From NCBI GenBank assembly GCA_003194525.1, contig NBIV01000011.1, positions 496,001-560,000 on the forward strand: DNA of 64,000 nt, read 5' to 3'. The DNA comes from Gracilariopsis chorda. Its lineage: Eukaryota > Rhodophyta > Florideophyceae > Gracilariales > Gracilariaceae. This document shows positions 1 through 64,000 of this stretch, piece after piece; position 1 is the stretch's first letter; each line of letters starts with the position of its first letter. The notes beneath the pieces are model-generated. The model worked only from the letters and a program-made list of their open reading frames with translations. It had not been told where the DNA came from and searched no databases. The position numbers were made by a program, and so were the translations under genes.

Positions 1-865
1 AGCCCTCCTCGTGGCACCGAGTGGGCGTAGCCCACTCAGTGCCACACCAACAGACCCGAGGTGGCGTAACCGCCCTCTTCATGGCGTCCAGCGGGCATAA
101 CCCACTGGACGCCATGTATCGTAGGAGGAGGTGGCATAACCAGCCCTCCTCGTGGCACCGAGTGGGCGTAGACCACTCGGTGCCACACCAACAGACCCGA
201 GGTGGCGTAACCGCCCTCTTCATGGCGTCCAGCGGGCATAACCCACTGGACGCCATGTATCGTAGGAGGAGGTGGCATAACCAGCCCTCCTCGTGGCACC
301 GAGTGGGCGTAGCCCACTCGGTGCCACACCAACACACCCGAGGTGGCGTAACCGCCCTCTTCATGGCGTCCAGCGGGCATAACCCACTGGACGCCATGTA
401 TCGTAGGAGGAGGTGGCATAACCAGCCCTCCTCGTGGCACCGAGTGGGCGTAGACCACTCGGTGCCACACCAACAGACCCGAGGTGGCGTAACCGCCCTC
501 TTCATGGCGTCCAGCGGGCATAACCCACTGGACGCCATGTATCGTAGGAGGAGGTGGCATAACCAGCCCTCCTCGTGGCACCGAGTGGGCGTAGCCCACT
601 CGGTGCCACACCAACACACCCGAGGTGGCGTAACCGCCCTCTTCATGGCGTCCAGCGGGCATAACCCACTGGACGCCATGTATCGTAGGAGGAGGTGGCA
701 TAACCAGCCCTCCTCGTGGCACCGAGTGGGCGTAGCCCACTCGGTGCCACACCAACACACCCGAGGTGGCGTAACCGCCCTCTTCATGGCGTCCAGCGGG
801 CATAACCCACTGGACGCCATGTATCGTAGGAGGAGGTGGCATAACCAGCCCTCCTCGTGGTACGA
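1..865. repeat. Tandem satellite, about six 141-bp units of four hairpins each
   Basis: Six near-identical copies with a period of exactly 141 bp begin outside the window and decay after about 848. Each unit contains four hairpins whose loops read CGTAG, CGTAA, CATAA and CATAA at 26, 65, 96 and 135, giving spacings of 39, 31, 39 and 32 bp. The first hairpin has 16-bp arms with a 3-nt loop in units 3, 5 and 6. The third has 15-bp arms with one mismatch. Units 2 and 4 share linked variants (GTAGACC with CAGACCC), while units 3, 5 and 6 carry GTAGCCC with CACACCC. Because 141 is divisible by three, long open frames persist on both strands; I read these as artefacts of the array and not as proteins. 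Confidence 0.95.
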
Positions 866-1014
866 AGTGGGCATAGCCGTCTTGGTGAGCTTTTTATATC
901 TCATTCTATCTAGGTACAATAGTATAAGTTTTACATGTGAACTGATTACCGAAAGATAATGAGATTGTCTTTGTTGTGTTTAAACTATTTTATACTTCGC
1001 ACAAAACGTAAACG

Positions 1015-1902
1015 CTATCTACTTTTCAGTATAGCCGATATGGAGTGAGGTCTTTCTCGCAGCCTAAAGTGCTGATTGAATCCGTCAATAGCTGCTTTCC
1101 ATTTTTCAGTAGTTTCTTCTTCGTTGATTCGTAAGGTAACTGGACCAAACTCGGATATTAGTTCAATAAGAGCCCTATAGCGTAGAAACAGGTTCTTTTG
1201 ACCCGTTTTGGACCACATCCAGTCTTCATAGCCAACAATATACTTTCTGCGATTTGCCGCATTCCCAAAAAGTCTGACTGCTTTATACCCTCTGTCACTA
1301 GACCCTTTACGCCAAATTTCTATGGCTTCTTCGGCTGTTTTAGGCATCCATGGTATGAATCGAACAAATGCGTTGAGCTTCTGATCTGCCTTTAGTTTTC
1401 CAGAAGATGAAATAGAGGAAGTTCGAAACTGAAACTCATTTTCGGTGCTGGATCTGTTAGTACAAGCTAATGCATTCTGTTGAATCTTCGAAAGTGATGA
1501 CATCTCGTTTGTCACTTGGTTATCAGCGACCGTAAAACCCTCTTCGGATTGCCGTTTTTGCTGCAAATTGCTACAATCTGTACGATTGTTTTCAAGCCTT
1601 CGTTGATGTATCAAGAACAGTCGATGTTCTAGTTCTTTCTTCCATACTTCCATTCTTTCGTCATTTTTATTTGACGAAGCACAAGATTGATTGAGAATCT
1701 TACGACTTATTTCAACGCCTTTCGTGGATTCAAGCTCTATGACTTGTCTTGGTGTTTGAAACCCAATTCCATCCCCACCTCCCTGTATAGGCTTAATGTA
1801 CCCATAGCGTTCCATGGTTTGAAGATATTCGTTGATAAAGGAATTGTCTATGTCTGGTAAATGTTGGAGATTTAGACGAGTAGAAGTACTATACCTATGC
1901 AA
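1015..1902 (-). CDS. Hypothetical protein with a GCR1_C-like DNA-binding region
   Basis: The open frame encodes 295 residues. The N-terminal half is rich in S, N, Q and charged residues. The C-terminal third (about residues 175-250) has the spacing of a GCR1_C-type domain, as found in yeast GCR1 and Crypton-like transposon proteins: a P-x-T-x-E-x-A-x-x-x-W start, a G-rich turn, an N-x-x-R-R-K segment and a hydrophobic helix. I assign it from that pattern only. No tyrosine-recombinase catalytic R-H-R-Y set is visible, so this would be a DNA-binding protein or a transposon remnant, not a complete recombinase. A 20-bp-arm inverted repeat lies just upstream of the start. The start is uncertain, as the first residues are not distinctive. 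Confidence 0.45.
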   Translation of the reverse strand: MHRYSTSTRLNLQHLPDIDNSFINEYLQTMERYGYIKPIQGGGDGIGFQTPRQVIELESTKGVEISRKILNQSCASSNKNDERMEVWKKELEHRLFLIHQRRLENNRTDCSNLQQKRQSEEGFTVADNQVTNEMSSLSKIQQNALACTNRSSTENEFQFRTSSISSSGKLKADQKLNAFVRFIPWMPKTAEEAIEIWRKGSSDRGYKAVRLFGNAANRRKYIVGYEDWMWSKTGQKNLFLRYRALIELISEFGPVTLRINEEETTEKWKAAIDGFNQHFRLRERPHSISAILKSR

Positions 1903-1912
1903 TACATTGTAC

Positions 1913-1965
1913 GGTTCAAACTGGCAAAATAACGATTCTGAGCCATTATTTTGACAGTTTGAACC
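1913..1965. repeat. 20-bp-arm inverted repeat followed by GAACC repeats
   Basis: GGTTCAAACTGGCAAAATAA at 1913-1932 is complementary, with one mismatch, to 1946-1965, leaving a 13-nt loop. GAACC then recurs around 1973 and 1983 (CGAACCATTA, TGAACCATTC). It lies 11 bp upstream of the minus-strand gene ending at 1902, so it could be an operator or the end of an element. The role is inferred from position only. Confidence 0.7.
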
Positions 1966-3410
1966 TTTTGCGAACCATTAGTGAACCATTCAGTGTTTTG
2001 CGATTAATTTATCTACATGATTCTCACTGAACGGATAGATTGCCTACTAGGGGTAAATCATAGTCAACGTAGTTCTTATTGAAGGTTTGCAAAGCATCTC
2101 TAGGCAATGTTGTCCTGGCTGGTTGGCAGAGTATAATCTATTCTTAAAATTTGCTTTGGAAGGCAGTAGTTATTTGTTAAGTAACTTTTGGGCACTTTAT
2201 GGGGTAACCTAAGGCGACAGTGGTGTTTACAATGTGTCACGGGGTTTCGGACTCACTTACAATGTGACGTAAGGGTGACTTACACTTGCGAACCTAGGGA
2301 GGGGGTTCAATTTGGCTCGTAATCCATCATTACCAACGGTTGATCAACCATACCTCAAGATCAAAACTTTTTCGATATCGGGGATGTAGGCCGATGTCAT
2401 ACAGAAGTTGGGGGATTAATCCTCCTTTGCCCCTAAAATTTACCAGTCCCGGTGCGGCCTCCACACTGCATTGCATAGGCGAAATCTTTCGTTGGTTCGT
2501 TCCCCTCTAGTCTTCCTTCTTCTTTGTGGGCACACATTACCTGATTAAGGCATTGTGGTAGAATCTATCATTACAGGGGAGCTTTTCATCGTCTATTATA
2601 CAAAACTCTATGTACGTTAAGCTCCTCGGAAAGAAAGATTTTCTCTGTCCCGTAGTACCAATCTCTATTCATGTCCGCGGAATGTATCTGATGAATGCTG
2701 CTTGCTCTCACCTTGCAGCAGCCGTGTTGCACTTATTAGCTACTATCTCGGAACATTGAAAGATCAGCACCAAGCTTCTGCGGGAAGACCCGAGAACGTA
2801 TCCATTTCGTTCTCACGTGGCTCGCCTTTTCCATTCTTTTCTGTGCTATTCCTTCTCTTTCCGCAAGAGGATGTCAGGTGAGATGCACACCACGACAAAG
2901 CGTATTCCAATGTGCCTCGTTTCCGTCGTCTTGAAGCACTAAACACGTTCTACTCTCCCTTTCCTCCTTACCCTTGGCGATTTCGGGTAGTAAAACCAAC
3001 CTAGCAGCAGTGCTTTTCTTCAATCCTGGGAAAGTTATTGACAGTAGTTCTTCGTGCCTCAGAGACCCACTCAAGTTCAACGCAGCCCAAACTGCAGTAA
3101 AAGAATTGGAAAAAATTGGCATCACGCTAAAGCTTATTCTTGTCACACCTTCAAGGGTATTTAATGAGACGCCGAGTAGCGGCCTACAGTGCACAGGCGG
3201 CAAGCACGGCCGCAATTCCAAATACTGTCCAAGAAAAAAGAAAAGCAACAAACCATTCCTGTTCCGTAGTGCGTAGAGCGGAGTCGCCCGCCTGCCACAA
3301 AGCACCTCATATGAAAGGGCGTTAAAACCTCTCAAGCAAGCGTACATGAATTGTGGCCATACGGAGAGCAATTGCGCGTCGTCTAATAAACAATCCCAGA
3401 TGCCTTTTTC
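1966..3410. other. Intergenic stretch without a recognisable gene
   Basis: I see no convincing gene here. Several overlapping open frames at 2764-3371 on both strands lack recognisable domains. The only recognisable item is a 58-bp segment at 3167-3224 identical to the 3' end of the Copia element at 6.4-11.0 kb. Confidence 0.5.
3167..3224 (+). repeat. 58-bp fragment identical to the Copia-1 3' end
   Basis: These 58 bases match 10888-10945 without a mismatch; both begin AGACGCCGAGTAGCGG and end AATTCCAAATA. In the Copia copy the segment encodes the last residues of the polyprotein up to the stop. Identity stops abruptly on both sides. It is an isolated fragment of the same family or a patch copied by template switching. 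Confidence 0.85.
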
Positions 3411-4157
3411 AGACCGCGAAATATAAACGCTTACACTTTACTGATCGTCCGGTAGCGCACAAATATCAATAATTTGTGGCGTCTCCTTTGGCATCAATAA
3501 TAGCCAAAATGCGCCGCTTCAGACTATTGTAGAGCTTGAGCAAGTAATCAGTAGAGAGTTCGTCCCAGACTTTGACCATTGTAGCCTTCAGTTCATCAGT
3601 ACTCTCGAACCGTCTATAGCCACAATAGACCTTCCTTGCCATCTCACCCCAGACATTTTCAATAATATTTAGGTCTGGGGACTTAGCCGGCCACGGTAAC
3701 GTCCGCACGCTGTTATCTGGCAGCCAACAACGGGTTAAGTTTGCGGTATGTATAGAAGCATTATCCTGCTAAAAAATATACGGATGGGATTATCCAAAAC
3801 ACTCTACCACAAAAGGCAGAAAGCCATCCTTTAAAGTCCTGCAATACTTCTCTGCATTCTGCTTGTCATAAATGAACATCAATTTGGAAACATCGTAAAG
3901 AGATATAGCAACCCAAACCATGACAGACCCCCCACCATTTTGCCTTGTCGAGAAGCGATCAGCATCCTTCCTAAACTCGTGCCAGTAGAACGCCAAACCA
4001 TCGGGCCCATCTAGATTAAACTTCTTTTCATCAGAAAAAACAACTTTTATCCAGAAATAATCACCTTTACTTATATGCCTGCGTGCCCACTTCAGTCGAT
4101 TTTCGCGGTGTGTAGAAGTCATTCGTGGAGCTTTCAGAAGTTTTCGGTACTTCAAGT

Positions 4158-5762
4158 TGAAGTGCAACGCTAATAGCAGTATCAGCACGTGGTGCATGAA
4201 GTGCAACGCCCTCAGGGAGAGATTCTGGGTACTTGATCTTTTTCCCGATATTATCGGTTGTGCAGTGTGTGTATGAACTACGCCCCACAATGGTGGGTAT
4301 GGACACGTGGGACACGGTTTTGGGCCAATTGGCGGTTGGCGACAGTAGTGGATGTTGCCACGAAATGTGGAGTATTTTAGTTAATATTATTTATTATTGT
4401 CACACCAATTTCTGGGAAGGTAGTACTTAGTGCGACGGCGCACTGCCGTCGCACCAGTAAACCTTCCCCAACAAGGGACCCCAACCTGGGGAATTGGCTC
4501 TAGTTGTTGCCGCTTGCGCGCGTACTCTACTCCTCCTTGGAGGGAAACGACGTAAACCACGGGACATCTAACCCCCTTGCACATCTAAAGAAGCCCATCC
4601 TTGGGAGTATAATTGTTCCAATCATATTGGTGTTTCGCCCTGTATAGGGAGTCCTGTCCACCGGCATTGCCGTATCTGTTCGTCGCTCTCGTGACTCACC
4701 TCGTCCTCTCTTCCTCCTCTTCGCCCTTCCTTTTCCCGCTTTTCAGGGTAGCACCTCCCGCTACCCGCGGCGCTCGTGTGCGCATCCGCTCACACACCCC
4801 CATTTACGTGGAAACATACCTCTACTGAGGATCACACCCCGCTCACGCGGATACCGATTCTTCGCCTTCACCTCCCTGCGCGAGTCGCGACAGGTGTCCC
4901 TGGTCTTACAAACCGGCTTCGCCGTGACACCTCTGGGAGGGCTCTACCCAACTGGGTTCACCTCTTGAGAGGAAGATCCCGAACGTCTTTCGGTGTTTTT
5001 CCCCTTTGGGGCATTGCACCACAGTGCAGTCATATTCCGCGTTGGCGATCCTAACCTCTCTACCATGGAGTATGAGTGTTACACCGGTATGTTGTTTCCG
5101 TTTGAAGGGCCCCAATTTGGTTGACAAGTGTAGTGCACAGCATTGCTGGCTTGTGCCACACGTGTGTAGAGTTTCGCACCCCCTTAGGGATATTATTAGT
5201 TAATTACTTTTGTACTGTCAGGGCGCGGGCCACCACTACTTATGTGTGTGAGCTCCGGCTGTCCGGGTCAAAGTAAACGCAACAAGCGAGTGTCTGGCTC
5301 TAACTCAGGTTCCCTGGTGAGTGTCCACCTCCATCTGGAGAGACGCCATCCTGTGAAGGCCTAGTTACCCACCTCGTGGAGCTTCAGCACATTCTTACCA
5401 CTACTGTGTTTGTTTCTGTGCACGCCTTTACAGCGGTTATTGTTCTTTTGTCCCGTATACAGGTGTCGTTGTTTCTGCGACTACCGGTGATTACCGTTGC
5501 TCCGCTACCACCGCCCCACTCGTGTGGACACCGCACCGCTCTTGCGCGTCACCCACCACTCGTGTGTCGCTGCATTTTCCGCTTTCCCACTTCGTGGTCT
5601 GTCTTGGTTTCTACACCTGTACGCTAGTCGTGACAGTGAGTCCCGGTCTTACACCCGGCTTCGTGTGCTCACCACAGGTGGTTTTGCCGCTGCGCTACCC
5701 TCACAGAGGAGGACGTCGAACACCCTTGTGTGTCTGCTCCCATCTCGGGGTATTGCACTACA
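4158..5762 (+). mobile_element. Solo LTR, family 2, split by a second LTR
   Basis: The ends are TGAAGTGCAACGC at 4158 and GGGGTATTGCACTACA ending at 5762. A perfect 5-bp target duplication CAAGT flanks it at 4153-4157 and 5763-5767. Without the nested LTR its own length is about 773 bp. The two sides of the Tc1 transposase rejoin across it. No internal retrotransposon coding sequence remains, so it is a solo LTR left by LTR-LTR recombination. Orientation follows the terminal similarity to the chromovirus LTR. Confidence 0.85.
4197..5023 (+). mobile_element. Solo LTR, family 1 (chromovirus LTR), nested in family 2
   Basis: This 827-bp copy matches the LTRs at 17992-18816 and 27066-27891 closely. 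It begins TGAAGTGCAACGCCC and ends GCATTGCACCACA. A perfect target duplication GTGCA lies at 4192-4196 and 5024-5028, inside the family 2 LTR. A 10-bp-arm hairpin (GTGCGACGGC, loop GCACT) sits at 4430-4454, and smaller palindromes follow every 20-30 bp to the right end. Confidence 0.92.
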
Positions 5763-6414
5763 CAAGTGGGGTGTACTGCGTAAGATTTGTTGAATTTGGC
5801 GCACTCCAACCTTCAGATTCAGACTGGTTTTAAGCGCATAGGCACTATAATTTCCAGTAGAGGCCAGTCTAATGAGGAGACGCTTACTCGTCTCCGTTAG
5901 CTTAAGAGCATTTTTAGGTGCTACGGTACTGGTTCGACTGCGATGGCGCTTCAGAAAACGAGATATTGTTAATGTCATCTCGGTTGAGCTGCTCTGCAAT
6001 GGTTCGAAGTGGTACGTGCTCGCTGTGCAGAGCGAGAATTTGGCCTTTCTCAAAGTCAGAGAGGTGGCCTGGTGGTGCCATTGATAATGAAGATGTAACT
6101 TGTTTAAGACGTTCAAGTTATGCACTCATGTGATGAGAGCATTTGTGAAGAGTTTGGGTGTTCAAGTATCGGTAATTTGGCGGCACGCTCAAGAGCAATA
6201 ATTTGTTAGCGTTTGTTTTTCGTCCCCTTGTTCGTGCCTTTTTTGGTAAACGGCCGGTTGTATTAGAAATGAATGAACTTTTCTATCTACAGGCACATGA
6301 CTTTAGTTAACGAATACGGAGCTTTTACTAGATGGATAACAACAATCAATTGGGCGAAGTATGGTGTAGTCGGGGAGTATGCAATAGATGTTGCGTTTTT
6401 ATTTTCGCGGACTG

Positions 6415-6476
6415 TAAAAGGCACCACGGCCGCCGACGCACGTGAAGCACAGCGGCCAAGGGAGCACGTTCTGTCT
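6415..6476 (+). repeat. Left 62-bp terminal direct repeat of Copia-1
   Basis: It begins TAAAAGGCACCACGGCCGCC and ends GCACGTTCTGTCT, and pairs with 10944-11005. If this is the full LTR it is exceptionally short. TG lies just outside its left end and CA just outside its right end, so the intact LTR may have been 66 bp with TG...CA termini. Confidence 0.75.
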
Positions 6477-6478
6477 CA

Positions 6479-6490
6479 GGTTATGGGCCC
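6479..6490 (+). promoter_or_regulatory. Candidate primer binding site, initiator-Met tRNA anticodon arm
   Basis: GGTTATGGGCCC follows the left repeat by two bases. Its complement GGGCCCATAACC is the conserved anticodon-arm sequence of eukaryotic initiator tRNA-Met. Copia-type elements are known to prime from a half-molecule of this tRNA. Pairing beyond 12 nt cannot be judged without the host tRNA. Confidence 0.65.
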
Positions 6491-6671
6491 TCTGCATGTC
6501 TGAACAAACCCCATAATTGACGCTCCACCTCACACAGCCCGCTGTATTCGCCAACGGAGACGAGCTGAACTACGAGACGAGCACGACTACATCCCGAATC
6601 TTCTACAAAACTCACGCATCAACGCAACAGACAATCATAATCCCGTCGACTCAACCCAACGCACACTCATC

Positions 6672-9600
6672 ATGTCCAACGACCAACCTAAAATTCCGGC
6701 GCTGTCTTACAACAACTTCCAATTCTGGAAATCTGCGCTTATCATCAACACGTCACTCTTCAAAGGATCCAATCTGCTCACCACTGATCCTGTCCCCCCG
6801 CTGTCGACCCCGCTCAGCAAGAACTTCAAACCACCAAAATCAACAACATCAAACCGCTTATCATCCAAAGCATTCCAGAGATTATAGCAACCAAACTAAC
6901 AGGCGACTTTGTCGAACTTTCTCCGTTCCAGATTCTTCAACTCATCCAGTCGCACATCGGGAACAAAAATCGCCAAAATCATAACGTCTTAGAAGCCGAA
7001 GCACGAGCATCCTCTTTTTGCCAGGAACCGACCTTGACAAATATGTAGAGCAACACGAAACCATCAGGACTAAGATAAGCAATGCGAGTTACCCCAATAT
7101 TCAACACGAACAAACCACAGTCAACTTCATGATTCAAGGGCTACGTCGTCATCCCGACTTCACCACACTCGCAATTGTATTAACCGGCAATCCTCCACCC
7201 AGCATACAGTCATTCGCGAACCACATCTGGCAAGCATTACTTCTGCAAGAGAACTCCTACAACAGTATCTCAACTACGCACCCATTACAACCATCTGCAC
7301 GACAAACATGGCCCGGACAATCCCGCACCCATCGAGCACGGTCCTACACGCCACGTGCCCCAATAAACAAGCGTTGCGAAAAACCTGCAGTATGGCGAGG
7401 ACCGTGGTGCACCTTCCACGCATCGGTAACCCACAACACCTCCGAGTGCCGTGTCCCCCGCCGTTTGGCTAATCAACCACCAATGCAAGCCCGAGCCGTG
7501 CAGATGACCGACGGCCTCAACCCGGCAATTGAAAAACTTGCACTGCGCCTCACAACCATTGAACAAGCCATTCAAGCCCCACCGGACAACATGCGAGACG
7601 GTAAGCAATACACACTTGATTCCGCCGCCAACCCCACCATAACTAACAAACGCGGCCTGACGCCCTCCCAAACCCCTTAATCACACGTACTGCGGACGGA
7701 CGATATCACACTGTCACACACGGTGGACAGATAACGATCAACACGAGACCTAGAGAACTACAAATTCGGGAAGCGCTCTACTCGCCATCACTTCGATCAA
7801 ACCTCGTATCCGTGCATGACCTAGCATGCACATACGGCAAAGTCTCATTCTATCCCAACGATGCTTTTGTGCATGATCGCCGACACCATAACCGCGTAGT
7901 CGCGTTTGCCACACATTCAAATGGTACATATGCCCTCAACATGGCACCCACGCCATGCCCCGCTGCAATAAAACCACGCTACACCGCTCACGGCATTCGC
8001 ACTTTTGCCCGACCCCATAAACTAACGCCACCACAACCCAAGTCCAATACACAACAAAAGACATCCGCCGAAACCTCGCCCCGCGTCCAAATGACATCCA
8101 TCCCATTTTACAAACCGCGCACCCCAGCGACACCCGAACCACGCCTGCACACCATCCCACTCTACACGCCACCTAACTCAATCAAAGCCGTCAAACTTAT
8201 GAAAGACTGGCACCTCAAACTCGGCCATGCCCATCCCAAAACCATCAGAATCATGGCGGAGAAGTGACTCCTACCGAACATTCCGCCCACACTCGCCAAA
8301 GGATGGCCAACAATATCCTGCAGTGCGTGTCACATGACCAAAATGTGACCTGCACCGCACAAACGGACCGTGCACACACATATTATAGGGCAGAAAATAT
8401 CCTCCGACGTCCTTGGACCCGTCCACCCTCCAACGCGACTACACAACAGCAAATACGCGATTACATTCATTGACGCAGCCACGCGATACCTTTTCATTGC
8501 GCTACTCGCAACAAGAAAAGAAGTCTTTAATGAAATCGCTAAACACATCGAAACTATTCGCAATCACACCGGCCACTACCCTCAGCTATCTCGGTGCGAT
8601 AACGCCGGTGAGTATACATCCAAAATCGCCAACAACTTCCTTACGCAGCGCGGCATTCAACTCTCACCGACAATACCGTACACACCACAGGAGAACTCAT
8701 TGGCAGAGCGGATCAGTCAAACATTAATGCGAACAGCCAGAGCATCCTTGGATCACAGTCAACTCGACAATACCTATTGGGGACCGTCTATCTTCGGCGC
8801 TGCATTCAAGTACAACATCACATACCACCCCGCAATTAAGCAACTACCATTCACCGCTTGCCACCCTAAACCTCCCTCCATACCGAGAATTAAAGCTTTC
8901 GGGCAGCTGGGATCCATCCCTTCCCTTCTCCCCAACAAACCCAAACTGCAGCGACGGGCCGAACCAGTGCGATACATGCACGCTGTGGATGAAAAGCACA
9001 TCGCGGTTCTGAATCTCAGAACACGCAAATACCAACTCGCCCGCACCGCCAATTTCCACCCATACCACCCAGAACTCGACCCCTGCCGACCACACTACCG
9101 AGCTCTTCAAACAAAATACGCACCACGCAGAAGGGCCCAACAGCAACAACCGCGCAACCAACCGAACATTCCTACCACCATCACCATCAATACCCAACCA
9201 CCTAAAACCACCAAGCAAGCGCGCCGCTACCCCGACGCGCACAAATGGCAACAAGCACACGACGCTGAGTTAGACACCCTCGATGCAAAGAAGGCCATTG
9301 ACTGGAATGCCAAACCCCTACCCCCCCGTAACCTCATCATACAAACCACCTGGATGTACAGATACAAAATGGCCCCACGTACCGCGAAGCTGCACCGCAA
9401 AGCACGGTGCTCTGTCAGAGGCGATCGAATGACACTGCAAATTCACTACAATCTGGCCAAAGCAGCATCCTATATGGTGGACAAAACAACCATACGAATC
9501 CTACTAGCTCTTGCTGCAATACAAGGGCTGCACCTCGATCATTTCGACATCAAAAGTGCTTACCTTCACGAGCGCTACGATCCTACCGAGGAGGTTTTCA

Positions 9601-10946
9601 TTTGGCAGCCACCCCGGTTCGACGGCACATACAAGCACTCACAGGCGGCCGGAAAGCTACTTTCTAATCTATATGGGACCCCCCCGGCAGGCCAAATCTA
9701 CTCCGCCGCACTAACGAAGTTCCTCATCCGTCATGGCTTAAAACCCACACGATTGGACCCTTCACTCTTTCTGCTCTACCATCGTGGCCACTATGCCCTA
9801 GTCGCAGTTTCAACGGATGACTTAATGGTCGGTGCGTCTCACACTTGTGCCACAGACGAGCTGTACCGCATCCTATCCCTAAAATATCAAGTTAAGCGGC
9901 TTGGATTTCCACGATTCTATCTCAACTGGAACGTCAAGCGCACCACCCAAGGAATACACATTTCACAGCCAACATTTGCAACAAAACTCGGCCAAAAACT
10001 AAGCCTACTTGACGCCAATCCAGTAGCAACCCCATACTTATCGGGAATGGGATACGATTCTCCACTAACAACGGAAGCCAAAAATGACAAAATAGCTGCC
10101 ATCTACCGCGAAACAGTTGGTGACTTGCGCTACTTAGCCGACTCAACACGCCCTGACATTGCTTTCGCAACATCGGTACTTGCACGCGCCATCCAAAAAC
10201 CCACAGACGAACACTGGAAACTACTCAAAGCTGCAGTGAAGTATATCAAGTGTACCCCCAACCATGGTCTTTTTTATCCCAAGGGCAACCGATTAACACT
10301 CACTACATACGCAGATGCCGACTATGCCACCTGCAAGTCCACACGAAAATCTGTCAGCGGCCATGCCCAGCAGCTAGGACACAGCACCGTGTACTGGTTA
10401 TCGCAACACCAACACACCGTCGCCCTCTCCACCTGTGAAGCCGAATATGTGTCGGCTGCACGCGCCGCACAAGACCTACTATGGATCCAAAACCTACTTC
10501 GTGAGCTTCCTGTCCAGTCCCTGCCCACGCCTACAATGTATGTCGACAACGAATCGGCCGTCAAGATTGGGAACGGCATCGCGCCGACGAAGAGACGTAA
10601 ACACATCGATATTAAACATCACCACCTCCAGGATCATGTCAATAACAATCAATTCCACCTTCGGCACATTCCTGGCATATCCATGCGCGCTGACGCACTT
10701 ACCAAGCCGCTTGCAAAGCCGGCCTTTACCAAGCACATGGAGGGCTTAGGCGTTTGTTCTGAACTCGCCCCTTGCATTCAGGGTAATGAGACACCGAAAG
10801 CTCCTACGAATGCAAAGGCGAGCGCACAACGAACCAAGTCCTGGACCAGCGAGCAACCCGAAGCAGACGCTGCGTCTCAGACGCCTCAGACGCCGAGTAG
10901 CGGCCTACAGTGCACAGGCGGCAAGCACGGCCGCAATTCCAAATAA
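6672..10946 (+). pseudogene. Copia-1 polyprotein (gag-PR-INT-RT-RH), frame-broken
   Basis: Gag starts near 6672 (M-S-N-D-Q-P). A protease-like D-S-A-A appears near 7618 in place of D-S-G-A. The GAG-pre-integrase H-x-K-L-G-H block is near 8215. The integrase core (T-F-I-D-A, C-D-N-A-G-E, P-Q-E-N-S-L-A-E) lies in the 858-codon open frame 8370-10946. RT follows with F-D-I-K-S-A-Y and an S-T-D-D-L box where most Copia elements have Y-V-D-D. RNase H ends with the K-H-I-D-I-K-H-H and A-D-A-L-T-K blocks. Lesions include frame changes in gag and near 7670, and in-frame TGA at 8265 and about 8346. The sense strand is unusually poor in G. Protein family is certain; activity is unlikely. Confidence 0.9.
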
Positions 10947-11005
10947 AAGGCACCACGGCCGCCGATGCACGTGAAGCACGGCGGCCAAGGGAGCACGTTC
11001 TGTCT
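10944..11005 (+). repeat. Right 62-bp terminal direct repeat of Copia-1
   Basis: Same sequence as 6415-6476 with two substitutions. It overlaps the polyprotein stop codon at its first three bases. No long polypurine tract precedes it; the preceding bases are CAATTCCAAA. Confidence 0.75.
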
Positions 11006-11614
11006 AGTTTTATAGTGTGAGTGTCATGTGGCATAATTTCACGACACCAGACAACAACCCTTTTTGTACCCTTCTCTGGCGGAGAGTAGTTTAAAAATAT
11101 ATTCGTAGCTCGAGAATACCAAGACTGGCGTGCAATGCCAATAGATAGTAGACTGAAAAGGATTAATAGCAACGTACATACTGCAGCAGTATGCACAAGA
11201 AATGCACGACCTCGACTAAGCGAAGGCATATATAGATGATGATTTAATCATACACAAGACATCAGCTCACTACTAGCGCTAAAGAAAAACAATGGCAAAA
11301 CCAGATGCACAACCAAAACTTTAGGTGTAGTGTAAAATAGCTACAGATGTATTCAATTAACACGAACAAAAAAAAACTTAAGTCTACTGCGTAGCTTGAA
11401 AAAACCTAAGACGCATCCTTATCTCGTTGCAGATTCAGACAGCTGATTGATTCACTATTTGCATAAACTAAGCTGCACGGTTATATAAAGAAAATAGAGT
11501 AGAGTAGTGTTCGAGACAATGAAGAGTAGGCAGCTGTAAGAAAAGATGGGGTTCGGCAAAGGAAATAAAAGTGGTCTGCAAGCACCTGGCGTGGAATCAG
11601 AAAAGGAGAGTCGG
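11006..11614. other. Intergenic stretch with a possible gene fragment
   Basis: No complete gene. A minus-strand open frame reading down from 11229 encodes a hydrophobic stretch preceded by F-L-V-H-T-A-A, resembling the N-terminus of the membrane protein at 31162-32244 (F-V-V-H-T-A-A before its first membrane segment). It may be a broken paralogue. The rest is A/T-rich and featureless. Confidence 0.35.
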
Positions 11615-12381
11615 TGCGCTGCACGCCCTATGAGGATGGATCTTCAGCCCTTATTACTTTTCCGATTTTTCAACCCATCTACAATACTGTGGCACTTCTT
11701 AGCGTAATGCACCATGGAAACGGACTCTGTACGTTTTACACAGATGTGCCACTGTACTGGATAGCATTTTGCAATTTAACTACCTATTTTGTTCTTACAG
11801 TGCAAGTTTTAGTACTTCGTGCGCTAGTAACTTGCTGTTGCGCTACTAAACCTTCTTCAACAATGAAAACCAAATTTAAGAATACGCTCTATATCTGACC
11901 GCCTTAGCGCGTTTTCTTCTGTTCTTTGGAAGAACGCACAGTAGCATAGGAATAAACTAACACTCTTGATCATCTAAAGAACCCTTATATTTGTATTTTT
12001 ACTACAACTGTCTTGGGGTCCGCCTTGAATAATTTCTATTTACCCAAACGGCTGTTACTTTCTTTCACGACACTTGTCGCTGATTCCCACATATTCTCCC
12101 CTTTAGTGGGTGGCTTTACCGCTATTTGCGCGCCGTGCTCACACGTGCCACTATCGTAGAAACTTACCTTTATGTAGAACGACCCTCTACATACACCGCT
12201 CTTCCGGATACCCAATTCTTGCGTCAACCTCCCTCTGCAAGCCACGACGGATGGTCTCGTCCTTACAACCCGACATAGTCGTGCCACTCCTGGGAGGCCT
12301 CTTTTCAATTGGGCTCACCTTTCAGGAGGAAAAATCCCGAACCTCTCTCGGTGCACTCCCTCTTCTGGGCATTGTGCTACA
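11615..12381 (+). mobile_element. Degenerate solo LTR related to family 1
   Basis: It begins TGCGCTGCACGCCC and ends GGGCATTGTGCTACA, diverged forms of the family 1 termini. Internal blocks align in order with 4197-5023, for example CTAAACCTTCTTCAACAA, then ATACCCAATTCTTGCG, then AAATCCCGAACC. The flanks GTCGG and GTTTG no longer match. Several micro-palindromes are kept with altered arms: CGACataGTCG at 12271-12281 stands where 4914-4924 has CGGCttcGCCG. Confidence 0.75.
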
Positions 12382-12545
12382 GTTTGAAGCTGTTTCTCTC
12401 TCCTTGCCCCCTTCCATCCAAAGTGGTACAGAAGGGGCCCTTTATTTATACTGTTGGAACGTGTGGCTCGTGCCGCACGTTCCAATCAGTGGACCAGAAC
12501 AATTCTGCGTCCGTCTACACCGTCCCTCGAAAATAAGATAGCAGC

Positions 12546-13459
12546 TGTGGTGCAATCCCGGTGTGGGAAAGGCACCCAAGGCAGCTCGAAGCCTTGCTCT
12601 CTTGGAGAGGTAGGCCCAGCTGGGTAGAGCCCTCCGTGTCCCGTATGACGGGTGTAACTCCGTCGGGAGCCTGGATGTACCTCGGAGGTTTAGGGGTTAG
12701 AACGGGTCGGAACCACAGCTGGTACGGAAGTAGCCTGCGAGCAGGGGAACAAAAGAGGGAAAGGGACCACCCTACGGGGGCGTGCGGAAAGCAGGAACAG
12801 ACCCCGGAGGGGGGTGCCGATACACACACACGAACACGCACCGCGCGGCGGTAAGGGGATATGAGGGGAAGAGATGGTCTCACGGTCTCACGACACACGT
12901 CGGTAATATCAATACCCAAAACTGGGGCGGAGATAGGGCCTGTACGGGCGGTCACACGAAAACAATGAATACCACGAGTGGTCACAACCCACTGGGTACG
13001 ACGAGCACGGTCTCCTCGGTGGTGCGAGTCGGGTGAAACTACCGGGCAAGCGGTGTACCTCCGCGAGGAGTTAGACACTTCGCATGGCGAATAGAGTCAG
13101 AGCCGAACTCTCTTTTTCTTTTCTTGGTGAGCTCGCCGTCGTGCGGCCGACGCTCAAGTACTAGCTCAGTGCAGTACAGTAGGTAGTGCAGTAGCCTAAG
13201 TAAAATTAACCCCTAAACTACACTAAAATAAGTAGCCATTTTGGGCCTCCTGGCCGGGGCTGTAGCCACGTGTCCACCACCCTTGCCAGGCAAGTACCAC
13301 AAAATATGAATGTTCCCATAACCACCCTGGGTAACCCGACCGCTAATTAGCCCGGTAAACGGTGGCTAAAATTCATGCATCCCGCTTCATCGCTCGCACC
13401 GAGTACACCTCAGATATGAGTTTCACCATCGCCCGTACGCGGGAATGTACTGCACTACA
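12546..13459 (-). mobile_element. Solo LTR, family 3
   Basis: The plus-strand ends are TGTGGTGCAATCCCGG and GTACTGCACTACA. The perfect 5-bp target duplication GCAGC lies at 12541-12545 and 13460-13464. Length is 914 bp. It contains the same style of small palindromes as family 1, such as CTCTCttgGAGAG at 12597-12609, CCCAgcTGGG and CTCCgtcGGGAG. Orientation is opposite to the copy just to its left. No coding sequence inside is credible. Confidence 0.88.
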
Positions 13460-13464
13460 GCAGC

Positions 13465-13676
13465 TTAGTTTGCGAAATAAGTCTACCAGACTAGATGTCT
13501 TGATACCCGCCATTAAAAACCTGTACTGCAGCAAAACCGAATAGGCAAAAATCTGCAATCTACGAAAAGGTACGGGCCCCTTTCGCGACTCTAATAAACT
13601 AACATATCTGGATTCGAAAACAAAAAGTAAAAACAAACTCAAACGTTAGCTACCTTGACAATATAGATACACATAC
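13465..13676. other. Spacer between solo LTR and Copia-2
   Basis: Probably the 3' untranslated end of Copia-2. I could not match it to a 5' counterpart to the right of 17668, so Copia-2's own LTRs are not defined. Confidence 0.3.
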
Positions 13677-16600
13677 TTACTCAGTGGATGTTTTGTTCCT
13701 AAGCCCACATAATACTGTGAGAACTCTCAATCGTTCCACCGGGAGTGACTTTGTGAATATATCAGTGGCTTGCGTGTCTGTCCTTATTGGCTTTATGTCA
13801 ATGACTCCAGTCTCAACGAGCTCTTTGATATGGTGATGTTTTAGAGCTATGTGCTTGTTCCTTTCAGAGACTCTCGGATTCTTAGCTATCGACAGCGCAC
13901 TCGAGGTATCCGAATATGTAGATATTGGATACATGTCCGGTTCATCGTCAAGGACCTTTTCAGCGCTCAGCTCCCAGAACAGTCTTCGGAGCCAGGTCAC
14001 AATTTTCCCACAGTACGACATGGCCACATATTCAGCTTCACCAGACGACAGGGTAATTAGAGATTGCTTCTTAGTCGTCCACATAATTGGTGCTTCGTTC
14101 ACCTTTATTATTACTCCCGTCGTGGACTTCCACGTTTCGCGGCATCCAGCCCAATCAGCGTCACAATACGCTTCCATTGGAGCCGTAGTGTTAGAGGGAT
14201 AGAACAAGCCAAGACCCTTCGTACCTTTGAGGTATCGTAACACTCTCTTCGCTAGTCCAACATGCCGCAAGCATGGGTCATGGACTTGCCTTGCTAGCAT
14301 CGAGGCTGCGAACATGATGTCAGGCCTGGAGTTCACGGCCAAATACATCAAACAACCTACCAACTATCGGTTGTGTGTTCCTGTAGACACGGCGCGTTCT
14401 TCATCGTGGCGGCTGGTCAGATCTTCCTTGGTGGGCAGGGGTGTTTGAGAAACGTTACAGTTCTCAAGCCCGTTCTCTTTTATTATCTTATCGATATAAC
14501 GAGTCTGGGTGACCATTATGCCCTGGTCGTTTCGCTCGATCTGTAGTCCCACAAATGACTTTGCCTCACCAAAGAGCTTAACCTTGAACAGGTTTGTCAT
14601 CTCAGCCTTGAAGTCCTGGAGTAGACTATATGAGTTGCAGGCCATAAGAATATCGTCCACGACTATGACGAGTATTAGGGTACCACTCTTGGACGAGTAC
14701 AGGTATAGCCGACTGTCGGTGGTAGACTGTCTGAATCCCAAGCGAATCAACTCGCTGTGCATCAATGAGCCCCATATGTGTCCGGCTTGTTTCGCTCCAT
14801 ATATCGATTTTAGGAGTAAGCAAACCTTTCCTGGGACAAAGGAGGATCCAGAGGAATTAGTTGTTTGCTCCATGATAAGAGGCTCATCTAGATCACCATA
14901 GAGATACGCGTTGCTCACATCCATGGTCTCTAAGATCAAGCCTTGTGCTGCGGCTTTTGCAAAGACCATGCGGATGGTTTCGAGTCTCGCAACCGGTGCG
15001 TATAGGGTCTCAGGGTCAAAATCGATGTAGGGGCGTTGCATGTCGCCCCGTGCAACGCAGCGTGCCTTAGGTAAGATACGAGGTGGGTCTTCGCTAAGGA
15101 GTTTGGCAATGAACCTCCAAAGGAATGGTAAAGGTTTCACCCCCGGCTTCCTGTCTACAAGCCTCCATGTCCCTCTTTCTACCAAGGCATAGTACTCCCT
15201 GTCGATAGCTTCGGCCCAGCCTCTCATCTTCCGCGCTTCGTCGAAGTTCTTTGGGACTCCGCCGTCATCCCTAAGACCTTCGGAGCGCGAGAAGGATACG
15301 AGACAGTGTGCCAGAGATGCATCGAGGTGTTCCTCGGAATCTTCATCCATGTTCACCTCGGCATGCTGTCTTCGGAGGGAAGAGAAGTCGATCAGGTCTT
15401 TGAAGGATGGTAGTTTGTCCTTGCTTACTTTGAAGTCTGCCTTGCGGCACTTTATTACTTTATCAGTCGATGGGATGTATACCCTGTACAAAGTGCGGGG
15501 ACTTTGTATACCAACAAAGTTACCAGGAAGTGCCCGGGGTAGTAGCTTCTTATTCGGTGCGGTGTCTGATCTGTATATGAACGCATGTCCTGGCTGTCCA
15601 AACTTTAATAGGTTGGTGAAGTCAGGCTTCTCACCAAACCACAGGGTGTACGGGACTCTCATGTCTACCCGTTGGTTTGGTAGTCGATTTCTAAGATAGT
15701 TTGCGTGAGAGATTGCCTCTTCCCAGAGTTCCTGTGGTAACTTGGACTCAAACAGGAAGGTGCGGGCAACTTTCAAAAGATCTTGAATGGTCTTCTCCGC
15801 GACGCCATTTGATTGATGCGCATATGTTGGGGTGCATTCAAGGATGATGCCATTCTCCATTGCATATGTGACGAAGTCATCGGAGCGATTCTCACCCGCC
15901 CCGTCAAGGCGAACGCGGTACATTCGATTCGGAGGCACCTCGTTTTCCGCGCGAGCCTTGTACCAACGAATGGATTGGAAGAATTGTGTCTTTTTACTAA
16001 GGAAGTAAATGGCACTCGTCCTTTTCCTGTCGTCGATAAGGACTTGCATATATCGCGATCCTTGCAGCGAAGGTGGCGTGATGGGTCCGCTGAGATCAGT
16101 GTGAGTGAATTCGAGGTTACTGCTTGCAGTTTTTCAATTTGTTGCAGTGGAGCCCGTTTTGTTCCGGCTTGTATGCATGGGTTGCATATGATGTTGCGTA
16201 CCTCCTCACTTGAGAATCGTGGTACCCCGTGAGATGTCTCAACGCACTTGAGTAGTTTGTCTCGGCCAGGGTGGCCGAGTTTCTCATGCCAGTCGTGAGG
16301 GTTGTCACCAATCTGTCGCATTGCCATGTGAGCCATAGGGGAGGGTAAGGGGTTGGGAAGTGGGTAGAGTCCGTGTCTTGGCCTTGATGTGAAGAATACC
16401 TCTCCTGTGCTCTTGTGCTTTATAATGAAGCTGGTTTCTGCCTCAGTGGAGAATTCGACGTCTACTTGTGATGCCAGAGTGGAGAGGGAGATTAGGTTGG
16501 AGTCGAAGCTTGGGGTATGCTTTGCTGGTAACATCACACCGTTTGCGCCGAAAGGTAACTTTATTTTCCCAAGTCCCACGCTGTTGGATGTATTATCGCA

Positions 16601-17668
16601 AGTATTCACGGTTTGTGGTGGGGTTGTGTGATATTCCCAGAACAGGGAATTGTCTTTGATGAAGACATGACTTGCTCCTGAGTCCAACCATGTCGGTGTG
16701 TGTTGCTCGGAATGTACGCTGGCGTTGGCGATCGCTACGAATCCGCGGTGGTTTTGGTTTTGCTTGTTGTGGTTGTTGTTGTTGCTGCGGTTGGCATCCT
16801 GTCGATGGTTTCCTTGCTGGTTAGTCCCGTTTCGGTTTGAATCCCACGAGCGGTTTGTGTTATTGCTCTTGTTTTTACCGTGTTGAGTGGTTTCCGAGGA
16901 CTTGTTGTTGGTTTTCCTCCAGCATTCGGAACGAATGTGTCCGATACGCCCGCAGTTCCAACATTTTACGCCTCTTTTCTTTGGCTTTGTGTGCTGTCTT
17001 TTGCCTTGTGAAGACTTCTTTGCGGCCGGGTATGGGTGTGTTCGGTCGTTTGGTTTCGATGCCGTAGTGTTGTTTGGGCGATGAGCCCTACGGTCCATTT
17101 CTGATCGCACTAGGGATACCACCTGGTCGTATTCCATATTTGTAGCGTCAGCCAGTAGTGTGATGGCCATGAGTGACTCTGGAAGGGAACGAAGTAACGT
17201 GGCAGTCCTTTCCTTATCTGTCACTGGGTCGCCTAGGCGTGCGAGTTCTAAGAAAGTGGTTTCAAGGGTAATGAGGTGATTTTGTATGTCCTCACCGTCT
17301 TTATATGCCATGGTGCTAAGCTTTTGGCGAAGGTTCAACTTTGACTGTATGTTGTCCTTCTTATATGTGGCCTCTAGTTTGGTCCACACTTCCAAAGCGG
17401 AGCAGTACTCCCTTTCCAGGAGTTCTGATACAGCGACAATCGGCTGTGTTCCAAGGTTCTGTACGATCGCGGAGCGTGCTTTGCGATCGGCATCGTCCCA
17501 GCGCTTTCGGGTTGCTGCGCTTCTCTCTGTGGGTCGAGGTTCGGTGAGGACGAAAAGGGATTGTGATGAGTGCATGAGATCCCTTACGTAGATGCGCCAA
17601 GTGTAGTAGTCGGCGCTCCCCTGTAGTCGGGGTATTCTTTTTTTGTCGTATTCTCGCTCTGTGTCCAT
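13677..17668 (-). pseudogene. Copia-2 polyprotein (gag-PR-INT-RT-RH), decayed
   Basis: Gag begins at 17668 with a UBN2-type capsid region (L-L-R-S-L-P-E-S) and a zinc knuckle C-W-N-C-G-R-I-G-H-I-R-S-E-C near 16945. The protease motif W-L-D-S-G-A-S-H is near 16690 and the GAG-pre-integrase H-E-K-L-G-H-P near 16290. A frame change near 16130 separates this from the integrase (Q-S-N-G-V-A-E-K) and RT (M-D-V-S-N-A-Y; V-V-D-D). A single in-frame TAG at 14361-14363 cuts RT from RNase H (C-D-A-D-W-A-G; L-S-S-G-E-A-E-Y; K-H-I-A-L-K-H-H). With only one frame change and one nonsense codon it is a fairly young corpse. It lacks the palindrome density of the neighbouring chromovirus. Confidence 0.9.
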
Positions 17669-17991
17669 CGCGGAGTGTTCTCGACGCGAGGCTTATCCAG
17701 AGGGGCAGATCGTTTGTATACTTCACCGGTCCCCTACCGGGCGAGGGATCCTTCTGCCACTCTTTGAGTAGCCGGGCCCACTGACAAGAGATAATATCTC
17801 TGGTACCTTAAGGGTCAGACCCCTGGCTCCGAGTTAGACTCTCTCGGTGAGGTGCGCTTTCAGCTGCCTTTCTATGTCCTGCGCAATCCAGGACTAAGGT
17901 GCGTGTAACGTACGGATCGTCCAGTGAATGGTTAATGACCAGTAGATATGCCTTCACCAATACACTCCCTCTAGATCCTTGCGGCTGCTTG
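17669..17991. other. Region between Copia-2 and the chromovirus
   Basis: Presumably Copia-2 leader and 5' LTR sequence, truncated where the chromovirus inserted. No primer binding site or direct repeat partner is recognisable. It holds no credible gene. Confidence 0.35.
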
Positions 17992-18816
17992 TGTCGTGCA
18001 ATGCCCCAAAGGGGAAAAACACCGAAAGAAGTTCGGGATTTTCCTCTCACGAGGTGAACCCAGTTGGGTAGAGCCCTCCCAGAGGTGTCACGTCGAAGCC
18101 GGTTTGTAAGACCAGGGACACCTGTCGCGACTCGCGCAGGGAGGTGAAGGCGAAGAATCGGTATCCGCGTGAGCGGGGTGTGATCCTCAGTAGAGGTATG
18201 TTTCCACGTAAGTGGGGAAGTGTGAGCGGATGCGCACACGAGGGCCGCGGATAGCGGGATAGCTACCCTAAAAAGGGGAAAAGGAAGGGCGAAGAGGAGG
18301 AAGAGAGGACGATGTGAGTCGCGAGAGCGACGGGCAGATACGGCAGTGCCGGTGGACAGGACTCCCTATACAGGGCGAAACACCAATATGATTGGAACAA
18401 TTATACTCCCAGTGATGGGTTTCTTTAGATGTGCAAGGGGGTTAGATGTCCCGTGGTTTACGTCGTTTCCCTCCAAGGAGGAGTAGAGTACGCGCGCAAG
18501 CGGCAACAACTAGAGCCAATTCCCCAGGTTGGGGTCCCTTGTTTGGGAAGGTTTACTGGTGCGACGGCAGTGCGCCGTCGCACTAAGTACTAGATTCCCA
18601 GAAATGGGTGTGAAAATAATAAATAATATTAACTAAAATACTCCACATTTCGTGGCAACATCCACTACTGTGGCCAACCGCCAATTGACCCAAAACCGTG
18701 TCCCACGTGTCCATACCCACCATTGTGGGGCGTAGTTCATATACACACTACAAAACCGATAATATCGGGAAAGCGTTCAAGTACCAAGAATCCCTCCCTG
18801 AGGGCGTTGCACTACA
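17992..18816 (-). repeat. 3' LTR of the chromovirus
   Basis: Plus-strand ends are TGTCGTGCAATGCCCC and GGGCGTTGCACTACA. The terminal inverted repeat is about 15 bp, far longer than the usual TG...CA. One base in the left terminus (TGTC for TGTG) and one palindrome arm near 18090 (CGTC for CGGC) differ from the 5' LTR. Confidence 0.93.
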
Positions 18817-18830
18817 TATCCCCCCCTAAG
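18817..18830 (-). promoter_or_regulatory. Polypurine tract
   Basis: On the minus strand CTTAGGGGGGGATA ends exactly at the 3' LTR start. This is the expected position and composition for plus-strand priming. Confidence 0.8.
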
Positions 18831-19070
18831 ACGGGAAAACGACCGCGGACGCGGAGGGTTCCCAGACGAAAATGGGTGATAAAAGCGCGTCGGCCGTCTC
18901 CGGTTCTTCTTTCCTGGCGTAGCCGGCTATTGTAGTATAGTGTTGTGGGAGCTAGCTGCTCCCTTGAATAAACTTTCCCGTTTTGAACCGTGATTCTCAT
19001 TTGAGTTCCCCGTCTTCGACATACCTTGCCTTGTTATCCTTTTCTATCGCCCTCCGTTCGCATGGCAACG

Positions 19071-19619
19071 TTACCCAACTTGGGCATTTACCAGCGTGGC
19101 TGGAGCTGCAGTTCCCGTTTGACGGTGGTATCGCACGACCTGCGACCGTGGGAGGTGTTCGATTGGCTCCCACGTATCCCCACTGGGGTCATACCCGTAC
19201 CAGCGGACGCGGTATTGTAGAATACCATCCTGGTCCCTGGTGTGTCCGACAAGTCGGTCTACTACGAACTCTCGTTCGTAGACCTGCCGGCCGTGCCGGG
19301 TGGTGGTTGTACTTCCTTGCGGGGGCTGCCCGCTGTGCGGTATAATGTCCCTTAGCAGGGTGTTCGGCGATAACTCCGGCGTTGCCGTGCGCTGTGATAG
19401 CGGCCGCTGCTCATGCGGGAAGATATCCCTCAAGAGGGTGTGTGGTGCCACGGTTTTCACCGGCAAATCATTCCCCATTGGGGCAGGTTCATTTCCGCTT
19501 TCGCGGTATTGCGGGCGAACCGCCAGTCGGCGTGGGACTTGGGCTCCGCCTTCGCGGTTGAGCTCACGAACCGCGAGTTTGCGGGAAGATGACCGCTCCT
19601 GCGGGGTCGGCATTTCCAC
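19071..19619 (-). CDS. Chromovirus C-terminal chromodomain
   Basis: The last 60 residues or so form a chromodomain: Y-E-R-E-F-V-V-D-R-L-V, then Y-R-V-R-W-Y-G-Y, then D-T-W-E-P-I-E-H-L, then a helix ending R-Y-H-R-Q. The aromatic-cage positions Y, W and W/Y are present. In chromoviruses this domain follows integrase and directs integration towards modified histones. Here it is separated from the integrase C-terminus by an unusually long, proline- and glycine-rich linker. The true reading frame start is upstream; the left part of this frame is linker. Confidence 0.85.
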   Translation of the reverse strand: MEMPTPQERSSSRKLAVRELNREGGAQVPRRLAVRPQYRESGNEPAPMGNDLPVKTVAPHTLLRDIFPHEQRPLSQRTATPELSPNTLLRDIIPHSGQPPQGSTTTTRHGRQVYEREFVVDRLVGHTRDQDGILQYRVRWYGYDPSGDTWEPIEHLPRSQVVRYHRQTGTAAPATLVNAQVG

Positions 19620-20840
19620 AATCCCCTGCGGGGTCCCGTGTTACACGGTGATTGGGTGGCAAACCGCCTCCCTGCCAGGCGCACGAGCGCTCTGCACCAT
19701 ACGTTCCGGCGATGCTGTGGTGTCCCCGGCTACTGACGGGTTGCCAGGGGCTAACTCCGGTACACCGGTATTTTGGTCAAAATTCCCCTTTGGGGGGTGC
19801 CGGGCAGGTGCCGATGACACCCTTTTCAGGGGAATTGCCGCTAAGCGCGGTGCACCATCTCCATGAGGAGGAGCAGCGTCCGGTGCGACCGGTTTCGAGC
19901 GTGCGATGGCGCGCGTTTTTCCCGAGTTCCTCGGTTCTTCGCCGCAGCGTTGCGGGGGTTGGCGCAAATTATTCCCTGTAGCGGGGGCTTCGATTCCGTC
20001 AACGACGGGAGGCGCTTCCGGTGCTTGCGAGCCAGGGCTCAAAGCTTCGACTGCGGCTTGGCTGCCTTTTTCCCCAGGTTGGGTGTGGGGATTTCCCTGT
20101 GAGGCCGGCGTATCTGGGCGCCCCTTCTCCGCAAGGCGCGGGTCTGATCGACCTAATTGAACCGCTTCCGCGGGGACTTCCGCCAACGGCGGCTTCGAGG
20201 CATCGCCCTGCTCAGGGGATTGGGGGCAATCGTCACAATACTCCCTTATCGGGGATCCTTCCCTGACAGGGGTGTGCGGTAGTTGCGCTTCAACTTCCCG
20301 TGTAGCACGGTATGTTTTCCGCGTTTGTGGCGATGCCTCTGGGGATGGATTGGGCGATTGCCTTTCCGCTGCTGCGGTATTGGAGTGAGGCTTCTCGTTT
20401 TCCCGTGACAAACGGTGTATTTGCCGCTTTTGCGGGGCCTGCGCGTCTGGTTCCTGTTGCACAGCACTGCGGGAACGGGGGATTAGTGTCGCGTGACATA
20501 CTCCGTGCTCCACGGTCAGTGTTCCGTATGTTACGGTGTGTTTCCCGTTGCGACGGCGATATCGTTCCTCGAAAACGAGTGTTCTCCTCCCCCTCTTTAG
20601 ACGGAGCGGCTGGATAAGGGATAACATTCCCCGCCTGGCGGGTATAGATGCGCGCCAGTGGGGCAGACGTGGTAGGGGCGGGCGCTGAGGGGCCCGAATT
20701 ACCCGGCTGAGCCGGTGAGTCCGACAGAGTCGGTAGGTCTGAGAGTCCCCGGCTGGGGTTTGGTAGTACCGTAGTTCTAGTACTCCCGGATGGATCCGGG
20801 GTTGCAGAGTCCGTAGAAACGGGGTTGCCTGGATCCAGGA
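19620..20840 (-). CDS. Hairpin-laden linker between integrase and chromodomain
   Basis: About 400 codons encode low-complexity P/G/R/N/T-rich sequence with no recognisable domain. At DNA level it is a chain of short palindromes of CCGN...NCGG type, for example at 20298-20310, 20366-20377, 20402-20414, 20424-20435, 20503-20515, 20524-20536 and 20574-20585. The protein shows only loose repeats such as N-T-x-L-x-G. The reading frame changes once near 20600. I suspect nucleotide structure, not protein sequence, shapes it. Confidence 0.6.
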
Positions 20841-23800
20841 CTACCTCTGACGAGGGAGGAGGGGCAAGGACAACACGATCACGGGAAATCCGTTCGTGCG
20901 TGTCGCCCATCTCTACCACGACAGTGTCGATGTTAACAGAGATGACCTTGAAGGGTCCATCCACCACAGGCGAAAGTTTCTGACGCTTCTCCCGTTCCGG
21001 GTTGTAGTACTCCTTCCTGATGAAGACGTAGTTATTTGCCCGAATCGGGGGGGTCTTTCCTCGCAAGCGAGCGTCAAAATCGCGCTTGTAAGCGGCTTGG
21101 GCCCGTGCCATAGACTTCCGCGCAGCGGGGACCAGCTTGGAAAGCCATTGCTTCCATTGCTGCCGGTAGATACCCACAGATGGGAAATTGTCCAAGGTAG
21201 CTTGGGGTTCCAGCGCCACAGGCGGGGGTGTTCTAGATAGAACCAACTCGAATGGCGAAACTCCGGTAGTCCGGTGTACCTGCGTATTTTACGCGAAGGT
21301 TAACGCATCAGCGTAGAGATCCCAATTCTTTGGGTGGTCTGCGACGTAGGAACGTAACACCGCGAGTAACGTCCGGTTAAACCGTTCAACTTGCCCATTA
21401 CACTGGGGGTGGTAGGTAGTCGTGAACAAGTTCTTGACATCCAGGATGCAACAAACATCCTGGAAGAACTTGCTCACGAACTGCTTCCCGTTGTCGGAGA
21501 GCACCTCCACAGGGGGACCCTAGACAAAAATCCAGTGTGTCACCAGAGCCTGGGCCACCGTGAGAGCGGTTATCCTCCGAAGAGGGACAGTCCGTACCAG
21601 CTTAGAAAAGCGGTCGGTGATGACAAGTAGAAACTCGTTTCCACGTTTTGTGGTGAGTAGTGGTCCGAGAAGATCAATTGCGATAAACTCGAGTGGCGCC
21701 CTTGCGGGGAATAGTTTCATCTTCTTCGCATTTTTGCAGAGTTTGACGCGATTCTTCGCGCATTCGCTACAAAACAGCACAGTTGCATAGCAATCCACCG
21801 CCATTGCGGGCCAATAGAAATCCCTTCGCAGGGTTAGGTAGAGTTTCCTCCCACCTGGGTGACCTCCAATGGGGGCGTAGTGTGATAGATGTAACACCCG
21901 CGATTGCAGGGAATGTGGTACCACAATCTGTGGGCGGGCTTCGACCTTCCTCACGAGGTAGCCTTTGTCGTTTACCCCGAAAGGGAGATCTTCACCACCG
22001 TTGATACGGGCACGAATTTTCGTACAGAATGGGTCGCTGAATTGTTCTCGGATCATTTCTTCCGGTGATACCGGTACAAAGTTTCCCGGTAACGGGTTCT
22101 CAGATTTATCTCGCGATGCGAGTAGTTCGTCAATATCAGCATCCTCGTCCCAGTTTTCTGGCCTAGCCTCGACGGCATATTCCGGATCATCCGGGTCTAT
22201 AGCCATGAAACATGGGACTTCATCATCCTCCGTTGGGAGTGCTTCCCCACTTGTGGGTAACCGCGACAAAGCGTCGGCCTGGGTGTTCTGCGCACCCTTT
22301 TTATAAATGACTTGAAAGTCATATTCCGCGAGGCGGAGTCTCCAGCGCATGAGGCGTCCCGACGGGTCGGAGATATTCATCAACCACCTCAATGAGGAAT
22401 GATCCGTGTACACGGTGAAGTGAATTCCCATAAGGTAGGGGCGCAGAGTGGTCATCGCCCATACGACGGCGAGGCACTCTTTCTCCGATACGGAGTAGTT
22501 CCGCTCATGAACATTGAAGCGAGCGCGACCAATAACCAATTGGATGTCGTTCCCCCTCGGGGTGGTTTGAAAAAGAGCACACCCGACTTGGTAGTCGCTC
22601 GACTCCGTATCTACGGAGTATGGCAACCCAAGTTTTGGGAGATGTAGGATTGGTGCTGATGTGACAGCCTCCTTTAAGGAGTTGAAGGCTTCCGATTGCT
22701 CGGGCGTAAATGTTCCCAGTTTTGGGTGGTTCCCCTTTCGCAACAACGCGTTCAGGGGCGCCGCAGTATCCGAAAAATTCGGGATAAACCGTCGATAGAC
22801 GTTGACCAGCCCCAGAAAGGAGCGCAGTTCCGTTTGAGTACGGGGTTCTTTCGCCTCAACGAGGGATTGGACTCGAACTTTCTCGATCGCTAACCGTCCA
22901 GGACGGATAATGTGACCCAGATACTTCACAGTATCTGTGAAAACTCGCATTTCCTCAACTTGAGGGTAATTCCCGCATCGCGGAGTACGGTCAGCACGTC
23001 TCGGACGTGAGTGACATGGTCGTCCAACGAGTTGGAGAAGATGATAATATCATCAAGGTAGACCAGACAGCTCCGCCACTTAAAGCGGTTGAGTAGAATA
23101 TCTACTGCACGCTGAAAGGTGGCGGGGGCATTGGTTAACCCAAATGGCATCCGCTTGAAGCGGTACGTTCCTGCATGGCAGGTGAATGCGGTTTTGTCGC
23201 GATCCTCCTGTCTGACAGGTACTTGCCAATATCCCCAATTGGCATCAAGGGCCGTGAACACGGTGGCGTCTCCAGGGATTCAATGCACTCATCCATACGA
23301 GGGATGGGGTACGTGTCCCTAACAGTCACGGCATTGAGCCGGCGGTAGTCGACACAGAACCTCCAGGTTCCGTCGGCCTTTAAAGCCAGTACAACTGGGG
23401 ATGCCCAGGGTGATTGAGCGGGCTCAATCACACCTGCGCGGAGGATCTTGTCCGCTTGGGACTGCTCCTCTTCCCGAGCTTTCGGACCTGCCCTGTAAGG
23501 GGGTTGTGCAACTGGTCGCGCACCGGGGATTAAATCGATCCGGTGTTCCGTTGCATTAATCTCGCCAAGCGAGCCATCCCACATTGTGGTGAATTCCCGT
23601 AACATAGTACGGAGTTTGTCGCGGTGCGATTCTGGCACGTGGCTGAAGTCCAGCGCTTCAAGTGCTTTTTCCGGATCAATCCGGTCGTTGCTCGATGGAG
23701 CATTGTCCTGTGGAACAGGTGTGGTTCGCAATTCCGAGTTACTCGGTATGTTCGACGCTGAAGTAGCGGTTTCCTCCCCCTCCTTAGACTTGACGTCTTC

Positions 23801-23998
23801 GGACGGCGGGGCGAACTCCTCGGAAGAGGTGGTAACTCCGAGTACATCGGCGGCTGTCATCTTTGTTGGCAGCATTCCCATAGGATGGGGGGTTACACTC
23901 CCAATTACTTGGTGTTTGACCAGATACTGGGGGTGTTTGCCAAGGTTGGCAACCAATATCCGGAAATGGAACATCCGGGGAAATGGAGACAATTCCAT
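20841..23998 (-). pseudogene. Chromovirus RT-RNase H-integrase
   Basis: RT begins near 23400 (R-F-C-V-D-Y-R-R-L-N; Y-P-I-P-R-M-D) and continues with L-D-A-N-W-G-Y-W-Q-V, F-G-L-T-N-A-P-A-T-F-Q and the catalytic Y-L-D-D-I-I-I-F near 23060. RNase H of the vestigial Gypsy kind shows Y-S-V-S-E-K-E-C-L-A and T-D-H-S-S-L-R-W. The integrase H-H-C-C finger (H-Y-A-P-I-G-G-H ... C-S-E-C) is near 21800, and the core has S-D-N-G-K-Q-F and C-N-G-Q-V-E-R-F-N. Frame changes lie near 23250 and 22940. In-frame stops lie at about 21517 (TAG) and 21288 (TAA), each where the family normally has tyrosine. The family is certain; the copy is not autonomous. Confidence 0.9.
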
Positions 23999-24545
23999 TA
24001 GCCAGCGCCAGCTGGGATTTCTCGTACAACGAGGCGAGGGGTTGTATAACCCGAAGACCGTGTTGACGGGAATTTACCTGCACCCAGACTTGGGACTCAG
24101 CCGGTATAGAAACCGAGGCAGCGACGCGGAGCTTGGTGGACTCGCGGGACGCGGGCGGTGGTTCCTGCGCAGCAGGGAGCGGAACTTGTTTCCGAGAGGA
24201 CCGCTTTAGCGGGCGGCGAACAATCGGAACCGACGATCCGTCGTCAAGTTCTACACGCCTGAGGCGGGGCCTGATTGCGTCGACAAATCTGTCGCAGTAA
24301 TCACATCCCAGTATGACTGGTGCTGCCAATGAACGGCAAACGATGAAGTCCAACTTCACCACAGAGGTACCAAGTCTCACGACGAGGTCCACTGTGCCCA
24401 CCGTTTGTAACGGATTGTTGTTCGCATCCGAAATGTCGGGGACCGCGTCAGAGCGGATACGCGACCGCACAAGCGGGGGTAACAATGATTCCACAACAAA
24501 GTTGGGGCCTGCACCTGTATCCAGGACGGTGAGAAACCTCACCAT
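23784..24545 (-). CDS. Chromovirus aspartic protease region
   Basis: The retropepsin motif V-L-D-T-G-A-G-P-N-F lies near the start of this 253-codon frame, followed by V-I-L-G-C-D-Y-C-D, equivalent to the I-L-G-x-D block of Gypsy proteases. The protease would cut the gag-pol precursor within virus-like particles. The frame runs on past the domain into shifted sequence. Upstream, 25116-24793 is linker between gag and protease with dense palindromes such as CCGCCttcGGCGG and CCCGttgaCGGG. Confidence 0.8.
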   Translation of the reverse strand: MVRFLTVLDTGAGPNFVVESLLPPLVRSRIRSDAVPDISDANNNPLQTVGTVDLVVRLGTSVVKLDFIVCRSLAAPVILGCDYCDRFVDAIRPRLRRVELDDGSSVPIVRRPLKRSSRKQVPLPAAQEPPPASRESTKLRVAASVSIPAESQVWVQVNSRQHGLRVIQPLASLYEKSQLALANGIVSISPDVPFPDIGCQPWQTPPVSGQTPSNWECNPPSYGNAANKDDSRRCTRSYHLFRGVRPAVRRRQV

Positions 24546-25293
24546 AAACTGGGGTCAAGGCCAAGGTCGGCATAGACCTTATAATTGCGCTTGGCCAAGA
24601 CCAAGACTCTACCGGGAATCCGGGGATTTTTACTCCGTATCCACGGGCGACGCAACACACCGAGGTGCGCAGAGTCCGCGTCAGCGGTGTCTTTCCTCGA
24701 GAGGACTTTCACCGGGGAGCGAGGCGAGGACGCCTCGGGCGCCAACAGCCTCGTTCTTGAGGACGCCTCTCCCAAAGGGGAGACTCCCTCAGTTAGTTTT
24801 CCGCCTTCGGCGGTGGGTTGGTTTCCTCGACAACGAGTGCTTCATCCCGTTGACGGGGGTTTCTATCCGCATAAGCGGGGGTTGCAACGGATGGTTGCGT
24901 GATCTCCCGAATCGGGGTGTATGAAGCTTGCCGCGCACGCGGGGTCTGTGGTAGGGCGTGGGAAAAGTCCGTTTTAGCACGGAGGTAGGAAGCCGTCGGG
25001 ACGGAACGTTTCTCCTCTGGAGTGAGGGCCTCATAATTTGCCACCACCTTGGCCATATCCTTCAGTGAACAAATACACTGAGGGAGGTATGGCCATGGGC
25101 ATAGCACAGGTGGCAAATGAGAGCCAGCACCGCGACACGCGGATTATTATTCCGAGTATCGGAGAAGCGAACCGCAGGGCGGGTGTCAGTCCATCCAGGC
25201 CGTTGATAACGGGATTGACCGTTTGAAAACGGGAGTCGTTGGGGTTGAACCCGACTGTTACCACCGTATAAAACGGGGTCTTCCGTTCCCGTA

Positions 25294-26573
25294 TCATGGG
25301 TCATCTCCGTCGTTGACGCAAATCACTGGTGGGTATCGACACACCATCCCCTGCACTAAATGCACGGTATCAAATCCCTGTCCAGGGTTCCCATCCGCGG
25401 TGAGCGGGAGAGAGGAAGCTTCGCTTTCCAGCAACAACGCCTTGGCGGATTTAGACCGATTGTTCGGAGTTCTTGCACGAAGTGCATCCCCTTCCGCTCG
25501 AGCGTGTTGGACCAGCTCGAGGTAGGTGATCCTCCGCTTGTCCTCCCGATAACGGGTAACTAAACTCCGGATTGCCGGGTCAAGACCATCAATGAACATG
25601 GTACTGCGCTCCCCAGCGGGGTATACGTTACCACATCTGTGGAAAGCCTTGTTAAGGCGCACCGAGTAATCGGTCTCGGTCTCTCCAGCACGCTGGCGTG
25701 TATCTCGCAAAGCGAGGATAGCCTGCTGAATAGCGGTGTTGGTGGCGTAGGAGCGCAGAAGATACTGCACAGCCTCCGGCCAGCAAGTAACTCCTCCCTC
25801 GGAGGCGCGAGAAGATCCTCTGACAGAGGTGTATTGGTCCTCCGCCACTCCCCGTAAGAAATACGGTAAAGCCAAATAGGCTTGTCCCTCATTCATACCG
25901 AGGATATCGGCCTCCGCTACAAAGCGGGATAGGAAATCCAGTACTAGGACTGGGTCCTCTCCAGTAAAATACTGGTTGCGGAGCGAGAGCTGCATTCGCT
26001 TAATGCATTCTCGCACCTTTCCCGTACCACGGGGCGTACGTCCAAGTGACGAGTCTTCGAGCCGGTAGTACCGGTATGATAAAAGCTTCCGGTAATCCGG
26101 GTTTGTCGGTTTCAATTCCCGGAGACCGGGGTGTCTTCTCCCCTTCTGGCGGGTTCGGACCACACCTTCAGTGGCCGATGACCGCTTCGAGCGGGAGGAG
26201 TAGCCTCGCTTCTCGTCCTCCGAGTCGGAGTCCGAGGAGCTCGAGCTAACCGAATGGTTTCGGGATGAGTCCGACGATGTCGAAGAATCGGAGTCCGAAT
26301 ATTTCGGTGGTGTTTCCGTCGATGACGGCGTTTCTTCTTCCCAGCAAGCTGGTCGTTGTGCGATGCCTCGTTTACCGGATCATCCGGGGATGGTTTGTCC
26401 ATGAGGACGAACTGCTCCAGCGTCTCCAGGCGGGCACCAATCCGATCAAATCGGGCTTCAACTCCTTCGATGAAGGTGGCGGGTTGTCCCAAACTCTCCA
26501 ACACGGAGTTGACGTCAGACCGTAAAATACGGAGTTCCTCGGCGACCTCCTTTACGGGGGTTGCCGAGACCAC
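25294..26573 (-). pseudogene. Chromovirus gag
   Basis: The upstream part (26573-26112) is a coiled-coil-like acidic and leucine segment with a basic K-K-K-R-R-H-R-R-K patch. The downstream frame (26163-25294) holds the gag domain: F-T-G-E-D-P-V-L-V-L-D-F-L, then E-G-Q-A-Y-L-A-L-P, then E-T-E-T-D-Y-S-V-R-L. No CCHC zinc knuckle is visible, unlike many chromoviruses. The two parts are in different frames and overlap by about 50 bp, implying a frame change near 26140. Confidence 0.75.
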
Positions 26574-27041
26574 CTCTTGGAGGGATTTTAGTTCCCCTAC
26601 AAGGGTGTCATGGGCGGTCCACAGAGCGCGGACCTGGGATTCCAGGGAAGTCCCCTGGGGGTGTTATCGCCCGTTCCACGGGGGCTTGAAGCCGCGACAG
26701 CGGGAGCAGGCCGGGGTGCCTGGGGCACTGCGGCAACAGCCGGAGTCGATGCTGCATTCCCCTGCGGGGTGATAACGAGGGCAAAAGGAGGTTCCGGGGT
26801 TCCCGGTCGGGGGTATCATTCCGCGATGAAGCGGCGCCAGCACGGCTGGAACTTGTCCGTATGGGATACGGGGTACGAACCGAACTTCGGAAGTGTCCGC
26901 GTTGTCGCGGGAGCGACTACGCGTAACCACTGGCTCCGCGTCGGAGGGATTTCTCGACATGAGAAATTACCGTTACGACGGGAAACGATCACGGAACTTC
27001 CGGTATATAAAAAAAAACCTCGTAAGAGGGAAAACAAAAAC

Positions 27042-27062
27042 CGATTCTAGGTCGGGAGACCA
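27042..27062 (-). promoter_or_regulatory. Primer binding site of the chromovirus
   Basis: On the minus strand TGGTCTCCCGACCTAGAATC begins three bases after the 5' LTR. Its complement reads as a tRNA 3' end: T-loop remnant CGATTC, T-stem and acceptor strands, discriminator A and CCA. The tRNA identity cannot be named without the host tRNA set. Confidence 0.75.
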
Positions 27063-27065
27063 CTT

Positions 27066-27891
27066 TGTGGTGCAATGCCCCAAAGGGGAAAAACACCGAA
27101 AGACGTTCGGGATCTTCCTCTCACGAGGTGAGCCCAGTTGGGTAGAGCCCTCCCAGAGGTGTCACGGCGAAGCCGGTTTGTAAGACCAGGGACACCTGTC
27201 GCGACTTGCGCAGGGAGGTGAAGGCGAAGAATCGGTATCCGCGTGAGCGGGATGTGGTCCTCGTAGAGGTATGTTTCCACGTAAGTGGGGGTGTGTGAGC
27301 GGATGCGCACACGAGGGCCGCGGATAGCGGGAGGTGCTACCCTAAAAAGGGGAAAAAGGAAGGGCGAAGAGGAGGAAGAGAGGACGATGTGAGTCGCGAG
27401 AGCGACGAGCAGATACGGCAATGCCGGTGGACAGGACTCCCTATACAGGGCGAAACACCAATATGAATGGAACAATTATACTCCCAGTGATGGGTTTCTT
27501 TAGATGTGCAAGGGGGTTAGATGTCCCGTGGTTTACGGCGTTTCCCTCCAAGGAGGAGTAGAGTACGCGCGCAAGCGGCAACAACTAGAGCCAATTCCCC
27601 AGGTTGGGGTCCCTTGTTGGGGAAGGTTTACTGGTGCGACGGCAGTGCGCCGTCGCACTAAGTACTAGCTTCCCAGAAATGGGTGTGAAAATAATAAATA
27701 ATATTAACTAAAATACTCCACATTTCGTGGCAACATCCACTACTGTGGCCAACCGCCAATTGACCCAAAACCGTGTCCCACGTGTCCATATCCACCATAG
27801 TGGGGCGTAGTTCATATACACACTACACAACCGATAATATCGGGAAAGCGTTCAAGTACCAAGAATCCCTCCTTGAGGGCGTTGCACTACA
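27066..27891 (-). repeat. 5' LTR of the chromovirus
   Basis: Plus-strand ends are TGTGGTGCAATGCCCC and GGGCGTTGCACTACA. From 27078 to 27450 at least thirteen perfect palindromes with arms of 4-5 bp follow one another without overlap, among them CCTCtcacGAGG, CGGCgaaGCCG, CCGCgtgaGCGG, CCACgtaaGTGG, GTCGCgagaGCGAC and CCCTatacAGGG. Confidence 0.93.
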
Positions 27892-28143
27892 AGGATAATG
27901 TCCGGAGGTCAGAGCGCCTCGGCAGCCATATAGGTTGGCTCGAGTGCCGCCGATCTCTGAAGTGTAAATACAAGCATCCTCACCGTCTTCTTGCCGCCAT
28001 ATGCAGCCAGTAGGACTCCAAAGACCTCCAAGCAATCGCTACCATTCTCACGACCTGTAGGGACTTGAGATAGCGCCCGCCCATTGCGCCTCGCTGCCAG
28101 TTGGTACCCGCGTCCCTAATAGACGCAGTGGATTGTCACCCCA
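27892..28143. other. Spacer between two chromoviruses
   Basis: No open frame with a recognisable domain. It may be decayed upstream sequence of the following Gypsy remnant. Confidence 0.35.
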
Positions 28144-30952
28144 GTGGTTGGCTCTCTGCCACTACTAACCCCTAGTAGACTACTACCACAGTTTGCCAAA
28201 GGACGTAGTATTCTACTACAAAGTGGGAAAATCCGTCGAAGCAAATCTGCATACGGCTCTCCGCTGTTCTTTGTGAAGGAACCGGGACGACCATTGCGAG
28301 TTGTTGTAGATTATCGAGCATTGAATTGCATCACAAATCGAAACAACTCACCAATTCCTCGTTGCGATGAAATGTTTGATCGATGCTAGATTCTTTTCCA
28401 AGCTGGATCTCAAAACAGGTTTCTATCAAGTACGTATATGCCCTGAGGATATCGAGAAGACAGCCTTCAACATAAAGCAAGCACGGCCAGTTCGAGTATC
28501 TGGTGATGCCCATGGGTTTATGTAACGCGCCTACTACCTTTCAAACACTGATGAACCGTGTTATGCATGAATACATTAAGGTTTTTCTTGCACTCTACGT
28601 AGACGATCTGCTTATCTATAGTAGAACCAAGGAGGACCACTTGACGCATATCAAACTAGTGCTTAAACGCCTGCGTGATCACAAGCTTTATGTATCTCCG
28701 AATAAATGTGAGTTTATGGCAACCGAGACAGAATTCCTGGGGCTTGTAGTCGGACGGAATGCGTGGCGTGTCAACCCATCCAAAGTGAAAGTTGTGAAGA
28801 ATTGGCCCGCTCCCCAATCTCTCACGGAATTGCGCAGCTTTGTTGGACTTGTTCTGTTTTTCCGCAGATTTATGAAGGACTTTTCAAGCCGGGCAGCTCC
28901 GCTCTTTGGCCTCACAAAGAAGCATAAAGGAATCAAGAATTGGAATGAGAGCTGTGACGTGGCATTCGCGGACTTGAAACATGCTTTAACCACGGCACTA
29001 ATACTCAGACCTCCCGACTGGTCAAAGGCATTCCGGGTTCATATTGATGCTTCACAGATTGCTGTTGGGTCCACCCTCTCTCAGTTAGATAACAATAACT
29101 ACGACAGAGTGATCGCATATATGTCTAAGAAGCTAAAACCGGCAGAATGCAACTATACAACGAACGAAAGAGAATTGCTTGGACTTATTACCGCATTGCA
29201 GCGGCTTTGTTGCTACATAGAGAGCTCTACATACGACCTATTTCCCGATAATCAGGTGGTGAAGAACTTCCTTACGAAGAAGACAGTGAATCGCCGTGAA
29301 GCACGGTGGCTGGAGTTGTTAGCCTCCTACAATATTCGGGAGGTATCTCTCAAACCAGGAAGGATTCATGTACTGGGGGATGCACTTTCTTGTATTCACC
29401 CGATATCTGTTGCAAATATGGAGATGGATGCTTTTCAAATTGATGAAGTTTAAAATTTTGTGGGGAAGTACGCTGACGACCAGCTCTTTGGGCCTATCAT
29501 GTCTGCGCTACAGGGTAGCTTACCGAGTACTCCGAAGGAACGGAAGAAGATCGAGATATTAATACCCCAGATCCGGCGTATTGGTTGGAAGCTGCTTTAC
29601 AAGAACAAGCTTTGCATCCCAAGAAAAGCTAGAAGAAATGTTCTAGAACTGGCGCATGATTCAAAAACTGCAGATCACTTCGATTTCAGCAAGACACTTT
29701 CCGGTGTCGTCGGATTTCACTGGAAACACAAGAATCGTGATGCCCAGAAGTATTGTGAAGGATTTCAGATCTGTCAGCCACAGAAAGATCATCACGGTCA
29801 AGCCCTCAATGGCCTTACGCCTTTACCAGTTCCTACACGCCCATGGGTCTACTTTCAACATATTTTATTGTGGACTTACGAAAGACAGAAAGGGGCTACG
29901 ACTGCATTTCAACATGGGTAGACCGTCTTTCTAGACGAGTCCATTTTATACCCTCGCATAAGATCGACGATGCACTCGCTGTTGCTAGAGCTTTTTTTAA
30001 CAACATCTTTACCCATCACGGTTTCTCCGATGCTGTGATCTCTGACCGCGACTCTCGCTTTACTTCATTATTCTGGAAGAATCTCATGACGCTTTGTGGA
30101 ATCGATCTACGAATGTCTTCGTCACGGCATCCGAAAACGGATGGAGCATCAGAAGAAATGAACCGTATGGACGAAAACTACATCCGGTACTTTCTTTCTT
30201 TCCAACAAGATGATTAGGACTTGCTACTCCCTACCGCTGAGTTTTCTTACAACTCAGCAAAGTCAGATGACCTTGGAATGTCACCATTTGAAGTGGATCT
30301 GGGCTGGAATCCTAAGACCTCTCTTGAATTTATCCTTTCCTCTACACCCTTGGCTCTCGAAGCAGTTGAACAAGTCAAGAAAAGGCTTAGTTCTCTCCTT
30401 TAATACGCACAATACGCCCAAGTTCTCGCCAACGCCAAGCAAAGCGCAGAATCCTCGATGCATTTAACCGTCCCGTCTTATAAGGTGTGTGAACAGGTAT
30501 TTATATCTTGCAAGCTATTTCGAGATGCTTATAGCAAGGCATAGCCAAAAGAGAAGTTCTCAGCACGGATAATTGGACCATTTACTATTTCAAAGATTGT
30601 AGGAAAGAACGCAGTTCGTTTGAAGCTCGCTAGCCATATCAGAATCCATCCAGTAGTACATGTATCATTTAAAAAGCCTTATGTTACTCAACCGGACGGA
30701 ATACGACAACCTATGAGGAAGGCTGCGATGCCAGTTGAAGTTACCAGGAAGTGTCCACTCTACTTGGTACACCGAATATTACCGCACCGAAGACGGGATC
30801 GTGGTTATGAATGGTTAACCCTGCTGCGAGGAACACCAACTCATGACGCGGGGTGGCAACCTACTAGGGATTTTTTCAACGCGGATGGCACATTAAAAAA
30901 AGCTTTTCATGACTATATTACTACGCACAATGTTTTACCACATCTGCATTGA
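28144..30952 (+). pseudogene. Second chromovirus remnant (RT-RH-INT-chromodomain)
   Basis: RT starts with S-A-Y-G-S-P-L-F-F-V-K and V-V-D-Y-R-A-L-N and shows M-G-L-C-N-A-P-T-T-F-Q, then A-L-Y-V-D-D-L-L-I. RNase H follows (T-N-E-R-E-L-L-G-L) up to about 29450. The integrase core is at 29843-30217 (I-S-D-R-D-S-R-F; H-P-K-T-D-G). A chromodomain-like end lies at 30760-30930 (Y-L-V-H-R-I-L, Y-E-W-L-T-L-L-R-G). No gag or protease is recognisable upstream, and frames change at about 28388, 29455, 29840, 30210 and 30470. This is an old, 5'-truncated copy of a different lineage from the element at 17992-27891, and it lacks that element's palindrome density. Confidence 0.85.
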
Positions 30953-31161
30953 CCCTGCACATGCACATTGCAATTGACGAGGACTTCAATAAGGGGAAGG
31001 TTGCAATAGTGCAACAACAATTCTTACAAAGCACTCCGCTTTGAGTACGATCTGACAGCGCGTGGAGTGAGTGACGACGAAGTACGCAATTGCACATCAG
31101 AAAGAGGGTTTCTGATATTATTGGTGAACTCTCCTACACGGAACCTTCCAGGAAAAGCCGT
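30953..31161. other. Short spacer
   Basis: Likely the tail of the chromovirus remnant. Nothing recognisable. Confidence 0.4.
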
Positions 31162-32244
31162 TTATGACCGCTGCATTGTAGAATGGTCATTATTCTTAGA
31201 GTATTGTGTAGACAACTCTCCTCCCATGCTTTTGGAGGAGAGCTGACACGCAATGGAGCACGCAGAGGCAGCTGACCTGTGCTGACACTCGACCTCACCC
31301 ATTTTAATAGGGCTTTGCAGGGCTATGTCTCGTCCCTGGGAAAAGAGGTATCGTACAATCAGGTAAAGAATTGCTAAAATGGCTATTATATTTTCTCCCC
31401 CCCAGCAGCAAAAGCATTCCAAGTGTTTTCCGCTTTCCAATATTAGCCGTATCTGCGTGGCGCTCACAGCTTCGACCGTGAGCTCGCTCAAGATATCATC
31501 GTGTTTTGCGGTGTATGCCAGAACCCCAAACTGGTGGGATTTGTAGGGGTGGTAGTGGTTGAGATACGTACCGTCTTTGCCTTGTGATCTTATTGTGTCG
31601 CCTGTATACAGAGACAGCACGTTGTTGATTTCCACGAAGTTGTTACTTTGAGCTGTCACATGGGCATCGAAAATGTCATATTGATCTGGTCTCGAGGATA
31701 GCGCTTCGAATAAGTTTTTCTTCAGCCTCGGGTCCAGGACGGGGGTGAAGAATGCCCCATTCTCCGCATTAAGTGCACTGTTTGACTCACGATTAGCAAA
31801 CCTATTTCGGGGAACGATGACCAAGGCTGAATTCAGTTGTGTCTGTGTGAGGTAAGAACTCACAGAAGCGTCGAGAAAGGATGGGTGTGCAGCACCGCGG
31901 GAACGGAGGTCGGAAACAACGACTTCGAGAAGAGGGGAGACAGGTGAACACGAGTCCATCGTACGGTCTGTCAAGGCCTGTACGGGTCCATAGTGAGTGG
32001 GGAGATCGGCGTTGAGCGAGGGATTTTCGGTCAGGATGTGTGCGGAGAAATATATCGTACGGAAAGGTTGAATTGTAAACGCTAGAGCGATGAGCACTGC
32101 AAGAGGGATAATAAACAAAAGCATGTTCATCATGGCAGCAGTATGTACGACGAATTTATTGTCGAGATAGGATGGGCGCGTGCAGATCAAAACCTGTGTC
32201 TTAGATTGTCGTTGAGGCGTGCAGAACTTTGACCAGAGTGACAA
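31162..32244 (-). CDS. Hypothetical two-pass membrane protein
   Basis: An uninterrupted 360-codon frame of unknown function. A hydrophobic segment at about residues 38-58 (L-L-F-I-I-P-L-A-V-L-I-A-L) follows a basic, cytosolic-looking N-terminus. A second segment lies near 285-301 (I-I-A-I-L-A-I-L-Y-L-I-V). The 220 residues between them would face the lumen or exterior. The last 59 residues are hydrophilic. I recognise no family. The intact length among decayed elements argues for a real host gene or a recently active element gene. The N-terminal F-V-V-H-T-A-A plus membrane segment resembles an open frame read down from 11229. Confidence 0.5.
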   Translation of the reverse strand: MSLWSKFCTPQRQSKTQVLICTRPSYLDNKFVVHTAAMMNMLLFIIPLAVLIALAFTIQPFRTIYFSAHILTENPSLNADLPTHYGPVQALTDRTMDSCSPVSPLLEVVVSDLRSRGAAHPSFLDASVSSYLTQTQLNSALVIVPRNRFANRESNSALNAENGAFFTPVLDPRLKKNLFEALSSRPDQYDIFDAHVTAQSNNFVEINNVLSLYTGDTIRSQGKDGTYLNHYHPYKSHQFGVLAYTAKHDDILSELTVEAVSATQIRLILESGKHLECFCCWGGENIIAILAILYLIVRYLFSQGRDIALQSPIKMGEVECQHRSAASACSIACQLSSKSMGGELSTQYSKNNDHSTMQRS

Positions 32245-32436
32245 AGAGCGATTCCCTTTACTGCCTGGTTCGTCGTCTTCGGGGGGGGAAGCTATCGATT
32301 AAGCGTGTGCTTTAAATCTACTTTCTTAGCTTTGGTGGGCAGCGGTCGGGGTTGCTGAGCGCTCTCAGACGTGAATATTTGCGGAGATCAGACGCTACTG
32401 CAGATAGCGGTAAGGGATTGTTAGAGGGTTAGCTTT

Positions 32437-34865
32437 TCAAAAGAGCTTACAGTCCGCGTCAAAAGTATAAGACCGGCCATGTAGAAAACACCAGTCATAA
32501 TCCATGCTGGTGGAGTTTTGCGGATGCTTCTTTTCAGTAACCGTGCTCTGAGTGAGTCGTAAAGCTGGAGTTCCGCCATCACTAACAACTTTTCCGCGGA
32601 CTAAACGAACTGGAGCTTGCAATGGCGCTGCTTCCCATATAACTTGACTTGTAGAGCGGTTGGTCTGGAGGATGTTCCCTACTTCTGTGACTGTGGCAGT
32701 TGGATTCACGTGAGTAGATAATGCGTCCGGGACCTTTCGGCAAATTGTTTCGTCTTTCGTTTGGAGCCGATTGGAAGATCTGACCTCAATTGCATCCGTT
32801 TCACCTTTTCGACTCTTCCAATCAGCTCGCATTTCCAAGTAATCACAGAGTCTGTCATGAAGATGTTATCCATTGGCCACATCTCAACGTCAACAAAGCT
32901 CTTCACAACTTCGGTTTAATTTTTCGATAGCTAGCAATGGCCAGTTTTATATTGAAACACATATCGGCATGGGAAAACTCTCTGCCTCCCAGAAGAACAT
33001 CACAAACTGACCTTGTTTCTTCTTTGAAAGTTATATTAGTATGGGAATCACAAGGCTGAAGAAAATGTGAAGTATTGGCGGGAAGTTGAATGACATGTAT
33101 CTTAAACCTCTCGCATTCTACAAACAAGTCTGTACCTTTGCGAGAGCTATGCACATCAAGCAAGAGCAATAGTGACTTTGGAGGCAACAAGACCTGACGA
33201 GCGAATTCTGCGAAATGCTTCGTGACATGTGTAGAAGTTGCATGATCCATACTTTCCTTTTGTGAACATCGGACGACTGTACCGGTGTGGATCCAGGTAT
33301 TGTTGTGGTGCAATACCCGACGAAGGGAAAGACACGCAAACGCGTTCGTATCCTTCTCTGTAAAGCGGGGCAACACTACACAGAGCCACCCGCGGTGGGC
33401 GAGCCAGTCGGGTGGAAGTCCGAGGCTCAACGTCACGACCGGCGTGCAGGTGTACGGTATAACTGGAAAGAAAGGGCGAGACAAGCGAGAAAGAAATAAG
33501 GAATCACCGGCAAACACGGGGGTGCTGCCTGTATCGGGGGAAATACAGAAGATATAATAGAACAAGCAGAGCGGATGGTAACACGACGCAGAATGCGGTT
33601 CGAGATGCCAAGAGGTGAAGTAACTAGTCCCGCATCAGGCGTTGGCTCTCTGATGGATTTTACCAATTACCAGGGGTTCCTGAGTCAGAGCCGAACACTC
33701 GATTGTTGTGTTTACCTTCCAGCAGTGAGTTCCAAGTCGCCTCCTAAGTATACTCGGCGCTGGCCCTCTGTCGGGCAGCTATATTAAAAGAAGTAAATAG
33801 AATATAGCTATTCCTAAATAGTAGATGCAACCACCACTTACACGCGTGCTAAGTGTTCCGAAGTAACAAGTAAACTAATGTCCATTAAAATGTGCAAGTA
33901 ACCTAGGCGTCGAGTAACTGACCTCCGATTCATATATCGGGTACGTCCGCTGCGATGTGATCACTCTGCATATATGAGTCGCAAAGTGCGATAAACCTCC
34001 GCGAACGCTTTGCACTACAATTGTAGCCAAGCCACTTGTAGTTTGGATACAAGAGACTAACAGTATCTTGCTCGATTTCTTCCATTCACTTTGGCATACA
34101 CTTTTTTCCTTCTGCGATAAGAAAAGGTTGTGCAAGTTTCCCAGAGCTTTAACCAATCATAACGGCAGTGCGATGCCTGCCATTCTCTCTCAGGTCATGA
34201 CGTATGCCGGAAAGATGACTACTGAAAGCTGAAAATAATCTCAATCTGTGACCATGCGAAGCATTCATAGCTGTGTCGTCTAGATTCCTGATATGATATG
34301 GATCTTGGAAAGGTTCAAGTTCTTGTTTTTGGAGCTCTGTTATAAGTGTACTAAGCGTCTTCAAATGGTCGATATTTTCACCTGCAAAGTACTTGTACGA
34401 CATGTATTCGGCGTAACTAAACGTTATAGAACGGTCCCGTGCACGGAATGAACGAATGGCTGCATCAGAGGTAACAAAACGCTGGTATCAAACCCGTCCA
34501 TCGGCAGTTACATCTGCGATTAGACTTTTCATTTGGTTTGCATCGAATGCAAATCCGCGCTGACCTGCATAAATAACTCGCTTAACAATCGCTTCTTCTT
34601 CTGTTTGGCTTAGAGTGGTTGGTCTACATGGATTAAAGTCTACAGGATTCAAAAGCTTGTGTAGTTTGGTTCTGTTTGTCAATTTTTTTACTTGGAACAA
34701 GAGATAGGTTGTCGCACATGAAAGATAACAGCCTGAAGCAACGTTTTGTGGGATACAGCCGCTTTTGAAGAGTGCTACCGTGCGAATGCGGTTTGCTTGT
34801 TCCTCTCTTCTACGTTCGAGATTGCGTTTCAGACGGGCTGTTTGGCACTGCATGGAAAGTGGCAT
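32437..34865 (-). pseudogene. pogo/Tigger-like transposase, interrupted by an LTR
   Basis: From the right, a CENP-B/Tc5-type helix-turn-helix block (L-S-Q-T-E-E-E-A-I-V, then R-G-F-A-F-D) lies at 34865-34488. The first catalytic Asp of the DDE_1 fold follows in R-N-L-D-D-T-A-M-N near 34280. A solo LTR then interrupts at 34019-33304. Beyond it, L-L-L-L-L-D-V-H-S-S-R gives the second Asp near 33150 and L-P-A-N-T-S-H-F-L-Q-P-C-D the third near 33050. A degenerate tail reaches about 32437. Frames change several times, so it is dead. Terminal inverted repeats were not found. Confidence 0.75.
33304..34019 (-). mobile_element. Solo LTR, family 4, inserted in the pogo-like gene
   Basis: The plus-strand ends are TGTGGTGCAATACCCG and GCTTTGCACTACA. 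The perfect target duplication ATTGT lies at 33299-33303 and 34020-34024. Length is 716 bp. The left part carries the same style of short palindromes (for example CCACCCgcGGTGGG). Confidence 0.88.
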
Positions 34866-35530
34866 GGTTGTGCAGCAAATGTTCTTGGGTGGAGGGGAAG
34901 GGAGTTGGGCGCGTTGTTGAACGGTTTGGGAATCTTGGGCGAGGGTTTAGTGGAAGCGCTGGGATAGGAGATTACGTCATTCGCAGTTTCACAGTCTGAA
35001 ATAAAGATCTTTCTCAAATTAAGCCCTTCTCACTGCTAACCCGTACCCATTGGATCGTAAAATGTTGAAAATATGTCTACTAGATTGTATTTTACTGGCC
35101 AATTAGATGCTTCGCGCCGCTCGCTCCTGCGTGAGATTTGCCGGGCATTCCGTTAACCGGTCTTAGTATACTACTTTATGCTAGTTCTACCTATTTTTCG
35201 TACTCTATCCTGAGAAATAACAAGATAGCTAAGAGGAACTGCAATAAGGTCTACACAATTGCTTGTGTGATATTGCGAATCCGGGATTGCTCCCTGAAGA
35301 GCTCATGGGTTATTCTCCAAGCAATATCAAGTTGCTTGTCCATCCGCTTTGGGCTGACAGAAACCACGATATAAACTGCTATCCATTGGATTTGAACCCT
35401 GCTACACGTAGTTGAACATAACAGCAGCAGATGCAAATACATCTGGTGAACGCATCATGCTGTAGATAGCTTGTTTTTATTCGTGAATTTGCTCTCATTT
35501 TTAGGAACACATACACACTAACCCTTTTGC
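34866..35530. other. Intergenic stretch
   Basis: No recognisable gene or repeat. T-rich, with only short open frames. Confidence 0.4.
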
Positions 35531-35816
35531 TGTAGTTGTTGTGGCACAGGCCCGTGTCTAGAGCACGCAGCCGTGGCAGCCAAGCTGTGAGTGGACCTTA
35601 CGCCAGACGTACGGAGCTTACGCTGCTCGCAGTGAGCTGCGCGAGCTCAAGCTGAGAAGTAGGAAAATAAAGAAAAGGTCGATCTGATCCTGATTAGGAC
35701 TGAGAAAGACAGAGAGGGGGAAGAACTTTAGCTCCCAAGAAATACTTGCCAGTGAGATAGAGGAAGTGGTTTTGCTGCGCGTTATCCGCACGCCTCAACA
35801 CTCGATCGCAACGACA
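35531..35816 (+). repeat. 5' LTR of the RT-less element
   Basis: Pairs with 39606-39892 over its full length. No primer binding site beginning TGG directly follows; the next bases are ATTACGGGCCCAG. Confidence 0.8.
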
Positions 35817-35899
35817 ATTACGGGCCCAGACCTTTTTTTGTCTACCATGTCGAATTCTCACGACGTTCCGAAACTCGAAAGTGCATTTGATGTGCTTCA

Positions 35900-37195
35900 A
35901 TGGCATTAAAATGTTTCCGAATTGATAGGCACAATTCGGATCGCTTCTCAGGATGGGTCCAATACACGATACAAAACCATGTTCACGATTCTTGGCGTAT
36001 AATATTCGAACAAGGCTTATCTCCGGCACAGAAAAGTATCGTGGAAGAAGCACAAGCAAAAGGGCATATTGACTTTCGTCAAGAGGACCAAAGTCGAGCT
36101 GTTAAAGAAATTGTCGATCTTATTGCTGTAGACCCGCCCTTTTCCATGGTTAATCGCCTTATTACTTCGTTCAACAAAGTATCCAGCTGCAGCCATCGCA
36201 AACAAAAAGACTTAGTCATATTTGTTGATCGTTTCCGTGGTCTTGCCTCAAAGCACCTTATACACACCGGGTTTGGTACTTCAAGCTACGTCGGGGAGGT
36301 ATTGCTTACTACGTTCATCAACCATGCCAATCTGCAGGAGAAGACTCTTCAAAACGCCATCTTTTAGCTCCTCTCACAGGCGCAGTCCTGTGTTGACCAG
36401 GGTGATGTGGTTCTTGAAGGAGCTAATGTGAGCTTTTCGGTTATTCAACAGGTCTGAGAAGCATCCCGCTCCCTTGTCCAAGCACTTGAGCCAGTGGAGA
36501 TCCCGGAGGACTATGATGGCGTCAAAACCCTCCTCCAAAACTACCGCAGGAGAATTAACAGTATCTTCGATACCCTCGCCTTGCAAGCTGCTAAGTTGCC
36601 TGAGAATAAGGGCGATAGCAAGCATGAGAACATCACGGCAATTTCGAAATCCCCGACCCCTCGCGTGGTGCAGAGATTAGATGACGTGGTCTCCGTGTTA
36701 CATTCTTTTTCCTCAGCAACTGAACAAGCTTCACCCGCGACGTCACGGAATGACCTCGAAGCCATCGTCCAAGAGCGCGTTCAAAAGGCGCTCTTGTCGC
36801 ATGGGGTTGGTTCAACGGACGCGGAATCTCGCCGGAAGCCTGAATACTCTGCTTCTGCGAGTAAGAAGAAGAATAAGGGGAGGAATCCTTCTTATGAATC
36901 ATCGAAGGACAAGAACGGGAACGCATCTGAGAGAGCCAACAAGGGCAAGCCAGTCTCGAAAGGGTGCTGTTGGGACCGTGGTTCACGGGACCACTTTCAA
37001 AATTCAAAGGATTGCACGTTCAATGCTGGGGAAACCAATGTCGATAAGATGCATCCCCTTTCCAAGAAGTATTTTGAGAAAAAGAAGTCTTCGGACGTTT
37101 TTTTTTTCGCAGAGGCTCCACGCCCTCGAATGACAATCAAGCCTAATCGTTCAACGAGGAGCCAGAAAGGATGCCCCTGGTCAGGAAGATCCTAA
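35900..37195 (+). pseudogene. gag-like gene of the RT-less element
   Basis: The first frame (35900-36367) has a gag-like helical region (D-R-F-R-G-L-A-S-K-H, then E-V-L-L-T-T-F-I-N). It ends at TAG. The second frame (36494-37195) carries an S/K-rich linker and a degenerate knuckle, C-C-W-D-R-G-S-R-D-H-F-Q-N-S-K-D-C, that keeps Cys and His residues at the right end but has lost the standard C-x2-C start. The gene is broken by stops between the two frames. Assignment rests on position before the protease-like and integrase segments and on the knuckle remnant. Confidence 0.6.
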
Positions 37196-37384
37196 CCTGG
37201 TAATCGATGTTAGCTGCCCTCGCAAGTTTTGTGGTATTTAAGTCAGCACTGAGGATTACTTCGGCACTTGGGAGCGCATAAAAGCTTCGTCAGATAGACA
37301 CTGAACCGTTTTATCACTGGTATGGGACCAATTGCGACGGCGCTTGTCTCGTTCTTGCCATCTGAGGTCTCCAATTTGTGGATG

Positions 37385-38936
37385 TCAGTAGCCAACAGGC
37401 GTCAATTCCATTCTATATGGTCGATGGAGATGGTCTGTTGCTTGTAGGCAACGAATTGCTGCATCAAAGCAACCTCCTCGGCAACGACCAGCTTCTGGTG
37501 CTCCTGAAAGGGGTGCTGGTTGACCTTGAACTACTACTTCAGATGTACAGCTAGCGTCCTCCAGGCGACCCAAGAGACACTATTCGAAGGAGGCTTCTGG
37601 TCGTGCCATCAACGGAGGAATCCATTCGCTCGTACTTTTATTCATATCGAAACCTCCTATCGAGGAATCCATCGAAAGTTCTTCTGGATAAATATGCCAA
37701 TCGGAAGATTTGTCGCCAATTTGCCGCAAGGCTTCATGGGTTCACTCATCTAACGTTTGATGATACGCGTGAGATATGTCTGAGAGCGGGTGTGTTGACT
37801 CCTGTGCTCCAGCAAGCGTTGGAAGCAGTTGTGGAGAAATGCACTACGCGCAGGAGTACCGGCTGTCCGTTGTTATCACAGAAGGTTTCGTTCCGCCTTT
37901 TACTGGTTCCCTTCAACAATCATGTGCAGGTTGACTTCTCCTTCATCTCTGAATTGGAGAATCTTCCAATCCTTCACATGGTAGATCTATCGTCGGCATT
38001 TTCCGTTACGGTGATGCTGGAGACTCGCGAGCTAGGCGAGGTGAACATTGCTTCGGGCATCACTAGGTCAAATTTCATGGTCCCCCGCAGTCATTGTCAG
38101 GGGACCCAGAAATCGACAAAAAAGTCTTTAAGGACTTTCTTGCTGCTCACTCCATCACGTTTGAGCCAAGCCCGGCTCATAGACACAATAAGATGGGGGT
38201 TTTTGAGTCAAAAATTGCCATTGTTAGGCATATACCGACGCGGGTTCTCCACGATGCCCAGTACTTTGCGGCTACTCACAGCTCTACGTTCATCTTCTCG
38301 GAGATTCTGTCCAAGGCTACCTTTTTGAGTAACGTCATGTACGGTGGTCTGAAGATGAGTTGCTTCGAACTTGTGCGTTTGTATACGCCAAGCTTGATCT
38401 GTCTACCACAAACTCGAATTACGGCCGAGCTGCTGAATGCCTACCATGAGCAGTCTGCGTGACGAGCCATTCAGACCTTAGACAAAACTCGTTCGCGGCA
38501 AATGCTGACCACAACACACTTCCCAAAGGACTCACCGGTATACTATTTCAAACCGGGTCCAAAGTTCTGAGTATGGAAAGTGGCGTACGTGCGTGATGCC
38601 CAAGGTTACTCTCTTCTGCTTTCGTCAAATCAACAACATCCTGGACCGAGCATTAGTGCAGCCTATGAGGATGTAAGGCTTGTGCCGAAGTCCGCGCTTC
38701 TGATTGAGCTTGACCAAATGGGTTTTACATCCCCACACAGCGCTGCTCCCCCTAAGTCACACTCGATTCTGAATGAAATTGGTGACGGAGAAAAAGATGT
38801 GCGTGAGACCAATAAACCCCCTGCATCCGTGAACGACATCCAAGATGTAGTGAAGAAGGCCAGTATCGACTTTCTCTTCAATGGCACAGAGAAATCTCTA
38901 TGGTCTTTCCATCCCAATTTTCACTCCTTACTATAA
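37385..38936 (+). pseudogene. Protease-like and integrase region of the RT-less element
   Basis: A possible protease remnant (F-Y-M-V-D-G-D-G-L-L-L-V-G-N-E) is near 37410. The integrase core shows V-Q-V-D-F-S-F-I at about 37930 for the first Asp, G-D-P-E-I-D for the second near 38100, and M-G-V-F-E-S-K-I for the Glu near 38200, in that order. A frame change of one base near 38090 separates the first from the later motifs. C-terminal sequence (Y-E-D-V-R-L-V-P) follows to about 38936, then another open stretch to 39290 that is downstream of integrase and without RT motifs. Confidence 0.65.
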
Positions 38937-39605
38937 GGTCGATAAGCTAAAAGTAGTGGAACTTCCGACAATGGATATTGGTAAGCCGCATAACCCTCCG
39001 CGTCCTGAGAAGGACGTTGGGTCGACTGCGCTTAAACTGGCAACCATTCCTTGTGATTTGCAGTCCGCGGAGCACGAGATCCTGAAACAGGCAAAGAGGG
39101 TTCTTGGTATTCACCATGTCTCGGAAGCTCACACAGAGTTTCTCCCACGCTGGATTGTCGAAAAGGCAATTTCGAAGGAAAAGAAAGTTTATGCCAGATG
39201 CTTTGCTGAGTTGAAGTGGTCTTTGCTACTAAAAACTGCAAACATAATTTCCTTGCATCTTTTCTTTCATATCATACATGACGGTGAATGAGGTGCAATC
39301 TACGTGAAGTGTCACTTCGTGCCAATTGGGAACACGGACGGGGAAAAAGAGGGAATCTGGAAAGATTCATGGATTCTGTCCTGCAATAAGTGCGCACTGA
39401 CCCACGGTTGCCGCCATACTAGTTCTTCATCAGTTGTCTCTGGATGCTTTATTGCGCTACGGCGTTTTTCCGCGATTGTTATGCTACTATGAGCTGTACT
39501 GCCGTTATCGTTCGCAATTGTGTTATCATTGGCGATGATTCTTGTGCCCGATACGCTCTACCGTTTCTCTTAGCCGTTGCAGTCGTCGGCTAGCGGAGGG
39601 TGTGC

Positions 39606-39892
39606 TGTAGTTGTTTTACTGCAGCCTCGTGTCTAGAGCATGCAGCCACGGCAGCCAAGCTGTGAGTGGACCTTACTCGAGACGTACGGAGCTCTCGCTG
39701 CTCGTAGTGAGCAGCCCCAGCTCACGCCCAGAAGTAGGGAAATAAAGACAAGGCCGATCTGATCCCGGGGAGGACCCGAAGAGGATAGACACGGCGGAGA
39801 AATTCAGCTCCCAAAACATACTTGCCGGTGAGATTGACGAAGCGGCTCTGCTGCGCGTTACCCGCATGCATCAACATTCGGTCGCAACAACA
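39606..39892 (+). repeat. 3' LTR of the RT-less element
   Basis: Counterpart of 35531-35816. Confidence 0.8.
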
Positions 39893-41340
39893 ACTTTGTC
39901 CGCCCACATTCAATTACTATCATTCAAGTTCCAAATTCTCTATTCGCTCAATAACTTCTAACCAAGACAGATTCGCGTCTATGATATTTGTGTACGTGTA
40001 GCACGCTAGGGCGTGAACGTAGTTACACGATCATTGCGTAATTTCAATACATTGGAGCTAGAACTATATATTACCAGCGTGCCGTAAGTGACTGCATTGT
40101 TGAAGCAGGCAATACTTGATGTCAGCAAATTACATATATCCTTGTGTCATTAAAAAAATTGAATTGCGTACACAACAAAACAGTACCTAAGCAAAAACTC
40201 ACGTAGTAAAAAAAGGCTAGAGAAAAATGTAATGACCAAGAATAAACGTAAAGCCAAAGCTCATTGCACATCTGTATTTAAACGCTTCCAATTTCCTTGA
40301 AGAACCGTCATGAGACCATATCAACCTCACCAGCTTCTTACGCATTCATCCATGACATTCCTTTTTCCACAATATTTTTTCCATTAACCCCATCACTCCT
40401 TCACATGCAATAACCGCTCTTGAAATTTTTCAAAATGTGTTTATCGAACGCGAAGAGGAATTTGCAACATTTTCGTTCGAAGACGAAAGCCCAGATTCTG
40501 ATGAGTAAAAAGATTCAGACAGCCCACTTTACGACATTTTTTAAAATAAAGGAGAATTAGAATCCATTTTAATAATGACAAATTATTCTGCCAGAGAATT
40601 TGAATCCGTATGGAATAGCATTCAAATGAATATGATCAAAATTTGGAACCTTGGCCAAGCGAAAAACTTTTGCTTCAAGACGAAGGATGCATTATTTGTG
40701 TTTCTCACGGTCTTGAAGCACTATGGGCACTGTAGTTTCATGGCGAATATTTTCATTTTCAAGTAATTTACTTTTGAACGCGTAATTATGAACTTCTTGA
40801 CGATGACCGGTGTAGAGTTTTACAATTATCTCCTAGCAACTGCCAACTCTTAATAAACGCTAAAGAAAATGATGCGGAATAATAATACGTTTGCCAATTT
40901 TGAATTTGCGTGGTATGGAACAGATGTCACATTTCAACAATCGTTTCGTTCGTCGGAAAATTTGGCGTAGGAAAAGAAGTATTTTAGTGATAAGTAACAT
41001 CTTTACGGATATAAAGTAGAAAGTTCTGTTTTGCCTAGCCGTATTGCTATTGATTGCAGTGAGCATGCTCCTTGTTGCATTCCTTATATTGGTTTTTTTT
41101 TAAGTAATTCGGATTTTCATCGAAAGGATTAGAGAAGCGGGACGACGAAAACAATATATTGGACGCTGGACTTCTATCAGAAAAATATGAATATAAGTGG
41201 GCTGTAATAATAGGTAACGGTTATAAAGGTGCAGTTGAGCACGTTTGTGCTATTCATCCTGTCATCACGTAGTGTACACGTAGCGACACACAATAACGTC
41301 CCTGCCCTCCGGGGAGACGGCCAGACTGAAGAGAGCATCG
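39893..41340. other. A/T-rich intergenic stretch
   Basis: No gene recognised; short open frames at 40575-40766 and 40860-41066 have no domain. Base composition is clearly more A/T-rich than in the flanking elements. Confidence 0.5.
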
Positions 41341-41659
41341 ATTCTCTCTTGTCTCACATCCTAAGAAAAAGCCAAAATTTGGAATTTTGTCAAGGAGCCA
41401 AAAAGTAAACAATGGTAAGATATTAAGCGACAGAATTATAGTAGACTATTTTGGAACATTTTGTTCTTTGTGGGGTGTTTGGTGCCACAAATATCGTTCA
41501 GAAGAGAATTTTTATGACAAAATATTTTTGTTTTGTTTGTCTTTGACAAATTCACATATATTGTGGCATCCGTTGAGAGCAGATGATTTGGATTTTACAA
41601 CGGCTATAGAAATCATCTCCATCATATTAGAGACGGTATTTCTCAAAAGCAAAGATTGA
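41341..41659 (+). pseudogene. Harbinger/DDE_4-type transposase C-terminal fragment
   Basis: The translation reads S-H-P-K-K-K-P-K-F-G-I-L ... D-R-I-I-V-D-Y-F-G, then L-W, then Y-R-S-E-E-N-F-Y-D, then L-T-N-S-H-I-L-W-H-P-L-R. This is the order at the end of DDE_4 (PIF/Harbinger-like) transposases: R-x-x-V-E-x-F-F-G, a tryptophan helix and L-T-N-x-H. Upstream catalytic motifs are absent, so only the C-terminal part remains. Confidence 0.55.
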
Positions 41660-42732
41660 AGCAGAATAAATATAGGGTAAAGAGACAGAGAAGGTTAGGT
41701 TCTAGATTGAATGTGATAGACTCGAACGACGAAACAATTAACCCAGCAAATGACCAGTAAACAACGCAGTTAATGTTATTGTCTTCTATACACAGCTTTT
41801 TTGTTAATGATGTTGAGTTATCTATATGCGATGCAATTGCATGTAACGTATAATGGGTTCCAAACCTATGAATTAGTCCTAAAGCTATGTTTTTGCGCAA
41901 GGAATGAATCCCTACGTAATTGATCGGTAACTGTATTGTAGACCTATTGTATGTTTGTGTGGACTGAGTCCCAGATCCGTAGAGAACAGTGCAGATTGAT
42001 CAGCCAGAACCGTTCATCTCTCTGGATATAACAGAGACTTGTATGGCAATGTTCTAACTACCGTATATCTTTCGATGACCCAAAGGTTCCTGTTCTCTGC
42101 GAGAAACCCATTCGGCACTCCATTTCTCTTCCCCCAAGGGCGGAGGGAAGACGGGTAGACTTTGGAAAGATAATTCTGCTTGTGCCTGTCACCGATGTTT
42201 TGTTCCTGTGGTTTTTTTATGAGCGCACGCTCTTCATGCCGAAAGCGTGATAAGAGTCCATTTCAAGGAATTCCTTTCTCTGTAAATATTTCAGCAACCT
42301 GGGCGGCCATTATGTAACTATCGGAGTCTCTCCAAGCCATTGGTGTTCTTCTTATAGACGATAAAATACCCCACCTGCACTTAAAGCACCCGCACATGAC
42401 ATAATGATCAACGTCGTCAACCGCTAATGGGCAATACCTACTCTTTTGCAGTTAGATCGACACGTGGCGTAGGCAAATGGCGTGACCAACGTATACCAGC
42501 AAAAACGCTGTTTGTGCATTTCACAAGGCAATTATTGCGATGCAATCATTGTGTTTCAAATGCTCAAGCAGTGTTTTACATGACGCATTCAACCGTTTCT
42601 GGAACATGATCAATAGGTGGCGGACCGGAGAGACTAACCTTTCCTGCTAAAGCTAACCGCTGCCGCACTTCCAAGAAAAGTCCAGCGAGACGCACTCTTG
42701 TTCCTCCAACGACATAGAAACCCTGCTTTCGT
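41660..42732. other. Intergenic stretch
   Basis: Nothing recognisable beyond short open frames. Confidence 0.4.
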
Positions 42733-42950
42733 GGCGTCAAAGTTGTCCTAGCCCATCTGGAATCACGATGCTAAATCGCTTTGCGCTGGATACAGTTGTG
42801 GTGAGAGACCACTGCAAGGTGCTGGCGAGTCCCGCTCAGGGCACATGCAGTTCCGCCCGTCGAGGTGTGCCGACCTTCCGAAAAGGCTATAAAACATTAA
42901 AGTTACGCCGGATGAGGAAGCCAACTGGAGATGCGATTGAGTCTATTAGG

Positions 42951-45593
42951 CAGGCCCGTAACTATGACTGACTAACTAGCGTCAAAGATAGCATTGACTT
43001 AACTAACTAACTAGAGCAAAAAAAGTCATTGTAAGTCATTAGTCAGTTCACATGCACACGTTGAACAACTCATAGAGATGTCCCACGTGCTGCACCTTGG
43101 AGATCGAGCAGTCGTTATTCCGTCAGAGCTCGTGACTCGGCCGCTCAGAACCGACATCTTGTCGTACTTGAGCCGAAAACCACCCAAGCAACATGCCCCA
43201 GCAAGAACAAGGCCGGACAGAAACGCTTTCGGCTTCCGCGGTAATTGCCAAACAAAATGCTCAACAAAGGAAACGGCGTGGGCCTGGAAAAGGTAAGGGA
43301 TCAAGCACAAAGAGTTCAATCTGGAGCACAGTTGCTGCCAAGATTATCCAAGCAGAACGACCAAAGTTTCAATGTGAGGTTTGTGGCCTCGTACGCAGTA
43401 TGAATCAATCTTATTCAAACAGCAACATTGTATTACATTACAAGACATATCACAAACGTTTATATGATCAACTGGAATATCACGGATCCCGAAACGGTAC
43501 GGAAACACTACTAAGAAAGCTTATAAAGACGGAAAAAGAAAACCAAGAACGCAGATCTTCGCTACATCCACTTCAAAGATTTTTCACCACTGAAAATGCC
43601 ACGCAGGTACGTGAAAACCAGTTGCATTTCGTGCCTTCCAAGACGATTCAAACCGTGGCCATCGTACTCTTTGGATGTTTGAGTGAGGTATCTTTTTCCA
43701 AAATTGGTTCCCCCGAATTCCAAGGCTTGGTAGATCTTTTTGGCGGACGCGTTCAATACTGCAGCTCTCAGAGCATTGATTCGTACACTGTGCCAACTTA
43801 CAAGGCAGTTTGCTGTCTGCTTCGTGATAAGGTGAAAAAGGCTAGAACGGGATCAGTGACATTTGACGCCTGGAGTGCCGCACTTGGAGCACCAATAATG
43901 GGCGTAACATGGCACTTTGTTGACGAAAATTGGAAACTGTGTTCGATACCGATTGCCTCATTGAACATCAAAGGTCTTCCCAAAAACAGTGAACAGCTCT
44001 GCGCCGTCTTGCAAGAGATAATGTCTACTAATCTGGTGGTGGGGTCTGATGATATAGTAGTATCAACAGTGACATCCGATAACGAGGCAGCCACAGCAAG
44101 GGCTGTCGATCTCTTTACGAGTTTTGGTGGTTCAATTCGCTGCGTTGTCCATACCTTGGCATTGGTGGTCAACGATGTCTTCGTCGATGGCACTCCCTGG
44201 CAGAATTTCATGAACCATATCAACAAGATCACGTCCTATTTCAACTTCCATCCAAAAGCTAACATGCTTTTGAGAGAGAAGCAGCGCAGTGAGGGTATTA
44301 TTGAGGATCGTCTACAGCGTCTGAAACACGATGTGCCTACTAGATGGCACTCCCGGCTTGGTGCTATGACCACATATCTCTCCAAGCTTTTAAATATTTC
44401 TGAGTTTGCTCAGGATCTTGGTGTATCATCAACCGATCTTCCGAGTCTTTCCAGTGAGCAAGTTACATGTTTAGTGGAGATATTGTCGGTCTTAAAGGAA
44501 GTAAGGCGTGTGGCACGGCAACTGGAAGCCAACAAGTATGTTACAATGTCACGCGCTCCACGGCTAACGCACGAGCTGTATGAGACTCTTCAAATTATGT
44601 CTGGAGACTTGGTGCCCTCTTCTAGAGGCTTCTATGAACCTCAGGACACTACAGATGCATCTTTATTTTCTGAGACTGAGAGCACTGCGATGGCACTGAT
44701 TCCCAGTTCTGCAGTGTCAGATGCTGGAAGAGATGAGGCAAGGAAAGTACGCTTGGTGAAGTCGCCGGCTCGTGAACTTTGCCAAAAAACTATGTCATGC
44801 GCTGCACGTTCGTCTAGGTGATCTTTGGGAACCTGTGAGATCTGATCTCTTTTCGTGGCGTGATGTAAACTCGGAAGTCGTTTCGAGTGGTGAGGTGAGT
44901 ATTCCGGCAGCATTTAATGTGGCAAGGCGTGTGGTGTTGTTTCATTTAGCCGCCATTCTTGATATCATCGAATGCGAACTGGATTTTCTACGGGAAAGTG
45001 AGCAAGATAAGGAAGTTTACTTTTCGAATTTGTATGGCAGTCTAGTGCGAGAAGTTCTGGAACTCGATGAGTCTGTTCTTTTGTCTGCGGATTCCCTTAA
45101 AATTCTTTTTCGCCTATTTCATCAACAAATGCGGGCCAAACTGAAGCGACAGGGGCGAAGGAATCCAAACGAAGCATTGTTGTTTTGGAAAGCAGCAAAT
45201 AAATCAAGTGGTGTTGTTAGTCCTGTGCCGTTCAATATGATAGCCAGAGCGTTTCTGGCTGCTCAGGCATCTTCTGCTGCTGCTGAACGTTTGTTCAGCG
45301 ATCTCGGACGGCGGGAAGGATCTACATCTCAATCTCTACTTTCTAGTACGGCAGAAATGTGTGAGATGATTCGCGTGTTTGTTCGAAGTGAGTTAGAAGC
45401 AATCAATTTGACCCAGGCCGGTTTGGTTCATCCGAAGGGTGAGATGTTCAAGAAAGTTTCTCGAAGAATTGCAAGGTTAGTCTGGAAGGAGATGGATGAC
45501 TGATTCTATGACTACAATGACTAACATGTCCTTCAATTCCATGACTAGTAGGATCGGATTGTGACTTGTTAGTTAGTCATCTTTGCGGGCCTG
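42951..45593 (+). mobile_element. hAT transposon, near intact
   Basis: Length is 2643 bp. The ends CAGGCCCGTAACTATGACTG and, inverted, CAGGCCCGCAAAGATGACTA form a terminal inverted repeat of about 26 bp. A perfect 8-bp target duplication CTATTAGG flanks it (42943-42950 and 45594-45601), as expected of hAT. The uninterrupted site GAGTCTATTAGGGGAATTTA exists in the paralogous repeat at 50038-50057. Subterminal copies of ATGACTA/GACTAAC occur at both ends (42965-43045 and 45503-45580) and are likely transposase binding sites. Confidence 0.95.
43193..45503 (+). CDS. hAT transposase
   Basis: The N-terminal BED-type finger (F-Q-C-E-V-C-G-L-V ... H-Y-K-T-Y-H) is near 43375-43460. The catalytic region holds F-D-A-W-S, then S-D-N-E-A-A-T-A-R-A-V, then R-C-V-V-H-T-L-A-L-V, then V-P-T-R-W-H-S-R. 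The C-terminal hAT dimerisation block (F-L-A-A-Q-A-S-S-A-A-A-E-R-L-F-S) is near 45255. Two frames, 43193-44821 and 44772-45503, overlap. The join near 44750-44790 needs either a one-base frame change or a small intron, and I cannot tell which. If it is spliced, the element could encode a full transposase of about 765 residues. The start at 43193 is the first methionine ahead of the basic region. Confidence 0.88.
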
Positions 45594-45706
45594 CTATTAG
45601 GGGAATTTAGCCGTCGAATAGATAATTAGCCTTCTACTTCTTCTGGAAAGTTAATACCGCTGCCTCGGAATCAGAGGCACGTGCCCGTAAACACGCACAC
45701 ACTGCT

Positions 45707-48403
45707 TTTGCCAGCTTATGCACCAACTGATTTCCCCCAATATTGCATTGTCCAGATACCTAAACGAAATCGAAAGGGCAGCGGACGGATATTTTGCTAA
45801 AGATTGAACGACTAATACGGGCTCGCTTTTCCTCTTTCATTACTGCGTCATTACGAGGTCTGTATACGCCTTTCGTTGGCTTGTACTCAGTGGAAAGTTG
45901 ATCCATTCCAATTTCGTCTTATTGGCAGAGGTGAAGGGTTCGCTCTACCAAGACGCACGGAATAACCTTCAATGTAAAGAGGAATATGCAAAGGATACAG
46001 GCGTTCTGTGGCGTCTTAGTCCTATATGCGGTGAGATGTCATTCTTTCGCACGAATCTCTTGCTTGTATTCGGCACAAATGCACCTTCGAAACAACACAG
46101 CATACCAACAAGACTTATTGGTTCTCTTATATACGGCTTTCAAGTCTGTAGAGAAACGTGAAGGGCTTGGGGTGGCGGTGATATTGAAGAAGGTAACAGC
46201 TAGGGTCTTGGATTTCCAGATAAAGAAGTTCTTTGATAAGATTTACAAACCGTTTGTCACTTTTTCAAAATTAGGACACACACATGGACATGCAAATCTA
46301 TCGACAAGAGTAGGAAAACGAGTACTAATTTCAGCAACGTTACCGGGTGTGATTAGCTGCATCCAACACTTTTTTAATACAAAGAATCATCATTTGTTGC
46401 AGCATCGCAGCTCCTCAACAGCAGGTTTACAGGAATTTTAATGCATTGTATTCAGCTGGCACTCGTTTGATTTCTTTACGGCATCATGGCAAAATAGAGC
46501 TCTGTGAGAATGTTTTCTATCTCCAGGAAGAACAACACTTTGGCAAACTATCACCTTCATGGAAGAGCAGTCTCAAGTATCTGTTTTAATGCCTTTAAAG
46601 TTGATGGGGCAACATGTTTACGGTGTTTTGATTGACTTTGGACGGCTCAACACATTTCCAGATTGTGGATGACTTTCAAGTTGTCAGCCTTAGGGTGAAG
46701 AAGAATCAAGTGGCTCTGTACCTCGGAAAATAGGGTCTTAAGCCTACGACTATGGATATAATACAAGTTGTCGGACTTCTCCGGCGATTAACTGACATAT
46801 CTATAACACGTCTCTTGGTGGTATGTGGCGATTTAATTGACATATCTATATCACGGCTCTTGGTGGTAATTACTTTTGGAAAAATATTGCATGTAGTATT
46901 GTTTTTGAATGTTGGCTACGGTCTGGGCTGATTTCATGGGTTTTGGTACAACTCTGCGCTGAGGAACTGTTCCGGACAAAGCAAGTGAAGCTTGAAATTT
47001 GAAGTTGGTCCGGACACCTCTTTTCTTCTTCAGAGAGGATGAAAGAATTCTATAGACCTTTGTTCATTGCGGGAGGACCATACTAGTTCTCACGGAAGAG
47101 AGTCTCTCTCTCTCTGTTTACGAACGAGTAACATCAATTCTATGTTAGCCCGGGGGTTTGCTAAGGACCCCTACAACCTATAACGCGTTCTTCGTACGAT
47201 AGCTATTAGCTACAACCCGGAGTCGTGCTACACACACTGGGTTACTACTATACTAAGAATGCATTAGGTGTCTAGGCGTGTTCAACCGCAGAATCGTTTC
47301 GTTTCCGAGGACTGTTGCCTTCTTCATTCCACCATTTCATTCAACCTCTAGAGGTCCTCGGGTAAGGGGCACACCACGACAAGGCGATTCGCATGTACCA
47401 CGTTGGCCGCCAAGAAACCATTGACGACATCCTTTCCGCCCAATCCTCATTTCAGCGGCAAGATCGGGGGTAAGAACCGGCACGTAACCTGCTGCGGCGT
47501 CTGATCCAAGTGTAGATCCTCCGAGAAAACCCTGGAAAAAACCCCGGTCCAGATGCTCCTTTGGAGCTCTTCCTTCGAGGGAAAAATTCAGGGAAACAGC
47601 GGCTGGATCTTCTTCCGGTAGCGGGCCCGTGACCGACTGCGTACGTGCAGTTACGCGGGTGACTTTTCAAGACTATTCACCCAGGTCCGCGAGGGCAACT
47701 GGCAAGCTGACCGGTTGCTTGGGCGAGTTTAACGACCTCCCGGGTCAGGAAGAGAGTCATGTAACTAAATTAGAACTATACGTATATCCCACTTCAAACA
47801 ATCCAATAAAAACAAATACTATTATGATATCATTGTAACTCTGAAGTACGGCCAATTCCACCCCCTCTGCGATTTTAAACACAACAAACTGTTTCAAAGA
47901 TACAAACTTGTATAGTCGCATGTCGACTACCAGGCGCAAAGGGACAAGACTTGCAATGGAGGGCACCCCAGGGGTATTATTGCGCTCCGGTGAAAAGTCT
48001 GATCCTGATAAAGGATTAGCCTCCTGTAACTAGAACCGCTCTGCAACGCATGTCTATTAAAAACACGAGCCTTCTAAATACAAACAAGATTTTCTTGAAC
48101 CTGCCGTCGTCCTGAACTACGCCACATTCACTACTTCGCACACGGCGATGCCCCAAATTTCCGACCGACCAAGCTTCTTGTCTACTTCGGAAAAGACGTT
48201 TTCGTCCGACATGATTTGCTCAACGAGTATCTACTCCTATGTCAACAGTAGCGCTGTTTTCGTGGACAGCAGCTGCGGAGAGGATCAGAACAAAATGTGT
48301 ATTTCAATTCCAGCCTGTGTTGCCAAAACCGCTAGCTCCAAGATGTATCACCTTTCATACGGTAGTTCTTCTCTCTCTTTGTTTCTACATCGGACTTCAC
48401 ATA
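45707..48403. other. Long intergenic stretch with a small tandem repeat
   Basis: No recognisable gene. A 44-bp unit beginning GGCGATT and containing ACATATCTATA and CTCTTGGTGGT is present twice in tandem at 46783-46870. A short TC microsatellite lies at 47104-47119. A sequence near 47368 (GCACACCACGACAAGGCG) resembles one near 2884. Confidence 0.45.
46783..46870. repeat. Two-copy 44-bp tandem repeat
   Basis: Copies at 46783-46826 and 46827-46870 share GACATATCTATA and CTCTTGGTGGTA with scattered substitutions. Confidence 0.75.
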
Positions 48404-48982
48404 TTAGTGCTTCATGCTGTCCTCTTCACGTTCTCGAAGACGATCCCGCACAATCATAAGAGCTTCCCCAAGCAAGTTTAAACCTCCCCATTTGGAAGGA
48501 TCAAATCTGTTCCTGTTCGACATACCCATTCCTATACCCCAGATTCGATCTCTTGGCGAAGCTTCGACCAATATACGGTCACCAGTAGCGAGTAGAAAAC
48601 GTCCTGCTTCTTCACATTGTGAAAATTTTAAGAAACATCCTTCCGCGACAATGTTGATACGATGATTTTTCCAAGTGTCCTGGTCAAAGTTTCGAACTTT
48701 TCGTCCAAAACGCTTTGCTGCAAGTGGTGTTGGTGCGTTGAGGATTAACTCAGCCATGTCCGTATCACCAAAAAGAACAGCTTTACCATGCATCATGAAA
48801 TGCTCTGATGTTGGGAACCGACGGTTGGCAGAGTCCACAAACGGTTCCGGACACAACCAAAAGTTTGAAAGAACAGCCTTCGGTCCTTCTGAAGCACTGT
48901 GGCCATAGAAGAACAAGAAAGAAGACTCCGATTTCGTCCCTTCCGCGATAAGCGCATCGCGAGAGTACTTACTGGCCTCCAT
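48404..48982 (-). CDS. NADAR-domain protein (YbiA-like)
   Basis: The 192-residue intronless frame is almost entirely one NADAR domain. It has F-F-Y-G-H near the start, L-S-N-F-W, then F-P-T-S-E-H-F-M-M, K-A-V-L-F-G-D, then D-R-I-W-G-I-G-M and the closing N-L-L-G-E-A-L-M-I-V-R. The conserved Glu of S-E-H and the W-G-x-G block are present. NADAR proteins are N-glycosidases acting on riboflavin-pathway intermediates (YbiA) or ADP-ribose adducts; which substrate applies here cannot be told from sequence. There is no targeting signal, so it is probably cytosolic. The methionine at 48982 fits the family length. Confidence 0.88.
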   Translation of the reverse strand: MEASKYSRDALIAEGTKSESSFLFFYGHSASEGPKAVLSNFWLCPEPFVDSANRRFPTSEHFMMHGKAVLFGDTDMAELILNAPTPLAAKRFGRKVRNFDQDTWKNHRINIVAEGCFLKFSQCEEAGRFLLATGDRILVEASPRDRIWGIGMGMSNRNRFDPSKWGGLNLLGEALMIVRDRLREREEDSMKH

Positions 48983-49384
48983 ATGGGTTAGGTGCAGAAC
49001 GGTAATCCGTGATGCTTCAGATTACGGCACTATGAAGGGACTTCCTTTGTGTTTTAACGAGGAATTGGTTCAGAGTTCAAATCCAACTCAAACTCTACAA
49101 CGCAATGTCAAAACCATTGCCAGCGTGGCCTTGGATTCCCCAACAAAGCAACGTGTGTCCTGAGTACCCGTGTATACACCCCATTGTGTAGAAAGGAGTC
49201 AAAAGGGGTCACAGGTAAGTTTGTGGGTATCTTTGTGAGGTATGCCTGTCTGCTCTGTCCACGGGTACGAGAAGTGAAATGAACTTGCAGGTCTTCGAAT
49301 GTTCTGTTAACTCCGCATTTTCTCCTCGATGTCTATACTGTACAACAGCGCAGCTACGTTCCCGCCATAAATCATGTGAACGTA
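48983..49384. other. Spacer, no gene seen
   Basis: Contains the presumed promoter of the NADAR gene; no motif stands out. Confidence 0.4.
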
Positions 49385-49640
49385 CCCGCATACTGTAACA
49401 AGAGGCCTGTTTGAAAACTGGGGAGCGAACATTATATTAATGTGTGATCTGTTTTTCTTAAGATGCTCTAAAAGAGTGACATTGCGGCGGCAAGAACTCC
49501 CTCCTCTTCTAGCTAGAAAAGCGTGGTCTAGACGTCCAAACAATAGCCAGAATGTGGCAAGGATAGATAAGCTGCCGTTGTATCTGAAGAGAGAGAGGTT
49601 TTTCGTAGAACAGGCCTTACCGTTGTCTCGGGACACGGGC
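49385..49640 (+). pseudogene. LINE-like RT C-terminal fragment, copy 1
   Basis: The translation shows C-D-L-F-F-L-R-C-S-K, then R-R-Q-E-L, then D-K-L-P-L-Y-L and F-V-E-Q-A-L-P-L-S-R. Copy 2 at 50546-50836 has the same order. The H/D-L-x-L-R-C spacing suggests the zinc-binding tail of a non-LTR reverse transcriptase. Family assignment is tentative. Confidence 0.35.
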
Positions 49641-49830
49641 CACTGCCGGTATACACACCCTTACACACAACAGTCCAGATGGTTGGGATAGTCTCTTAAT
49701 TTGAAAATCATCTGTGTCAATGGCCGGAAAGGTTGTTGGAATTCTTGCGGAGAGAGGGATTCTTCAACAAGAGTTCCTATCACGATGTCGGAATTAGTGG
49801 CGTGCGCCCGTAAACATACATACATACATG

Positions 49831-50160
49831 GGCGTCAAAGTTGTCGTAGCTCATCTGGAATCACGATGCCAAGTCGCTTTGCGCTGGATACCGTCGTGGT
49901 GAGGTACCACTGCAAGGTACTAGCGAGTCCCGCTCACGGCACATGCAGTTCCGCCCGTCGAGGTGTGCCGACCTTCCGAAAAGGATATAGAACATTATAA
50001 AGTTACGCCGGAAGAGGAAGCGAAATGGAGATGCGATTGAGTCTATTAGGGGAATTTAGCCGTCGAGTAGATAATTAGCTTTCTACTTGTAGAAAGTGAA
50101 TACCGTTGCCTTGGTATTGGAGGCACGTGCCCGTAAACACACACATACACATACATACAT
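49831..50160 (+). repeat. SINE-like repeat, uninterrupted copy with CATA-rich tail
   Basis: It starts GGCGTCAAAGTTGTC and ends GTGCCCGTAAACAC followed by an ACACAT/ACAT tail to 50160. A second 3' tail (GCCCGTAAACATACATACAT) sits directly before it at 49806-49829, so two copies are head to tail. It matches 42733-45706 without the hAT insertion. Confidence 0.75.
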
Positions 50161-50545
50161 AGATGCATCTGTGTCACATTATGAACATATACAGTGTGTA
50201 TCGCCACAGGTCTCTGCGTAGAAGCACGTTGCGCGTTATCGGTACTGACAAAGATTGCTGTTCGGGTCTGTTGGCGAGTATCGTTTGTATCGCGCCCTTT
50301 GTGTTGTGCCCTTTCAGCGGTTATGTACTGTCCTCTGCACACTACTTATAGCCGGTGTTCTACTCCTTTACGAGGAGGCGACGTCTGGAGTGCGACGATC
50401 GGGGTTCCGCTATTGTAAACCCCTGTTTGTTTTCCTTTGTTATTTTGTTCCTTCATTCACATGAGGACAGTCGGGAATCCTTTCTTCTCCGAACGCCCAC
50501 ATAGCTTCTCACTTCAAATTATTGGTAGAACTATAGAGAATACGT

Positions 50546-50836
50546 ATGATTTCTAGTATGGCCATGATTCAACCTTACATACTGTGTCTACGCACCTTCA
50601 CAAAGAAATGTTTCTGCCCGTTTGAATGCAGACTTGACACAGAAAAACGTGTTTACCATTTAATTCTACGATGTCACCACAGAGCGACATCACGGCAGAA
50701 AGAGCTGTCTTCCCTTCGGAAAAGGCAAGGTTGTAACACTCAATCCACAGTTAAAACACGGCCGGACAAGTTGCTGGTATATCTAGAGAGCAAGATGATG
50801 TTCGTAGACCAATCTTTACCGCTGTTCCGAAGTTAA
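50546..50836 (+). pseudogene. LINE-like RT C-terminal fragment, copy 2
   Basis: The translation shows C-P-F-E-C-R-L-D-T-E-K-R-V-Y-H-L-I-L-R-C, a C-x3-C...H-x4-C zinc-finger spacing typical of LINE RT tails. R-Q-K-E-L, D-K-L-L-V-Y-L and F-V-D-Q-S-L-P-L-F-R then match copy 1. Confidence 0.4.
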
Positions 50837-52058
50837 GGACTCGGTCAAGTACCTTCGCTACCTTGGGTGCTTCTGTACTGGGTATGCAATGCGCGCCTAC
50901 GCACTGTGCGTCTGGCTGCATACCAAGAGTATCTGAAACAAGAGAAAGGGTAAAAGATAAGAGGACGGGTAGGGATACCGTCATTATTGCATCGCTTTGG
51001 CTGGTATCGATTTGTCATCTCGAGAAGTTTGTCCTCGAAGGCATTCGCAACATGTGATAGACTGCTTGGAATTAGATTACAGAAAGGCTTTCATTAGCTT
51101 TGTTTTGTTCAGGGCTGGTAAAGCCGTGACTCTCTTGCGGGAATACGAAATGGTAGCGTTATATCTACCCAACGGTTTCTTGTCAACGTAGGTATTCTGC
51201 CACGGCACACAATTGTAACGTTTGTCGTCGCTTTTCTTGTAAAAGCCTGCTGTACTGTTGTTAGACGACGTCAAACTGGGTTGCGCTCTCTTTACTATCC
51301 CACAACTGTAGAAAACCGGTAAAGAGTTTACCCTTTAAGGAATGAAGCCCCGCGTGGTTGCCTGAGCGAATGCCGCACATAAAAATGGCTTCACTGCTTC
51401 GGGGCAAATTAGCTCTCTCTCTCAGGAAAGTTGCTCTGAAACCCTCGACTACGTTTTAGTTCACGTCAGCAGGTGCCAACATCAAGACCGGGCTCAGGTA
51501 TTTTGCTCACTGCCAATATGATTTGAGTACAGCACGTGTCTGATATTTTTTGGCCAGTAATTCGGATATTTGCGTTGCCAGCGGCGTTTCATGGAAAGAA
51601 ACGCCACACGACGACGAATCAGCATCGAGTTAGCAAAGTGCTTGCAGAGAGGAATCAGCCGCCGTCTGACGCGTCGCGAATATTATCACATTGGGTCATG
51701 ACGCGACGCGGTTTGAAGTGATTCACGATTCTTCGCATCGAAGATCCGTTCGCGGCAAATGTGGCCGTGTGCTCCGTTTGGGCAACGCGTGTCCTCCGCG
51801 GAATATTCGTGTGAGCTCCAAACTGACCAACCACGCGTCTCTTCCAAAGGCTCGATGCGGCACTGACATGTGCACCCACATGTCACCCAACTCCTGCAGT
51901 GCAATTGAGCCATCTGTCCTCGACGTCGCCCAGCTGCTGTCTACCTAACTACAAAGCGCCGCACCTCACAACACTTCCCACCGGGGGGCGGACACCATCA
52001 CAGCACTGTCCCGCTTCCCTTCTAGTGATTCTTTCTTGTTCCCCTAACTGGCTGAAAT
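50837..52058. other. Intergenic stretch upstream of the carrier-like gene
   Basis: No gene recognised. The last 200 bp are pyrimidine-rich and presumably hold the promoter of the next gene. Confidence 0.4.
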
Positions 52059-53117
52059 ATGTCTTTGTCCACAGTTTACACCCGATGTCAACCGCCAGTA
52101 TGCCGTCGCCCCCGCCACACAGCAGCAGAGCCGATAAGGCCCGACCTCGACTGGACGCAAATCACCAACTCAACCTTCGCTGCAGCAGTTGCAACCTTTC
52201 TTTCACAAATCCCGTCAGCACCTCTTGATCTCGCCTCCAAGTTGGTACAATCTCAAGTTCGAGGAGCACCAAAAAGTCTACCTTCAGCGCTCGTGCAACT
52301 TTCTCGCCACCACAAATTCGCCGATTTCGCACGACTTGTTGCTATGGGATGTGTTAAACGGGTGCCCACGAAGGCTCTAACCGTTGCTTTTTTCGAAATC
52401 GGTACTCAAATACTCAGCAACCGAACGACCAACCACGAGATCTCTTCGCTTCAGCACTTGCAGATCGCTACTTTTTCAGGGGCCTTGGCGGTTGCTGCAA
52501 CATTCCCATTGCATTCGTTGTACTACGCGTCCCGGAAAGGCGTTTCAAGCGCCCACATCCTGCGAGCGTTTGCACGAAGTCGAAATGTCATGTTCTCTGG
52601 TGCTGTGCCGGCATTGGCGAGCACTGCATCTGCTGTCTTCGTTGACTACTCCATATACAAGCGTCTACGCACACGAATCGATCAGGGATTTGGTCTCGGA
52701 CTACCGTCACCAGTGTCCATTGTGGCGGCTGCAACCGCAGCTAACTTGGTCGGAGGCGTGTTCGCAGAGCCATTCAAAGCTGTCAGTCGACGAGTAGCAG
52801 TGGAGTCTGTCAAGACTGTCTCTTGCGGTTCAGTCGCAGCGACGACGAGAGAAATGCTTCAGAACGGCGTGGGAGAGTTTTGGCGCGGATATCAGCAAAG
52901 GGTAGTCAGGTACGCCGTTTCGGCTGTGGTGTCAAAAACGACTGTGCGACAAATTCGACGGCTGGAAGACGCAAAGCCTCCAGTTTTAGACCGATCGAAG
53001 ATGGTCGTGGCAGAAAAATGGGGAAGCCAGACCCCGATCTACCCAGTTCTGGCGTGCTCTTATTTAACACATCAACCAGTTAGATGGAACAAGCACAGGT
53101 TGAGTGTGATCGCCTAA
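52059..53117 (+). CDS. Divergent mitochondrial-carrier-like (SLC25) protein
   Basis: The intronless frame encodes 352 residues with three carrier-like repeats, each starting at a weak P-x-x-x-x-x-[KR] signature: P-L-D-L-A-S-K (from residue 55), F-P-L-H-S-L-Y-Y-A-S-R and E-P-F-K-A-V-S-R-R. The last repeat ends with the family's F-W-R-G-Y-x-x-R-V-x-R-Y-A block. Alternating small residues and G/A-rich helices fit six membrane segments. The acidic residue of the signature is lost in repeats 2 and 3, so transport specificity, or transport itself, is uncertain. The N-terminus is arginine-rich and could target an organelle. A plastid-envelope location is as possible as the mitochondrial inner membrane. 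Confidence 0.65.
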   Translation: MSLSTVYTRCQPPVCRRPRHTAAEPIRPDLDWTQITNSTFAAAVATFLSQIPSAPLDLASKLVQSQVRGAPKSLPSALVQLSRHHKFADFARLVAMGCVKRVPTKALTVAFFEIGTQILSNRTTNHEISSLQHLQIATFSGALAVAATFPLHSLYYASRKGVSSAHILRAFARSRNVMFSGAVPALASTASAVFVDYSIYKRLRTRIDQGFGLGLPSPVSIVAAATAANLVGGVFAEPFKAVSRRVAVESVKTVSCGSVAATTREMLQNGVGEFWRGYQQRVVRYAVSAVVSKTTVRQIRRLEDAKPPVLDRSKMVVAEKWGSQTPIYPVLACSYLTHQPVRWNKHRLSVIA

Positions 53118-54002
53118 TTCATTCCGAGAAGGTTAGATCCCCAACTTTCACTTCAAATCCCCAGACTGTTCTTCCATACAGGTCTCCAGTCTGCGTGCTA
53201 TGTACAACATGAACTCCGTAACTCGTTAACAAAACAAGTCCGCTCCGAGCAGTGGAATGCACTATGACTTTTTTTGACAGTAACCCCGAATTCCCTGGTC
53301 TCCGTGGGAGACCCGCGCGCGAGCCCATTTCGTTCCAGCCGCTTAATCGTGACTTGAATTTAGACACACCACGTGAAGGTGGGCTGCGTGTGTCCCACTA
53401 TGAAATGTTTGTGCAGACCAGATATATATTCTAAACTTGTAAACTCTCAGTTAACTACTCATTGAACAATTGCAAAACAGTATGGATATCCCCATACCTT
53501 TCCATGCTCGAGTGTTCATCATGAGGTTCATCTTGATGTGCTCAGAAAGGATATAATCTTGTTTAGGCCTTCACTATTCAGGTAGGTCTGAAACGTCTGC
53601 CTATGGCCGTTCTTTGTGGCGTGATTTCACTAGAAAATACTGCAACATGTGGCACGCAACGCCACAACCAATTGTTCGTGGCCAAGTGGAACCGATTGAA
53701 CCGAACGTACCTCAATGAAGGGCATTGATAACTCTACATAGGATTGGCCCTGAGCTTTCTCATAAACCACATCAATCGATGCATCATCATTTATATACCG
53801 CTGCTCTTGCGGCTTAGAGACCTGAAGCTGTGAAGACCACAAGGTTCTCTCTCTAGCCTTCTACCATTTACGGAACAGGGCTCTATGTAAACAACTCCGT
53901 CTGACGGCGGTCTCGGATGCGAGCAAATCTGTATGAGGAGTATGAAACGAGGCCTAATCTTCCATAATCACTTGTATTTGGTCCGTCCTACCCATCGGAA
54001 CA
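53118..54002. other. Intergenic stretch upstream of the TRX-NHL gene
   Basis: Open frames at 53119-53367 (minus) and 53630-53842 (minus) have no recognisable domain. No repeat is seen. Promoter elements are not obvious. Confidence 0.4.
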
Positions 54003-56483
54003 ATGAAGACTTCTGAAGAGTTGCATGCCGCTATTGCTTTTTCAACACCGCTTCCTGTCGGTAAACGAAAGCTGTGCTCCCCTTTCCCTATGCCTACTAG
54101 TTCTGTCTCACTCTCCAATTCGCAAACGCGAATTGGAAACCATCAGCACGCTACACGCAGGGCCATAGTCAAAGCTGTTCAGCATGATGAAGAAAACGGG
54201 AACACTTCCAACAGCCTATATCGAATTTCCAGAAGGCAAGCATTACAGATATTCAACGGCTTGCTGGGGTTCACTACAGCTGGTCTTCTCATCAAAATGA
54301 AAGAGCAGTATCGTCTTACTTCACCACAGGGCATTCTGTCAGCTATTGGGCTGGGTCAGGTTCCAAATCGTTCTGGCGTTAAACCCGCCTTAGCGAGTGC
54401 TGAGCAGTCGCCCCGTTTGCAAGAGGCTTTCCGCTATATACAAAAGATTGACTCCAGACCGCCGGTGAATTGCCCTGAATTTCCCCGAGGCTCTGAGTGG
54501 ATAAACAGTCGCCCGTTGAGTCTCGGAAAAGAACTAAAGGGGAAATTGGTTCTGCTTGACTTCTTCACGTACTGTTGCATCAACTGCCAACATGTGCTAC
54601 CAAAGCTACAGCAGTTAGAGTCGAAGTACGGCGAAGATGGTGCTGGGGGTTTCGTGGTCGTCGGTGTACACTCTGCAAAATTCACGGCAGAAAGGGAGAC
54701 TGCCAACATCGCCGCTGCTGTGGAAAGATATGAAGTTCACCATCCTGTATTGAATGACGAACGAATGTCGCTTTGGAACAGTCTTGGCGTAACATCATGG
54801 CCTACTCTTGCTCTAGTCGGACCAAGTGGGAACTTGCTTGCCGTGTGGTCTGGAGAAGGACAGGAAAGCGATATTGACTCTGTAGTTGCGGCAGCCTTGG
54901 AATACTATTCTAACTCAATAGACCACCGACCTTTACCACCTGCACCAAAGCGAATAGCATCCCTTCGAAAACAAGCCGATTCCCCATTAAGATATCCAGG
55001 AAAAGTAGCAATATCAACTACGGGGGATAGGATGTATGTAGCGGATTCAGGAAACAACAGAATTCTGGAGATTGATTTGGATTCCAAACGAGTTCTACGT
55101 GTCTTTGGGAGTGGGGAAGCCGCATTGGCAGACTCCAATGACCCTACAAAAGCTGCCTTCCACAGTCCACAAGGATTAGCAGAGTTCGAGGGCATTCTGT
55201 ACGTCGCTGACACAGAATCCCACGCAGTGCGTGCAGTAGACCTCAAAACTGGGGACGTGACAACTATAGGCGGGAATGGCTTGCAAGGATTTGATTACGC
55301 AGGGGGAAAGATTGGAAAACTTCAGCCTTTGTCTTCGCCATGGGATGTTGAAGTAGCTGATAGTACGTTATACGTCGCTATGGCTGGCACACATCAAATC
55401 TGGAGTTTGGAACTGCCAAGACCGGGGCTTAAGCGGTCTTTTGCAAATCCGTGGCAGGTCTTTTCGGGGACTGGCAGAGAGCTGGAGAAGAACTCCCAGA
55501 ACGGGAAACTCGCTGGATGGGCACAGCCCAGCCACCTTAGCGCTGGATCAAATGGATGGCTATACGTAGCAGACAGTGAATCCAGCTCCGTGAGAGGAAT
55601 TGAGATTGATAATGATCTTCACCCAACGAAGACTATTGCTGGTGGTGATGGTCTCATCGCTGAAAATCTATTCGCGTACGGAGATAAGGAAGGACGCGGA
55701 GCAGGGGCCAAATTCCAACACCCTCTGGCTGTCTGCTATGACAACCAGCGGGATGTAGTGTATGTTGCAGATTCCTACAATCATCGCATCAAAGTAGTAG
55801 AACCGTCAGGATCTGCCAGAGTCTTGTGCGGAAATGGTGCGCCGGGACTGCGTGATGGCTCTGCAAAGGATGCCATGTTCTGGGAGCCCGCAGGGCTCAG
55901 CCTGTCTGCGGAAGGAGATAAGCTGTACGTTTCTGATACCAACAATTTTGCTATTCGCGTGGTTGATATCGACAAGAGGACGGTTGCAACACTTACTTTG
56001 GCTTCAGAAGTACCGAAGGCTAGCGTTGGCGAAAAAGAGAAGCCGCTTGTGCCTTATCGTAGGCGTGCTGTCGAAATATCCTGTGACCCAGTGAGGCCGA
56101 CTTCTACAATCACTTTTGCAATAGGCCTTCCCGACAAATCGCACTTTACACCTGGAACCACGAGTAGGTATCAAGTGAATCTCAAGAACGGGACGTCTGA
56201 GGACAAGACATCATCCGGCTTGATGGTCGCGACGAGCGGAGTAGTAAAGCAAAATGGAAGCTACGGTTCGTTCGCTCTGAATCTCTCTGAGTATTCTGGG
56301 TTGCTCAAATCGTCAGAAGCGATTGAAGTAGAAGCAGTGACTTATTACTGCACGGATGAGGACGGCACATGCAGAACAGAGGCCGACATCTTCGAAATAC
56401 CCCTATCGTACGAAGCACCGGATACTAGAGAGGTATCACACAAGATTGTTCCGAGGCGGAGAGCGACCGTGCAACAAGCTTGA
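54003..56483 (+). CDS. NHLRC2/SOQ1-like thioredoxin-NHL-repeat protein
   Basis: The intronless frame encodes 826 residues. A thioredoxin-like domain at about residues 160-300 contains L-L-D-F-F-T-Y-C-C-I-N-C (C191, C192, C195), the signature of NHLRC2 and of plant SOQ1, followed by G-V-H-S-A-K-F and S-W-P-T-L. Five to six NHL beta-propeller repeats (V-A-D-S-x-N-x-R-I, V-A-D-T-E-S-H-A-V-R, V-A-D-S-Y-N-H-R-I-K, V-S-D-T-N-N-F-A-I-R) span about 335-665. A C-terminal beta domain follows, as in NHLRC2. The first 125 residues look like a targeting leader: basic and S/T-rich, then S-R-R-Q-A-L-Q before a hydrophobic stretch (79-97), then A-L-A-S-A at 119-123. SOQ1's HAD phosphatase domain is absent. 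I infer a plastid-lumen redox role; animal NHLRC2 is cytosolic. Confidence 0.9.
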   Translation: MKTSEELHAAIAFSTPLPVGKRKLCSPFPMPTSSVSLSNSQTRIGNHQHATRRAIVKAVQHDEENGNTSNSLYRISRRQALQIFNGLLGFTTAGLLIKMKEQYRLTSPQGILSAIGLGQVPNRSGVKPALASAEQSPRLQEAFRYIQKIDSRPPVNCPEFPRGSEWINSRPLSLGKELKGKLVLLDFFTYCCINCQHVLPKLQQLESKYGEDGAGGFVVVGVHSAKFTAERETANIAAAVERYEVHHPVLNDERMSLWNSLGVTSWPTLALVGPSGNLLAVWSGEGQESDIDSVVAAALEYYSNSIDHRPLPPAPKRIASLRKQADSPLRYPGKVAISTTGDRMYVADSGNNRILEIDLDSKRVLRVFGSGEAALADSNDPTKAAFHSPQGLAEFEGILYVADTESHAVRAVDLKTGDVTTIGGNGLQGFDYAGGKIGKLQPLSSPWDVEVADSTLYVAMAGTHQIWSLELPRPGLKRSFANPWQVFSGTGRELEKNSQNGKLAGWAQPSHLSAGSNGWLYVADSESSSVRGIEIDNDLHPTKTIAGGDGLIAENLFAYGDKEGRGAGAKFQHPLAVCYDNQRDVVYVADSYNHRIKVVEPSGSARVLCGNGAPGLRDGSAKDAMFWEPAGLSLSAEGDKLYVSDTNNFAIRVVDIDKRTVATLTLASEVPKASVGEKEKPLVPYRRRAVEISCDPVRPTSTITFAIGLPDKSHFTPGTTSRYQVNLKNGTSEDKTSSGLMVATSGVVKQNGSYGSFALNLSEYSGLLKSSEAIEVEAVTYYCTDEDGTCRTEADIFEIPLSYEAPDTREVSHKIVPRRRATVQQA

Positions 56484-56696
56484 ATGGCGAACGAATTGAT
56501 TAGCCGCAAGTAATGTATGGAGATTTGTCATGTAAGTGTAATCTACACTAAAATCACAGAAGTTATGCTTGGGGGAGGTTAGTAAGACGCGTTTCCACAT
56601 AGGCAACATCCCGTGACCTTTGGGTACATTTTCCCAGTCTTCTTCGAAGCGAGAAAGACTGTACTCAAAACAGCGAAAAGGACTGGCTATCGATTG
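56484..56696. other. Convergent 3' spacer between TRX-NHL and FKBP genes
   Basis: 213 bp shared by the two 3' ends. No strong polyadenylation signal is evident. Confidence 0.5.
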
Positions 56697-57618
56697 CTAG
56701 AACGCCTTGACTACGGTTACATCAAAGTACAATGTCGCGTTTCTCGGAATTCCTGGTGGTGGGTTCTGACCATACCCTAAATCTGGGGGAACGATAAGAT
56801 GTCTCTCACCCCCTTCGCGCATGTTGCTTATGCCAATATCAAAACCTTTGACACATTCGCCGATTCCAAGACGGAACTTGAACGGCTTTCTCGCATCGGC
56901 TTTGTCGATGATCTTTCCGTTCTCTAGCCGAAGGGTATACTTAATTGCCACATTTCGTCCTTGAACTACCTTCTTTCCAGAACCGACGATAATGTCTTGG
57001 AACTGAAGACCAGAGCGGTGCGTGATAACGGGCAACCCCCGCTTTCTTACTACAATTTTCTTACCCTCAGCATCATCCTTCTTTTCAGAGCTGTCCTCGT
57101 CGTCGGCATCATCTTCTGAAGAGTTGTCGTCGGACATATCTTGATTGCCTTCTTCCCCATCGTCAAAGACGACTTCCATCCCCATCATACCCGAGGCAAG
57201 GTCGACGTCCTCGTCTTCATCTGAAAAAACGTCGTACTGATTCCCCACAACGTGAATGACGGCACCATTAGCTGAGTTGCCAGCTATAGATAGACCAAGT
57301 CTGGAGGTAATCGGTAAATCCAACTTTGCGTTCTCAGATCTCGATGAGAGAACAGCAATCGCTACTCTTTTCGCTTCCTCTTCATCTTCCACATCATCAT
57401 CTTCCGGTTTGCAGATTTCGAGTACCACTCTCGCATCCCTTTTTTTCGGATATTCAACTAGACACGCCTTGTAGAGTCAAACAGTTAGTGCCTAGATGTA
57501 CATTGCTCCGTTATGGATATTTTATGCAACTTACATTGCTCAGATATACATGTTGTTCAGATGAAGCATCTATCCACACGACTTGCTTCGGTTTAACTTC
57601 CACACCAACGAAAGACAT
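56697..57618 (-). CDS. Nucleoplasmin-like FKBP peptidyl-prolyl isomerase
   Basis: Exons 57618-57535 and 57467-56697 are joined across a 67-bp intron (GTAAGT donor, AAG acceptor), giving 284 residues. The N-terminal 100 residues are the nucleoplasmin-like fold of nuclear FKBPs (M-S-F-V-G-V-E-V-K-P). A central acidic tract of D/E/S (about 130-170) follows, then a C-terminal FKBP domain from about residue 175: Y-T-L-R-L-E-N-G, K-P-F-K-F-R-L-G, then G-Y-G, then L-Y-F-D-V-T-V. The usual active-site tryptophan is replaced by Phe (C-V-K-G-F-D), which is common in nuclear FKBPs and lowers FK506 affinity. By homology with FKBP39/53 and yeast Fpr3/4 it should act as a nuclear histone chaperone and proline isomerase. 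The start is fixed by the exon 1 homology. Confidence 0.9.
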
Positions 57619-58303
57619 TTTAACTAATGTAATGCGAGGGAGGGTGGTTCGCTCGTTGTTGCGCGGCTGCTGCTACGAGTAAGGCGACTGCGATCTGCTA
57701 CTTTGTAGCTCCCTGTGTTCTTCTTGACAGGCGCAGCACAAAAACTGGACTGCCACTCGATAAAGATGGGGACCTTTGACTGGAATCGTTCTACACTTCT
57801 GCCTTCAAGGAGACTCTTAAGCGCCTTATAACCGACGGTGAGTTGTCACCGACGAAGCACACCCACGTTACCTTCAGCGAGTCCCACAACGGATCTACTC
57901 AAAGTAGATACTGTACCTTTGTACCTAAACATTGAATCACCTTACGCGAGGCATCTTGCAAGTTGCAACGCGAACACGGATCATGGCACAAGACGTTCCG
58001 GATCAAACATAGATGAGATCAAATAATTGCAACTATCTGCATAATCTAATCTCATGACACGTCAACTAGAAATCCTTGTCAAACGTGTCAGAAAGAAAAC
58101 GCCCGGATCTACTCTCTACGCATGCTGCGGAACGCAAACCTCGCATTGGCTGCCCATTGATTGTTGGCTCCTGCTACAGAGCTATTCACATCGTTGTGCG
58201 GTAAAAAGCTATCTATACCTTCAATTGCTTCGAAACTAGCCGCAGTGAATCCCCTATCGCCCTCTTATCGTCATTTACAGACTAATCTAATCTTCGACAC
58301 CAC
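57619..58303. promoter_or_regulatory. Divergent promoter region between FKBP and PDI genes
   Basis: The two start codons point away from each other across 685 bp. I see no TATA box at a standard distance and no other gene. Small plus-strand frames at 57838-58239 lack homology to anything I recognise. Confidence 0.45.
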
Positions 58304-59682
58304 ATGAAAGCTTTATCCACCATGCCGATCATCACCTTTGGAGTTCTCTTTTCCGCTTTAGCGTCATTGACCTATGCACTTTATCACAACGATATCACTC
58401 CGAAGAACTTCGATACGCTACTCGATCCAGCGAAGGCATCCATCATGGTAGAATTCTATGCCCCATGGTGTGGACACGTAAGTTGTTTGAATCTCACTGG
58501 CTCTGCCATTCGTCTCTTTCAATAAGCGATTACCTCTAACATCTTTCAGTAGTGCAAGAAGCTGGCACCAGAATACGAGAAACTTGGTGAAACGTTTGCT
58601 TACACGAAAGACGTCGTCATCGCTCAAGTTGATGCAGACGCTCACAAAAGTCTCGGCGATCGTTTCAAGGTTCAGGGCTTTCCCACACTCAAATGGATTC
58701 AAAAAGGCTCGTCTTTTGACAAGGCAGAGGATATCAATGTCAGGCGCACGGCGCCAGAGTTGCTCAAGTTTGTCAATGAGAAGACCGGCCTCAGTAAGGA
58801 ACTCAAGGGCTCTGAAGACCGCACACTTGAACTCACGCCAGCAAACTTTGAAGAAGTGACGCAGAGCTCGGATCATCATACTCTTGTCATTTTCTTTGAG
58901 CCAAAGTAAGTAACTTGTCTCTATATCCTCCACAACTACCCGAGGCCGTTGCTCGTCATTCCTTATCGCTAACTTGTTCATCCGTGCGTGTGATTTTCTT
59001 TCTCTTTTGTTTCTCAGTAACCGAGCAGTACGTTCCAGTCCATCACGTCCCGTTTCTGTTCCACTGCTGTGTTCTGACATTATACTTCTTCTGTAATCAA
59101 TTGTTTCAGAGCGACGCGGCTTTGCTAGTCTGGAAGCGACTCGCTTTTCTTTACTCTGACGACAAAGAGGTCGTCATTGCCAAGTTGGACAGTGACAAAT
59201 TTGCGCACCTAACTGAACAGCAAGGTGTATCTTCATATCCATCAATCAAGTACTACAAGAAGCAAGGAGCTGAGAAATATGAAGGAGAAACCACAATTGA
59301 AGCACTCGTTGACTACGTCAACATGAAAACTGGACTAGAAGTCTCAAGCGATGATGGAGTAATCCCGTCAGCAGGAACGATTCCGGAGATAGCTGAGCAC
59401 ATTAGGTCATACATCGAAGCAAGGACGCAAGAAGACCGTCAAAAGGTCGTAGATGCGTGCAGGACCACAGTGGAAACATTGGACGCGAGGGCTAAAGAAA
59501 ACTTCGATTACTACTCAAAAGTATTTTCGAGAATTGCTGAGAAGGGAGAAGAATACATCATCAAGGAGAGGGCCCGCTTGGAGAAACTGCTTGATGACGC
59601 TGAAAGTATGCAACGAATTTATCGCAGGAAGTTCATGAAACGTATGAATGTACTGCATGACTTCTCTAAAACTGAGCTTTGA
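58304..59682 (+). CDS. Protein disulfide isomerase with ERp29-type C-terminal domain
   Basis: Three exons: 58304-58477, 58553-58905 and 59112-59682. A signal peptide (residues 1-24, ending L-T-Y-A) leads into a thioredoxin a domain with W-C-G-H-C (C56-C59), split by intron 1 between His and Cys. The second thioredoxin-like domain (F-P-T-L-K-W, later S-Y-P-S-I-K-Y-Y) has no C-x-x-C; the expected place reads F-F-E-P-N-D-A-A, so it is redox-inactive. The last 100 residues form the helical D domain of ERp29/PDI-D proteins (I-E-A-R-T-Q-E-D-R, then I-A-E-K-G-E-E-Y-I). No K/HDEL-type signal is present; it ends K-T-E-L, a possible weak retention form. Introns use GTAAGT donors and acceptors one AG beyond the first CAG. 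It acts in disulfide formation in the ER. Confidence 0.9.
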
Positions 59683-60305
59683 CTTGATTCCTGGGATATA
59701 CGGCTAACGCTAGTCAATCGCGGACGAGCCGAGACAGACTGTGGCGTCCTGTCCATTAGGTAATAGTGCATAACAATGTCCTCCTAGGATGTCGCGTTCT
59801 AGTGGTGAGGGGAAGGAGTCGTAGAAGCATGTACGCTTGTTCGTTCACAAGAAAGAGAACCTTCACAAGTGTGCCTCGAAAAACAACTTGCCATATTCCA
59901 TGAGGCGTCTTTAATAAGATTCATAAGCCACTTTTCTAACATGAGACTCCTGCAAGCCCCACATCCTTCGATCAATAGAAGTCTTTAAATCATGGAGCTA
60001 GGTGGAGGTTCGGTTCTCATGTAGACAGGCAGACAAGACGGACATACAAGAACTTTGATTGGTACGAAACCCTTCTGTGCTATCCATGTATGCGTAGCTT
60101 GAAGAACATATGTTGTACAACTCGAGGTCTCACCCTGTGTAGTCAAACTCTTCGGATGTTTCTCTGTCAACCCACCGCAAACTTCACATCCTATGCACAC
60201 TTGACATGGTGTGTTCCTCTTTCTTTTGTTCACTTCGCTCTTTGTATGGTTTGCAGATCTTCGGGGCGTTTCAGAGATTCCGAAATGACTCGTTCTACTT
60301 CACAT
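59683..60305. other. Convergent 3' spacer between PDI and BED-SDH genes
   Basis: No gene recognised on either strand. AATAAG-like sequence at about 59913 could serve the PDI transcript. Confidence 0.4.
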
Positions 60306-62149
60306 TCAAGACTCACGATCACCCCATGGCATTGGCGGGTTCTGCTGTTGGGGTGTCGGTACAGGGGGCACTGCAGCCGCGGCAGCCGCTGTCGACATGG
60401 TAAGAGGCACGGTTGGAACAGCAGTGACAGAAGCAACCGAAGCAACCGACGCAACTTGAGTAGGCAAAGAGGTTGGAAGTGAAGTATTGAGACCGGTCTG
60501 AATAGTGTTTGCAATGTTTGGAAGGGGATTGTTAATTGGCGGGGCAAGAGTATTGGCTTGTGAGGTTATTGGTTGAATGGGGTGGGGCGTGCAGTCGATG
60601 ATAACTTTGATAGCCTTGCCGACACGGTTTCGCGCAGTCTCAAATGCATCCAAGGCATCCATCATCTTGAAGCGATGGGTCACAAGTCTCTTCAAGTTAA
60701 CCTTACCGGAGCTGACCAACTCAAGTGCAGCGGGGTAGGTGTTGCAGTAACGGAACACACCACGTATGTCGACTTCGCGCATGGAAATCTCAAGGACTGG
60801 TAACGAGATATCCGGATGGCCCATTCCTACGAGCACGACAACGCCACCTCGTTTGGCGCCATATATACAAGCCTTAATAGCGGATTCGACACCGGATGCA
60901 TCAATGCAAACATCGGCTGCAATGGCTTCCACTGAGACCTTGGGATCTCCCTCGGTGTGGGCAAGAATGACTCTGTCGGCTCCAAGCTCCTTCGCCACTT
61001 GCAGTCGATCGGCATCAATGTCTTGAATGAGAATGCGGGCAGCACCCGATGCTTTTGCCACCAACATGCACATGAGACCGACCGGACCAGCACCAGTGAT
61101 AAAAACGGTGGAACCCAGGGAAACGTTTCCTCTTCGGCATGCATGGATACCAACAGACAGCGGTTCGAAAAGAGCGGCTTGGTCAAAGGAGATCATAGGA
61201 GGAAGTTTGTATAGAAAGTGGGCGGGATGAACAATGAAATGAGCGAGAGAACCATTAATGGGCGGAGTAGCAGCAAATTTGACATGCGGACAAAGATTGT
61301 AACGACCGTGTCTGCAATGTGAACATGCAGAGCAAGGAACTCCAGGCTCGATTGCAACTCGATCGCCCTCTTCAAGCCCTGTGACGTTTTCACCGATAAG
61401 ACGGACTACACCCGAGCCTTCATGACCGAGAATCATAGGCTTGTCAATGACAAAGTCGCCAATGCGGCCATCGGTCCAGTAGTGCACATCCTGTAAAAAA
61501 ATTGCATGCAATGGATGAGAACGGGGCGTGTTAGAAGACGTGATGGGGATACGGACGTGGAGAATAAAATGGTACTTACCGAGCCACAAATGCCGACAGA
61601 GCGCATAGCAACGAGAACGTGACCCTCCGGAATGGCTGGAATGGGGACCTTGTCGATACGAAGATCACCGGCGCCGTGAAGCACGACAGCCTTGTTTTCA
61701 ATACCATCCACGTTGAGGTGAGCATTGGCCTTGAGCAGGCCATCGTACTTGAGGCGTTTGGAAGGGTCGACGTTAGCAGTACCAGGCTGTCTTTTACGGA
61801 AGCGAGCGGGATGTCGTTCGTACACGGCCTTTTGTGAAGCGGGGATCTTATCGCACTCGAGGATGTGATTCTTCATGGTTTCAATTTTTCCGCGGATACG
61901 GGTTTGAATATCTGCTTTGAGACAATAGCGACAGTTTGCGATGCGAAACTTGGATTCTTCGCCGTTGACGGTCTGCCACATGCCCGCGTCGGCGAAGAAA
62001 ATCCACTCTGGACTGCGCTTAGAGCGGTTACGAATGCGATTCTGACAGGCTAGTTTGACGAGATTGGGGTCGAGTTCGTCTTCCGGGGCGACATCCTGTG
62101 GGCCTGTAGGCATGGGCTGGGACATCTGCTGCGACATGTGCTGCGTCAT
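60306..62149 (-). CDS. BED zinc finger fused to sorbitol dehydrogenase
   Basis: Exons 62149-61580 and 61490-60306 are joined by an 89-bp intron (GTAAGT, ACAG) inside C-G-S-D-V-H-Y-W, giving 584 residues. Residues 40-105 form a BED-type finger (W49, C73-x2-C76, H95-x3-C99), the kind carried by hAT transposases. From about 150 a complete medium-chain sorbitol/xylitol dehydrogenase follows: catalytic zinc ligands Cys in V-G-I-C-G-S, His-Glu in G-H-E-G-S-G and Glu in F-E-P-L-S-V, structural zinc C-x2-C-x2-C-x7-C, and Rossmann G-A-G-P-V-G-L. A tail of about 90 residues rich in P, T, Q and A ends the protein. The finger and the first part of the enzyme share one exon, so the fusion is not a splicing guess. 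The enzyme oxidises polyols with NAD; the finger suggests DNA binding. Start chosen at M-T-Q-H-M; upstream codons are poly-proline over a G/C run. Confidence 0.9.
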
Positions 62150-63269
62150 TTGGGGGGGGGGGGGGAACGGTGGGGGGGGAGACGGGAGGGCAACGAGGGG
62201 GGGTGTGAAGAGGGGAGGGGGGGGAGGTGAAGTCGAAACGAAGAGGGTTAAGGATAACGGAGATGGTAGCGCGGCTAGCTGCGCGTGGCGCGGGGGCGTG
62301 GAGAGGGCCTTTGGTGTAGGTGGTGGCAACTTATTGCGCTGCACGTCGTCGGCTGTCGCTGCGCACTCGAGTTCAAAACCGGCGCGCGGCGCAAGGCGAG
62401 TCGCGCGCACCAGCGGCTCCACGGAGGTCGTCCACAGTTGGCACGCCTACAGTGCGCGCGCACGTGTGCGCGTGTGCACGTGTGAACGTGTGCACGTGTA
62501 CAGCGGGACGCGTGGCGCGTTACAGGGCGCTGCAGCTGACAGTGCTGCTGTTGGCGGCGGCACGCGCGCCGCGGCTGACAAACGTGGCGCAGCACATGGG
62601 TATCTCAACAATGCAAGTGCGAGCGCGGCGCGAACGGTCAGCGAGTGCGCGCGCGCGCTGGCGTGTCCGTTTCAGCGTTTTTTGGAGCTCGTCTACATGC
62701 ACCAGCATTAGCGCTGTGCTCTTTAAGGCGTTCGTTGCAACGCTCTTTTCAACGGCTACGCTTTGCTACCATACGCGACTCCCGTCGCGGTCGCGCGCTC
62801 GATTCACTGCTGCGCGCTTCTTGAGCATCCGCCATTAGTGCCGTTTCGTTCATTGCCTCCCCCTCGTAACCTTTAGGCTCGGTGAACCGCTCGGTGAACG
62901 TTGAAAACGCAAACTTCACAACTGCACACACCCCCCTCCCCTCTCCTCTCCCGCAGTCAAAAAAGGTTGCATCCATTCCCTCCCCGCCCCAACCCCCCTC
63001 CCCCCCCCTCCACTAATCCCGCGTTTATTACGCGTGGGCCCTTCCAAACCATACCTCCACCAACCACCCGACACGTCAATACGAGACCACTCCATCCTCA
63101 CTCACCCCCTCCCATTTCTTCCCGCCCTCGCGGAAGAAGAAAAAAAAAAAAAAAGTCGACACAAGGCGTAGCCCACGCTAATCGCAAGAACGGCTAGCGC
63201 CCACCCGCATTCAAACCGTCCGCGCGTCGTACGCGTTTGTTGTCCGCTTTGCCGACCCGCCCCCTCATC
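62150..63269. promoter_or_regulatory. Divergent promoter region, G-tract and ACGTG-rich
   Basis: The start codons of the BED-SDH gene and the tetraspan gene diverge across 1.1 kb. G runs of up to about 14 lie at 62151-62225. An alternating purine-pyrimidine stretch with at least four ACGTG cores lies at 62459-62501. C-rich and A-rich homopolymer runs lie at 62980-63010 and 63140-63154. Plus-strand open frames here are composition artefacts. Confidence 0.5.
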
Positions 63270-64000
63270 ATGTCAAAGCTCTTTTCCGTGCTCGCAGCCT
63301 TTCTCAGCTTCGTATCCCTCGTCTTGGTCGCCGTTTCAATAGCAACCAATTACTGGGTCAAACTTTCTCCCGACACCCAACCACAATCCCCTCTAAACCC
63401 TCTTGCAAATGATACCTTTTCGGATCCCACCCTCTTGGTGCAGTACAACCTTGATTACTTTGGTTTATGGGTTGGTTGTCATCGCGAAGTTGTAAGTCAT
63501 TGCTCTGCCTTGTCCGCCGCCTCCTTGCCAGTTCGTCTCGCGCTTGCGTTCAAAATGCTTACCGATTGTGTTGTCCATTGTGTTTGTGCCAGACCTTTAA
63601 CAAGGTATCATGCGCCTACATAGGCGCTTCTTGCTATTCCGATGTGTGCTGGGTGCGAAACGGTCGACAGGAAAAATGCTCTAATTTCCGCTTGCCGCAG
63701 ATAGACAACTGTTCAGCCTACCAAGCAACGCGAGCAATGGCCATAATCGGCACCATCTTTCTTGTACTGGGTTCTTCAATTCTAGTCGTATCCGTGTGGG
63801 TCTCCTCCAACAGTTTGTCAATTGCGGGAACAATCTCAACGTTGCTTGCATCAGTCTTCCTCATGATTGCTTTCGCTGTGTTTTACGATCGCAATTTCAA
63901 CTACCTCGACGATATTGGCTCTATCGGTTGGTCTTTCATTCTTCTCATCGTCGCATGGCCGCTGGCATTTGTCGCTTTTCTGCTCGGTATTCCTGCCTCG
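63270..64000 (+). CDS. Claudin-signature tetraspan membrane protein (partial, runs off the end)
   Basis: Exon 1 63270-63491 and exon 2 from 63593 are separated by a 101-bp intron (GTAAGT, CCAG). The visible 210 residues have four membrane segments: about 4-26, then G-T-I-F-L-V-L-G-S-S-I-L-V-V, then T-L-L-A-S-V-F-L-M-I-A-F, then F-I-L-L-I-V-A-W-P-L-A-F. The first extracellular loop contains N-Y-W and G-L-W-V-G-C followed after ten residues by Cys, which fits the claudin/PMP22 signature G-L-W-x2-C-x(8-10)-C. Further cysteines in the loop suggest extra disulfides. An N-D-T glycosylation sequon is present. Start chosen at M-S-K-L-F, directly before the first membrane segment. The C-terminus lies outside the window. 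Function unknown. Confidence 0.75.

What the first reader, a model, noticed from the sequence alone, without database searches (positions are those of the whole stretch)
27066..27891. Chromovirus LTR is a chain of micro-palindromes with a compensatory arm change
Between 27078 and 27450 at least thirteen non-overlapping perfect palindromes (arms 4-5 bp, loops mostly 3-5 nt) follow each other every 20-35 bp, far more than the two or three I would expect by chance for those sizes. A 10-bp-arm hairpin lies further on, at the place matching 4430-4454 in the solo copy. In diverged LTRs the arms change but stay complementary: CGGCttcGCCG at 4914-4924 corresponds to CGACataGTCG at 12271-12281, and CCTCtcacGAGG at 27117-27128 to CTCTCttgGAGAG at 12597-12609. 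That pattern suggests selection on, or a mutational process creating, stem-loops. Possible roles (RNA packaging, shielding from siRNA, template switching) are inference.
Basis: partly seen in the sequence, partly recalled or inferred. Interest (0 to 1): 0.88.

Follow-up and report, generated by a model that had tools for sequence, protein, structure and literature searches.

The report
Retrotransposon packed with selected micro-hairpins
A family of jumping genes in a red-seaweed genome carries a perfect tiny hairpin about every 30 bases along nearly its whole length, including its protein-coding parts, and these hairpins appear to be kept by selection while the element is mobile, which hints at an undescribed way for a retroelement to mark or handle its own genome.

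Summary
The LTR at 27066-27891 holds 28 perfect hairpins where shuffles give 9.2. The element at 17992-27891, coding sequence included, is saturated: 32 per kb against 8-10 in three other stretches of the window. The rule is sharp: 4-5 Watson-Crick pairs, loop 3-5, G.U counting as a mismatch, and in this family CC/GG at the stem base. Strict CC hairpins number 199 against 14.7 expected, and 25 against 2.5 under synonymous shuffling of a pol piece.

Four related families (A-D; D from one 601-bp piece) in the same genome share saturation and form one clade; the nearest sister and 16 other Ty3/gypsy loci sampled lack it. Hairpin sites turn over between A and B, and the stem signature differs by family. 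Among copies, private mutations hit stems as chance predicts. Variants shared by at least three copies avoid them (strict hairpins 3 of 95; odds ratio 0.16).

This fits weak selection per hairpin during the mobile phase better than chance or template-switch mutation. Compensatory change within families is rare, so that part of the claim is weak. Most likely role, unproven: dispersed docking sites for Gag nucleocapsid. DNA-level and mutational explanations remain open.

The parts
17992..27891 (-). Complete but damaged chromovirus (family A), sense on the minus strand, hairpin-saturated along almost its whole length
   Evidence: LTRs 97% alike; 199 strict CC hairpins vs 14.7 shuffled; 320 hairpins of loop 3-5, mean spacing 30.9 nt; 18.8 strict per kb vs 0.36-0.71 per kb in three other parts of the window
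27066..27891 (-). 5' LTR (sense orientation), 28 perfect hairpins
   Evidence: 28 vs 9.2 in shuffles, 0 of 500
27078..27450 (-).
   Evidence: 14 vs 3.8
27634..27658 (-). 10-bp-arm hairpin, loop 5
17992..18816 (-). 3' LTR, 29 hairpins
4197..5023 (+). Solo LTR of family A with 5-bp duplication GTGCA, 25 hairpins
24793..26663 (-). gag region, broken in this copy; Gag pieces of families A, B and C carry one CCHC knuckle (recognised by eye)
   Evidence: 34.7 hairpins per kb vs 10.4 shuffled
22926..23279 (-). RT fragment ORF
   Evidence: RVT_1 E 4.9e-28
21520..23049 (-). RNase H and integrase zinc-binding ORF
   Evidence: RT_RNaseH 6.7e-28, Integrase_H2C2 2.6e-12
20290..21288 (-). ORF taken as integrase core/C-terminal region by likeness to intact copies; no Pfam hit of its own at E 0.01
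19071..19640 (-). Chromodomain ORF
   Evidence: Chromo E 5.4e-11
18817..19070 (-). 3' untranslated stretch, the one part without hairpin excess (2 hairpins, 1 of them strict)
   Evidence: 7.9 per kb vs 10.5 shuffled
12545..13459 (-). LTR of sister family B (915 bp; 25 hairpins in the majority state of 30 copies)
12189..12353 (-). Diverged A-like LTR fragment, 70-74% alike, few hairpins left perfect

Best explanation
Shown: a clade of chromoviruses in this red-algal genome carries hundreds of short hairpins per element (320 with loop 3-5 in the window's copy). The rule is at least 4 Watson-Crick pairs, loop 3-5, with a stem signature that differs by family (A: CC/GG at the stem base). Each hairpin looks weakly favoured and interchangeable, so sites turn over while density stays. 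Losses are scarce among variants that reached several copies, but not among private ones. Inferred: the hairpins are dispersed docking sites for an element-encoded, family-specific nucleic-acid binder, most simply the CCHC nucleocapsid part of Gag. They would coat, condense and mark the element's own genome for packaging and reverse transcription, and keep co-resident families apart.
For: Density and element restriction. Not protein-driven: 41 hairpins vs 15.6 (max 25 of 300) under synonymous shuffling of pol piece L063, strict CC 25 vs 2.5 (max 7). Geometry in A: arm 5/loop 3 9.6-fold, arm 4/loop 4 3.5-fold, arm 3 0.7-1.3, arm 4 with loops of 7-10 0.9-1.2. Sequence-specific: outer CC 15-fold, outer GG 1.3-fold in A, though the two stacks should be equally stable. 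In CC..GG frames inner G-C 13.5-fold, A-T 14.1-fold, G.T 0.7-fold, A.C 1.9-fold, other mismatches 1.0. One clade: A, B, C and D together, support 96/92, sisters L109 and L103 unsaturated. Loss of strict hairpins: singletons 137 of 790 (17.3%, equal to the 2666 of 15438 possible changes), shared by >=3 copies 3 of 95, OR 0.16, p 8e-5; by >=2 copies 16 of 191, OR 0.44, p 0.002; all hairpins, six alignments pooled, OR 0.41 (>=2) and 0.26 (>=3); stratified by CpG and transition OR 0.47, z -3.1. An 18-fold enrichment predicts a relative loss rate near 0.17 under selection and near 1 under pure mutational bias (my estimate). Spacing peak 20-25 nt in A; the Ty3 capsid paper gives about 20 RNA bases per Gag (PMC6525542, passage seen). 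A, B and C Gags hold a CCHC knuckle.
Against: No binding, packaging or structure-probing data. An RNA-reading protein would usually tolerate some G.U, yet none is seen. Regular spacing is clear in A (z 5.7) and C (z 4.6) but B (z 2.7; 2.2 in a second B copy) does not exceed a host control stretch (z 2.9 at another period). Within families compensation is almost absent. The shared-variant test is not significant in B LTRs alone (OR 0.41, p 0.11; >=3 OR 0.59, p 0.43), shows nothing in the internal pieces alone (>=3 OR 0.77 and 1.41), nor for arms outside the strict CC class (OR 0.75, p 0.26). Some copies are the two LTRs of one insertion, so 'shared by two' is not always independent. Gains are few (OR 1.6, not significant). 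The 3' untranslated stretch has no excess.
Confidence: 0.4

Rival explanations
1. Mutational drive: the element's reverse transcriptase makes and repairs short perfect inverted repeats by fold-back template switching, and the family signature is its sequence preference. No function is needed.
For: Strict Watson-Crick pairing and near-equal enrichment of A-T and G-C in the inner pairs of strict hairpins are what copying would give. Template switching is known to create and maintain hairpins (PMC8794818, abstract seen). No surplus of hairpins with one mismatch at the middle stem positions, which repair of near-perfect stems would also give.
Against: At the observed enrichment the implied repair rate is only about 8 times the point mutation rate (my estimate), too slow to clear broken hairpins from copies about 1-5% apart; yet shared losses are 0.16-0.44 of expectation. 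Repair should often give compensated pairs: 1 against 112 broken cells in LTRs. Hairpins created only by two linked changes: 11 of 408 change pairs, each in a single copy, none shared (no chance expectation was computed).
Confidence: 0.18
2. The hairpins act in single-stranded DNA during reverse transcription (minus-strand cDNA), for example as sites for nucleocapsid, integrase or plus-strand start, rather than in RNA.
For: G.T in the sense strand counts as a mismatch (0.7-fold) while A.C, a wobble in the antisense strand, is 1.9-fold in strict frames of A (19 vs 10.0); one-wobble antisense stems z 1.7, 3.5, 1.8 in A, B, C.
Against: In the same count other mismatches reach z 3.0, 2.3, 2.4, so only B stands out. 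In the general stem count the antisense bias is small (0.98, 1.13, 1.21 in A, B, C), and shared stem variants giving sense G.U are not fewer than those giving A.C (17 vs 11).
Confidence: 0.18
3. Generic structure: many short stems keep the RNA compact and hidden from silencing or nucleases (genome-scale ordered structure).
For: Whole-element distribution and positional turnover; folding energy below shuffles in both strands, z -3.3 and -3.4 for A.
Against: Folding signal is weak in B sense (z -1.2) and C sense (z -1.8).
Confidence: 0.1
4. Chance, composition, or coding constraint: the palindromes are a by-product of base composition, repeats or protein sequence.
For: Only the chance background of about 10 per kb.
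Against: Dinucleotide shuffles 0 of 500; synonymous shuffles 0 of 300; other gypsy loci of the same genome and a related element without it.
Confidence: 0.02

Closest known systems
Dispersed packaging signals of RNA viruses (Twarock and Stockley model; PMC6281560, abstract seen)
   Same: Many short sequence-structure motifs spread through the genome, sharing a recognition motif; a role in selective coating is conceivable.
   Different: Here about 320 per 9.9 kb, motif in the stem base rather than the loop, strict Watson-Crick rule, in an LTR retrotransposon; binding untested.
Genome-scale ordered RNA structure (recalled; one search gave listings only)
   Same: Diffuse, genome-wide excess of local pairing with no single conserved site.
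Template-switch mutations that create and maintain hairpins (Monttinen and Loytynoja 2022, PMC8794818, abstract seen)
   Same: Perfect inverted repeats with short loops.
   Different: Shared losses are depleted; shared multi-base creation events were not found and within-family compensation is rare here.
Ty1 and Ty3 RNA packaging (PMC4974528, passages seen; PMC6525542, passages seen)
   Same: Gag with zinc-knuckle nucleocapsid (Ty3), undefined scattered packaging determinants, about 20 bases of RNA per Gag in Ty3.
   Different: I know of no comparable hairpin array described in Ty elements (recall; no search of mine was aimed at that alone).

Membership tests
Chromovirus (Ty3/gypsy, chromodomain-bearing) | Chromodomain at the C-terminal end of pol | tested here: met
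   window 19074-19640(-), PF00385 E 5.4e-11
Chromovirus (Ty3/gypsy, chromodomain-bearing) | RT, RNase H and integrase in Ty3/gypsy order between two LTRs | tested here: met
   RVT_1, RT_RNaseH and Integrase_H2C2, LTRs 97% alike
Chromovirus (Ty3/gypsy, chromodomain-bearing) | Gag with CCHC knuckle | tested here: met
   Seen by eye in Gag pieces of A, B and C; no zf-CCHC hit in Pfam at E 0.1
Dispersed packaging signals | Many genome-wide stem-loops with a shared recognition motif | tested here: met
   199 strict CC hairpins vs 14.7 in family A
Dispersed packaging signals | Specific binding by the coat or Gag protein that drives assembly | not testable with these tools
   Needs binding and assembly assays
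Genome-scale ordered RNA structure | Pairing tuned to RNA stability, wobble pairs accepted | tested here: not met
   G.T 0.96-fold at internal stem positions (A+B+C), 0.7-fold in strict frames of A
Template-switch mutation hairpins | Multi-base changes create or repair stems in one event | tested here: inconclusive
   Of 408 linked change pairs, 11 create a hairpin jointly, each in a single copy, none shared; no chance expectation computed
Template-switch mutation hairpins | Losses arise and persist at the neutral rate until repaired | tested here: not met
   Shared losses of strict hairpins OR 0.16 (>=3) and 0.44 (>=2) relative to singletons

The most novel reading that the evidence does not exclude
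A retroelement clade has evolved a digital self-recognition code: hundreds of interchangeable hairpins, each read only for Watson-Crick closure plus a family-specific pair signature, by a co-evolving element protein, so that co-resident families each mark and handle their own genome along its full length instead of through one packaging site.
Probability: 0.3. Interest if true: 0.95.

Novelty: new variant of a known kind. Interest (0 to 1): 0.85.

Why it matters
How LTR retrotransposons pick their own RNA is an open question; a review of Ty1 and Ty3 says the cis-acting sequences are not clearly defined and that scattered sites may contribute (PMC4974528, passages seen). Here candidate sites are visible in sequence, with families of differing stem signature as natural variants and an unsaturated sister in the same genome as control. 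It also offers a case where a genome-wide constraint overlapping coding DNA can be quantified.

Tried and rejected
LTR-only reading: rejected, the internal region is equally dense. Rfam: no hit in the window at gathering scores. Sense-strand wobble as evidence for RNA: no surplus at internal positions. Passive creation and decay: disfavoured, no surplus of hairpins with one mismatch at the middle stem positions, though terminal positions and a few mismatch types are raised; I first counted this against every mutational model, but repair of near-perfect stems gives the same result, so it is not used against that rival. Conserved hairpin positions: rejected, only 10 of 77 A hairpins are perfect at the same sites in B and 7 of 67 the other way. 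LTR A versus B alignment: 48% identity, too diverged to test pairs. DNA-helical spacing: A and C show regular spacing, B does not exceed a host control, so a common period was dropped. Searches of plasmids with the LTR and of viral contigs with protein patterns found no relatives; genome contigs gave two loci, by their labels contaminants in bacterial MAGs, both without saturation. L103 does hold nine perfect stems of 8 bp built on GGCGCC, all beyond position 6290; they look like another kind of repeat and were not followed. One search was void: minus-strand loci were not turned; redone. One search counted two B copies twice (L061/L035 and L062/L037); redone without them. Of the 45 matches, 30 loci were fetched and 29 used beside three window LTRs. 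In the tree L110 was not labelled saturated when built, so its own count of label changes (2) is not used; the clade statement is read from the printed tree. Literature searches for a described case listed none among the titles and abstract starts shown; most held more papers than were listed.

Full report
WHAT IS THERE. The window lies in a 91.3-Mb, 1081-contig genome. Its NHL-thioredoxin protein is closest to Gracilaria domingensis (73%) and Agarophyton chilense (69%) among hits that carry an organism name, so the host is most likely a florideophyte red alga near the Gracilariales; I do not name the species. The finding lies in the 5' LTR of a chromovirus at 17992-27891 whose sense strand is the minus strand. 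It has two LTRs 97% alike, RT, RNase H and integrase zinc-binding ORFs and a chromodomain. This copy is broken into several ORFs.

The named stretch has 14 perfect palindromes against 3.8 in shuffles, the LTR 28 against 9.2, the internal region 285 against 103. A 1-kb scan of the 64-kb window shows 30-39 hairpins per kb throughout the element and 3-19 in the bins away from chromovirus pieces, where shuffles give about 8-16; further excess appears at the other chromovirus pieces (28 and 19 at 4001-6000, 24 at 12001-13000). Gag, pol, linker, chromodomain and LTRs are alike in density; only the 254-bp 3' untranslated stretch lacks the excess (2 hairpins, one of them strict).

THE RULE. In family A, stems of exactly 3 bp are not enriched. 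Stems of 4 bp with loop 4 are up 3.5-fold and stems of 5 bp with loop 3 up 9.6-fold; 4-bp stems with loops of 7 or more are at chance. Pairs must be Watson-Crick: at internal stem positions of A, B and C together G.T is 0.96-fold and A.C 1.10-fold. In A the stem base is CC/GG: outer CC 15-fold, outer GG 1.3-fold. CC-N8-GG frames with two inner Watson-Crick pairs number 85 against 4.7. In such frames (N7 and N8) A-T and G-C inner pairs are equally favoured, 14.1- and 13.5-fold; in the looser count G-C is ahead (A 5.0 vs 3.0, B 3.9 vs 2.3, C 4.3 vs 3.2). So closure seems to count more than stability. A has 199 strict hairpins against 14.7, B 40 against 7.6, C 11 against 3.5: the CC rule is mainly A's. 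B prefers C second from the outside and CG next to the loop; C prefers G next to the loop. No clear reading-frame phase preference was seen in the pol piece.

NOT CODING, NOT COMPOSITION. In an open 1434-bp pol piece of another copy (L063, no stops), 41 hairpins stand against 15.6 after synonymous codon shuffling (maximum 25 of 300), and 25 strict ones against 2.5 (maximum 7). A host ORF has 17 against 22.8 and a Copia ORF 17 against 19.0.

ONE CLADE. From the 150 RNase H hits listed (itself a capped list) I fetched 19: 14 and 5. Of these, 17 show no excess (z -1.5 to 1.6) and 2 do: L075 (family C, 31 per kb) and L110 (family D, 30 per kb, 601 bp only). Families A and B were reached through their LTRs. 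Two chromodomain loci outside the clade (L106, L107) show none; a third (L105) is family A and does. In a tree of 26 protein rows the saturated loci (A, B, C, and L110, unlabelled when the tree was built) make up one 7-row clade with support 96/92. Its sister pair (support 90/90) is L109 (54% identity, same genome, 4 hairpins against 7.1) and L103, a chromovirus on a contig binned with a Moorena MAG (47%); L103 showed no 1-kb bin above z 0.5 and 6 strict CC hairpins against 6.1. L103 is a long branch. The trait therefore looks derived and kept through deep divergence.

TURNOVER. Between A and B, 67% alike in pol, only 10 of 77 A hairpins are perfect at the same sites in B and 7 of 67 the other way; pairing at A sites in B is 0.52 against 0.48 for isolated pairs, at B sites in A 0.56 against 0.50. 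Density persists, positions mostly do not. Both-changed pairs are compensated in 23 of 36 (A to B; p 0.0002 against 0.34) but only 16 of 39 the other way (p 0.22). Between two A copies 94% alike, stem pairs are broken on one side less often than isolated pairs (0.047 vs 0.104).

SELECTION OR MUTATION. I compared private variants (one copy; mostly after insertion) with variants shared by several copies (mostly arisen in the mobile lineage). The alignments were 32 A LTRs, 30 B LTRs, 24 A pol pieces, 9 and 7 A internal pieces and 5 B internal pieces. Pooled, hairpin losses are 210 of 924 private, 24 of 226 shared by at least two and 8 of 115 shared by at least three: odds ratios against neutral 0.41 (p 5e-5) and 0.26 (p 3e-5); gains 1.57 and 1.12, not significant. 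Stratified by CpG and transition the loss ratio is 0.47, z -3.1. For strict CC hairpins (four A alignments) private losses are 137 of 790, 17.3%, equal to the share of possible changes (2666 of 15438); shared by at least two, 16 of 191 (odds ratio 0.44); by at least three, 3 of 95 (odds ratio 0.16, p 8e-5). Not every subset is significant alone: B LTRs p 0.11, internal pieces no signal, arms outside the strict class p 0.26. Some copies are the two LTRs of one insertion, so the >=3 class is the cleaner one.

A simple balance makes this informative. If hairpins are n-fold enriched by selection, the relative rate of loss should be ln(n)/(n-1); for n = 18 that is 0.17. If they are enriched by a repairing mutation process, loss stays near 1 and gain rises n-fold. 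The observed strict loss ratio is 0.16, with a gain ratio of 2.4 from only 2 events. This is my estimate, it assumes equilibrium, and the gains are too few to settle the point.

MECHANISM. Shown: density, rule, clade restriction in the sample, turnover, depletion of shared losses. Inferred: a protein reader. Family-specific stem signatures with the same free-sequence Watson-Crick rule fit a co-evolving binder better than passive stability. A, B and C Gags carry one CCHC knuckle, differing in sequence (read by eye; no Pfam hit). Spacing peaks at 20-25 nt in A; the Ty3 capsid holds about 20 RNA bases per Gag (PMC6525542, passages seen). That match is suggestive only, and B shows no more regularity than a host control. 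The main difficulty is the absence of G.U pairs, which would be natural if single-stranded cDNA were read; a mild excess of A.C over G.T in strict frames of A (19 against 10.0 versus 6 against 9.0) points to the antisense strand but is weak.

NOVELTY. The searches listed no description of such an array; they cover open-licence PMC papers only, and I saw titles and abstract starts of the top rows. The nearest ideas are dispersed packaging signals (PMC6281560, abstract) and template-switch hairpins (PMC8794818, abstract). It fails one defining test of the latter, with another inconclusive, and the wobble test of ordered RNA structure; the binding test of the former could not be run.

Noticed in passing
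window 1-1005: Tandem array of 141-bp units (6 copies in register, the first 5 of them 98-100% alike) overlapping a 285-aa open frame at 36-893 on the minus strand.
   Followed up: no
window 8349-10946 and 14364-17692: Two Copia elements or fragments (RVT_2, gag-pre-integrase, gag domains); no hairpin excess, used as controls.
   Followed up: partly
window 17987-17991 and 27892-27896: The full element lacks matching target-site duplications (GCTTG and AGGAT), while the solo LTR has GTGCA on both sides; the full element may be recombinant.
   Followed up: partly
window 18817-19070: The 254 bp before the 3' LTR are the only stretch of the element without hairpin excess.
   Followed up: partly
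window 27041-27065: Just after the 5' LTR (sense) family A reads AAGTGGTCTCCCGACC and family B AGTGGTCTCCCGACC: a shared tRNA-type primer binding site by appearance; no tRNA was matched.
   Followed up: no
L103 6292-7948: Nine perfect 8-bp stems built on GGCGCC with 3-nt loops in the outer part of the Moorena-MAG contig, mostly beyond its long open frames: a different palindromic repeat.
   Followed up: no
L103, L104: Ty3/gypsy-type coding sequence on contigs inside MAGs labelled Moorena and Bacteroidetes: probable bin contamination.
   Followed up: partly
P0201: A reverse transcriptase/RNase H protein 69% like family A is filed under a Sphaerochaetaceae MAG, probably contamination.
   Followed up: no
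L113 (polyprotein piece of a family A copy): Several hundred residues of low-complexity linker lie between integrase and chromodomain; the frame stays open through hairpin-dense DNA.
   Followed up: no
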